Assembly: GCA_000697665.1 (NCBI GenBank)
Contig: KL197737.1
Coordinates: forward strand, 270,051-334,050
Source of the DNA: Jaapia argillacea MUCL 33604
Lineage: Eukaryota > Basidiomycota > Agaricomycetes > Jaapiales > Jaapiaceae
DNA: 64,000 bases
Reading direction: 5' to 3'
This document shows positions 1 to 64,000 of the stretch, piece by piece; position 1 is the first letter of the stretch, and each line of letters begins with the position of its first letter. The notes under the pieces were generated by a model. The model did no database searches. It was not told the DNA's origin and saw nothing but the letters and a program-made list of their open reading frames with translations. Position numbers and translations under genes: made by a program.

Positions 1-1920
1 GTGATAGTATGGGTCGAGGTCAATCACATACAGCCCTTTGACCAGGTGGGATGAATGGGTCAACTGGTCTCTACATCGCAAATTAGATATGGGCTCACAC
101 TAATGACGCAAATCCTCCTCTCGTCTTCCCATCTAATCTGAGCACGCATACCAAAAGGTCCCAAGTCTAGCTTAACGGTAACATCCCTGAATGTGGCTTC
201 TCCTCGTCCCACACGGTCAAAATCCCGAATGAGGAAGAGGAGGCCGTCGCCATTGACTGTTACGAGGTGTTTACCTGAGGGTGAAAAGTGTGCTGCAAGA
301 CAAGCGTCAAGATCAGAAAAGAGGAGGGTTTCGAAGGGGATGTTTGGCTATACATGCAATAAAGATTTGCAACCTCCTCCTCCCCGCAGCCCCTCTCCAA
401 ACAACAGCACGACTCCTACCCGATTGCGTAGTCGGACGCAGACAAAGTAGCATCTCCCTCAAACCCTCACTACCATTCACCACCACCATCCGAAGATTCC
501 CTGATCTTCGGATCTTTGGGGACGGCGGCGTCGAAGTACGCGAAGGCGATTGGGGAGATAATCTTGACACTGAGAACGCACCGTCCTTCGCGAATTCTGG
601 AATGTTGAGAGACATGTCGGGTGTTGGGAAGAACATTGGTGTTCGGGCGTTTAGATTGCTCGGGCTACCTGGTGTACCCTGGTTATTGTCGCTTTGGCGC
701 TCTTCAAACTCCTCCCAACCAAGCAAGACAACTCCATCGATCATCGAAACAAGCACCAATCTCTTCTCCACTTGAACATCCACATACATCGTGATCCTCG
801 GGCATCCATCCGCTCTTGCATCCCCATCCACATCCGCCATTACCGCTGCCAGATCCCACCACTTGATCAAGGTCCCAAACCTCACATCAAAGATGCAGAT
901 GTAGGAATGGTTATTCCCTTTTTGTAGACTTACGACTAGTATGGGATACTGGAAACGAAAGGCGCGGGTGAATGGGATCGGTTCGGCGGCAGCGATATGC
1001 GCCGGAAGATATGAGTCAGAGAGTGGGTTAATGAAGGCGTGCGGTGTAAATGATCCCCGGAGGGATGAACCAGTGGACTGCGATTCGAGGTGTGGATCCG
1101 AAGTCGTAGGGTTGTTGAGATGGGAATGATCTCGAAAAGCCCTCTCTTCCGCTTCAAATTGGGGTGCCAACGCCTGTGCGGGGGAGGAAGATGAGAGAAG
1201 GGGAGAGTAGACTCCGTCTAGGTGGAGACGGGCGTCGGAGGTCCGGCGCCATACTTCCAGGGTTGAGGGGTCGCGTCTACCCCAGATCAGGTAACCATTC
1301 GAGAATTCCAGGTGCGCATAGGATGCCACGCAATCCTAACATCAGAAGAGGTCGTTAGTAACCCTATAAGAAAACGATGCCGCGACGAGGGAGAGGTGTC
1401 ACCTTGGGCAATCCCCATATCAACCTGTCGTCTTCCAAGGTGCTCACTGTCAGACCGTTATTCTCGTGAGTGGCGATAACAGTTCGTTGTTTCTCATCAA
1501 TTGTGAAACGATGGACGGCTTGGCCAGGAGAGGTGTAGGAACCTTCCGAGAGTAGATTCTGTCCCGACCAGGATTGGGACAGGATGGTGTGCCGTCTACC
1601 TTTCCGTAGGACCGTAACGTAACCAGGTCAGCAGATATTCACAAAGACACGAATCGAGATATCTGGCACCGACAAAGATCTTTCCAACTGTTTAACCCAT
1701 CCATCCACGAACCATTCTCGCTATCCCTGACTGTCTCCAGAGAAACGACATCGGGTGAGACGAATCTGTGGTAGATGGCTGCTTGACGATAGACGGTGTC
1801 TTGGTTGGCATTGAGGAAAGCTAACCAGGCCCGACTCAACAAAGTGATGGTGCTAATGTCGCCCAGAGGAAGGTAAGAGAGCAAGTGCAAAGTGAGTTCT
1901 GCTGGCAGGGATTTCAACAT
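1..1920 (-). CDS. F-box protein with WD-like C-terminal region (3' end outside window)
   Basis: The start at 1920 opens with a clear F-box (LPAELTLHLLSYLPLGDIST, followed by LLSRAWLAFL), the Skp1-binding module of SCF ubiquitin ligases. After an intron near 1660, exons on the same strand encode beta-rich sequence in which I see propeller-like stretches: HRFTIDEKQRTVIATHENNG, then HLEFSNGYLIWGRR, and near 310-180 AAHFSPSGKHLVTVNGDGLL. The pattern suggests an F-box/WD-type substrate adaptor, though no canonical WD dipeptides anchor the repeats. The coding sequence runs off the left edge, so the C-terminus is missing here. The substrate cannot be inferred. The next gene, eIF3l, lies upstream on the same strand with about 680 bases between them. 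The F-box is secure; the propeller fold is inferred. Confidence 0.7.
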
Positions 1921-2603
1921 GGTTCATCGTTACTCTCAATTAATATCGGTGAGTGGACTCGAGGATTGGTAAATGAGATATCCTGGCTAGTGTCGAATGG
2001 AGTGCCGGGCCGGTGGGAAACGCAGGCTCTCGCGGGAAGGAGAAAGGGATATTGATGTGGACCTACGACAGCTCCTGGGTTTTGGAGGCGTAGGAGGGGT
2101 TGCCGGCGAGATAGGTCACTGGAGTAGCCACAGTCAGTGCAGCCATATGCCCGACGGCCCAACTGTGCAGTCGAAGTAAACGTTTTCAGGGTGTTCAACT
2201 GGCACGCATGTGCAACGTCGAGGGTTGGGAACGTTGAGACACAGCATCCAGATATACAGCAATCTTGAAATGGACAAAGTATATGGACGACGTCGTCCGA
2301 CAAGTAAGGTGTGATATCAGACTTCATCGTTACTTCACTTCAAGCTTGTATAACGTAGGAGCTGGTCCCTTTGAATCGGGTATGCACCTCCGTTCACGGC
2401 GGGTACGACTGCAAGTGCCGTTGGCCAAGACTGCCACGTACCAAGTAGCACACAAACAGTGACCGCCAAGATGTAAGCATCCCACTGAAACAGACTTCGC
2501 AACACATCAGATGATATCATCAGCAACCGCTCTACAAGCCATCGTAACTTCGAACAAGCCGCCGCAAACAAATCCCACTTCTCCTGCAATGTTTCCCAAA
2601 TTA
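1921..2603. other. Intergenic region between eIF3l and F-box genes
   Basis: This stretch separates two minus-strand genes and should hold the eIF3l 3' UTR and the F-box promoter. Open frames exist on the minus strand (for example 1914-2327 and 2335-2628), but their composition and lack of recognisable motifs give no support for a gene. Confidence 0.5.
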
Positions 2604-5380
2604 TCACGCAACCTTCACTCCGCCCCATGTCACCTTCTGCCCCACCTTCGCCGCAGCTTCAGCGGGTGCCGCCGGACCTGGTGGCGCTGCCTTTTGGGGT
2701 GGGGTAGGCAAACGGCTGTTCTTGACGGAATCCAGAACTCGTTGCGCATGTTCGGTGTTTCGGATGAACCATCCTGCGTAACGACGGCCAACGGTTGATT
2801 CGACGATGTGGACCATATTCTAGCGACGAGATGCCATTAATCTTCACGAGGAGGAACAGCAAAAAAAAAGTTAACTTTACTAACCTCAGCAATGACGAAG
2901 TCCAAATCACTCGTCGAAACCAAAGTCCCCTCCAACAACCCCTTCCCACTCTCGGCTTGTAAAGTCCCTTCACCTCTCCCAACTTGTCCCCCAACACCCC
3001 CACCAACAACACTCCTACATCCCATCTTCATAGCCATCATACCCTGTACCATCTCCTCTTCATCTGCATCCACAAAGCCCGCCAACTTCTTGGCATCCAA
3101 ACTCGTGTACAGTTTCAAGAAACTTCGGAGAGTGGGAACGGATAATTGGGAGCGGACGGAGGAGAGGAAGAGGGATAGGTGACGTTGGGCTGGTTCGGTT
3201 AGGTTGAGGTGGAGAGGGAGGAGGGAGGGGTCTTCGTATGGTGGAGGGTTGGCGGAGATGAATTTAGGGCAGGCGTAGATGAACAGTTCCTCAAAGGCTG
3301 GGATACCTTCTTCCCTGGAGTCAGAGGGGTTGGAGGTTAGAGTTGGTGACAAAGTGAGGAACGATGGAGACCGACCCGCGAGTCATCTTAGCCGATTGCT
3401 CGCCATATCGTTCCTTGACGACGTTCAGGATGTTATCGTCAACGCGACTTGGCGACAATGCGTTGCAGATGGCAAAGAGCGCATACATCCGATCAGCAGT
3501 CTTATTGATCTACAAAGATGAGGCAGATTTATGTATCCATTCAGGCAAACACTATCGGGGACCACGCACCTGATCATACTGATAGCTCCTCGTATGATAC
3601 TGCCTCATCCTCAGGATGAAGTTCAAAACCGAGACGAAGGTTCTGATAGCGTCCGGGTAACGTTGGAGCATGATGTAACAGAAACCGACATAGTAGTAGG
3701 TTGCGACGTGACAAGCGGTGACACGGGTGAAAGGGGTCTACGAGGAAGGAGAATTGTCAACATTCCGGTTTCCAAAACGGGGGAAGAAATGCCGGAGGGA
3801 CCGAGGTGCGACGATAGTGAAAGGCAGTATACACGAACTTTTTGGTTCAACTCGACGCCCTCCATAACCTTCAAAGCCAAAGTAAAGTCTCCCAACATCG
3901 TGTGCACCCTCAGCAATCCGATGATGCTGAAGTATCCAAGCATACGGTATAGCGGTCTCGAGCCATACTCGCCGACGATCTCACTGAGCAAGGGATGGGA
4001 GTGTCAGAATGCGTTGAGGAGAGATACAAGAAGGAACTTACGCAAGCTCTTCCTCGGTCTTTCCTTGCTGCTGAGCGGCGATATACTCGTTGATTTTGGA
4101 TTTTTGGATAAGGGAGTAGAGGACGTTCAGAACGCTGTAGGCACTCCACACCTATAACAGGATGTTAGTTCGCATAGATTCATATAATTGGAAAACGAGG
4201 TGGGAGCAAAATGCAAACGACGCCCTTCTGCAATGACTTCAAGGAGATAACGAGACGGCGAACATCACCAACGAGAGGAGAGCCTGATCGACAAGACGAC
4301 ATAGATCGAGACTGAAATTGATAATGATAAGATTTTCGATATTCACACTTGCCTGTGCAGCCTCCTGCAGCATTGCCAACTCCTCATCCGACTTGTTCTT
4401 GACTCTTGATCTCCAGACGCAGTATGATTGGAATTGGTAGATGAATTCGTCTATGATGTCCCAAAGCCATTGTTCGGGGAGGTCAAGCGGGACTGGACCT
4501 TCGGAGTCTGTGGAACGGGGGTGAGCGGGTCGGGATGCAGTTACGAGGAATGATATTAGGGACGGCAGGAAGGACCCAGGTGGGAGAGCGAAGGGACAGG
4601 GTTGAGGGGAAAAGGGGAAGGAAGGAAAAGCGAGACTCACTGAGCAGGTAGTTGAACAGCTCGCAACTGTTCTCGTATGAATGGAATCGGTCGTCGATGT
4701 TGGGTTGTAGACGGGAGTAAACGTGTCGGTAGTAAAGTTCTCGGTAGAGAATCAGGAATATTGGATCTGTTATAATCGAATAGATAGCAGTGAGCAACGA
4801 TTGTGGAGTGGAGCATGGCTGTCACGTACCGTCGTTTACCAAAGGGGCGATAACCTCCGCCTCAGGCCACTCCGTCTTTGCGTAGAACTTTTCGGTCAGA
4901 CGTGTCCATCCGCTCTCATAGGCGACTGTGATTTCTTCGAGGTTGTTGTTCAGGACTGCTTGGTGGAAGTGGACGATAAACTGGACATAGATCAAGATCG
5001 GTCAGATATTCTAGCAGAAAGAAAAAAAGGAGGATGTGCCTTACCCGTTTAACAGTATCAGGAATTTGGGCGAAAGCAGCTTGTTGGGCCATCTGTTGCT
5101 GGACTGCGAGGAGGGCAGCTTCGTCTATCCGAGATTGAACTGTGGCAGCCCCGAAAAAGTTGGTCAGTCAAACCTCCAGTATCCCACCTCTCAAAAAGAG
5201 GCATTGAACCCACATCCTTCTTCTACGACAGGGCTGGATATCAATACTGGTGAAGTACTCACCATCATCGTACATCCCATTCTGACCGTAATTCCCGATG
5301 GCGAGATTCATGTCCACGCCTTGAAAATCTTCCTCGATCTCATCTTCTGCGGCCCAGAGAGCTGGTCGTTGCTGAGACAT
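2604..5380 (-). CDS. eIF3l: Eukaryotic translation initiation factor 3 subunit L
   Basis: eIF3l is a PCI-domain subunit of the eIF3 complex, which binds the 40S ribosome during translation initiation in the cytoplasm. The start at 5380 gives [19 protein letters not shown], an acidic N-terminus. Later exons carry family blocks: [95 protein letters not shown], and [19 protein letters not shown] before the PCI region. The last exon ends with [20 protein letters not shown] and a short Ala/Pro-rich tail. At least eight introns interrupt the gene. A glycine-rich insert ([14 protein letters not shown]) sits in the PCI region and looks lineage-specific. The gene is divergent from the tandem nucleotidyltransferase, with a 267-base spacer. 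The identification is firm; some internal splice sites are approximate. Confidence 0.92.
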
Positions 5381-5647
5381 TGCTGATACAAGGACGGCCC
5401 GAGCGATTATACAGATATTGTACACCGGGAGTGAAAAGCAGAGGACAGAAATTTCAGTTTCGGCAAAGGCCGGTGTTGTGATCAGGAATTTGTTGAAGTC
5501 GAAAATCTTGCGAAGTCCGTCAGAGACTCAGACTCTCCTGGCTTGTACTGCAACCAAGACTTGTAGGCCAGCCAAATTGGTTGTCTGTCCTATCTCTCGC
5601 CGGACATTGCTGGTCAATTCCTTGCCCACCAATCTCTAGCCCTATCT
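5381..5647. promoter_or_regulatory. Bidirectional promoter region (eIF3l / tandem nucleotidyltransferase)
   Basis: The 267 bases between two divergent start codons must hold both promoters and 5' UTRs. I see no clear TATA box, as is common for housekeeping genes in these fungi. Shared control is inferred from the layout only. Confidence 0.5.
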
Positions 5648-8600
5648 ATGCCAAGGCTCGTCCAGATACGCCTCTTTTCCACCGCAAGCCGTCGACTCCT
5701 ACCTTCCAAGCAGCAACTATTCGAACCATACACCCCTCCTCTCAATGAAAAACAGAAGAAGAAGCTGCGCAAGGAGCTGATCAGGCATGCGCCCCACTGG
5801 CACAGCAGGGGTTCCATCGATGCGAAATATATGCTGAGGGTCAGAATTCATCGCGTTTTCGATTTCACTCCCTATTGCTGATGGATACTCGCATGGGTAT
5901 CACAGGCTTACGGACCGAGCTCGCAAAGGGAGGCGGAGCGAGATGAAGCACTCCAGAACATCCGCACCACCATCCGGGCTGCCTATGGCGAAGATTTCGA
6001 TGTGGTGGACATTAGCCTCGGGACATATGGTCATGCTATCCATGTCGAGCCTCTGAGACTGGTCATCGTGGTCAGTGCTTCGCGCTTGTTGCAATGGGAC
6101 TAATGAACATATGTGACGCGTATACGCTTCGAAGGACAGGAAACACACTAACGGTATCCCTCCTGGGACTGACCCAAATACGCTCTCGCCGGTTTACGAC
6201 CCGAGGTGAATATCTCTTCATTCATCCCTCGTTTACAATCAAATCAACTCATAACTCTCAGTGCTCTGGCTCGCACCTTCCTCGCGGCGGGGTACACAGG
6301 TGTCTTCCCCGCCTATGAAGCTCATCGCTTTCAACGTGCACCTCGCTTCGATGGTGTCAATCAATGTCCATCACTTGAAATCCAAGCTCCTACCATACCA
6401 TGGCCGGATTTGCAAAGGGAGACGTGGAGGGAGATAGATTGGCCTGCTTTCTTGATCATTTCCGGAAAGGCAACTCCCGGAGTGGGCGAAGAGACGGCAG
6501 TGGCCTTGTTGTCGCCTTCTTCAAGAGACTATTCGCGCGAGGACCGTGATGACGCACCACATCACAGGCTGACAACATTCGATCCCCCAAGATTCGAGCC
6601 CCCACCGCCATTGACGATACACCTCTCGCTGCCTGGTATGTCTCTTTTTAGTACACATTTTCTTTCCCGACCCCCTCGCACTTTGCACGTAACTAAACTG
6701 GGATTCGTCGTTCCTAGGACCCACCATCCTACCGCTGCACCGCCTTTTGAAACGGTACTGCGCGATATCCGAACAAATTCCAATGTTGATCAGTTTGGTG
6801 TATCTTTGGCTACGCAGTTGGGGGATTGTGGATTTTGGCGGACAAGCGTTGGCATTGACGGTGATCAATTTCTTGATTGTGAGTTCATTATCCTCCGTTC
6901 TCGTGCTTGTGGTGAGGTTCGGTGTATCACTTTCTGTCTCATGCCATTTGTCTTCGCCCCCACGTAGGCATCTGAAGGCCTTCCAAACCTGCTTGAGGTC
7001 CAAAAACATCGACGTGACACTCCCGCCAATCCTGAAACCTCCACGGGAGACCCGGCACGTTCTCGTCCCTCTACCTCTACTTTTGCCCCAGAGGTGGTCC
7101 CGAAGGAGGTCTGGGTGTCACATCAATACCCTCAGTTTCCCGAAGCCTTTTATCAAAGATCTTCAAATCCTAGGGATCGGGCGGGCAGAGGGCGGGATTG
7201 GAGGCGTGAGAGAGGGTTGAGGCAGGAAGGAGACATAGAACCTACGTGGGTTAGGGAGACCGTTGTCGTTGGTGCCGATTTTTTTGATGGCAGGGTCAAA
7301 TGGAAATTGTGGTCTCGAAAGATTGGGCCTATATTCCATGATTTCTTACAGTGCGTCTCTCCCTATCTTTCACCTTGGCATTAACTCCTTCATTCGGTAT
7401 GCACGACCCTAATATTTCTCGCATCCTAGATATATTTCTAATATCCCTCTCTACGTCCAACGTGAGAGCGTCATCTCTATCGACCATCCCTCGCCCTCCT
7501 CGACAGATGCGCCAACAAAGGCGAAACCAGGCGGGAACATTCTACGGCCTCCTGCTGTCCCTCTTTTGGCCCGGAGGGAGATAAAAGTGTTGAAATGGAG
7601 AAACAAGGAGTCTGTTGGGAATGCGATGAGGCTTGATGCGAGAACGTTTGACCCGAAACGAGATGTGATGAAGCAGCCGCCGAAATGGAGATTCTCGGAT
7701 GTGGTGGTGCAGGATCCATTCATTTTGACCCACGTAAGTCTCCATCTCCACTCACATTGTTTAGTCCTGGAGTGGACTGACAAGACTTTCGGGGATGTAG
7801 AACCATGCGGAATTGACGAGTCGAGCGACTTGGCAATTCCTCCTCTACAAATGTTTCACCACCACCCGTCTCCTCCGTAGAGCCCACGCTCTCCCTTCGG
7901 TTTTTGGTATGGCAGTGTTACCCCAGAAAGCGTCACCTGCGTTTGTGAGGTTGATAGAGGAGGCGAATGCACCGGAGAGAGGTGATATTGAGGACGCGGA
8001 AATGGAGTTGAGGGAGTGGTCCAGGAAGGCCATGGGGTTGGATAGGGAGGGGCAGGGGAGGAAGAGGCGGGATGGAGGTTTGGATGGTCCGGAGGATAAG
8101 GAGGAAGATGTGGAGGAGGACGAAAGGGAGGATGGAGAACAAACTTTGGATAGGTCGGGGATGCGGTTTGCGAAGGAGAGGCCGCCACTATCATTCCTCA
8201 ATGGAGCGGGAGGGAACGGCAAGAAGTTCTACACGGGGGTTGGGTTTGGATTGGCTGGACGGGGATTCCATACTAGTGCGGCAGTTGGTTATCAGACCAA
8301 GCCTAACCGGATAGTGCGTGGTCCTTTTGCTTGTCAGATTCTTCTTTGTGATTTCGAGGGACCTAAATGTGGTCCTATCCGTCCATTAGGCTGAAACACC
8401 TATAGACCTTGATGAGAAGCGTAGAAGACAAACGGTTAATCGAGTTGAGGTCGCCATCAAAAACGCGTATGGTTATAAGTATCGGGTCTCGCGATTTGGG
8501 AGTACAAAATATGGTGTTAGCTCACCGAACAGCGATTTGGATCTTATCATTATTGTGAGTTGCATCGCGTAATCGTAGCTTAGGATTCAGACTAATTCTC

Positions 8601-10756
8601 ATCCCCGTGCTCTCAAGGATCCCGATCTTCCGAACGGGTTTCCTCCTCAAGTGAAAATTGATGATCTTCCGAGTAAGTTTCAGTATTCCCTCGAGTTTAC
8701 ATGATCTCATTGCGGATTACTCAGAGGTTTACAAAACTTTGTGAGTCTCGTGGACACCCACCGTTCGGACCATTGGTCTCAAGCAGATCCCAACTCTCTC
8801 CGTCTTCAGTAATTTGTCGCGCACCCTGCACAAGGCCGGATTCTCGGAAATCAAAGCGGTTCCAGGGGCTGCTGTACCTATAGGTTGGTATATGTTTCAT
8901 AATTCATAGTTTTCACTCCTCTGACTCATTAAACTGCATCAACGATTTCCGTTCTCCTTACTGCGACCAACAACCTTGGGCAAACGTCTAGTCAAGTTCA
9001 AAGATAAGGCAACTGGCATTACGTGCGACATCAACGTAAACCACCAGCTTGGGTTAAAGAATACCAACCTCATCGCAGCGTATTGCGAAATTTCGCCTAT
9101 CTTGAGACCCATGATCAAGGTCATCAAGAAGTGGGCGAAACCGCTGGGGCTCAATAGCCCAGGTAGGGGAGCTGTCGTGTCGTTCAGCAGCTATGCATTA
9201 GTTCTTTTGGCGATTGCTCGACTCCAGGTGAGAATTATTTCGTTCCCGCGTTTGTTTGAAGCATGCTGAGATTGGGTGTTTCTCCTCGCTAGATGAACGG
9301 TCAACTACCGAATCTCCAAGCCGGACTCCCGGCACTCCAACCTGACGACAAGACTGGGATCTGGTGGATAAGTTCGCGGGGCGGGAGAAAAAGAACCAAG
9401 TGCGACGCGAGATTCGCTCCCAATCCTCAGTGGGTTCCCAAGAACCCAATGGTTTTGAAGGAAGCGCTCCTCGATTGGTTTACGTGAGTGCTTCGTCTGC
9501 ACTATGCCCTTGTATTAGGTTTATATCCATTTCCTGGCAGATTTTATGGTGAAAAGTTCGTCGCGGCCGATCAGCTCGTAAGTATCCGTCATGGCAAACT
9601 CCTTCCGCGCCCCGCCCGGAGTGGAGAACCAGATGTCGAACCCGTGCTGGAAGCAGAGCCAAACCAGGAATTCGAGGAGGATACCCCGGAGAACCTGGTC
9701 GAGAATCTCGAGGACGACCGGTTTGGGCTCAAGCGCACAAGCTTCGACGAGGTACTGATTCAACCGAAAGTTAACGAAGACGTGGACGATGGCGATCAGA
9801 CGGCCGAATACGAGGAGGACATCCCACTGGAACGGCGAGAGGATGATTCTTTGACAGTTATTGAAGATGAGGACCACATCATTCATACCCAAGGATGGCG
9901 CAATCATGCCATGATCATCATCGACCCCTTCGTCCGGGAAAAGGTGAATACTTTATTCCTATTCCTGCGCCAATTTGCCTGAGCTTCACTTACGATTATT
10001 TAGAATGTCGCGAGGAATGTTGGGAAGGCCGTGGTCCAGAGATTCATCGCCGACTGTCAACGGGCATCCAAATTGTTGCGGAGTGGGATGTCCTTGGAGG
10101 AATTAATCGGCGAGGAGAAGCACCCTAGCAAACGCAGGGAATCTAGCAATATCGTCAATCCAGGAATGGGGGGACCTGTCAAATTCGCACTCGATCAACT
10201 TCTGGGAGACATGGACAAGAACTCAAGCAAGCGCAGGGAACCTAGCCATACCGCAAACCCAGGGAAGGGGAAACCCGGCAAAGTCGCACTTGATCCCCAT
10301 CCAAAAGACATGGACAAGAAGCGCAAGGAACCTAGCGATACCGTTAACCCAGGAAAGGGGAAACCCAGCAATGTCGCACTCGATCACATAGACACGAAAA
10401 CTAGAAACCGCATTATGGAGAAGATAAGACTCGCCTCTCTTGCTATTAACCGCAACCGCGGATCATCTCGATCGGAGATGGATAGTGTTCCATCACACCC
10501 TGGCCTTAGCACTCTTCATCACCACGGCACCACTGAGTATGTTTGTCTTCAATTGCAAAACACCCTTCTCTTACAACTCCGCTTCCTCAGTAGTCTTCCA
10601 GCGTCCGCGCCAGAGCCTCGCATGGACGCGGGGCTCGAATTGAAGAACGCTGTTGAACCACCTCCTTCCCGCCCTGCCTTTAGTGACGATGAATCTGCCC
10701 GTTTGCTCAACAACGAACTTTCCAAAGCCCGCGCGAGACTCGGGAAGCAACAATGA
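5648..10756 (+). CDS. Tandem Cid1/TUT-type nucleotidyltransferase (noncanonical poly(A)/poly(U) polymerase), probably mitochondrial
   Basis: About 16 phase-compatible exons give a protein of roughly 1,350 residues with two nucleotidyltransferase (NTase) plus PAP-associated modules. The C-terminal module (about 8390-10120) has the catalytic signature FGSTKYGVSSPNSDLDLIII, the third carboxylate in GITCDINVNHQLGLKNTN, a PAP core (ILRPMIKVIKKWAKPLGLN) and the closing IIDPFVREKNVARNVGKAV. The N-terminal module (about 5900-7880) aligns block by block: LGTYGHAIHVEPLRLVIV, SALARTFLAAGYTGVFPAY, ILPLHRLLKRYCAISEQIPM and VQDPFILTHNHAELTSRATW. It lacks the SDLD pair, so it should be catalytically dead. 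The N-terminus (MPRLVQIRLFSTASRRLLPS) looks like a mitochondrial presequence. An acidic linker joins the modules, and three degenerate repeats lie near the C-terminus. The role would be adding A or U to RNA 3' ends. Two adjacent genes are a less likely reading, because the exons run on in phase across the linker. Confidence 0.8.
10130..10395 (+). repeat. Three in-frame tandem repeats (about 90-97 bp units) in the tandem NTase C-terminus
   Basis: Three consecutive units start near 10131, 10228 and 10318. Each encodes a variant of K-R-x-E-x-S, then NPGKGKP, then VALD, and the first two end in DMDK. Units two and three are closest to each other. They lie after the catalytic module, in a basic, probably disordered tail. 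Confidence 0.75.
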
Positions 10757-11322
10757 ACTCTTCGATAACGCCTTTTCGGTGTGTAACGCTCGATCCTACT
10801 CTTCTCTTCTACAGCCCTTACATTGAACCTGCCACCAGTTACGAACCCCTCGCCACCCCATCCTCCAGTACCGCCCACGTCAGGACTGCTGTGGCCTATT
10901 GGAAAGGCGTCCCCCGTTGCAGACGCGCACCGGTTGCCCAGCACAGGACGTACTGGCGTCAAATGATGGTGCTCTGGGTAGCTGTCCCCCCACCTGCCCC
11001 CAAATCGTGGCGACCAGCCTCTGCCCGAGGCTCGCACGCTGCGACAATACCAAGTGTCCTCACCTCTGTATCCATAGCATAGTATCTACATACTCCATAA
11101 GCTATCTCTCTATTTTACTGCCGTCCTTCTCTCATATGACCCTGTGCCATGAAAGTTTGAAACACAACCACCGCCGCACAGCCACTCATCTGCGTTGCTC
11201 AAGTTGTCTCGCTCACCATCGGGGGAATTGGACTTATTGGAGACTTATATTCTGTCACCATCAAGAGTCCGAATCCTAGTTTCCCCGAGAATAGCATTGC
11301 CAAGTAATCCACAAGCACCGAA
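10757..11322. other. Intergenic region between tandem NTase and GNAT-Mss4 genes
   Basis: Both flanking genes are on the plus strand. This stretch should hold the NTase 3' UTR and the next promoter. I see no convincing gene or RNA. Confidence 0.4.
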
Positions 11323-12616
11323 ATGGCCTCGGCATTTGGGACCAAAGTAATCTACGACTACGTCTCGGCGGACGAGGTGGAAGATGCCCATCAGATCGAA
11401 GTAGCTGGTGCGTCCACCTTTCCTGGCCTCGTCGAGAAGATCTCAACTGGCCCCCGTAGGATACCCCGAGGACGAGGCTGGCAGTCTTGAAACCTTCCGG
11501 TATGCTCAGATTATCCTTACTTCCGGGTCATTGCGATTTACTTCATGCAGGTATCGTCAATCCGTTGCTCCAAAGCTGTTCCTAGGAGTCTTTGAACCCT
11601 CTTCAGACAAGAGTCGTGCCCTGCTAGGCTACATTTGCTCTACCCTTTCCCCCGATCTGACGCTCACCCACTCCTCAATGTCCAACCACATCCCAGGTCC
11701 TGCTTCTCAGTCCGTCTGTATCCACTCTGTTTGTGTTTCTAGTGATCAGCAGAGGAAAGGTTTAGGCACGAGGCTGTTACGGGAGTATGTGAAGAGGTTG
11801 GAAAGCGGCGAAGCGGGGGAGGTGAAGCGGATTTTATTGATTGTGCACGAGGAGTTAAGAGGATTCTATGAGGGCGCCGGCTTCGAATGGGTTGGCAAGA
11901 GCGAAGTCGTACATGGATCACGGCCATGGTTTGAAATGAGGAAGGTTCTATCGACTGGCGTGGCCGTGGAACCAGCCTCAGTGGTACCATCTACTCATAT
12001 CCCCCCAGGCTTATGGGAAGCCCTTCAAAACTCCAGCGCCCGATCCCGTCCTGTGGGCCGCCTCTTGTCTACATTCGCGAACGGAACTCTCGATGTAGGA
12101 ACCGACAACTCCGACCAACTCCAACCCTTCAACAAGTATGACTTATTGTGTCCTCGTGCTGGTTGTGGCAGCGTGATTTTGAAGAGTGGCGTTGGGAGAC
12201 TCGTCGAGAGGGCTAGTATTCAGGTAAGCTCCTTGCGTTGCTCCCTCGTCTTGCCTTCGCTCAGGTGGTTGTGCACTCGCAAAGCTTGAACCGCACAATC
12301 AAACCCAAACTCTTCTTCTTTCTCCGCTCCCTGACCCGCCCAATACAGCTGATTGGTGGCTGGTCACACCTAACCCGATGCAATTTGAGAATATTGGGTT
12401 CAGTAAGGCAGTGGGCGGAACTCGAGGTCTGTGCCTCACTCTCCTGGACATTTCCGATTTTCAGACTCTGATTGTCGGCTTGTCATTTAAGGCCCCACGG
12501 GCAGGAAACTGAAGCTCCTCGCTTGCGCTGAATGTGACCTTGGTCCCCTTGGTTGGTGTGAAGAAGGGGGAAGCGAGTTTTGGTTGGCGTGTTCGAGGGT
12601 TGGGTATCGGGCCTGA
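11323..12616 (+). CDS. GNAT N-acetyltransferase fused to an Mss4/Dss4 zinc-binding domain
   Basis: Five exons are phase-compatible. The first encodes MASAFGTKVIYDYVSADEVE. The N-terminal half is a GNAT fold of the aralkylamine/polyamine acetyltransferase type (like yeast PAA1): beta-4 and the acetyl-CoA loop read SVCIHSVCVSSDQQRKGLGT, followed by LLREYVKRLE and FYEGAGFEWVGKSEVVHG. The C-terminal half has Mss4 hallmarks: CPRAGCGSVIL (zinc pair one), DWWLVTPNPMQFENIGFSKA, then LACAECDLGPLGW (zinc pair two), with the stop at 12614-12616. Mss4/Dss4 proteins bind exocytic Rab GTPases and promote nucleotide release. GNATs of this type acetylate arylalkylamines or polyamines. Both halves keep their family motifs, so both may be active. 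The join lies in one long exon (about 11551-12222), which argues against two separate genes. Confidence 0.82.
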
Positions 12617-13071
12617 TTAGGACCTCAGAAGGTATCCAGAGGAAGAATCAATTAAGCTTTGTAGGTCTCTTGAGGTGAGTTTTCAAGTCTTTTGAAATGC
12701 GAATTCACTGACGACAATTCTTCTCAGTGACTTGTAATTTTGTAATACCCTGCAATGCCATTGGGCCGTTTCGCTCAGTCAAAGGCTCGGAAGTACAGTC
12801 CTTTCATGGTCACAGATTCTTGTCTTACCGCTAGGCACTTGGAGTGTCTCCGCCATTATACAGTACTCACCGGGATCACGTGTTGCCTCACTTAGGTACC
12901 TGCAGAACAAGAACGACGGTTGAGATGGCGCCTGATGGTCCTTCCGGCCAGCTACTGAATCCAATAAACACAACAGGCCAGTACCGATTGTGTTAGTCCA
13001 CTCCGTCGCCGGAAATACTTGGTGAAAAGCGGGTGGACAGACGAGAGTGCAGCCCAGGAAAAAACACTGAC
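12617..13071. other. Intergenic region before tRNA-Asp
   Basis: This is the 3' flank of the GNAT-Mss4 gene and the downstream side of the minus-strand tRNA-Asp. Nothing else is recognisable. Confidence 0.35.
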
Positions 13072-13142
13072 TCTCTGGCGGGGAGTCGAACCCCGCTCTT
13101 CCGCGTGACAGGCGGATGTACTATCCGATATACTACCAAAGA
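13072..13142 (-). tRNA. tRNA-Asp (GTC)
   Basis: Read on the minus strand, the 71-nt sequence folds as a cloverleaf with no intron. The acceptor strands TCTTTGG and CCAGAGA pair over seven positions with one G-T wobble. The anticodon loop CTGTCAC gives anticodon GTC. The T arm GGGGTTCGACTCCCC is canonical, with the B-box motif GGTTCGA. The D arm has GGTAGTATATCGG. The sequence closely resembles other fungal tRNA-Asp genes. Confidence 0.92.
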
Positions 13143-14979
13143 CATAGTATGTCTTCAACGCATCGTATCGAGAGGTAAATATGAACAGTCTATCTGGCCG
13201 TGTATGTGTTGAACCCTCCGGCAGTTGTAGACTCGTTATGGCGTCCCTCATACACAGAATTCGTGGACGAGCAATGTTCTGTGCCACAGTTGGACCTTTT
13301 TGAAAGGCCCCCGCAACGGCACAGAAACAGCACCAAATCCAGAAGAAGTTTCTTGTTGTCTATCCAACTCGTACCTTTGATGCCCAACCTCTCGACAGGC
13401 TTCCTCCGATAGCAACGATGCTCCTCGGTTCGTCTTCCAGTTGCAACGCTGGGTCTGATCACCGATTCCGCTGTTGGGTGTCGCGTTGTTTCTTCAAGTT
13501 CCCCGGTTTGTAGATCTCGCATGCTGCGCAATGAAACCTCGTTTGATTGATCGTATGTGGATCGCACTCTAAACCTCTTCCATCCGATGGGTGTGGTTTA
13601 TCGCATGTAAGTCACTTCGCTTTCTGTACTTCAAGGAATGGAGCTGTTCGCCAGCCGCCCCGAGATGACCGAGGACAACCGGCAGGCCTGACTTTATTCA
13701 CAACAAAGTGTAACTCTCTATCCTCGTGGCTTCCTTTCCGCAGCCGTTTGCGACGCTAGCGAATAACCCACCTTGGTGTACGCTGTGCTCAAATCCTCAA
13801 ACTCCGTGGCAAACCAGCGTCATAGAGGGTGGCTTTGGAATTCCGATCTCTTCACAAGCCCCAGAACTAAACCGCCGATTCCTCCCATCGTACTACTCCG
13901 AGGTTGCGTACTGTAAGTTCGAGGCCATTCCTTGTTCATTAATATCCGAGGAAACTATCACCACCCCGATGATCGTGAGTATCCAGCGCTCGTACTTGGC
14001 TCGGGCACGTTGCATACTAAAGCATTTCAGGAAGCAAGTCCTCCTTCGAGGTAGTACACACTTCACAAACATCCTGGCTTCTCTGTCCCTTGCTGTAGTG
14101 GAATGGTCAGCTGTCCACTCGGACCTCTCTTTTCCCTCGTTTCTTGGAGGGAGGGTGGACAAGACTCCTCGCGACGTTCCCTTCCCATTATCCAGATTTC
14201 TTTCTCCTATTTCTCATGATCAGTACCTTGTAACTACGTGCAGAAGCGCCGACTACAGCCCGTATTGTCGTAACGTCTTAGTCAATATTCCGGGATGACG
14301 GATGAGAGAGTTGCATAGGTATCTGAGGTCTCTCTTTCCCTCGAGATAGCAGGAAGGAGATGACGATGGTTGATTACAGGTAATGATAAGCAATATGTCA
14401 TTCCACTCCTCCGTTCTAAACTTACGACTTCGCTTGTCGACGGCAGTCTTTGGAGCTCGAGGAAACTCGCGGCTATCATAGTAGACTTTGAAGAGCATGG
14501 AATTACGGAGAACAGTTGTGCGGACACTATAAAGACAGGTGATTCTAAAGATAGGCTTCGTCTATTGTGCTGGAATAAAGAATGCAGATCATCTTCGTAT
14601 ATCTTGTGGGCTACAATGTCGCAGTAGGTACATGGAAGAAATGCAAAAGAGCAGCAGGGAAAACAGAATCTGAATCGAATGTCGAGCAAACGATCTCAGC
14701 AAAGGAGGGCGGGGGGAGCGATATTGCAGCAAAACAAGGTAAAGCGAGCGGGCGTCAAGCATCAAGCGTCAGTGTAAATGAGAATGAGGTCATGTCCATG
14801 GTCCGTTGAAAGTTCGTTGATATGGTACGGTAGGGTGAAGGGGGAAAGGATGTGAGGAGATGAAAGGGATCAATATACAACAACGTGTATGGTGTCCTCC
14901 TGTGCAAGCCAAGGGTCACACTGTCGTTTCGCTTCGAGTCCTCTTGCTCTTTTGACCTGCGGTGCATCTACGTTGCAGC
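13143..14979. other. Long region without a recognisable gene
   Basis: About 1.8 kb between the tRNA and the 3' end of the KRE6-like gene. Short open frames occur on both strands, but none has a recognisable motif or a convincing exon chain. Part will be the 3' UTR of the KRE6-like gene. Confidence 0.35.
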
Positions 14980-17448
14980 TCAGCATAGTTTCCACATCTT
15001 GACGTAGTCACTGAGACGGGGATCTATCAGTGGCTGACAACGAGGAAAGTAAGACGTTAGAGCTCACACTCTGAATGCTCTATCATCTATATTTTGAGGC
15101 CATGTGGAATACCATGTGGACTGAGCGGAGGCAAAGTCATGCATAGCGGCTAAAAAGATCAAATTCATCAGAATTAAACGTTGCGATGGAGCACTATCGA
15201 AAGTATACGCACTCGCTGAACCATCATACCACGGCTTGTTGCCAACCTTATCAGGGAACCACCCACTCGTCCCTCCAGCAGCGACGTCGAGGATCAGATA
15301 GAAGGCTGGATCAAATCCATCAGTCAACAAACGTCTGCAGAAACCACAGACGAGATCGCTCACATTGATCGAAAGGTGCAGCAGCACTCCCACTACTCCA
15401 AGGATTCGATACAACAACCTGCGTACTGCCATTCTGCGCCGTGGGCGGGAAGCTACCCCTGTCCCACATATTCTTTCCGCCTTTCCCATAGAGCTTCAAG
15501 TCCAACATCGAGTGCAATCGGTTGTCGATGTAGAACCTCATAAAGGTTCCTGTCCACTCCATGGAATAGATATGGAAATCGGCGGCGAACGTGGTTCGTT
15601 TGGTCGACTGCCATCCGAAGATCATGTTGATTAACGAGTCCATGGGGCCGTAGTTGAGTGACGACCGGACGAAGTTGTTGCCTTGAGCACTGTATGAGGG
15701 TCCGTTGCCTCGAGCCTCCATGATGTCGATCTCGCCGCTGAGTGGCCAAGGCCCGTAGTTCTGACAAGCACGAATAAGCTCTTCGAGGATAAATGTCATA
15801 AACGACGAGTAGACTCACATTGTCCTCAGGCAACATCCAGATGGCTGGCCATAACCAATCACCGGTGGGAAGCTTGGCACGAACTTCGACCTTTCCGTAT
15901 GCGATGTTGTATTTGCCTTGTGTGTTGATACGGGCTGATTTGACGGGGTTGATAACTTGACCAGTGGCCGCAGACGAAGAAGTCGTGCAGGCGCTTTGAT
16001 TTTGGGATGTGCAATCCTGGAGAGTGTAGGTTCCACCGTCAAAGATAGCACCAGTGCCAATCTCGTCGGAGGTCAAGGTAGGGACGATGTACAACTGGCG
16101 AGAAACGATCGTTAGCCCAAAATATTAGACAAGACTTATTGGCAACCACTCACTTCGCCATTTTGCGTGTAAATGTTGGTAGAGGAGTCAGTAGTCATCT
16201 GGAACTCGCCATTTCTAGTTCGCAAAACACGAAATCAGCGACAATACAACAAACATGACACAATGTCACTTACCCAAATCCACCAAGCTCAACGTCATAA
16301 TTCCACGTATTCTGGGTGTCCAAGCTATTGAAATCATCCTCCAAAACCAAACAAAGCTGGCTATCCTTCAACACCTGCACACCCGTATACCCCTGCCAAC
16401 AAAGCACGGCGGCACCTCCAAGACCCAAGACCATCCCAAAGAAAGTCAACCACCAGCTCAACCTCCCGAGCGTATCCTTTTCCTTCAACCAAGGCTTATC
16501 CTCCTTTGACAATTTCTCGGGTAACCGAGTCGATGGGAGAGGCGGTTTGGATTTGGGAACGGAAATGGCAGCTGTGGAGGCACCATCTGCGCTGGGCATG
16601 TATGGATATGTAGGTGGAGTCCAGATGGAAGAGGGGCGGGAAGCGGGGGAGAGGAAAGGTGTACGGAAAGTCGTAGAAGCCGAACGAGGAATACCACCAT
16701 TACCACCAACAGGCATCCCATCAGGTCCATAAAGTTGAGGCTGCGATTGGTTATAGTATCCAGCTGGAGGACCGCCCATGCTCATCCTATAATCGGATCC
16801 CGCAGTGAAACTCGCCCTCGGTGATCCACCCCCACTTTGGACCATAAATGGAGCATAAGGTCGAGGAAGAGGGTGCCCATACTGTCCGCCATGTCCTTCG
16901 CTGCTCATATCCCCAATAGAACTCGCACGAGTCGTCAACCCTTGGGTCTGGTGGCCATGGTCGCTCGAGGTGGCGACAGGAGGGGCGACTAAAGGAGCTG
17001 GTCCACCGATAGCGGGAGGCATAGTCACGGACCGAGCCCTCATAGAATCCAAACTACCTCTGCGGCTAACTCCGGGGATGGTCATACCAGGATCAGGGTT
17101 TCCCATGTGAGATTGGAAAGGGAATGGGTATGACGATGGCGGAGGACGTTCCCTCAAACTTCCCTGGATGGAAGGGGGGTTCGTAGGTGAGAAATCGCGA
17201 TACAGTGAAGCTGGACTCCATCCTTCGGGCTGTTGAGGGCCAGCAGCTGGCGTCCTGAAAGGATCCGCTGAGGTGGGGGAGGGAGTGTCAACGTCAACTG
17301 GGGCATATTGTGCTCCGTTATTGATTGTGTAGGACCCTTGGGACGCGCCGGGGACTGGGCTGCTTGATACGACACCTGATAAACGACGACGAGATGAAGG
17401 AGATTTCGTTAGTTTTGATCGTTGACGTGGAGACGAAGGGGGAGGCAT
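14980..17448 (-). CDS. KRE6/SKN1-type GH16 protein, beta-glucan synthesis-associated
   Basis: This is a type II membrane protein of the KRE6/SKN1 family, needed for beta-1,6-glucan assembly in fungal walls, acting in the secretory pathway. The start at 17448 gives a long Pro/Ser-rich, probably cytosolic N-terminus (MPPPSSPRQRSKLTKSPSSR). One membrane span follows (LSWWLTFFGMVLGLGGAAVL), then the luminal GH16 domain: LVLEDDFNSLDTQNTWNYDV, YGKVEVRAKLPTGDWLWPAI and the catalytic stretch SGEIDIMEARG with both glutamates and the aspartate of the E-x-D-x-x-E motif. Later come FHIYSMEWTG, FYLILDVAAGG and DRAFRVDYVKMWKLC at the C-terminus, after a short last exon. CT-rich sequence upstream of 17448 fits a 5' UTR/promoter. 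Whether the enzyme hydrolyses or transglycosylates glucan is not established for the family. Confidence 0.88.
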
Positions 17449-18354
17449 TGAAGATCAAGAACGAAACAAAATCGAAACCAAGCGCAATGAGACTGAGGAC
17501 AAGCCCCAGGTCATAGGCGGGGTAAGACGAGAAGAGGAAAGTACAAGGAGAGAGGCGATAAGCACCCCACCTCCCAGGCTCCGGCTGACAGTCGCCCGCT
17601 CGAGAAAACCGAGGGGAGGTTCGTCATAAACCACCAATCATCAGAGAGAATAGGCATAGCAGAATCACCAAATGGATCAACCTTATCGCTCCATTCGTTA
17701 TTAGTCCAAAGGCATTACGGCCTCGGAGCTATACTTGGGACGAACTCCCCAACGTGAATAGATAGCACCAAAACACGCTGGCCCGCAAACCAAAGTCACA
17801 AGCAAGGCGCAGCTCTCACCCTCCGCATCGAGGATAGCAAGAATAATCAGAGCCTTGCCGAAAGACGGATTGAATCTCTGCCAGAATGAAGCCTCTCCAC
17901 GTTCCCTTCCCAAAAAGGAAACTGGTCATCCGCATCAAGTGTTTCGCACTGGACGCAGAGCTCGGCAGATGCTTTTCAGCGAATCTGCAGCCCGTCACAC
18001 TCACAGTGATACAAGGCTGCGCATAAGATAGGAAGGAAATAATCCCCGGTGCATCTTTGCATCGTGCCCTCTCAAATAATAAGGGATGTTCTGGACTTTT
18101 GCGTGTCATTGTAGGAGGATGTCGGCATCCCCATCCTACTCACACACCCACCCCTGCACGGTCAGGCACCCCCGGTATCCAACTCCGATGGGTGCGTAAC
18201 ATCGCAATATCCAGAGTAGATGGCACTAACCATGTTGGTTGTGCATATTTAGTCCTTTAGACTTAGCCACGCAAACCAGGGCAAAATTCACAAAAAAAAT
18301 CGAATGGAAAAAGGAGACAAAAGGATTCAGAGGGAGGGAAAGGGGACTGACCAC
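17449..18354. other. Upstream region of the KRE6-like gene
   Basis: On the minus strand, 17449-17640 is pyrimidine-rich like a promoter or 5' UTR. From 17640 to 18354 I see no convincing coding sequence. A distant 5' exon of the KRE6-like gene could start in the disordered frame at 18355-18691. Confidence 0.4.
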
Positions 18355-18691
18355 CTGATCTTCTCCTTTGGTGATTGCGCGCCCTGACAGCGGCGGCACC
18401 TCTCCGGCTCCCAACAACTGGTGCCCCACTCGTACCGGGTTGTGCTTGGGAAGCAGGCTGCTCCCTCTCAGAATCACTTGCAGAGCCAGGTTCGAGGCTG
18501 CTGTCGCTCAACAGACTGCCCGATGAATCCCTGTGTCCTCCAGCAGCGAGGAAGAAAGGTCGCGGAGGAGACAGAGGGGATGGGGGACGTGAATTGGGAT
18601 TGGAGGACTCGGATGCCGATGATGAGTGACGGGTTGCTGTCGCATTAGATGCGTTGGGTGCAGTACGGGGACGGGGTGGACGGGAAGCCAT
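18355..18691 (-). CDS. Possible disordered-protein exon (Ser/Pro/Arg-rich), unassigned
   Basis: A minus-strand frame starting MASRPPRPRTAPNASNATAT continues through Ser/Pro-rich sequence (SESSNPNSRPPSPLSPPRPF) and an acidic/serine patch (SLLSDSSLEPGSASDSERE). It ends in a basic stretch (AAAVRARNHQRRRSG) next to a possible donor, CAG|GTGGTC. The composition is typical of real disordered fungal N-termini, but I cannot find the next exon. It might be a small unknown gene or an upstream exon of the KRE6-like gene. Function is unknown and support is weak. Confidence 0.22.
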
Positions 18692-20929
18692 GTGGTCGTC
18701 GTTAGGTTGTTGACGAGAGAGGACTGTCAACTACTTCAAGAGTCTATCAAAGCCTTGTGAATAGGTGGACGGGGAGGTAAAAGTGGAGCAAACCAACTCA
18801 CAGGGTGTGGAGAAGCCTCCGCGAGGCTATGAAGGATGGATACGAGGGGGAGATGGAAGAAGAAATGTGCCGGGGAGGAGGGCTCAACTTATCCTCGGAG
18901 GAGCAGACGGAGGAGTGGGATGAGGGACAAGGGAGTGCTCCACCGAAATCCCAAACCGTGTTCTTGTAAAAGCGAGAAAACCGATTTACACCCAGCCCCG
19001 TCCCTTCCATATCCGCACGTTCGATAAGCAACCAAAAGCCCACGAACGCAATCACAAAAAACGAAAACGCCGAAGACACTTACCTCTTACTTCATGCATC
19101 ATCATCGCAACCACCAGCTTGGATTCCTCCGATTCTCGATGAATGAAACGCAACAAGTGGTGCTTTCGGGGTCCTGGGTGTATTGGTGCTAAAGACGCCG
19201 TGACAAGTGACGTGCGTGGTTATCGTAAAGATAAGCAAAGTGGATGATCGGTACCAGATCTCTCTTGTTCGATCGCGATAAGCTGGAGATCCCATTATCT
19301 GGGTCGACACGTGGGAGACGCCATCAAGCCGGCCCCTTCCCTGCTTTTCAATCATCGTTGCATGCATCATGAAAGCAGCAAATTGCAAGCATAAATGGGA
19401 TTGATTGCACGCATAGTCGTCGAGGCCGCTGCCTGCGCACTTCGTTACTATTTCTCATTACAGTGTGTAGTGATTGATTGATCATAAGGTATTTCCCAGC
19501 AGAACGGGGCCCTGGTTACTGACAAACCGTACCTTGCAAGGGAGGATACGAAAATGGTTGAACGACAACCTGACATGACGCGGGAATGACATCACCACTA
19601 AACAAACGTACTGGTCCCGGACGACATACCACAAGAGCTCGCCAAGAAAAACACAAGCGCAAGATAACCGGTGAGCTATGAAGAATGTCGGTGAAACGCA
19701 ATCACAATGCAGACTGTGTGGCGTGTAGATGGCTGGGACGACGAGGTACATATAAGGCACTCGTTTCCTCCCGCCTGCGAGAAGAAACGAGGCAGTGACA
19801 TCACCCGCCATCCAGAACGTCGTCATACACGACGTTGAAGGGCTACTAGTATGACCTCCGTGTAAGGGACGGTACCGTTTGCATGAGGAAGCATTGGTGC
19901 GGGCGTCGGACGGTTTCAGGATGGTTCGATTCTAGTGAGAATGCGTATGAAGGGGTGTGTTGTCTTCGTCGTCGGTGAGAGCATGGTTCGTCAGAGTGTT
20001 CTCTCGTGGGCTTCGGGGCGGAAGTTCTTGTATTTTCCATGTCGATCTTTTCCTTCGAGGAGAGGATTAGGATGTGATTCCACCACGTTTATTCTTCACA
20101 GCGTGAGTGGGAAAACGAAGAGGTATGGAGAAGGATGACAGGTGCGGTACCGGGAATGACGGGACGGACATGGCTTCTCGAAGCTAAAGTTAGATCGAGA
20201 CGACCTGCCAAAGCGGCGCGCTCGCATAGTAGGGCTAGACAGGGATTATGGGCGTTATGAAAGCAGAGAGGGTACAGTGAAGTGCATTAGGATGATTGGG
20301 GAAAAGTAAGTAGGGTACATGGGGTGTGCTCCACGAGGCGAGTTGAACGTGAAGGCCGATAGGGAGACGGATGGCCGCTAGTAAAGGCAAAGAGTACCAG
20401 CCGAGAGAAGCATGCATTCTTGAGATGTGGTGAAAGGTAGATTGTGCTAATTGAAAACCAGGATGCCGGAGGACGAGAGTGTGATGGACCCGGTAGGAAA
20501 GTATGGGGTTGATTTGGTGAAAGTAATACTGAAGAAACTCGTCCGGGCATGGAATTGTACAGGAGGCTGGTGAAAAGAAACCTTCTAGAACGAACTTTGA
20601 AACTTGTTCTCGAGTCAAAGCATGAGAGACGCAACTGGATAATCACATATGCCCAAATAATCTTGAGTGGCTGCAAAAGGTGTGTCCATAATCTAATTCG
20701 AATGTGCGTGATAGGGACCGGAGTGTACTTTTCAGCGACGGCTATCGTGAACGAGGCTGTAGAATCAGAGCGAGATAAGCAAAGAGATATATGTCGTTAC
20801 ACAGGCGACACTTCACTCGATTGATGAAAACAAGTCATGCCAAAATGAGGTGAGACGAGTCAATGCGTGAGATCGATAGAAGGTAGTGGTTCGTTCGCGG
20901 AGCCGGCAGCAAACGTTGGTAAGGCATCC

Positions 20930-21325
20930 CCAAGGGTTGGGGAGGAAGTCGAAGTGAAAAGACACGAGGATCGGCGGATTGAAGGTGGTGGGCAAGTAGA
21001 GAAAGCGATCCCAAACAAGCCCTAGGGCCAGCACTGGTAGCACGTGGGCTTGGGTCCAATGAAGGCACAGACGAATAGAACACCACTGAGAACCAGGACA
21101 AAAATTAGTGAGGCGTCGGTGGTATTGCAAAACCGACGATGAAAGAGGGCAATGTATCTCCAGGGGGCTGGGGAGGAAGACAAAGGGGGGAGGTACAAGG
21201 ATTGTGCGTGCCGAAGGAATTGATAGGGTGGCAGGGCAAGCGGAAGGATCGGTCCCAACCAGAGTTCTCAGGTCTAGCATAGGTAGGAACGTGGGTCTTG
21301 GATCTAACACAGGCGGAGGCGAGTA
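20930..21325. repeat. Diverged direct repeat, two copies of about 150 bp
   Basis: Copy A (about 20930-21080) and copy B (about 21165-21325) share an ordered series of similar blocks: GGTTGGGGAGGAAG / GGCTGGGGAGGAAG, then GGGCAAG, then GCGATCCCAA / ATCGGTCCCAA, AGCACTGGTAG / AGCATAGGTAG, CGTGGGCTTGG / CGTGGGTCTTGG and GGCACAGACGAATAG / CGGAGGCGAGTAG. They are clearly diverged. No known element is recognised. Confidence 0.5.
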
Positions 21326-21802
21326 GAAGTGCACAGGGGAGTGAGTCAACCGATTGAAAATTTCATGGGATGAGGATGAGGGCTGGACGGGGTTCGAAGG
21401 AGGGAAAACACCGCCAAGCGCTGAGGAAGAGCGAAGACGGGAGGGCGACAGAGGGGATATGACGGTCGGCTTTCGCGGCAATACCAAAAATGTGACTTCT
21501 CGCCGCAGAGGAGAAGCATCGTGGATGGGACGCGGTGGACGATAGCGATTGACCCCTCGGGGAAAGGAATACTGCGAGGGGAGATTACCCGTTGGTTGGG
21601 GATGTTGATTTGAACGTAAGGCTGTTTGAACGATGTAGCCAGTCAACGGGGAAAAGAACGGTCCGATGAGAGATTAATGCTCGTTTCGTGAATGGGTATT
21701 GTCGAGTGGGTGTGAGGCTGTTGACGAGAAAGATGCGATGCAGGGATGATGGGCGGGCGAATGTGATAAGGGTGAGGCTGAGGGTTTGGATGAGGGATTT
21801 CG

Positions 21803-21996
21803 TCCTAGCGTTGAAAGGCGGTGGGGTGTTTGGGTGTAGTATTGGAATTTCTCCCCGGCGGAATGGGATGTCGTGAGGGCTATCAGTACAGAACTATCCT
21901 AGCATTGAAACGCTGTAGGGGGCATCTGGACATTGTATTGGAATTTCGCGCCGGTGGATGGGATGTTGGGATGGCTGTTAGTACATAACGATTCCG
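21803..21996. repeat. Tandem repeat, two units of about 94 and 100 bp
   Basis: Unit one begins TCCTAGCGTTGAAAGGCG near 21803 and unit two TCCTAGCATTGAAACGCT near 21897. Both then share GTATTGGAATTTC, CCGG(C/T)GGA, TGGGATGT and GGCTATCAGTACA / GGCTGTTAGTACA in the same order. A third, weak partial unit may begin near 21997. Function is unknown. Confidence 0.65.
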
Positions 21997-23569
21997 TCCT
22001 TGATTAACGTTGGGGATGGGATGGGATGGGTGTGGCGATATTGAATACTTGAAACGTGTGTCGGGTAGGACCGATGGGTGTAATATTCGAGGGTTGGGCA
22101 AGGCTTGAAGTCTAAACCCTACCGGGGCGATGAATTGAAGAAGCTGACACATGGATAGATGAATCACGGATGGGCGGGCGGGATGAGCGTCAATCATTAA
22201 GAGATAGTGTTCCATGCGCATGATAGCAGGGACGGGAACCTCTGTCGGCGCGAAGAGAAGTGGATCATGGCAGGCTAATGTGTTCCATTGTGGTAAGGGA
22301 TAAAGATAATGAACTTCGAGGACGTACGGGCGTATCTGTACGTCCTCCGAGATTCACAGACTCGAGGCATCGATAATAGCCCGAGATGATAGGGAGTTGA
22401 TCGTCGATCCGGTTATCCAGACGCCCATCTTAAAGGTAAGCACTCCAGAGTATCCCCATCCATCCGTACCTGAGAAGAAGCTCAACTGAGGCGCTGGCTT
22501 GCTAAACGTATACCTGCCAGGGCGCGCGAGGACGGAGATGATGGGGATGCTGTGGCTGTGCCTATCAAGGCGCCGGCTTGCTGATGTTAACCTTGAATGA
22601 TTGAGGACTAACAGATCACGGTAAAAGCAAGGTTGCGACAAAGGAGAAGTTTGTTTGCAGTACCTCGCCATGCCGCCGTCGGCCTGGAAGACACAGCGGA
22701 AGCGAGTAGTTGCGAACCTGCCAATCATATACTTGCGATACTTGAGCCTAGAGGGCCACGTTGTTGGGGAGAATGTCAATTCACAGCGTGGCTGGAACGT
22801 TGTGTTTGGAAGAGGTGAATTGCCATTGTCTACTGATGCGGGCAAACAGGGAACATTCGATCTGTCAGAGGATGTCAGAGTCGATGTCGAGGGTCTCCAA
22901 CTACGGTGGGAGTGGGGGCGCATCACAGCAACGACTGCTTGTGCAAATCCAGGCACACGCACACGCGGGACATGCACCATCGAGGAAAAACAAAACGATT
23001 TGTTTCCGTGTGCCATGTTCGCGTTGAAGTTCATCCATAACCTAGGGTGATGCGCTACTTTACTGAGCCAATCTGACTCACCTTGCGTCCTTCGCCATTG
23101 CGGCATCTCCGGCCACGCTTTACGCTAAATTCTGAGGAGTGGAGCACAGTTGCCAATTAACGAAAGGCGTTACGGTGCACCCCAAGACCCCGAAACCGGT
23201 TCATGTTTGAAATCAAATAGATAGGAAATAAGACGATCGAATCTATAATGGGAAAGAAGGCGTGTAAGGTGTAAGGCGTTGTAACACGGTGATGTTCTCT
23301 CGAAATGATACGCAATGGAATTCTCTGGACGCGGAGGACTTACAAGGTATGATGTCGATGTAAAGATACGCTCGCTTTTTTATTTTATCGGGCCCGCGCC
23401 GGACTATCGTCTCCACCCAAAAGAACTGCCTTTTTGCTCCTCGTCCCTCCATCTCCTCCCCACCCCACGAGGTTCCCTACTCCTCCCAGCGCCTCCCTTC
23501 CCTCCCTTATCCCTCTTCCTGGTCTGCGTCAAGTCCAATCCATTCTGCTCGTAGATCCCCCACACCGCC

Positions 23570-26500
23570 ATGGACTACGACAGGTACGACGCTTTCCTCC
23601 ACCACATCTTCAAGCAAACACAGGGAGATGCCTGGTTTCGACCTACGGAAGATAACCTTGCTTGTGGTGTCGCTCTTCGCGTAGGCGAAGGCGAGTTCAG
23701 GGTCTTCCCGTATGAAAACCTTGCATTGGAGCCGTTCGAGGCGGCCGTCGCTGCGTTGAACCCCGTGGTCGCGGTCAAGGTCAGGAGCGCTGCTGTTCAT
23801 GCAGCTTTGGCAGAAGTGTGAGTGTCCTTCTCTCCTTGCTTTCGATTTGTTGTTTCTTTTTCTCTCCCGCTGTTTTGTTCGTTCCTTTGTTTTGTCTCGT
23901 TCTCGTCCCGTACCGGCACCATCATGCCTCGGTGCCCTGAACCTTCCGATATCTATCTGGATAACGAATTCGGTCGATTTTCTCACCGATTTACGTGCTT
24001 CGTCCTCTCTTTCTTCCCCATCCAATCATCCCCATTTTTCTTATTATAATACCTCTTCTCACATCGTCGGTGATTGTAATCCGACGCGTCGACGCGTCTT
24101 CCGTTCACCTTCGCGTCTTGTCCCATTTGGACAACTTTACGCCGTCTTATATCCTGGCTCATGTCAGGGCCATGGATACGTATCATTCATTCATTTATCG
24201 TTGATTTCGATGAATGACTCTCTCATTTTGAGTGTGGTCGTGGCCGTTGTTGACCACCGATCGTTGATTCATTCGACGGTCGGATGCATCTTGGAACTTT
24301 GGTGACCTCACCTCTCCGAGTTTGGTCTGGCCGTCTCTGCGTCGATCTCTCTAAGCCGGTCCGACATTCTCCCGCTCGTACGTATCCTGGTTTGCGTCGC
24401 GTACGAGTAGGTACCACATGCAGGTATTCCTGCCTCGCCTTCTGCGGCGGTGTGTGAGATGCCTGGCGGCCGTCCTATCTGCGGACATGCCGCTGGATGG
24501 GAGTGGAGCGAAAGCTTCAGCACGAAGCCTGAGCTTACCTCTACGCCCCCAGCCAGCTAATTTTATCCGCGGTGCGGGTCTGTGATTTCGACCTATGTTT
24601 AGACGACCCTCATCCTCGGTGTGGAGTTGGTCGGCGACTTGTAAGGACGTGACGTCCTTTGACCTTTGATTTTCGTCTTTGGTGTTTAGATTTAGATTTT
24701 TGACTTTTCTTTTTTGTGATTACCTTTGGCGTGGATCTGGAATTTGAGGGACATGTACTGATTTTCCCATATTTTCACCAGTGGACAAGAGGACAGGTCA
24801 ATCTATGTGGACTCCAATACTCGTATCCAGATTTTGGATACTCTCATGCTCCTTCCTCATGCCGATAAGGAACAAAACGCCGCCTTCATCGTACGTTCTC
24901 CTCTTCTCAGCTTTCCCTTCTGCGCATATACTCACTTGATTCGTACTCTTACAGCGCGACGAACGGGTGTTGATCATCTGGTCCGACTCCCTCGATACTA
25001 TCATCCCAATCTGCAAAGATTTCGAAGAACGTCTCATCAAACTCCTCTGGCGTTCCCGCCCCACAGCCGTCTCGGCTTCCTCTCACCCAGGTTCAGCAGC
25101 CGCTTCAGTCTCAGGACACTCCACAACCAACCTCGCTGGTCCCACCGCATTCGCTCCTCGTGTCAACTCGGCTTACCTCGGGACGCCCGCGGCCTCAAGT
25201 TTCCTTGGAGGTGTTACTGCTAGGGAGAGTACGACGTTTAGTGTTGGGGAGAAGGTTGGCGTTGATGTGGGTGTTTTGGATGCGGAGAGGAGAGTGGTGA
25301 AGAGGGAGAAGGTTAAGAGGACTTGGTATGGGAAGAAGTATGTTGTTGAGGAGGATGTTGAGGTTGGGATGGATGGGAGACTTGATGAGAGACGGACGAA
25401 GTTGTGGGCGCCTTTGTATAATGGTTTGGCGGTTGGCCTTTCTATTTGTGAGTGTTGTGTTCTTTAGACTCGTATTTGAAGATGGGCTGACCAGGATGAT
25501 ATGCCAGATTTCATCGGCAATGGTGTCAATACCATACTGCAAGAGTTCTTGCTTGATGGCGCCTTTATCAGATTCGCCCTTGCAGCTGTGATCCCCTTCT
25601 TGTTTTGTGTATCTCTCGTACGTTGATCCCTTCCTTTTCTCCTGCTACCCTCGCCGACTCTCATGTCTCTGTAGTTCTTCTCCCTCCAGATCATCCAGAA
25701 CATTTCGATGGCTATCGGTCCTGTTGCTCAGTACCATGAGAACTCAAAATATTACTCTGCTATCCCGGCTAGGCCAAACAAGGTCGTTGATAACAACTTG
25801 CCCCATATCACCATCCAGATGCCGGTTTATAAGGAGACGTTGGAGACTGTCCTGTGAGTCCTGTTTCGTCGCTTGATCGCCGCTTTATCTGACTTGCGTT
25901 CATCTAGTGCTCCTTCCATCGAGTCGCTGAAGAAGGCCATGCAAACGTATGCTCGTCAAGGTGGAACATCCACCATCTTCATCAATGACGACGGTCTTCG
26001 AGTCATCTCTGACGCCGAACGTGACGCCCGTATCGCCTTTTACGCAAACCACAACATTGGCTGGGTTGCTCGACCCAAGCATGATAACGAAGCCGACGGG
26101 TTCAAACGAGCTGGTCGTTTCAAGAAGGCCTCCAACATGAACTACGGCTTGTCGTTGAGTTTGAAGGCTGAGAAGCATCTGGCTGATTTGATGGCTGCTC
26201 AGGAGAAGGGCGGGGACAACCTTGTTCAGAGGCGTTCGATCAATGGGCATGAGCAGACCAGGTATGGTATGCAGTACCAGCACCATTCTGGCGAGGATCA
26301 AACGCCGTTGACTCCCGTCGTCGCTGGCGGGTCTTCGAGTTCGGATAGTGGGAATGGGAATGGAAAGTATGAGGATTTGGAGGAGAAGGCTTTGCAGATG
26401 GCTATTGAGGAGGTTTATGCGGCTAGTGGACAGAGATGGAGACCTTGGGCTGCGAATGGGAAGGCGTGTCGTATTGGGGAGATTATCTTGATTGTTGACT

Positions 26501-28150
26501 CTGATACTGTCGTCCCTGAGGACTGTCTGAGGGATGCGGCGAGGGAGATGGCGGAGTGTCCTACGGTTGCGATCATCCAACACGAGTCCGGTACGATTGC
26601 TTTTTGCTAATTCAGTTGTTTTTGTGATCTCACTTTGGATTTGTAGATGTCATGCAGGTTGCCCATCATTATTTCGAAAACGGTATCGCCTACTTTACGA
26701 GAAGGATCAACAAGTGCATTTCGTTCTGTACGTTGATTCCCTTCCGGTGATTTTCTTCGTCCCTCACGATTCGTTGTGCAAATAGCTTGCTCCAACGGTG
26801 AAGTCGCACCATTCGTCGGACACAACGCATTCATGCGCTGGAGAGCCCTCCAGGATGCCGCATTCATCGACCCCGCCGATAAGCAAGAGAAGATTTGGTC
26901 CGAGTCAAATGTGTCCGAAGATTTCGACATGGCCATGAGATTACAAATGAGGGGCTATATCATTCGGTTCGTTATCCCACTCTCCCAACGTACTGGTATT
27001 GACAATGTTTGCAGATGGGCTACCTACTCGAACTGCGGTTTCAAAGAGGGTGTGTCTCTTACAGTCGACGACGAGCTTAACAGGTGGCAAAAGTATTCGT
27101 ATGGTTGTAACGAGTGCGTAATTTCTCGTGACGTTGGGTTAATCGGGATCCTGACCGTCTTCTAGGCTCCTGTTCAACCCAATCGCTCAGTGGTGGCGCA
27201 GGGGCCCCATCTCACGTCAAATTCATAGATTCTTGTGGTCAGGCGCACCGCTTCACTACAAGATCTCTATGATGTCTTGTAAGTCATGTCCCTTCTCTAT
27301 TTGGAGCTCTGGCTAATTCAAAGTGGTTCCGTCTCTCGCTAGATATGTTCTCATATTGTACGTTGCACTTCCATTGGCTAACGGGTGCGCTTGCTCATCC
27401 ATTAATCCTTTGTAGACGGCATCGCTGCTTCAATGACGATCGCAATCATCAACTATGTGCTCCTTGGTTTCGAATTCCCTGTGGATGGCTTCTACATGCA
27501 CAGTTTCGAGATCTGGCTCGCATCCACTGTCGTCTTCTTTGGGTCTGGGACGATTTGTTACACCTTGCTTGCCTACCGAATCGGACACAAGAGCTTGATC
27601 AAGGGATTCATTGAGAACATTAAATGGGTTCCCTTCTTGTGAGTCTGGCCATCTTGAATATGCTGCATCTTTGTCGTTAACACTTCGTCTTCTGCAGCTT
27701 CTTCTTCTTCGGTGGTCTCAGCGTCCCTCTCACTCAAGCTATCCTGGCGCATTTATTCTCGTACAACATGACATGGGCTGCCACTAACAAGGAAGTCGAA
27801 CGATCAAACTTCTTCAAGGAAATTCCCAAAATCATCAAGAGGTTGGCTTGCTTCTCCATCGGTGTACCTCTTCGATAGGTTAACCGCGTTTTTGTTTCCA
27901 GATTCTGGTTCTCCTTCCTTGTCGCAATCGTCGTCCTTGGGGGAATGATTGTTTGCTCGACATCGTTAATACCTCTTGCGTGGCAAGTTACTGGATCCGC
28001 TTGGGGTGTTATCTTCCCCCTTGCCATTGTCTGTGGCTGCCATATTCTCTTCCCTGTACGTATTAGCTTCCTTGCTCGTCGTCTCTTCCATTCACTAACA
28101 TTGTGTTGAAGATCGTTCTCAACCCATGGCTCATGGTCTTCTCATACTAA
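23570..28150 (+). CDS. Multi-spanning family 2 glycosyltransferase (cell-surface polysaccharide synthase-like)
   Basis: The start at 23570 gives MDYDRYDAFLHHIFKQTQGD, and the stop is at 28148-28150. A cytosolic N-terminal region precedes membrane segments (LSLFFSLQIIQNISMAIG) and then a GT2 catalytic core. The core has HITIQMPVYKETLETVL (donor site), SIFINDDGL-like, LIVDSDTVVPEDC (D-x-D metal site), SNGEVAPFVGHNAFMRWRAL (acceptor loop) and SESNVSEDFDMAMRLQMRGY (E-D catalytic base). Where cellulose and chitin synthases have Q-x-x-R-W, this protein has DELNRWQKYSYG. Several C-terminal helices follow (ASMTIAIINYVLLGFEF, FFFFFGGLSVPLTQAIL, FWFSFLVAIVVLGGMIV). Such enzymes polymerise sugar nucleotides and extrude the chain. 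The product is not predictable here: a beta-glucan, or the wall polymer of the GT2 group linked to hyphal growth on surfaces. Intron 1 is unusually long, about 965 nt. Confidence 0.82.
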
Positions 28151-29240
28151 TCTATCGCTCTCGACGTCGTCTCGCCCCACGCATTCTGATACCCTACTCC
28201 CCGTTTATACCATTCTTGCGGCTCCGACCTCCGCACCGGCAGATGCAGTAGGAATCAGAGTCTCGCGCAGCGCTCTTTGCTCGTCGTTCTTCGGCTTGTT
28301 TATCATGCAGAGGACAGATTTTTTTTGGCATGGACTCTTACGAACCGTCGAACTCTCCATCGACTTTCGTCACGTACTATCAACTACTTTGCAGTTTGGT
28401 CACTGATAATCTCCTTCATCACACTAAAACATGTATTTACGACTACCGAGTTTGCGCCTTGCGGACGTTTTGTCACCTCGATGGACCATTTGTTGCATAC
28501 TAGCAGACAGTACTTCCATAGACTCTCATGATTGTTGCTTTCATTCTGAATCTCCCATAGGTCCAATTGTTGTCGGCTGGCACAACCGTCAATTCCATTC
28601 ATCGTGCAATCGTATGACCCGGGTGACCCTCGCCCAGCGTTTCAAAGACTGAGCAGCAACATCGGATCAGGAGAGGCAGTGGGCGATGGCCATGGCACAC
28701 ACCCGCCAACATTATGATGATAGGCTGAAGTGACGCGTTTTGTTGTTTCTTGCGTGTACGGCTTCTCCCTTGCCTATGATGAAAGTTGTCGTACTCCTTC
28801 GAGGAGTGACTGAGATGCAGTCTATCAGCTATCTGTCTGGCAGTGGCACTGCCAGACTCAGAGTTCCCTGTCAATGTCTGTTTCATGATTGTGGGCTTAC
28901 CGATATCCGAACTGTACTCCCTCAAACGCAGGACACCTACACAAGGCTGACTCGCCGAGCTTCCGCATGCTACACTCTGCTCTCATGTTTGGGTTCCTGC
29001 CGACTTAATTTCCTTTGTCTTGGAAGTCTGAGGATCGTTCTGTTGCATGGCCTCCTGGGATATCTACCACTTCAATCGAACATCACATATCGAACTCATC
29101 AGCTTTCTGACCGGCACCAATCAGTATTCCTGTATTCAAGACCCAACCTTGCCCAAAATGATGTGTTTGTTCGCACTGCCTCTTCAAATATCTTGGGAAA
29201 TTGCAATGCTGGATAGCTCGAAGGCGTGGATGCGGCGACC
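28151..29240. other. Intergenic region after the GT2 gene
   Basis: This holds the GT2 3' UTR and further sequence with no recognisable gene or RNA. Confidence 0.35.
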
Positions 29241-30121
29241 ATGCCTGGAAATCTGCTTGTGATGGTACCGGAGCTAATTCTCTTGCATCTCACGACACCC
29301 GAACTGTCAATCAGGCGAAATATCCTCAACCCCGTCGAGGTATATCGTTGGATTTTCATCTTTTTCATCCTGTCCTGCTGTATGGTCCCGTCCCACCACG
29401 GTTACCATCGAGTCTGACGGAACAAGAACTCGTGGCCCTCACACCCTCACAACCTGTAATCTGCAGGATGGATTCGCTCTAACCAACTTAGTTATCAAAC
29501 AAAGCGTTTTGTGAGTACATTGCTGTCGCTTCACATACTCACCAGTGTCGGATCACGAATCACAACCTCACCAATGTCTGCCTGTCAACTACCGACACAA
29601 TCGTATCAAAGAAGCTCTCCCTTCCTTCAGGAAAGCCATGACATTCGACCTCAGCTTCGTTTCGCCACAGAACTACAATTGTTTCTGAGGCTGCTCGGGG
29701 TAGGCTCAAGTTCCTATCTGACGCGATATCTTAGCTGTTCTCGCAGGGATACAACTAGGCCTCTGTCTATGGGTAAAACAACTCTGCTCTCGCTCATGTA
29801 CAGCGTTTTATGGGATATAAAATCCCTGGCGGTTGAGGGATGGTTCTCCATCCGCAGCAATCGTTTCCTTCAAACAAAGTCGAACATCACAAGTACCCCA
29901 GAATCTAATATGCCTCCCAGTGAGTCGCTTGTCAGATCTTCTACCCCTAGTCTCTCCCACTAATCTGTTGCTCTGGTCTCTGTTGTGCAGGAGCCCCTAC
30001 CAACCGCACCCTTCTGAACAACGTCCTCCAAGATAGAGGTCAGAGTAACGATGTTAGTTGGGAGGACGTAGTGGCGGGTCCTCAGCACCAACCTATGTGG
30101 ACGTCGAAGGTGTTTGGTTAG
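29241..30121 (+). CDS. Tentative small spliced gene of unknown function
   Basis: I do not recognise this protein. Exons can be chained in phase. The first starts MPGNLLVMVPELILLHLTTP and ends at a GAG|GTATAT donor near 29340. The second starts DGFALTNLVIKQSV after CTGCAG near 29467. The third runs from about 29546 and includes PLSMGKTTLLSLMYSVLWDI. The last, from about 29992, includes APTNRTLLNNVLQDRGQSND and ends MWTSKVFG. The final exon has composition typical of real protein, and its boundaries (CCCA|GTGAGT ... TTGTGCAG) are good. No domain is evident. It could instead be a decayed gene or a noncoding transcript. Part of the third exon (about 29693-29749) may be a further intron. Confidence 0.35.
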
Positions 30122-30890
30122 TGGAACCAGTCCTCCCTCCAGGGCGACTCCCAGAATTATCTCACCTTCCTTAAGTCAAGGGTCTCGAATATGGGGAAGG
30201 AACTGGTGGGACCAAGGGTGAAGCGAGGGAGGATGCAGCCGGAGCGGCGCTGGTTTCTCTCAGAGCCGAGAGGGCTGAGAGGGCAACGAGTTAAGGTTGA
30301 GTGGATCCGGCTTGTGCAACATTGGGGGGGTTCTGTGTGGCGAGATCTTCTTATTAGACGTGGTCGCTTGGCGAAATTAATTTGATAGTTTAGTAGTGTA
30401 ATGAATCATAGTCTCCGCCTTATCTCTTCACTTCTCAGGTGCAGGAAAGGCAGCCTTTCAGCATCCAGTCGATTCCGGTGTTCCTCATGATCCGAGTCGG
30501 CGAAGGGTAAGGAGCAACTTGAGCGTGTCTACTACTAGCTGGAGCCGCGATACCAAAATGATCATACTTACAAACGAATCACCTCCACGGTCAAGCCTTT
30601 TCGGAGGATTCATCGCGAAAGGCAGGGCGACATATGAACATGAAAGTGAACATGTCGCCATCGCAGCATACCCAGAATGGTAATCATGGTTGACAGTCGT
30701 CAACGCCGATCATTCTGGAAATTCATATTATCCCACCCTACTTCCTTGTAACTAACTACACCCTCCTGGTCTGAGGCTCTTGATCGCTAGTGTGCAAGTT
30801 CACGCTGAGATCTGTGCTTTACTACTCATTGCCAACAGCCCCTTGTCACTCTTTTGTTTCCTCGGTTTCCTACAAGTATATATCGTGAAT
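30122..30890. other. Intergenic region upstream of the MARVEL-like gene
   Basis: About 770 bases between two plus-strand genes. No gene or RNA is recognised; it should contain the MARVEL-like gene's promoter. Confidence 0.35.
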
Positions 30891-32033
30891 ATGCCTGGAT
30901 TTTCGGCGGTTGGGAGGAAAGTGGTGGCATCTTTTGGTGAGTACTTAAGTCCTTGTCGTGCTAGATTCCTGTCCCACGAGGAATAGCATTCTTTGGTTTT
31001 CGTACGAGTGGAATGTTCATCGTCGCGGTGTTCTCCAGGCGCCCTGCTGTTGGTTGATATCATCGTGTTGGCACTGTCGGCACAAGTGAATCAGTTCCAA
31101 GAATACTTCTGTGAGCCTCATTCTCACTCAAATTGCCAGTTCCCCCTAACTGTTAGCTTTCCTCCTCTCCGGCTCGTTGCTCTCTTGGCTGTGGTCTCAT
31201 CGGCTGTTCCAACTCGCTCCGGGACTTATGACAAGGCAGTCGTCGCCGATCTATTCCCTTTGGCCCTATCCATCATCACCCTCGTATCCCTCCCACTCAT
31301 GTAAATCGTCTACCTTGCAACTCGTCTTGACAGGAATTGACTATAGACTGATAACTTCACGTCAGACTCTTGTATGACTTCGCGGTCTTGACCTCTTTTG
31401 CCGTCCGTGCTCCTTTCAAGATCGGGTACTTGTCAGTTTTGAGTGTGTTATGGTTAGGTGAGCATACCCACAATCCGTACCACCGGGAATCACTCTGACC
31501 TGGCGCTTCGTTTGTTGTGTGTGTACCTTGATAGCATTCAATGCGTTCTCGACTGCCCGTTGGAGTCACGTTCCATTGGCTTGCGATGTCATCCCCGCAG
31601 GTCAGCTATACGTCTACTCTTAATATCCAACACCTCGATGCTAAATGTACACTCAGAATATCCCGATGAAAGAACATGGTGTAAGAACCTCCAAGCACTC
31701 AAATCCTTCGTTTGGATAGAATGGTTGATGTGTACGTCCCATTGACCCCTCTCTCCTCCTGTCTCTTTCTTCATCCTCCGGCATGACACACGTTACTCAC
31801 CCACTTAACCCTCCTTTGTAGTCACAGCAACAGCCCTTTTGATAATCCGCTACACCATCTCCCAACATACCCATGGCAACACACACGTCTGGCGCGTCCC
31901 TTTCGTCCGCTACGATCCGAGAAGGCCAGAGCATATTGGTATCATACCTGAGATTACCATCACGGAGGATTATTTTGCTGCAGGAGGGTATAGGGGGAGT
32001 GAGTTTTTGCAGTATGAGAAGCAGGAGATTTGA
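30891..32033 (+). CDS. MARVEL-like four-helix membrane protein
   Basis: Six exons join in phase. Exon 1 is MPGFSAVGRKVVASFG, from 30891. After an intron of 102 nt, exon 2 gives helix one (GALLLVDIIVLALSAQVNQF) and helix two (LRLVALLAVVSSAVP). Helix three spans VADLFPLALSIITLVSLPLI. The next exon holds LLYDFAVLTSFAVRAPFKIG and YLSVLSVLWL, and helix four is KSFVWIEWLMFTATALLIIR. The tail (VPFVRYDPRRPEHIGIIPEI) is cytosolic by inference. Basidiomycete genomes carry many MARVEL-type proteins of about 200-250 residues, thought to sit in plasma or vesicle membranes. The layout and length fit, but I see no signature motif that proves the family. The stop is at 32031-32033. Confidence 0.68.
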
Positions 32034-32976
32034 AGCGAGAGATGAAGTGGATTGAGAATGTTGAGGAAATGAAACTTAATATTGTATCGGAGTGTGTCTG
32101 GACATACATTCCGCTCGGTGTATACCCTGTAAGAACGAACCTTTTGTCGTTCAGTTATTTATTGCTTCGGTTCGTCTGCCCTTCATTCAAGTGTTTATGG
32201 TCCTTCCGGCGCACGACACAGGCTGCTCAATGTTCAACGAGAGGGATGATGTATGGGATTTACCAACAATTCCGTCGATAACCCAAAGAACTCCACACGC
32301 GGAAACATCCTTGTGGCTCCACCACCAATACTCTCGTGATGGGCTACTTATCGTCCAAGGACTGGAAGCCATCAAATGACATCGATGACCAAAATAGCGG
32401 TTTGGTGGAGTTCTCCGCGTTTGTAAGGGCAAAGGGTTCCAGTAGGCGCGCTGTCAGCACCTAGGGATGTGGACGTGCCTCGACCGGGACAGTTCGATGC
32501 TGTGCGGGGCCAAACTGACTCGTGCAGAGCCTAAGAGCCTCAAGGATAGCCAAGGATGGGTATGAACGGAAGCCTTATCAGATCATGCAGTTTTTTGACG
32601 CCGCATGACGCTGCAGATGATGCATACGCTGACAGGCGCATACGAGAGATCCCACCAGATACCCGTAAGATGGAGTGAGATACCACAGCGCTTTTCCCAT
32701 TCTGCATCTGAGATCGTGGAAGCAAAATATCAGACCATTTGTCGTCGACTAGCCAAAAGTAACCCAAAAACATAAGATGGGGGTTAGAGATCAAGGGTAG
32801 ATAATAGCAGCGTAGGACTTTATAGTCGGCTTTGTCAGCACATAGAGCAGTCTATATTCGCACCCTCATTACCAAGGGGGTCTGACAAGACCGTTATTGT
32901 ACTCTATCCAGCCAGGCGCTGCTCGCATATCTTTCTCCCACAAACCTCCTCATCCTCACCACAACAATCCCCAGAA
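32034..32976. other. Intergenic region upstream of the AGC kinase gene
   Basis: About 940 bases between two plus-strand genes. It holds no recognisable gene and should contain the kinase promoter. Confidence 0.35.
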
Positions 32977-35530
<2,554 letters not shown>

Positions 35531-35987
35531 AGGCAGCTGTTGGAGTACTCGTAGTGGTGGAAGTCATTGGGGAAGAAACGCTGCGCTGAGGCATAGTTGT
35601 GCTGAGCACAGCCATCCTCTCGTTCATCTTACCCCATTGGTATTCATCGTCACTCCCTTCCCGCTGGCCAGTTCGTCGCGTCCGTCTTTGCTTCCTCGCC
35701 TTTGTGCATATGCTTTGTTCTTTTATCCCGCGTCTCTGTCGGATTTCGTAGTGGCTTCTGTCTTTTCGGATCACTGTGTTTCTATGCACTGTACTCGGAC
35801 ATTACAGCCGTCGAGTTTAGTTATATTCCCGATCCTTGACCTTTTTATATTTTGGCTTTTCCGGGTTTTATTTGACCTTGCCCTTCGTTTTGTCGCTCAT
35901 TTCATCCAGCGTTTGTTTGATCTTGATCTGTGTTGTCGAAGAATCTATTGTATTGCTGGTGGCGAAGTACTACCATCTCCAATCACC
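35531..35987. other. Convergent 3' region between AGC kinase and GH95 genes
   Basis: This is shared 3' flank of two convergent genes. The plus strand is T-rich, as expected for 3' UTR and polyadenylation sequence. No gene is seen. Confidence 0.45.
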
Positions 35988-38900
35988 CTACATACTGAGA
36001 GTTACGACCATTCCACCGCCAGTCACAAATTCTTTGACGACCTTGCCACCGTAGACAACCTGGACGGGTCGACTCAACGCGCCTGGATTGATAGCGAAAG
36101 AAACGCCAGTAAGGTTCCCGCTTTCCCAACTCATGTCAACGGAGATCCCTCCCCGCACCATTGCTCCCTTCAAGTGACCTGCGGACCAGGCCGCAGGAAG
36201 GGCAGGAAGGAGTGTGATGGTCAGGGGTGTGGACAACGAAGGGACGTCAGGTGCTTGGAGAAGGGCGTTCTGCATGCACGGGAGAGTGATGAATTGGAGT
36301 TACTCAGATTAATAAATGGGATCACGAACCATCACGGCCGCTGGGTATCCAAGGTTAGCATCAATCTGGAAGATGGCACTGGTATCTAGTGGGTCGTATA
36401 GACTGAATAGGTTTGCGCCAAAGTTCCTCTCGATAGCATACTATCAAAGTTGCATTGAGGAAAGGACGTTAAGGAGAAGACCGAAATCCACTCACAGTCA
36501 ATTGGTGATAGTAACTCTCAGCGTCACCAAATTGAGCCCATCCAGCCGCACGCCAAACTTTCTCCCATCCAGCGTCGCCATCAGGACCTGTGCCGTTTCC
36601 TCTATGCAACAAGCTAACCGTAGCGGCTTGTATGACGTCTTCGTGGGTGTAAGTGTAGTTTACTGGGTTGCCTTGGACGGTAGGGTCATATCCAGAGACT
36701 GCGTAACCAGGATACAGTCCGACCAGGTGTGAAAGATGACGGTGGGTGTCGTTTTGCTGATCCATGTCGAATTTCCACTCTAATATAAACAAGTTCAGCT
36801 CCTGGATGAAAGGTTACGGAGGTGGAATCGCACCTTGGAGTTGTCCCCAGTACCCGATATGGATTCCTTTATCCATCTGCGTCCTCTTCGCTTGAACCTC
36901 TGTCGTAACAACCCCATCACCTGAATTCAGCTCGATCCTCGACCAGAGTAGAGGGACACTTACCAGCGAGGAAACTGGTATCAGTATCGCCGGAAGCTTC
37001 AAATCCCTTTTCGACAGCATTAAAGAGTTGCCAGATTAACTCTTGTGCGTGTGCACACCCTTATCCAAGATGTCAATTATATCTCGACCATCCTATTCTG
37101 GGGGTGAGAAACTCACCAAAAGTGATTGGCAATTGTTCCGGCGAGTTACAGGGAGCTACTACGAGACTGGAGTCATTGAAATGGTTATCCGGGATCAACC
37201 TCTGCATGTGGAATTGAGCTACTGCCTGTAAGAACCACATCTAAGCATCAATAGCAGAAATAGCGTTGGGGAACGAACCTTGAGGAGAGGCCACCCTTGA
37301 GCCCTCCACCATTCCACATCGTTGGTGTAATCAAAATGATCGTATACATGGATCATCTGTAGAGTCGTTACAGTTGTCAAAACCACTTGGAAAGAGTATC
37401 GAGAACAAAAATATACGAACCATCCAGACGGCCGACTCTACATTGTAGATAAAGAGAGGGACGTTAATGAGCTGAGAGGATTGTAGAACAGTCGAGCAGC
37501 CGTACCAGGATAGTCGGCCCATTCAGCGCTACTGGATGGGTCGCCATATGCTTTCATTCCTGTGTGTCCGAAGACCTAAACCACGACGCATGAGGAGTCG
37601 CTCGTCATCCATCATCCATCATTCGGTATTTAGGAAGTGCTCACGTTCATCTACAAGTCAGAAGCCAAGTGTGTGGGGCATCACGGTTAGTATCCCACAG
37701 AAACCGAAAGGGCGGAAGGAACGGACCTCGTCGTGCGTCACCCATCCTTGCGAAATGTTGTAGAGAACCTCCGCGGTGTACGCTCCTCTTGGTGCCCACG
37801 TGTTCTACAAAATTTTTTTGTTTGAGTCTCAAGCCGTACCATAGAACAGTTGAGCCGGACTCCTCGCCAAGAAAAGAAGGGAGAGACAACAGATGTGCGA
37901 ATTGTATCATGACAGACACTCGTCACGTACCTCCATATAATCCCATAATGACTGGGTGAGGACGGTCGAATCGGAGAAGGTAGATTCTACCATCCAATAA
38001 TTCATTTGAAGGTTTATATTCGCATCTGCGACCCAAGCAATGTAAGAATCCCGGCCTAAGGAAGGATAAATGCTTGTATACTTACGATAGTCTAAAAGCA
38101 CAACGCGCCAACGAAAACCAAACATGGATGAGTGTTTGACGAAACAAAAATAAACAAAGGAAGACAGGACGAAGACATACCGGCACTCCAAGGATTCCCG
38201 CTTCCTTGAGCCCATACCCCCTGTAAGTTGGCCGGCAAAACTCCAAGCGCGGAACTAGCCAAGAGATACCTCCCATAATTAAACAAAAGCTGCTCGATGT
38301 ACGGATTGCCCACATCGGTTTGATAGGCAGCTATCAATTGATCAGTGGGTTGCGCAAATGAGGATGAAGAAGCAGGGGAGAGGGATAAGGAGAAGGGTGT
38401 CATGAGAGAGTTGTAAGCCGATACGTGTTGGGTGTAAGCTGATTCGTACGATTGAACGGAGGATGTGAGGGGAGGTAAAAGGGCGAGTAGGGAAGCGTGC
38501 GGATCCGGTCCTAGGAAAGAAAATCCGTGCGCGGCATCGCCAGCGTCGATATTGTATTCTGTTCCTCCAACCCACGTTATCCAACTCTCTGTCGCGCCTT
38601 GTACAGTCAATGTGGCATTCACACCAAAAGTTGTGTTTCCCTCGGGACCAGGAGGAGCCGAGGAGCAAGTGGTAACACCGTCACCTTGAGCTCTGAATAA
38701 CATTTCGTAGAGCATACCGGGGATAGCCACGTAGCCACGTACGAGGAGAGTGTGCGAGTCGAAGCATGTGATATTGGGTGGTGGGAGGCCTGTAGTGATG
38801 GTCATGGAGTCGTAGGCGTATGTAATGGTTGGGAGGGGGGAGGGGGAGGAAGACGAAAGATGTTGAGTGCACGATTGAGATGTGAACGAACAAAAGGATT

Positions 38901-39830
38901 CTCTGTAAGACCGAGGTCAATTTCGTTCAGCTTGTAAAGGCCCTAATGGAGCTGGCGAGATACAACGAACCGAAGATATGTCGTATTCGTGGTGGCGGAG
39001 GTGACAGTCCACTGAGTCCTGGCAACAGCTTCGTCCAAATCCAACCACCTGGCATAGTTGTACTCTATTTCTGCGCCGTCTGAGGTGGGTAAGAGGGTCG
39101 ACAGGAGGTAGCCTGCTGTCGAATACGAGCCTATACATGAAATGGAACAGCGTTATTAATATATTATTTGATCAAAATTGAGCGTCCGTTTTCACGCGAA
39201 ATCATTCGAAGGGAAAGAGAGTAAATACAAAGGGACCTACCATACGCTCCAGGATCTTGTTGCAGCTCTCCAATATCTGATATTGGTTCGAGGATTAGTC
39301 AGTTACGAGAGACTACGGGTGGGTGGATGAGATTACCGTGAATTGTCCCATTGGAGCTCTGGAATATTGCTTGTCGAGAGGCTTGGGTGTACTGGGCGAG
39401 ATACGATTGTTCAGAAGCAAGCTTGTTCCCTCCGTTATACGTCTTGAGAAGATGAAATCGCGTAAATACGTGGATAAATGCAATAATGTAGGAAAGGACG
39501 CGAACTTACGGGGTCGGCGAAGGGTCCACCAGACCACAAAGATTCTATGTTTAGCTGCGTCGTTTCTTGCACAGACCCACCAGCAAGCATGGCTAATGCA
39601 AAATCGTTAAGCTAGTCAGACTGTGAGTGAAAGATGGTAAACGTACCACCAAGATATCCATTGCCTATCGGTAAATACTCCCTGGACCAAAGTGATCCAG
39701 GAGTCGTATACCACAGCCCGTTTCCGGACGATGGAAAACCAGATGGAGGTGCGAGTGCGTAGCTCGGCTGCTGAGCACACAACACGCTCAAAACGCCCAG
39801 AAGAGGCGCCGAAAAGCGAAAGAAAGCCAT
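35988..39830 (-). CDS. Glycoside hydrolase family 95 (alpha-L-fucosidase type), secreted
   Basis: GH95 enzymes remove alpha-1,2-linked L-fucose (some L-galactose) from polysaccharides such as xyloglucan by inversion. The start at 39830 gives a signal peptide (MAFFRFSAPLLGVLSVLCAQ), and the mature protein begins with the family's entry sequence (WYTTPGSLWSREYLPIGNGY). Further blocks are LNIESLWSGGPFADP, LPANLQGVWAQGSGNPW, DANINLQMNYWMVE, APRGAYTAEVLYNISQGW, SSLVVAPCNSPEQLPITFG (active-site N and E region), HRHLSHLVGLYPGYAV, ERNFGANLFSLYDP and FQIDANLGYPAAVMNALLQA. The beta-rich C-terminus ends VVKEFVTGGGMVVTLSM. More than ten introns are present. A start at 39896 in the same frame is possible but would place residues before the signal peptide. 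A role in plant cell-wall decay fits the CDH gene in the same window. Confidence 0.9.
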
Positions 39831-40345
39831 GGAACCGTCAAAGCACCAGCGAGCATCGTTCCACGAGGCTAGGTATAAGTACCAGCAAGCAGCCAAGAAA
39901 AAACTCCCAGCGAAGAAGAAGAAGCGGGTGTCGCGCCGGCATTGTCTGATGGAAAGGCGACAGACATTGCGGGACCCGGTGTAGCTTGGAGGGGGAGGAA
40001 TGTTGGCGGACCGTTTGTTTCAATGAGAAGAGTGAAGGCGGTGATGGTCGTCGGGGAAAGAGAGACAGGGGAAATTGGAACACAGACGAAGCCAGACCTT
40101 TAGATTCCGATTGGGTGTCTGATAGGAGGTGGGAACAAGGAGGTAGTCATAGGATTGTGACTGAAATAGTACGCGTATCACGTGAGAAATGTCACAGACG
40201 AGGGCGGCCCGCTGGAAAATATGGGCACGCGTTCGAAGGCTAACTTTTTCACAACGACCGCAAGGTCAAGCTCGAAGACCAGACCCAACCTATTCGATAC
40301 AAGTTGATACACATTAATGTTCTAATACACATCCCACACCCAGGA
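39831..40345. other. Intergenic region between GH95 and DUF6533-like genes
   Basis: This holds the GH95 promoter and the 3' flank of the next minus-strand gene. The GH95-proximal part reads CT-rich on the minus strand. No gene is seen. Confidence 0.4.
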
Positions 40346-42149
40346 TCAAGGCACACGAACCTCCACCAGCTCGTACTCCTCATGGACGCTCCCAGGACTC
40401 TCCACGCGCGGTCTCTCCTCGGTTTCATGGGGGGAGATCCGAGTTCGAAAGTCCTCCCGTTGTTGTTCGAGACTCAACTCCCTCAATCGAATGTCTATGT
40501 GTTCTGTGTCCATCATTTCATCTCGACGGTCGTATGCATCTCGGAGGTTGAGGATTAGCCGGCAACCCATGGTACATGTCCATGTGATGCTGAAGCTCCC
40601 AATTATTTCAATCCACATGGGCTACCAAATGATAGAATCAACATTTCACCCCAGTTGGATGTATGTGAGAGTGAACACGCACCGGAAGCGTAAACACCGC
40701 TGCGTTCTGAGCATACCCCTGGAAAATTCTTGGAAAAAAAGTATCAACAAAACGGACCCTGACAATTGGAAGAATAAGAGGAAACTGACAAGAAAAAATA
40801 TAAGATGTTATCTCGTAATAAGACATCAATCAAAGACTGCTGCCTCCACCTATCTCTCCTCTTCAAGAATCTCCCGATGGCCTGGTACAGAGCCAGAACA
40901 AAAAGAAGACATTCGAACATCATGATCGCCAGCCAGAAGCCATAGGTGAAAGTCGGGATCTTGGTCACAGTGCAGAGTTGTATACCAGGGACCGGACTGG
41001 CGGTGGCTGTTTGGCAGAATTTAATGTAAGATACGATCGTGGTGAAGAGATCGAGGTACCTTCAAGCCCCACTGACTCAAAGGTCACAAGGGTCACCATA
41101 GCCGCTATTTCGATTACGAAACCGGTGACTATCAGGGACCCGATGTATCGACTCCGGCGATACATGGCGTACACTCTTAGTTGAACAATAACTAAAGAGA
41201 TAGGTTAGAAGTCGGACCGGTAAACTCAAGATAGGGGCATACTTTGCACTATCCATACGGCCAGACAATTCGCCCAGGCTTGGGTTATGAACATAACTCT
41301 GCCTGCAATGGTTGCGAGAATGTAAACAGGGGTTCCATTGATTAGACGAAGACTTACAACTGCAGAGACACAGGGTGTAGAGGAGGAATAGTTAGGATGA
41401 ATACAATGGTGTTGGATACAGAGCTACCTACAACTTTGTTTTTTGATCAATTTCGTGACGAAAGAAAGCTCAACGAGGGAATGCACCTTATTTGACGAGG
41501 TATCGCTCAGAAGAACTGTGGCATATATCAGCTCCGCTATCGAGTACCCAAAATTTGATGTAACGAACTCAAATGTATGGCACTGAATAGGCGAAATTGG
41601 TCAATAGGGCCCTCGGCTACGGACAGTGGGAAGCGGAGGACTGACATGACGGAACCATTGCCATAATATCGCGACTGTAGGCTGGTGTAAGATAAACTCC
41701 TGTCCAAAGTCAAAGGGTGGAACGCACTAGGAGGAATAGAATCTTCGATGTTGACCATGGTTTTTTCTATATGAAACACGATGTTACGAAAGGTCTTACG
41801 CCATATAGAGACCGAGCACCCACCCAGACTTGTTCAAGCTAAATCCCCTGAGTGAACGATAGCGGCGATGATAAGGGGCGACGACCTACCTCTTGGTCGA
41901 ATGTGATGACTATGACCGTCCCCAGTTAGCTTGGATCCGTCCTCGATCCCCTGAGGCAACGGTGGGCCACTCACTACAATCGTAAATGGCCAATGCAGTT
42001 GCAGCCACTGCAACGATAGACGGTTCGTCTCAGCAAGCAGCTACCACACATTGTCCGAACCGACACTGAAGAGACGAGGGAAACGTACGTTGACAATACC
42101 TCGTGATCCTAATGCCTTCGACGGTGTTCCACAAGTCCAAGGTAGACAT
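40346..42149 (-). CDS. DUF6533-like multi-spanning membrane protein
   Basis: This belongs to the large basidiomycete set of putative seven-helix proteins with a DUF6533 N-terminus; function is unknown. The start at 42149 gives MSTLDLWNTVEGIRITRYCQ. Short exons then encode LAATALAIYDC and IITFDQE, matching the family pattern of a hydrophobic stretch, a Tyr-Asp pair and a Thr-Phe-x-x-Glu motif. Later exons carry further membrane segments: FVTSNFGYSIAELIYATVL, TIVFILTIPPLHPVS, RVMFITQAWANCLAVWIVQS, VYAMYRRSRYIGSLIVTGF and TYGFWLAIMMFECLLFVLAL. The last exon has one more helix (MWIEIIGSFSITWTCTMG) and a charged cytosolic tail ending YELVEVRVP. At least nine introns are present, several exons are very short, and splice sites in the middle are approximate. 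Confidence 0.72.
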
Positions 42150-42640
42150 GCATGCACACCAAGAGCAAGACTTCCGGAGAGCAAGCAACAGATCCGCAAT
42201 TCTACCAAGAGCGAATCCGACCAGAACCAACACGAAGCGGCAAGAAGAACCAGAATTCGAGAGAACCACCCACGACTCCCATTATGATTTATGAGTTTCC
42301 TCATTGACCAGGGTCTGGCGCCAACCGGCATGTAAGTCGGGTTAATTACGTTCTGGGTTCGCTGTCAGACAAGCTATGGTGGTTAGGGAGGGCGAGGTCT
42401 CAGGCTCGTCAGCCGAAACTGTCAAGCGCTCGTCGGAGATGCTTGTGCTTCATTGGGATCAATGGCAATACTCGTAAGCGATGGTTCTTGACGGGAGTGG
42501 GTCGGCAACGTAATGGTGAACTGAACTCCCGCTCCGTGCACAAAACAAATGAGATCGGGGCAAGTTGAATGGAGTAAAGATGAAGTGATTGGATTGCGGC
42601 CCCTCCAAAAGTTAGCTGCAATTTTCCAAGCATATCCCGA
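42150..42640. other. Intergenic region upstream of the DUF6533-like gene
   Basis: This should hold the promoter of the minus-strand membrane protein gene. Minus-strand open frames here have no support beyond openness. Confidence 0.35.
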
Positions 42641-42711
42641 GCATTAATGGGGTAGTGGTAACCTGGGTCGTTGCCATCGACCCGCCGGGGGTTTGATTCC
42701 CTCTTAATGCA
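42641..42711 (+). tRNA. tRNA-Gly (GCC), copy 1 with altered T loop
   Basis: A 71-nt cloverleaf with perfect acceptor pairing GCATTAA/TTAATGC. The anticodon stem GGTCG/CGACC encloses loop TTGCCAT, giving anticodon GCC. The T loop reads TTTGATT instead of the usual TTCGATT. That changes the near-invariant C56 and weakens the B box of the internal polymerase III promoter. A run of T residues is not close downstream. It is otherwise identical to the copy at 53463, so this copy may be less active or starting to decay. Confidence 0.82.
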
Positions 42712-42932
42712 TTCATTATCATATTGAATAAATGTTTTTCTTAGTGCAAGTTTTCGTCAACAGTCCGACTCGACAGGGACGCAATCCATTTCTCTTCGAT
42801 ATACAGTATTCCCAGTACTTTGTACACACCAGCTCAATCCTGTTTGAAGGGTTATCTATGGGATGTCGACGGAGGTTGCACAGAAGTCAGACCTAGCCAT
42901 AAGCTTGGAGGTGGCACAGGCCCCGTCAGTTT

Positions 42933-43093
42933 GTCACGTTCTTTTTACTTTTGATCACTTGACCCGTAGAACATTCGTTAGTATTCTGACCAGTAGCGTT
43001 AAGATCTCAGTATGACGCCTTATTGCACCATCGGACTATTCTTAGCTAGCCATGTAGTATATAAGCTTGTACCATCTTAATGCAAACCCCAGT
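42933..43093 (+). repeat. 5' LTR of the chromovirus (visible part)
   Basis: 161 bases beginning TGTCAC match the start of the 3' LTR with one difference. They include a TATATAAG box near 43058. The rest of this LTR lies in the assembly gap; from the 3' copy it should end near 43363. Confidence 0.9.
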
Positions 43094-43710
43094 NNNNNNN
43101 NNNNNNNNNNNNNNNNNNNNNNNNNNNNNNNNNNNNNNNNNNNNNNNNNNNNNNNNNNNNNNNNNNNNNNNNNNNNNNNNNNNNNNNNNNNNNNNNNNNN
43201 NNNNNNNNNNNNNNNNNNNNNNNNNNNNNNNNNNNNNNNNNNNNNNNNNNNNNNNNNNNNNNNNNNNNNNNNNNNNNNNNNNNNNNNNNNNNNNNNNNNN
43301 NNNNNNNNNNNNNNNNNNNNNNNNNNNNNNNNNNNNNNNNNNNNNNNNNNNNNNNNNNNNNNNNNNNNNNNNNNNNNNNNNNNNNNNNNNNNNNNNNNNN
43401 NNNNNNNNNNNNNNNNNNNNNNNNNNNNNNNNNNNNNNNNNNNNNNNNNNNNNNNNNNNNNNNNNNNNNNNNNNNNNNNNNNNNNNNNNNNNNNNNNNNN
43501 NNNNNNNNNNNNNNNNNNNNNNNNNNNNNNNNNNNNNNNNNNNNNNNNNNNNNNNNNNNNNNNNNNNNNNNNNNNNNNNNNNNNNNNNNNNNNNNNNNNN
43601 NNNNNNNNNNNNNNNNNNNNNNNNNNNNNNNNNNNNNNNNNNNNNNNNNNNNNNNNNNNNNNNNNNNNNNNNNNNNNNNNNNNNNNNNNNNNNNNNNNNN
43701 NNNNNNNNNN
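43094..43710. other. Assembly gap, 617 Ns
   Basis: The gap starts inside the 5' LTR and ends in the element's leader. Such a gap is expected where an assembler cannot separate two nearly identical LTRs. The primer-binding site is hidden in it. Confidence 0.99.
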
Positions 43711-46700
43711 CCAACCGCCCTTGTTGCTCGCATACGGCAGCGCAGGAGTATCCGACGTCGACACCGACCTATACCGCGTCAAGACGCTCGAGACTAGTTT
43801 CGACATCCGACATATGACCATCAAAATCTACACCAGCAAATACCGTTGCAGTTACCTTCGCGACCCAGCCTATTCATACGCCGACGCTGTCCGTGGGCTT
43901 CGACTTCGACACGCCTTTGAACACTGGTCGTTCTGCCAGAACTATTCCTGCAGGTACCACACCAGTCCTTGAAACCTTACCGCATGGAAAAGTCCCCCCT
44001 AGAATACATAAGCCGTTCTTCTGATTACTCCCACTTGCACACTCTCGGGTATCCCCGGTTTGTGTTGATCATCTTCGCTGGTGATCAGGTCCGGAATAAG
44101 CTTGTGTTTGAATAGCGGGCCGTCATACCCCTATCGCACTCGCAGGACTTCAAGCGAGTACAGTTGAAAGGTTTCCCACACATCGTCGTCTACGTAATTA
44201 CATAAATAGAAAAACACCATAAGGCCGCAGTATAGAAGTCACGGTGCTAGTAGAGTGTTGACTAGACCCTGACACTGCGAAGAAGCGAATGCTTGCAACA
44301 CCCACGTAAAAGTAGATTCTTCCGGAACTTGTCTAGTGGCATAAGTCCGTTCCGACACTTGCGGCAGACCCTAGGGATTTTCCCAGAATTTACTCAGCCC
44401 GAACCCCGAATTTCACATACCCTCGTTCACACGAGAACCCACCCCGTTTCATATGCCACCCCGAGATAGCGATCTCGTTATCAATTTCATTTGCCGCATC
44501 CTTCTCATCTGCCTCACCGGCATCCACCTCGGCATCGCTATCTGCTCTCACGTTCGTGGAACCCTCATCCACGTTCATAACCAATTACTCCAATTGGTTA
44601 TCACTACCACACGCGCTACATATAGACCAATTGCCGTTCCGGCCGTTCACTTCCAGTTCGACGAAAACGGTTACGTCAGCAGCTTCCTCGGAGACCTATA
44701 TAACGAGGAAGATTTCGAACGTCCTTAGAACACAGCACCCACTCCACCACCACCAGCAGCACCTTCAGTCGGAACACCCGACTTCGCCACCACACCACCT
44801 CGTTCACCATCACCTCCTAGTTCTCGCGAACAGGAGTTTCTTCGTCGCCTTACCGAACTCCGCCAACATCGACCAGAGCTCGACCCTCTCGACGTACTCC
44901 GTCATCGCCTAAACGCACTCAACGCCACCCTCGACTATCCAGACACTCGTGGTAATACTCCCGATTACGAGAACTACGAGACTGCTGAACCTTCCGAGTA
45001 GATGCCCATTGACGCCAGGCGCTTCGCCCCAGTCCAGTTCAACGAACATCTCATCTTTTGGGTTGTTTGTTTACTAGAAGCGCTTCACACCATCATCAAC
45101 GTCCTTGGAGAGGTCCGTCCATACCTCACCAATGACGAACTACTCCGCATCGAAGGACCAGTAGAGGACATACGTAATATTCGAGAGGCGTTAGTAGAGG
45201 CGATCAATAGAGGAGAGTGGAGACGAGAAGTAGCCGAGCACGCACTAGAGAGACAGTATAATCACTTCGGAGACGAAGACCCCCTTTTTGCACCCGACGA
45301 AGACATCGAGGGAAACCCCCTCCTCGACGTCCTTATCCCCATCCCCCAATCACCACGCTTCGAGGAAGTAGTACCCGAGGTGATAGATTTGACAGAGGAC
45401 GATGACACGGTCGTAAAAGGAAGTGGAACTAACGGAGACCCATTTGTACTCTTGTGATTAATTGGCGAAAGTAGTTCAAATTACAAAAAACATTCAGAAC
45501 CGCCACATTGAATCCAGATACAGATCTCCCTTGCTACGGGCTCTACCACATAGTCGGTCTAGAAGACAACTTAGACCGTACGTGGAATTTCGTAACAGGA
45601 GCAGAAGAGAATATCTGCGCCACATCTCCTTGTCCAAATAGATACGTCAGCACAGGGGAAAGCGACGACGAACCAAACGAGGAAGCAGAAAGAGCCGTCA
45701 CACCCTTCGCCCAATTCATAGGGGCTAGAGCAGGACATCGTCGAGCACCATCTGTTGACTTAGATTCGTCACCGGAAGTCCCTACAGCGATACCACCAAG
45801 GGAGCTTTCACCTGTCACACCTCCTACGCCCACACGGATCCCATTACCCCAGACACCTTTAATCACCCCTCTTTCCGCCCTAACATCCCTTCGTACACCA
45901 ACCACCCAATTACCACCCATCATGGCCGCCGTACAAATGACCGATGCCCAATTTAACCAACTCCTCGACACCTTACGAGGTTCCAATGCGAAAGTGGAGA
46001 AAATTGCGGCACCCAGACATTATGACGGGGATAAAAAGGAATACGACGATTGGCGCGATAACGTCACCGCCTACATCGACGCAAACACCAGGGCATACGG
46101 AACCGACAAAGCCAAATTCCTATATGTTACCTCCTTGCTCTGTGGAGAAGCGTCGACATGGAGGAAACACATTCGAACCCAGTGGACACAACATGAAGGA
46201 CTTCTAGCGGCAGAAAAGGCCAAAACACCGCCTGATGCCAATGAAGTCGCTCATCTCGAACAAGTCCTAACATGGGACCGATTCCTTGGAGTCCTCGACG
46301 AACGATTTGGAGAAGTCAACTGAGAAGAGAAGGCCCGTATTCGAATGCTGGAGACCAAACAAGGCAATCGAACCGCCGACGAATATCTCACTGATTATAA
46401 CCGCTTTGTCCTAGAAGCCAAACTCGCACTCCCAGATGTGTTTCACATTGACAACTTCAAAAGGAACGTGAATGTCAAAATCATCAAGAAGATAGAGACA
46501 GGAATCACGAAACCGCCAACCAATTTCGTGGATTACGGTGCATGGATAATTCGGATTGACGAAGCTACGCGACAGTTCAACGCGCAGCACCGTCAAAACC
46601 AACTCTCGGCCCAAGCGCGTCCTTTCGTCCCTCGCCCTCAGACAGTATTCGTACAACGCGGACAACCTCCTCGACAATTCACCCCGCAATATCGTCCACC

Positions 46701-49700
46701 ATCTGGACCCCCACCATCACAATCTGGATCCGGCCAGAATACGCAAAACCGGAGAACCGGCACGGGCATAACGTTCGGAGGCAGTGGCCAGCCAATGGAC
46801 TTAAGTCGCGCACGTGCCTCGGCAGTTTGCTATAACTGTCAACAGAAAGGCCACTTTGCACGGGATTGTCCACAACCCAAACGCCCCATCGTGGAACGTT
46901 CGCGGGAGATGTTCGTGCAGTATACCCCAGAAGAACTTGCAGAGATCCGCAACCTTCTGGATGCACTAAACCAAAAAACAAGTGTTGAAGAAATGGACTA
47001 CGAAAACGCACAAAGACAGGAACAGACGGACCAAGTAGCTGCAGAGTATGTAGATGAAGAGGACGATCCAAATTCCCTCCCGGACGATCCTTCTGTGATT
47101 CCCCAGTCTTTTTACCCCAGTCGATAGTTAACGATGCCGATTATCGACGAAACATTGTTTCTTCAGGTTCTAGATACTCACCGTTAAATTATGATAACGC
47201 ATTCAATACGGACTGTACCATAGAAGTAGATACGAGTACCACGGTGAATCTAATCCCTGACTCTCCCACAGGTATCGGACTTGATAAAACCTCATTAAAA
47301 CAACTACGCACCCAAACTGCTGAACAGTTTTGGTCTTCTATGAAAGAGCGTAACCAAAAAGATCAACTCGCTATGCTTCGTAGATGGACCCCCAGGGCCA
47401 GGTGCTCTGAAGTCGCATCACCGCAGATCATTCGGGAATTGATGTCTTCATCTGATCCTGTGGAAGTAATAGCCGAGTTGCGGGAACCTCGCAAATATTG
47501 TTGGATTCGTAAAACCACCAAGAATCGGGGATTCGAATTGGACGTTGACGTACGAATCAAAAACCTTCAGACTCAGGAAGTCTATTCTGAGAAGGCCCTG
47601 ATTGACTCAGGCTGTACCTTCTCGGCAATCGACGCCAAGTACGTCGACAAACTCGGTCTGGATACCATCGAATTTGCCAGGCCTGCGGCCGTTTATAATA
47701 CCGACGGCACACGTAATTCAACTTCCATTACTCGCTACTGCCAAGTCGAGTTGGAAATGTTTGGACACACAGAATCGATTTCTCTGTGTGTGACGACACT
47801 AGCACGTCACAACATCTTTATCGGATATGATTGGCTCACCAAGCATAATCCGGATATCAACTGGATTGATAACACTCTCGTTTTTAACTGCTGTCCTTCG
47901 GCTTGTGGGATGGTTCCGGCTGTTCTTCGTCGAGCGGATGTTGGGCACAGTCTGGGACTTGATTTAGTTGATTTCCCTGACGACGACGGTGGTGATCTGG
48001 AATCTCACCTTAAGAGGGGAGATAGAGTCTTTGTTACTCACTTTCGACCCAATTTTGCACGAGCCACTGGCACATTGTCAACCCAGTTGGCTATTGACGC
48101 AGAAGCAAAACGTGAAAAGAAGCACTGGAAAGAGATTGTATCTCCGCAATTTCACGACTTCGTGGACGTCTTCACTAAGGAGGATTTCGAAAATACCCCT
48201 GACTCGCGGATCTGGGATCATGCCATAGAGCTCAAGGCAGGGTCAAAGCCCACGGACTGCAAATTATACCCACTATCGCCAAGCGAACAAAAGGAACTTG
48301 ACGAGTTCCTGGAGGAGAACCTGAAAACTGGACGTATCAGACCCTCAAAATCGCCTATGGCTTCACCTTTCTTCTTTGTCAAGAAGAAGGATGGACAGTT
48401 AAGACCGGTACAGGATTACTGAAAACTTAACGAGATGACGATCAAGAATCGCTATCCACAGAACAAATCGAGGATTGTTCGAACCTCTGGTTATGTTTTT
48501 TGGCTTAACCAACTCCCCTGCCACGTTTCAGACTATGATGAACGAAATTTTTCGCGAATTAATCAACGAAGGACACGTCATCATCTATATGGATGACATA
48601 TTAATATTCACCAAAACCCTGGAGGAGAATCGCCGAATCACTAGACAGGTTCTAGAGATTCTTCGGCAACATAAATTATACCTTAAACCGGAAAAATGCG
48701 AATTCGAGAAGGAAACCGTGGAATACCTGGGACACATTATATCCGCAGGACAGATCTCTCTTGACCCAGTCAAGGTTCAGGGAGTACTAGGATGGCCTTT
48801 GCCGAAGTCCAAACGAGATGTCCAATCCTTCCTCGGATTTTGCAACTTCTATCAATGTTTCATCAAGGGGTTTAGTGAGATCGCACGACCCTTGAATGAT
48901 CTCACTGGTAAAACCAATTTCCGCTGGACGGACAGTCAATAACAAGCTTTTGAAAAGCTCAAATCAGCGATCACCTCTACGCCCGTCCTTCATCATCCGA
49001 CTAACACCGACAAGTATTGTGTAGAAACAGATGCTTCCAACTATGCCGTAGGAGCCGTGCTCTCACAGCATCAAGAAGGAAAATGGGTTCCGATCGCTTT
49101 CATGTCCAAGTCCATGAACGATGCCAAACGAAATTACGAAATTTATGACAAAGAAATGCTCGCGATAATGAAAGCTCTCAGGGAATGGCGACACTATCTT
49201 CTCGGCGCAGAACAAGAATTTGAAGTTCTCACCGATCATCAAAACCTCACGTATTTCCGATCTCCGCAAAAACTCAACCAAAGACAAGCACGTTGGTATA
49301 CGGAGTTAGCCGAATATCATTTTACTCTTCAACACAAAGCCGGCAAGGAAAACACTAAAGCCGATTTGCTGTCCCGTCGTATCGATCACGACGACGGAAG
49401 AGAGGATGACAATAAGGACATCACCATGCTAAAGCCACATTGGTTCCAACATTGGATGAGATCGAACGAGATCATATTCGAAGGAAGCGACACCGCCATC
49501 CTGGGAATGATAAAACACGCCAGGAGGAAAACAGATAAATCGGTGGAGATTGCTCTTCAAACAAAGAAGCCAGGCTTCGAGGAGTATGACGGAGTAATAG
49601 AATGGAAAGATAAAATTTATGTACCGAAAGACCCGACAATTCGTGAAGAAATCATTCGACATCATCACAACGTACCCGAAGCAGGACATCCTGGCGCCGC

Positions 49701-51029
49701 CAAAACACATCAGTTGATCACACGAGACTATTGGTGGCCCACGATTCATTACAATGTCAAGAAGTACGTTGAAGGATGTGTTGATTGTCAGCGCGCGAAA
49801 CCGCGTCGAGGTGCTACACACGCTCCCTTACACCCAAACCAAATACCGGATTCACCTGGAGAAATAATTGGGGTCGATATTATTGGTCCACTACCCGTTT
49901 CCAAAGGTTGCGATGCTCTTCTCGTCATCACCGATCACCTAGCCAAGAATATACGACTTCTTCCCATCACCACCGAGCTGTCAGCGCCAGGAGTAGCTCG
50001 ACTCTTTCGTGATAGGTGGTGGTGCGAATTCGGATATCCCCGTAAAGTCGTTAGTGATCGAGGGACACAGTTCGTATCAAACTTCATGAAGGAGCTTCAC
50101 AGCCTTATGGGGATTAGTATGAACCCATCGACCGCCTATCATCCGCAAACGAACGGACAAACCGAACGTGCGAACCAAGAGGTCGAACTTTACCTCCGCA
50201 TCTTCGTTAATCACCTACAGGATGATTGGTACGATTGGATCTCTCAGGCCGAATTCGCATATAACAACAAACCACACTCCACTATGGGATATTCTCCTTT
50301 TTATTTATTATACGGCCGACATCCCTGGACCGGAGTCAACTATCGCCAAAAGGCAAATAACGAGTCAGTACAAGACTTCCACGATCGTATGCGCCGAACT
50401 TGGGACGATGCTAAAGCTGCAATGGCCAAAGCGCAAGAGCAGATGAAGCTATACTACGATCGAAAGAAGTCAGACTCGTATCAATTCAAGATTGGCGACA
50501 TGGTCTGGTTGGAAGCCACGAATATTACGACAGATCGCCCAATGAAGAAATTGGACGACAAACGATACGGCCCCTTCAAAATCATAAAACAACATGGATC
50601 CGCTTACGAACTCGCTCTTCCTGTTGAATGGAAGAAACGACGTATCCACCCTGTCTTTAACGAAGCTTACTTCCGTCCCTACAAGAAAGGTGAATTCAAA
50701 AACCAGAAACAACCTCCACCTCCGCCTACTGTAGTTCACGACGGTTCCGAGCAAGAGATCGAAGCTCTCGTCCAATATCGCGAACATAACGGTAGTATTC
50801 AATACATGGTGAAGTGGAAAGGTCAACCTTCTGGTGATAACCAATGGATGGATTGGAAGTTCGTAAAGGAGCAGAGGGAGGATCTGATGAAGAAGTTTCA
50901 TCGGGAGCATCCGGCGTACAGACCACCTGAACGACTGATACTGCGTTCTCTACAGGTTCGGATGTTACCCATTGACGTTTTGGACCTCAACGACGATCCA
51001 TGAGGACATGGACCATGAGAGGGGGGTAA

Positions 51030-51460
51030 TGTCACATTCTTTTTACTTTTGATCACTTGACCCGTAGAACATTCGTTAGTATTCTGACCAGTAGCGTTAA
51101 GATCTCAGTATGACGCCTTATTGCACCATCGGACTATTCTTAGCTAGCCATGTAGTATATAAGCTTGTACCATCTTAATGCAAACCCCAGTCTTGAGCTG
51201 GTCTATTCCAAACCAGCCACTCTTGTGTGTCATCGGTCGACCTCATTACTCCTTGATCGCTACTCGCACTCTTCATCCAGCGCTGCTGCCAGTCACATCC
51301 CTGGTTGTTGTTTGTTGCTGACACAGTTGGTCTCAGATCCATACTGCCGTCTTCTGACATTTCCCATCGGTCAAGTCACAAGTTCATCGGCGGCTTAAAG
51401 ATGGCAGGCCCAGAATGAATAGTAGAATGCTGAGCGGTTAATACACATCCTCCTGTGACA
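51030..51460 (+). repeat. 3' LTR of the chromovirus
   Basis: It starts TGTCAC after the purine tract. The end is placed at GTGACA (51455-51460), the perfect inverse of the first six bases, giving 431 bp. Another end at the CA near 51375 is possible. The end call rests on this inverted match because the 5' copy's end lies in the gap. Confidence 0.78.
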
Positions 51461-51724
51461 CCCCCGCAGTCAGGACCGCCGGTCATTGAGTGAGTGAAGT
51501 GCGTTCAATCGTGGCAGACATACGCCGGAAGATATTACGTCGGTGGGTAGCAGATCCACGGTAGTATGAGGGTTGAATCGCCAAGGAAAGGCGGATTCAC
51601 AGCAGGGTCGAAATTCGAGATCGTAAAGCGTAAAAGTCACATATATTGGTGTATGCGTCGATATCATCGACGGAGTGAAGCCAAGGGTGCCACTTTAAGC
51701 CACATAAACCTCACCGTCCAACCT
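51461..51724. other. Spacer between LTR element and V-ATPase subunit E gene
   Basis: Host flank and 3' UTR of the minus-strand V-ATPase gene. No gene is seen. Confidence 0.4.
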
Positions 51725-52767
51725 CATGTATAGAATCGACGGTTCTCATTTATACCAAAGAGGTCATGCCGAATCTCGGGAAGCATCTAGGGAAGAGGTA
51801 TATCAGGCTAAATGGAAAGTGGAGATAGATTGAGAGGTGGTGTTTTGCGTACCCGTTCCTCGAGTAATCTCAGTCGCTCGTCGAGGGTGTTATCGAGGGT
51901 AATGCGACCTGTTCCGCTGATCATCTTCACACCGCCGGCCCTATTATGTGGCAAGATAAGGCTTGACCTCAGCCACTATGCAATGGTATTATAGGGAGTA
52001 TGTAGACGGACCCATCGTTACTCAGCGTAGGTTGGACGTCAAATGACATTTCCCTCCCACTGATCTCCTTGTACTGCTCCGCAGCCGCTCCCGCAGCTTT
52101 CTTCGCCACCTCAAGATCCGTCTCCCTCGAGTATACAATGACATTGGGTTCCAAGAGTTGAAGATAACCCTGGACGATGACACCCTGGAGGAATTGGACA
52201 TAACGTCCTTCATCCGATGAGAGTTGGGAAAGGGAGTTGCGGGCGGTATTGAAAAGGTCTTGGAGGTGCTCTTCGCGTCGATGAAGCAGTTTGAGACGAG
52301 ATTTGTTGGTTAGTGTTGACTGTGCGCTGATTGAAGGCGTGTAATGAGGGTGTGTATGCACATGAGACAACGGGTATGAGTGGAAGTGTACTCACATCTT
52401 CTGGCCAACTTCGGCTCCCTTCCGCTTCTTCTCATACTGAGCATCGATAGCTTGTTGCTCCTGCTTCACAAGCTTTGCCTACTCCACCAAAATGTTGCAA
52501 GAATTACAATCCGATCAACTCAGGAGTTTCAAGTGTATCGTCCAGGGGTATCACGCACCTTTTCAATCGCGAACTCTTCATCCGCTTTGACCTTGATCTC
52601 TCGTGATTTCTCCATGGCTTCTTGCTTGATGAACGCCACCTACATCAGCCCATTATCAGAAAATGGTACACAGGTGGTTTGTAGGTGCTGGGCCGGTTGG
52701 GCAATGAACGGACCATCTTGTTCATCTCGCTGATGACCTCCTCATCGTTCATCGGCTTGGAGGACAT
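51725..52767 (-). CDS. VMA4: V-type proton ATPase subunit E
   Basis: Subunit E forms the peripheral stalks of the V1 sector and holds it to the membrane part of the proton pump on vacuoles and other organelles. The start at 52767 gives MSSKPMNDEEVISEMNKM. The next exons continue a long charged helix (VAFIKQEAMEKSREIKVKAD, EEFAIEKAKLVKQEQQAIDA), typical of the family. The C-terminal globular part includes SRLKLLHRREEHLQDLFNTA, YVQFLQGVIVQGYLQLLEPN, the segment VIVYSRETDLEVAKKAA and GGVKMISGTGRITLDNTLDE. It ends LPEIRHDLFGINENRRFYT. Five or so introns, about 230 residues, full family length. The gene lies about 260 bases from the retrotransposon's 3' end but looks intact. Confidence 0.93.
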
Positions 52768-53462
52768 GTTGTGTGGCGGTAGTTGTTAAATCGAGAGGAA
52801 GGAGATTTGGATGACGGAGATGGGAGACTTGGTTATCAGTGAGGTGATAGTGCACCAAACGTAGTTCGGTCTGTCCAGCGTCCTGAAATGACGGAGGCAC
52901 ACCGCCACGTGGACTTGATCATTTCCCCACTTCCGCCAATGTCGACCTGTTCGATCGACCGTGATCTTTTGCTGCCACATCGCGGAATGTCGACCTCGGA
53001 TTTCCGCACCTCCATACAACGCAAGTATCCAATGGTGTTGAAACCGAATCGAAAGGTTTGCAATCGGTGTTTGACTTGTGTGTGGCCCAGGACCCAACCG
53101 GACCCCCATAGATAGATCTTCGTGTTCGCTACGCCTTTGCTTCTGGGGCAGCCAGCTAACGGTCTACCTCTATGCACTGAACACTCCCTCAATATCGAAC
53201 CCGGTCTTTCGTCACCAGGGACTTTGAGACTCGATGCGCCAAACTCTCCAAACCCATCATCGTGTCGCGCATTGTTGGTGCGTATATTTGTTGGTTCCTT
53301 CAGGTAGTTTCACCTGCAACCTGAGGCAATGTCGCAGCTGCTTGCACCTTATAGTCTCATACACACGAACCCGAGCGAGGCATTTAGCCCTTGGTTGACT
53401 CGGACCGACGCTGGCTGCTCCCCTCATCCTGTCACATACTCACGGGCTGCGCCCCCCTTACA
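52768..53462. other. Upstream region of the V-ATPase subunit E gene
   Basis: About 700 bases holding the VMA4 promoter on the minus strand. No further gene is recognised. Confidence 0.4.
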
Positions 53463-53533
53463 GCATTAATGGGGTAGTGGTAACCTGGGTCGTTGCCATC
53501 GACCCGCCGGGGGTTCGATTCCCTCTTAATGCA
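53463..53533 (+). tRNA. tRNA-Gly (GCC), copy 2
   Basis: A 71-nt cloverleaf with acceptor GCATTAA/TTAATGC, anticodon loop TTGCCAT (GCC) and a standard T arm with GGTTCGATTCC. It differs from the copy at 42641 by one base, in the T loop, and here the canonical C56 is present. It lies between the VMA4 promoter and the 3' end of the cellobiose dehydrogenase gene. Confidence 0.93.
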
Positions 53534-53762
53534 TAAGTGTCTGTTGATAGACCATTTTCTTCCGCGATCCCAAACGCATGGCGACAACTTGTTGTTTTAC
53601 TGATCTCCAAAATGCCACCTGGTTGACATCCTAACCCTAATGGTACCCGTCGCACAAGTATCCGATTCGCGAAACCTCGCTATAATTTCCTCAAAAGACA
53701 GATAGACACATTGTTGTTACAAATAAGTAAGCCGAAATCCGGTACGCTATCCAGTGTCAGAC

Positions 53763-57089
<3,327 letters not shown>

Positions 57090-57884
57090 GTTGCTACACC
57101 GGGGTTGAAGATGGAGACAACCTCTCGACTGAGGGGGAGCATTTAACGAGTTGGAGCATCTGATTCCGGCGTCGTCGGATAAATGGACCATTTTTCGCAT
57201 CTTGCCTCGTGAACCAGCTCAAGGAAACCTCGGATTCATTGCTGGACGTCGTATAGCGACCGAATATTGCTGGTGGTGTGCGCGAGAGGCGTTTCACCTG
57301 TTTTGCGGAAACAAATCGGACTGTGAAGGGGTGAAACTTGAGCACGAGGGTAGCGGTTCCGCTCGACAGTCAAGCACCGAAGATGCGACGCGGCGGAAGT
57401 CAACGCTGGTGCCTGCCCACGCATCAACGTAGGCTTCTGGTTGGTTCCGTTGGACTTGTGTGGACACCTCAGCTCTTTCGTGATGGGACAAAATCCCACC
57501 ACACCCAAACCGATAATCAAGCGCCAAATTATCCGGTAAGCAAAGGACATGGGGAGAACAAGCACGGCGGAATGGAGGACTCTTGGCGAGTGTGGCTCAG
57601 CAGGAATAAAACGCACCCGGTGTCAATGGACGAACACCGAGCTGGCAGGTAAGCCTGTTTGTGATACATGGATCCAAAGGTTGTAAAGGAACAGCGCAAG
57701 TCCCGCGTTCCGCTAAGTCGATAAGGTCCGTTCAAGGTCCGTTGGACTGAGAGAGATCGGTGTTCCAAATATGGAAATCTGGTAGACACGTGGTGGCTGC
57801 GAACGAACTTTTTTGGGCGCATCACACATTGCTCAGCCTTCGTCCTCAACTTCGCGGCCAACATCGTCGTTGACTATTGACAAG
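57090..57884. promoter_or_regulatory. Divergent promoter region between CDH and MTR4
   Basis: About 795 bases between divergent start codons. It must carry the inducible CDH promoter and the housekeeping MTR4 promoter. I see no strong TATA box at the usual distance on either side. Short open frames lack support. Confidence 0.45.
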
Positions 57885-60800
57885 ATGGATCTTTTCTCAT
57901 TCATGAACGATACGGAAGATGCGGCAGATCAAGATACAATGGACGTCGACGTCGGGGACCTTCCGAAGAAGAGGAAGAATACTCCTGATGACCACTCCCC
58001 TACTATCGCCCATGGATCCACTCCAACCTTTGCTGAAAATGAAAGCGCTCCTTCGTCTTCAAAGAGACCCAGAATGGCCTCCCCCAAACCGATTGTAGTG
58101 GACGAAGTCGAGATTGAGGCAAAGCGGGAGGTGGCTGCAAGCGCCGGCTTAACTGGCGCTGCTGTAGAGAGTGGTTCGCGACTAGAATTAAAGCACCAGG
58201 TGTGTTGTCGAGTGCTTAGCATGTTTCTACATTTTGTATACCCATCATAGGTTCGACATCAAGTCGCTGTGCCCTCAGGATACAACTACATACCAATCGC
58301 AAACCATATTCCACCAGCCAAACCAGCAAGGGAATATAAATTCACGCTAGATCCGTTCCAACAAGTTTCCGTCAATGCTATTCAAAGAAACGAGAGCGTC
58401 CTGGTGTCTGCCCATACCAGTGCCGGCAAGACTGTTGTGGCGGAGTATGCTATCGCCCAATGTCTGCTGAACAAACAGCGAGTCATCTATACCAGTCCCA
58501 TAAAGGTTAGTTAGATATCTTGAGCAGTGAAGTGGTTCCGCCCCATCGTCTCGTTCGATTTGGAAATGTGTTGAAATGCGAATGAACAGGCGTTGAGCAA
58601 TCAAAAGTATCGAGAGATGTTGGCCGAGTTTGGAGATGTCGGGCTGATGACTGGAGATGTCACAATCAATCCCTCCGCTACGTGTCTCGTCATGACTACC
58701 GAGGTATGTCGGAATACCTCGTCATGAAGGCCTCTATATTTACCTCCTCACTCCGTAGATTCTTCGGTCAATGTTATATCGCGGATCCGAGATAATGCGT
58801 GAAGTTGCCTGGGTAATCTTCGACGAGATCCATTACATGCGAGACAAGGAACGCGGTGTCGTCTGGGAAGAAACGATCATCCTCTTGCCTCATACCGTCC
58901 GCTATGTCTTCCTTTCGGCCACAATCCCTAACGCCATGCAGTTTGCGGAGTGGATATGCAAGTCACATGAGCAACCATGTCATATCGTGTATACCAACTT
59001 CCGACCGACACCCTTGCAGCATTATCTTTTCCCGGCCGGAGGGGAAGGTATTTATCTGGTGGTGAACGAGAAGGGCGAGTTTAGGGAAGATAACTTTACC
59101 AAAGCAATGGGCATGTTGCAAGACAAAGCTGGCGAGGACCCGGCAGATCCTAAGAGCGGGAAGGGCAGGAAGGGCAAGAGCAAGAAGGGTGGAGATAAGA
59201 AAGGTGCAATCTCTGCTAAGGCTCCCCACTGTAGAATTACGCTGAGCTTTCGACCCCGTAGGTCCCTCCGATATCCAAAAAATCATCAAGATGATCATGT
59301 TGAAAAACTACAACCCGGTGATCGTTTTCGCCTTCAGCAAACGCGAGTGTGAAGCCCTCGCCCTCGCGATGTCGAAATTCGAATTCAATACCGCAGACGA
59401 GCAAGATCTAATTACCAATATCTTCAATAACGCCATGGACAATCTTGCTCCTGCAGATCGACAGCTTCCTCAAATAAGTAATCTCCTCCCCTTACTGAAG
59501 CGCGGAATTGGAATCCATCATGGTGGTCTACTTCCAATCTTGAAAGAAGTCATCGAGATCCTCTTTCAGGAAGGTTTGATCAAGGCGCTCTTCGCAACCG
59601 AAACCTTCTCGATCGGTCTCAACATGCCTGCGAAGACCGTCGTTTTCACCGCCGCCCGGAAGTTTGACGGTCGGGAATTCAGGAACCTCTCATCTGGTGA
59701 GTATATCCAGATGTCAGGGCGTGCTGGTCGGCGTGGTTTGGATGACCGTGGAGTCGTTATCATGATGTGTGACGAGAAGCTGGAACCGTCGGCCGCCATG
59801 AATATGGTTAAAGGAGAAGCTGATCGTTTGGACTCCGCTTTCCATCTGGGTTACAACATGGTGTTGAACCTGATGAAGGTAGAAGGCATTAGTCCGGAGT
59901 TTATGTTGGAGAGATGTTTCTTCCAGTTCCAAAATAGCGCGGGCGTGCCGATGTTGGAAGATGGTCGGTCATTTTGTTTCGCTGGTCTGTTTATGGCTCA
60001 ACTAATCATCCGTGGACTCAGAGTTGAGGAAAGAGGAAGAGTTCAAGGATTCTATCATCATCCCGGACGAGGCTCTCGTCGCAGAGTACTACGATTATCG
60101 ACAACAACTTGATCAGATGGCCTCGGATTTCCGAGATGTCATCACTCACCCCAACTACAGTCTACCCTTCCTTCAACCTGGGCGATTAGTCAAGGTGAAA
60201 CACCAGGATATGGACTTTGGGTGGGGAGTCATTATCAGTTATCAGAAGCGTGTTCCTCCCAAGGTACGCCAATTCTCCAGGTGGTTCATATCTTTATTCC
60301 TCCTGGCTCACAAATCTTGTGAAGAATCGACCTATGCCGCAAACGGAGGAGATCCCTCCGCACGAGCAGTATGTTCTTGATGTGTTACTCAATTGCTCGA
60401 CGGGCTCGATGCTCCCGAAGGAACGTAACTCCTCGAGCACTTCCGCAACACCCGGTGGAGTCCTTCCTTGTCCGTCTGGTCAAAAGGGCGACCCATTGGT
60501 TGTTCCCGTCCTTCTTTCCACGATTGATTCGATTAGTCACATTCGAATATTCCTACCTAAGGACTTGCGACAATCTCAAGCTAGGGAAACTGTTTGGAAG
60601 AGCGTTCTCGAGGTACAGAAGCGATTCCCTGATGGCATTGCCCTGTTAGACCCTGTACAAAACATGGGAATAAAGGACGACAAATTCCAAATGTTGATCA
60701 AAGTATGTCGTCCAGATGTAATTCGATGATGGCTCTTACAATCTTTTTCCACTCTCGTAGAAAATAGATATGATGGAGAAGAAGATGTTCTCCAGCCCTC

Positions 60801-61630
60801 TGCACAAAGACCCTCGACTCCCTGAAATCTATACCTTGTACTCAAGAAAGCAAGAGCGCCAGCAAAGAATTCGGGCTTTGAAGAAACGCATCCAGGCAAC
60901 AAATGATGTCCTCCAGATGGAAGAGTTGAAATGTCGCAAGCGCGTTTTGCGACGACTTGGCTTTACCACCGCTGATGACATCGTGGACGTCAAAGGCAGG
61001 GTGGCTTGCGAGATCAGCACCGGTGATGAACTCCTCTTGACAGAACTGATATTCAATGGCGTTTTCAATCCCTTGTCCCCTGAACAGTGCGCCGGGTTGC
61101 TGAGTTGCTTCGTCTTCACGGAGAAGGTTCGTCTGTTCATCTGTGATATATCCCATTTCCCGTCATTTCATCTAACTTTTACAAATCTTGTAGAGCGAAC
61201 AAGTGACGAAACTGAAAGAGGAACTAGCCGCGCCATTGCGAGTTATGCAGGAGGTTGCAAGGCGCATCGCCAAAGTTTCAAAGGAATCAAAGTTACCCAT
61301 CGACGAGGATGAATATGTATCGTCTTTCAAGGTGGAACTCATGGATGCGGTTGTACAATGGTGTCGGGGCGCTTCCTTTTCAGATATCTGCAAGGTCCGA
61401 TTTTGGTCGTGATTCGCGGGTCAACACTGATGATGCTATTCATCCAGCTTACGGACCAGTTCGAAGGGAGCCTTATTCGTGTTTTCCGACGGCTGCAAGA
61501 ACTGATTCGACAGATGAGTCAAGCAGCGAAGGTCATCGGTAACACCGAACTTCAAGAGAAGTTTGAGAAGGCGTCAGAAATGCTAGAACGACCCAATTCG
61601 GTCATATTCTGTTCCTCCTTGTATCTTTAG
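57885..61630 (+). CDS. MTR4: ATP-dependent RNA helicase MTR4 (exosome cofactor, Ski2-like)
   Basis: MTR4 unwinds RNA for the nuclear exosome, alone or in the TRAMP complex. The start at 57885 ([20 protein letters not shown]) opens an acidic tail; an in-frame start at 57813 is possible. The core has [20 protein letters not shown], Walker A in [42 protein letters not shown] (DExH box), [16 protein letters not shown], then RecA2 with [40 protein letters not shown] and [15 protein letters not shown]. The arch/KOW part includes [20 protein letters not shown]. The C-terminal helical domain ends with the family's hallmark [15 protein letters not shown] Lys/Gly-rich insert ([16 protein letters not shown]) lies between the RecA lobes, as is usual for fungal MTR4. 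About nine introns. All motifs are intact. Confidence 0.95.
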
Positions 61631-62452
61631 GGCCTGTATTACTACGTATGTCTTTTCTTTCGCATCACATTATATTCTGGGATGAATGCACATGATCCCA
61701 GTTTGTCGCTCTCAGCTCTGCCTTTGGGCGATGTGTAACACCATATGGTGGGAGAACTGTCCTTATCAGGTATATCCCGAGTTTCCTCCATACACGAGTC
61801 TCTCAAACGCTAGTGGAACAACCTTCGAACTTCCCACTGGGTTCATCTTCGATGTCGAAGTTTCACTCATTTCTGGTCTTCATGATGTTCTGCTGAAGGA
61901 TTCTCTGCTATCATGGGCCGCAGGTCGTCTCATTGTCATGGAAACCCGCCACGAATACCACCCGCCTTGGTCAGTGGCAAGGGGTGCTTGCTATCACCGC
62001 GTCGCTGGCTGCCCTGTTTATTGCATTCGCATGCCTGAAATACTTGACTTTCCCCGCATGGTTATCCGTTCTCTCGCCATCTGCCGTCGACCTTCACCCC
62101 TTCCAATACACTGCACCGAACAACCCAACCCATCGTGTTCCGGGGTCGCGTGTTCCAGGTCCTGGGCGATTCTAGCGAAATAATAATCTGCACCGCATGG
62201 AAATCCTCGAGCGGGTAGAAGCCGGGTGGTGGGATAGTGTCAAGAATGCCTTCCTCTCTCTTGCCTCTGCGCTTCTTGCCAAGTAACTCCGAAGAGACCA
62301 TGCTGCTCTCCAGAAATACCGTTGGATGACCACCTGGTGGTCGTGGTATCTCCTCTCACTTCGACACGATACGGAAGAAGGTATATCTTGCAGAAATAGA
62401 GTCTCGGTCTATAAAACGACCGCCTTATTGCTCACCTCCTCCAGGAGAAACA
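61631..62452. other. Intergenic region between MTR4 and chitinase genes
   Basis: MTR4 3' UTR and chitinase promoter. Open frames of 60-165 codons occur but show no motif or splice support, so I see no gene. Confidence 0.4.
62410..62416 (+). promoter_or_regulatory. TATA box of the GH18 chitinase gene
   Basis: TATAAAA lies 37 bases upstream of the chitinase start codon. A clear TATA box fits a regulated secreted enzyme and implies a very short 5' UTR. Confidence 0.6.
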
Positions 62453-64000
62453 ATGGCTCTGATCAAGCAAATTCTCTTGCTCGCTGCTGCACTATGGGCC
62501 ACTGCCTCTGCCACAGAGGTTATGCACCGGCCAGCTGATTATACCGAGCCTTGGCCTACGGTGTCGACGCAAAGCAACCCTACCACTCACACAATTCACA
62601 AGAGGGCTTCAACTGGCAAAGTACAAGCGGGCTATTTCACTAACTGGTGTGTCCAAGAATATTCACTGACTTTCTCCCCTCTGATGAGGACATCTTAACG
62701 AAGGGGCATCTATGGAGCCAATTTCCGTATGTAACCCCGCACAAGGGGGAGATCTGTCGCGAATTGAATCTTTACAGAACCAACCAACATCACTCCATCT
62801 GACCTCACACATATCATTTATGCCTTCGCGGATGTCGACCCTACTTCTGGAAACATCTCATTGACGGACACGTACGCCGACGAGCAGGTAAGCAGACTAA
62901 AGCTATCCCTCTCTGTACTATTCGCTCATTATCGAGCTTCCGGAAACCTCAGAAACACTTCCCTGGCGACTCTTGGGATGAAACCGGTAACAATTTATAT
63001 GGCTGCCTCAAGCAGGTAAGCTCGAAATGTTCGGCAGCCATTCAGAAACATGACAGTCCCTTTCCACAGTTATACCTTCTCAAACTTGCGAACAGAAACC
63101 TCAAGACACTCCTGTCGATTGGTGGATGGACATACAGCCAGGACGGTCATTTCTCCTTCATCTCAGGTGAGCATTCCGGAGAGTTTCAAGGCATACCCAC
63201 CCCTAAATGATTCAAGACCCTACTTTGCGAGCAAACTTCGTGACGAGTGCCGTCTTTATGGTGGAAAACTTCGGCCTGGACGGAATGTAAGCGGTTGTTG
63301 AGCTCGCATATCATTATTCATGCCATGGCTTGTGCTGATAACCTCGTTCCTGCAGTGACATTGATTATGAGTATCCGACCTCAACAACTGAGGGACAAGA
63401 TTTTGCGGATCTTTTGACAAGCCTGAGAACCGGGTTTACACAACTCGCAACCCGAAAGGGGGACACTGTTCCATATCAAATCACTGTGAGCCTCCGTGTT
63501 GAAGAGAATAAGTGTGCAGTTGACCCAGTTCAATCATAGGCCGCAGTTGCTGCTGGGTCAGCCAACTACCAATACTATGTCGTCCCACAAGTGATGGTCT
63601 TCAATGCTGTTCCGCCATCCACTGCGCTAACGATAACGTAGATGGATGCTGCTCTGACGTATTGGAATTTGATGGCCTACGATTACGCTGGCTCATGGTT
63701 GACTTGGGTGAGCTCAAGCTGTAGTAGCCACCCATTGGTATGCTTAATTGATTCATTGCAGGCAGATAACGATGCAAATGTTTACGGCGGTACTCGTACC
63801 AACGTAAGCACTGACAGCGCAATCAAGTGGTATCTAGCCAATGGGGCCACCGCGTCGAAGATCAATATGGGTGAGCTTATTCTCAACCTTCCTTCTGACC
63901 GGGCTCAGGCCGAAACATGGATTAGGTATACCTCTATACGGCCGCGCATTTGAGCAAACAACAGGTCTCGGTCAACCTTACAATGGTGTAGGTTTCCTTC
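62453..64000 (+). CDS. Glycoside hydrolase family 18 chitinase (5' part, runs off window)
   Basis: Secreted chitinase that cleaves beta-1,4 GlcNAc chains by substrate-assisted retention. The start at 62453 gives a signal peptide ([20 protein letters not shown]), a short Pro/Thr-rich pro-region and a dibasic site (HTIHKRAS). The TIM barrel then begins: [55 protein letters not shown], the catalytic motif [14 protein letters not shown] with the D-x-x-D-x-D-x-E residues intact, [20 protein letters not shown] and [20 protein letters not shown]. This is the group-A type known from filamentous fungi. At least seven introns occur. The C-terminal part lies beyond the right edge, so a carbohydrate-binding module cannot be judged. 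Confidence 0.92.

Follow-up and report, generated by a model that had tools for sequence, protein, structure and literature searches.

A predicted tandem nucleotidyltransferase gene from Jaapia argillacea, with a degenerate and an intact module

Results

A gene model that covers two modules

We analyzed 64,000 nucleotides of contig KL197737.1 from the fungus Jaapia argillacea MUCL 33604 ("the window"; all coordinates below refer to it). One gene model, with these features, lies near its beginning:

5648-10756, forward strand: whole gene model, with 16 exons that encode 1351 amino acids, from the ATG at 5648 to the TGA at 10754-10756
5648-5839, 5906-6070, 6135-6205, 6262-6635, 6718-6878, 6968-7350, 7430-7733 and 7801-8313, forward strand: exons 1-8
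8390-8554, 8618-8672, 8725-8740, 8810-8883, 8992-9227, 9293-9483, 9541-9943 and 10004-10756, forward strand: exons 9-16
5648-5839, forward strand: exon 1, N-terminal presequence-like stretch (MPRLVQIRLFSTASRRLL...), by rule-based measures only
5906-7920, forward strand: module 1, a degenerate nucleotidyltransferase (residues about 65-592), from alignments to module 2
7921-8160, forward strand: acidic linker that continues the open frame (residues 592-670, with 26 D/E and 14 K/R)
8161-8313, forward strand: internal presequence-like stretch, MRFAKERPPLSF...GLAGRGFHTSAAVGYQTKPNR (8 K/R and 1 D/E in 50 residues)
8390-10150, forward strand: module 2, a nucleotidyltransferase (residues 722-1150) with a match to PF22600 and an intact triad
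10127-10386, forward strand: repeat in the C-terminal tail, with a 90-nt unit in 2.8 copies (SKRREPSHTANPGKGKPGKVALD...)

All 15 introns splice at GT..AG, which gives a single continuous frame of 1351 amino acids, and the sequence contains no Ns. An extra 54-nt intron is conceivable at 10537-10590; the frame stays open without splicing there.

Module 2 has an intact triad and module 1 does not

Pol-beta-type nucleotidyltransferases have a characteristic signature: a GS motif and a catalytic triad (hG[GS]...DhDh...D). Module 2 has the GS motif and the triad, as in Cid1-type ribonucleotidyltransferases. FGS is at 8495-8503; SDLDL, which runs to 8545, contains D770 (8534-8536) and D772 (8540-8542); and the third aspartate, D837 (9027-9029), lies in CDI (9024-9032). 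Module 2 also matches the MTPAP-like family of Pfam (PF22600) with E = 2.9e-25 and 89.4 bits, versus a cut-off of 27. The PAP-associated domain (PF03828) scores 21.5 bits, slightly below the curated cut-off of 22.6, and a PF03828 search of the genome listed three other genes and not the two-module gene. The segment IIDPFVREKN aligns with TUT4 (E = 0.35) and Tailor (E = 1), which are weak values for the fragment alone.

Among structures in PDB, the best match of module 2 is to TUT4, and there are also matches to GLD2, CutA, Cid1, and the trypanosome chain 5a30 (E = 2e-11). The title of 5a30 states only "mitochondrial protein"; we take it to be KPAP1. Module 2 is more distant from 3pq1, presumably human MTPAP (E = 1e-5), than from TUT4, GLD2, or CutA, a point of difference from the mitochondrial poly(A) polymerases. 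The residues of module 2 support its assignment as an active-type ribonucleotidyltransferase.

At the positions of the three catalytic aspartates, the alignments place P113 (6050-6052), R115 (6056-6058), and H263 (6620-6622) of module 1 (coordinates from the gene model). This agrees with an earlier note on this DNA, which had stated that only the second module keeps SDLDL and the third aspartate. The earlier note had also described the same ordered blocks in both halves. There are three colinear homologous blocks (see below), and module 1 has the closing block QDPFILTHN, but it has not kept the GS loop (SLGTYG versus FGSTKYG in module 2). Module 1 also has a basic insert at residues 388-406 (NPRDRAGRGRDWRRERGLR) and carries a histidine, His550, at the base-selecting position. 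Judged by its residues, the view that module 1 is catalytically dead is supported.

Module 1 had no matching entry in Pfam, NCBIfam, or PDB. A genome search with PF22600 (E up to 1) found eight places, none of which is module 1; both matches in the window are within module 2. Compared with a profile of the genome's three other nucleotidyltransferases, module 1 had an hhalign probability of 0.2, which is no match. With module 2 added to these three paralogs, the probability was 15.1 (E = 4e-4), versus at most 0.5 for eight shuffles and a reversed copy. Because there is no independent family match, the membership of module 1 in the family rests on its likeness to module 2 and on their common introns. 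A fold prediction for exon 2 only (55 amino acids of module 1, with exon 9 as the second row) gave one helix and no sheet, with a pLDDT of 64.

The modules are homologous and have introns in common

BLASTP of module 1 against module 2 gave three colinear blocks (E = 2e-8, 1e-6, and 3e-4, with one sequence as the search space), and phmmer gave E = 9.7e-13 (in a one-sequence database). The local alignment score was 99, whereas none of 1000 shuffles scored above 74, and hhalign of the two single sequences reported a probability of 95.2 (E = 7e-9).

Six of the seven introns of module 1 match introns of module 2 in position and phase. Four of these are in the same column and phase of an unsupervised MAFFT alignment; the chance of this is about 7e-8 under a simple binomial, or 0.009 if three codons of slack are allowed. 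The other two are at residues 321/903, in a BLASTP block, and 64/721, at the edge of another block. Exon 2 has the same length as exon 9 (165 nt), and the 71 nt of exon 3 are the sum of exons 10 and 11 (55 + 16). By these alignments and introns, the two modules are homologous copies of one Cid1-type nucleotidyltransferase, which confirms the observation.

Neither module has any intron in common with the modelled parts of the genome's Cid1-like gene on C20 (10 introns) or of its Trf4-like genes on C5 (3) and C2 (5); the two Trf4-like genes have two introns in common with each other. Since the introns are common to both modules and not to the Cid1-like gene, the duplication looks separate from that of animal TUT4/7. 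When each half was searched against the genome, the matches listed were exons of the window itself and a single distant hit on C5 (26% identity). A 270-residue stretch of module 2 had 4 and 39 pattern matches in viral and genome contig collections, respectively, and none was confirmed as a relative, as expected given that these collections are not made of fungi. Among the matches listed in the open-licence literature (titles and openings of abstracts), there was no account of a two-module fungal nucleotidyltransferase, which is weak evidence of novelty.

Presequence-like stretches precede both modules

The first 24 residues of the protein include five K/R and no acidic residues, as expected from the mitochondrial-type N-terminus that had been proposed from the sequence. 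The computed measures are less specific. The Eisenberg moment is 0.51 for the N-terminal segment 7-24 and 0.43 for the internal stretch, and the acidic linker is nearly as high (0.48). The N-terminal 40-mer (9 K/R, 2 D/E) fails a filter for basic versus acidic residues, while stretches within both modules pass it. Because the linker and the in-module stretches score comparably, these measures are not specific for targeting. We consider that the protein is probably mitochondrial.

The internal stretch follows directly after an in-frame ATG at 8161, which is a candidate start for module 2. Within it, RGFHTSAAVG fits the R-10 pattern (cleavage by MPP and then by Oct1). Patterns of this type occur twice in the 1351 residues, at 15 and 704 (non-overlapping scan). 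As the pattern is short and present twice, its position is the sole evidence for a site. Oct1 substrates are reported to have arginine at -10, though this is not always required (PMC8847149). The internal stretch, which was not part of the earlier note, has a bearing on the duplication: with a second presequence-like stretch ahead of module 2, the duplication probably took in an entire gene, import signal included.

One gene or two

A single fused gene, as the earlier note had proposed, is favored over two genes, and the 16-exon model is open across all 1351 codons. We asked how informative the open frame is between the modules. There are no in-frame stops in 7879-8161, and 20 of 2000 dinucleotide shuffles were equally open; for 7879-8313, 5 of 5000 shuffles were open. 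The linker has no stops in the modelled frame, whereas the other two forward frames have 4 and 5, and 129 of 5000 shuffles were open. The sequence is purine-rich, which weakens this test. Two of the three minus-strand frames of the linker are also stop-free, and they score higher by a poor codon score, which was trained on the window's long (unverified) open frames and does not reliably tell the modelled frame from the others.

A period-3 test, which is noisy, gave 0 of 2000 for the linker, versus up to 12 and 26 of 2000 for intergenic controls. For true exons it gave 316 (exon 4), 121 (exon 6), and 0 (exons 15 and 16) of 2000, and for 8162-8313 it gave 1811 of 2000. A rule-based scan found no hidden intron within 7840-8161; the rule is too strict, as it passes just 3 of the 15 introns in the gene model.

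We weighed three alternatives. In the first, which is compatible with fusion, one transcript would yield two proteins: after import, the precursor would be cut by MPP and Oct1 at the second presequence, to give equal amounts of pseudoenzyme and enzyme. The presequence-like stretch lies precisely between the modules, behind the acidic linker, and there is a precedent in fungi, where N-acetylglutamate kinase and reductase are reported to arise from one precursor that is cut by MPP (PMC10450427). But the R-10-type pattern is short and has two occurrences, and the internal presequence may be a relic; we consider cleavage rather unlikely.

Alternatively, there could be two adjacent genes: a dead copy, from 5648 to somewhere within 7880-8160, and a live copy that starts at the ATG at 8161 and has its own presequence. 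That start has G at position -3, while the ATG at 5648 has T. It is followed by a presequence-like composition and the R-10-type motif, and the intron at 8314-8389 sits where module 1 has its intron 1, as it would in a complete second gene. (A separate second gene would be expected to carry such a presequence, and this was counted against the single-gene reading.) However, no in-frame stop closes the first gene upstream of module 2, a stop-free stretch such as 7879-8161 is rare in shuffles (see above), and there is scant space for a 3' end and a promoter. We consider two genes to be unlikely.

Finally, an isoform with only module 2 might be expressed beside the fused form, which is also compatible with fusion. 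The bases at -3 would fit leaky scanning, and genes of Cryptococcus are reported to have numerous leaky starts, after which come a mitochondrial signal and a stronger AUG in the same frame (PMC7049704). Here, however, the two ATGs are about 2 kb apart in the spliced mRNA, with Met codons of the same frame in between, which makes scanning as far as 8161 implausible. Such an isoform would depend on an internal promoter, and we consider it very unlikely.

Module 2 lacks the histidine that selects UTP

Terminal uridylyltransferases have a histidine that selects UTP (His336 in Cid1). In module 2, this position is occupied by lysine (K1101, at 9941-9943), which also aligns with the histidine of Tailor and of the catalytic module of TUT4. 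CutA is reported to have Arg557 at this position, and mutants of Cid1 at His336 are reported to make poly(A) (PMC7498324). Because the base-selecting histidine is replaced by Lys1101, a uridylyl role is not favored for module 2, and it is unlikely to be a strict poly(U) enzyme. This point is new relative to the earlier note.

Discussion

Comparison to known enzymes

The animal proteins TUT4 (ZCCHC11) and TUT7 (ZCCHC6) are reported to have two modules per chain; the first lacks the three catalytic carboxylates and the second is active (PMC6240794). The fungal protein would have the same layout, given its residues and its open frame. The likeness to TUT4/7 that had been noted from the sequence holds for this dead-plus-live layout and not beyond it: the duplication looks separate, and TUT4/7 have a zinc finger and CCHC zinc knuckles. 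A Pfam scan of both halves of the fungal protein found neither (E up to 10, with most hits above about 0.1 discarded by HMMER's filters). Also, the catalytic module of TUT4 has the UTP-selecting histidine, which is absent from the live module of the fungal protein, and TUT4/7 are described as mainly cytoplasmic (PMC6240794), while the fungal protein has a presequence-like N-terminus.

The catalytic cores of Cid1 (from S. pombe) and CutA (from A. nidulans) resemble that of module 2, and Arg557 of CutA is also basic. The solved chains of Cid1 and CutA were matched over one stretch only, versus two modules in the fungal protein; full-length Cid1 and CutA are single-module proteins. Neither is termed mitochondrial in the literature consulted. 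Animal MTPAP and trypanosome KPAP1 are nucleotidyltransferases with a role in an organelle, and module 2 matches the two chains that we take to be these enzymes. The arginine-synthesis polyprotein (N-acetylglutamate kinase/reductase) is similar in that two parts are imported in one precursor, which MPP separates (PMC10450427). Its parts are different enzymes of one pathway, whereas the parts of our fungal protein are copies of the same enzyme, one dead and one live, and their cleavage is hypothetical.

A proposed origin and function

We think it fairly likely that tandem duplication and fusion produced one gene, in which a dead module sits beside a live module that tails mitochondrial RNA. The entire gene for a mitochondrial Cid1-type nucleotidyltransferase, including the presequence exon and the catalytic exons, would have been duplicated in tandem, and loss of the first copy's stop would have fused the copies into what would be a single transcript. 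The upstream module would have lost catalysis and stayed an intact coding module. Import would bring the protein into mitochondria, and the downstream module would add short non-templated tails to the 3' ends of RNAs there; these tails would more likely be A (or A and C) than U. The dead module may hold RNA, or it may pack against the live module as a built-in partner.

Poly(A) is reported to be absent from mitochondrial transcripts in fungi, among them Cryptococcus (PMC8527493), so a nucleotidyltransferase that is sent to fungal mitochondria would be a puzzle. This was counted against the tailing reading.

A more speculative and rather improbable idea is that one imported precursor, which carries two presequences, is cut to release pseudoenzyme and enzyme in equimolar amounts, and that the two then pair. 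This would be a lineage-specific re-invention of the TUT4/7 layout, by a non-uridylyl RNA-tailing enzyme in mitochondria, where mRNAs are believed to go without tails. In TUT4/7, Lin28 and its RNA are reported to bind on the side of the protein where the dead copy lies (PMC6240794). Another dead-plus-live case, of independent origin and in a fungus, would help to ask what pseudo-modules are selected for.

Gene model and neighborhood

The gene at 5648-10756 (plus strand), which contains no N, can be modelled as 16 exons and 15 introns of 52-108 nt, all GT..AG. The spliced product is a single frame of 1351 codons that closes at TGA 10754-10756. (An extra 54-nt intron is possible at 10537-10590; the frame does not require it.) When we searched the genome (43.7 Mb, 95 contigs) with each half as the query, we found no second copy, and the only strong matches were the gene's own exons. 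Within and around the gene lie:

5168-5400, minus strand: divergent, coding-looking frame
10127-10386: 90-nt repeat present in 2.8 copies; in the gene's frame it encodes basic SKRREPS..NPGKGKP units of the C-terminal tail
11405-12286: GNAT acetyltransferase match, downstream of the gene
20001-22000: highest GC skew among the 32 bins (0.35)
about 43080-43770: run translating as unknown residues; GC reads lowest in this bin, possibly because of the run itself
46324-51000: Ty3/gypsy-type retroelement (our reading), based on matches to a zinc knuckle, a protease, RNase H, an integrase zinc-binding domain, and a chromodomain
59246-60109: part of an MTR4-like exosome helicase

The divergent frame starts about 260 bases upstream, so a promoter common to it and the gene is possible. 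This fragment has no Pfam match at E up to 0.001, and no plus-strand ATG starts between 5383 and 5647.

Two related modules, one with a catalytic triad

Module 2, the downstream copy (residues 722-1150), matches PF22600 (MTPAP-like central domain, E = 2.9e-25) and scores just below the cut-off for PAP_assoc in Pfam. In PDB, it matches TUT4 (2.8e-26), as well as GLD2, TUT7, CutA, and Cid1. For module 1, the upstream copy (residues ~65-592), we found no match in Pfam or PDB at E up to 10, or in NCBIfam at E up to 1. A genome search with PF22600 (E up to 1) gave two matches in module 2 and none in module 1, and a profile of the genome's three other nucleotidyltransferases does not detect module 1 either. 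Its place in the family is thus based on its similarity to module 2. With BLASTP, residues 1-640 and 676-1160 align in three colinear blocks (E = 2e-8, 1e-6, and 3e-4, for a search space of one sequence), and phmmer between the modules gave 9.7e-13 (one-sequence database). Their local alignment score is 99, versus a maximum of 74 over 1000 shuffles. (A fold prediction of exon 2, aligned to exon 9 alone, gave one helix at pLDDT 64, a result that weighs neither for nor against a nucleotidyltransferase fold.)

The earlier note proposed that both modules carry the same blocks and that only the second is live. The alignments bear out the latter as far as the catalytic residues go: module 2 retains D770, D772, and D837, which align to P113, R115, and H263 in module 1. 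The former stands only in part, as module 1 has lost the GS loop as well. Module 1 stays open throughout exons 2-8, its splice sites are canonical, and its aligned blocks are ~25-31% identical to module 2, so it seems unlike a neutrally decaying pseudogene. Its basic insert (residues 388-406) could bind RNA.

Shared introns

The introns are the strongest evidence for duplication. We used MAFFT to align the two modules with three other genes from this genome, one Cid1-like (contig C20) and two Trf4-like (contigs C5 and C2; all three are partial gene models, and the labels are our reading of their sequences). In this alignment, 4 of the 7 module-1 introns share both column and phase with module-2 introns.

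Intron pairs in the MAFFT alignment (residue in module 1, residue in module 2)
119, 776
142.7, 799.7
448.7, 966.7
550, 1101

By a simple binomial, this many exact matches has a probability of ~7e-8, or 0.009 with three codons of slack. The pair 321/903 agrees inside a BLASTP block, while MAFFT places them in separate columns next to a gap; 64/721 agrees at the edge of another block. One intron of module 1 (267.3) and two of module 2 (794.3 and 824.3) are unpaired. Exon 2 has the same length as exon 9 (165 nt), and exon 3, at 71 nt, is as long as exons 10 and 11 combined.

None of the 10, 3, and 5 introns in the partial models from C20, C5, and C2 matches either module in column and phase. (The two genes of C5 and C2, Trf4/Cid14-like by our reading, have 2 intron positions in common.) Since the modules share introns with each other and not with these three genes, the likeliest origin is that a single gene with introns was duplicated in this lineage, separately from the event that made TUT4/7.

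One gene or two

A fused gene is the simpler reading. Two adjacent genes, a dead copy and then a live copy from ATG 8161, are unlikely: the 283 nt from the last helix of module 1 to that ATG hold no in-frame stop (as open in 20/2000 dinucleotide shuffles). Similarly, 7879-8313 is open in 5/5000 shuffles; its remaining two forward frames are interrupted by 4 and 7 stops. We give little weight to the period-3 signal of the linker (0/2000 shuffles), because intergenic controls (12 and 26), true exons (316, 121, 0, and 0), an intron (324), and 8162-8313 (1811, all per 2000) scatter widely. We found no hidden intron that would end a first gene, under a scan rule too strict to be telling.

The fused gene has two possible variants whose odds overlap with it and with each other: dual expression, and a precursor cut into pseudoenzyme and enzyme. 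For the latter there is a fungal precedent in which mitochondrial processing peptidase (MPP) cuts one precursor into two arginine-pathway enzymes (PMC10450427).

Putative targeting signals

Of the first 24 residues, five are Lys/Arg and none is acidic, and residues 7-24 form an amphipathic stretch with a moment of 0.51. Between the modules, 8161-8313 encodes what looks like a second, internal presequence, which the earlier note did not describe: 8 Lys/Arg and 1 acidic in 50 residues, and a moment of 0.43. It includes RGFHTSAAVG, one of two matches to the R-10 pattern (MPP then Oct1 cleavage) in a non-overlapping scan of the whole protein, the second of which is at residue 15. Together with the intron pair 64/721, this stretch suggests that the whole gene was duplicated, presequence exon included.

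These measures are unspecific: the linker ahead of 8161-8313, with 26 acidic residues in 79, has a moment of 0.48, versus 0.51 and 0.43. Also, a crude filter that allows no more than 1 acidic residue in 40 and requires 5 or more basic ones passes stretches starting at 545-564, 668-675, 681-687, and 838-870 and fails the N-terminal 40-mer (2 acidic). Because of these controls, we slightly lowered our confidence in a fused gene with predicted mitochondrial import, which is still probable, and slightly raised that in two genes.

Nucleotide choice and proposed function

At the position of Cid1's UTP-selecting His336, four residues after DPF, alignment places His in Tailor and in the catalytic module of TUT4, and Arg in TUT4's dead module. 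Here, in contrast, the live module has Lys1101 and the dead module, oddly, His550. CutA, which has Arg557 rather than Lys at this position, prefers C, and A is the one nucleotide that it polymerises processively; Cid1 with His336 mutated makes poly(A) (PMC7498324). Lys1101 makes it unlikely that module 2 is a strict uridylyltransferase, and tailing with A or A/C is more likely.

Because mitochondrial mRNAs of fungi, Cryptococcus included, are reported to lack poly(A) (PMC8527493), we would expect a mitochondrial nucleotidyltransferase to have some role other than making stable mRNA tails, most likely the addition of short tails to decay intermediates, tRNAs, or rRNAs.
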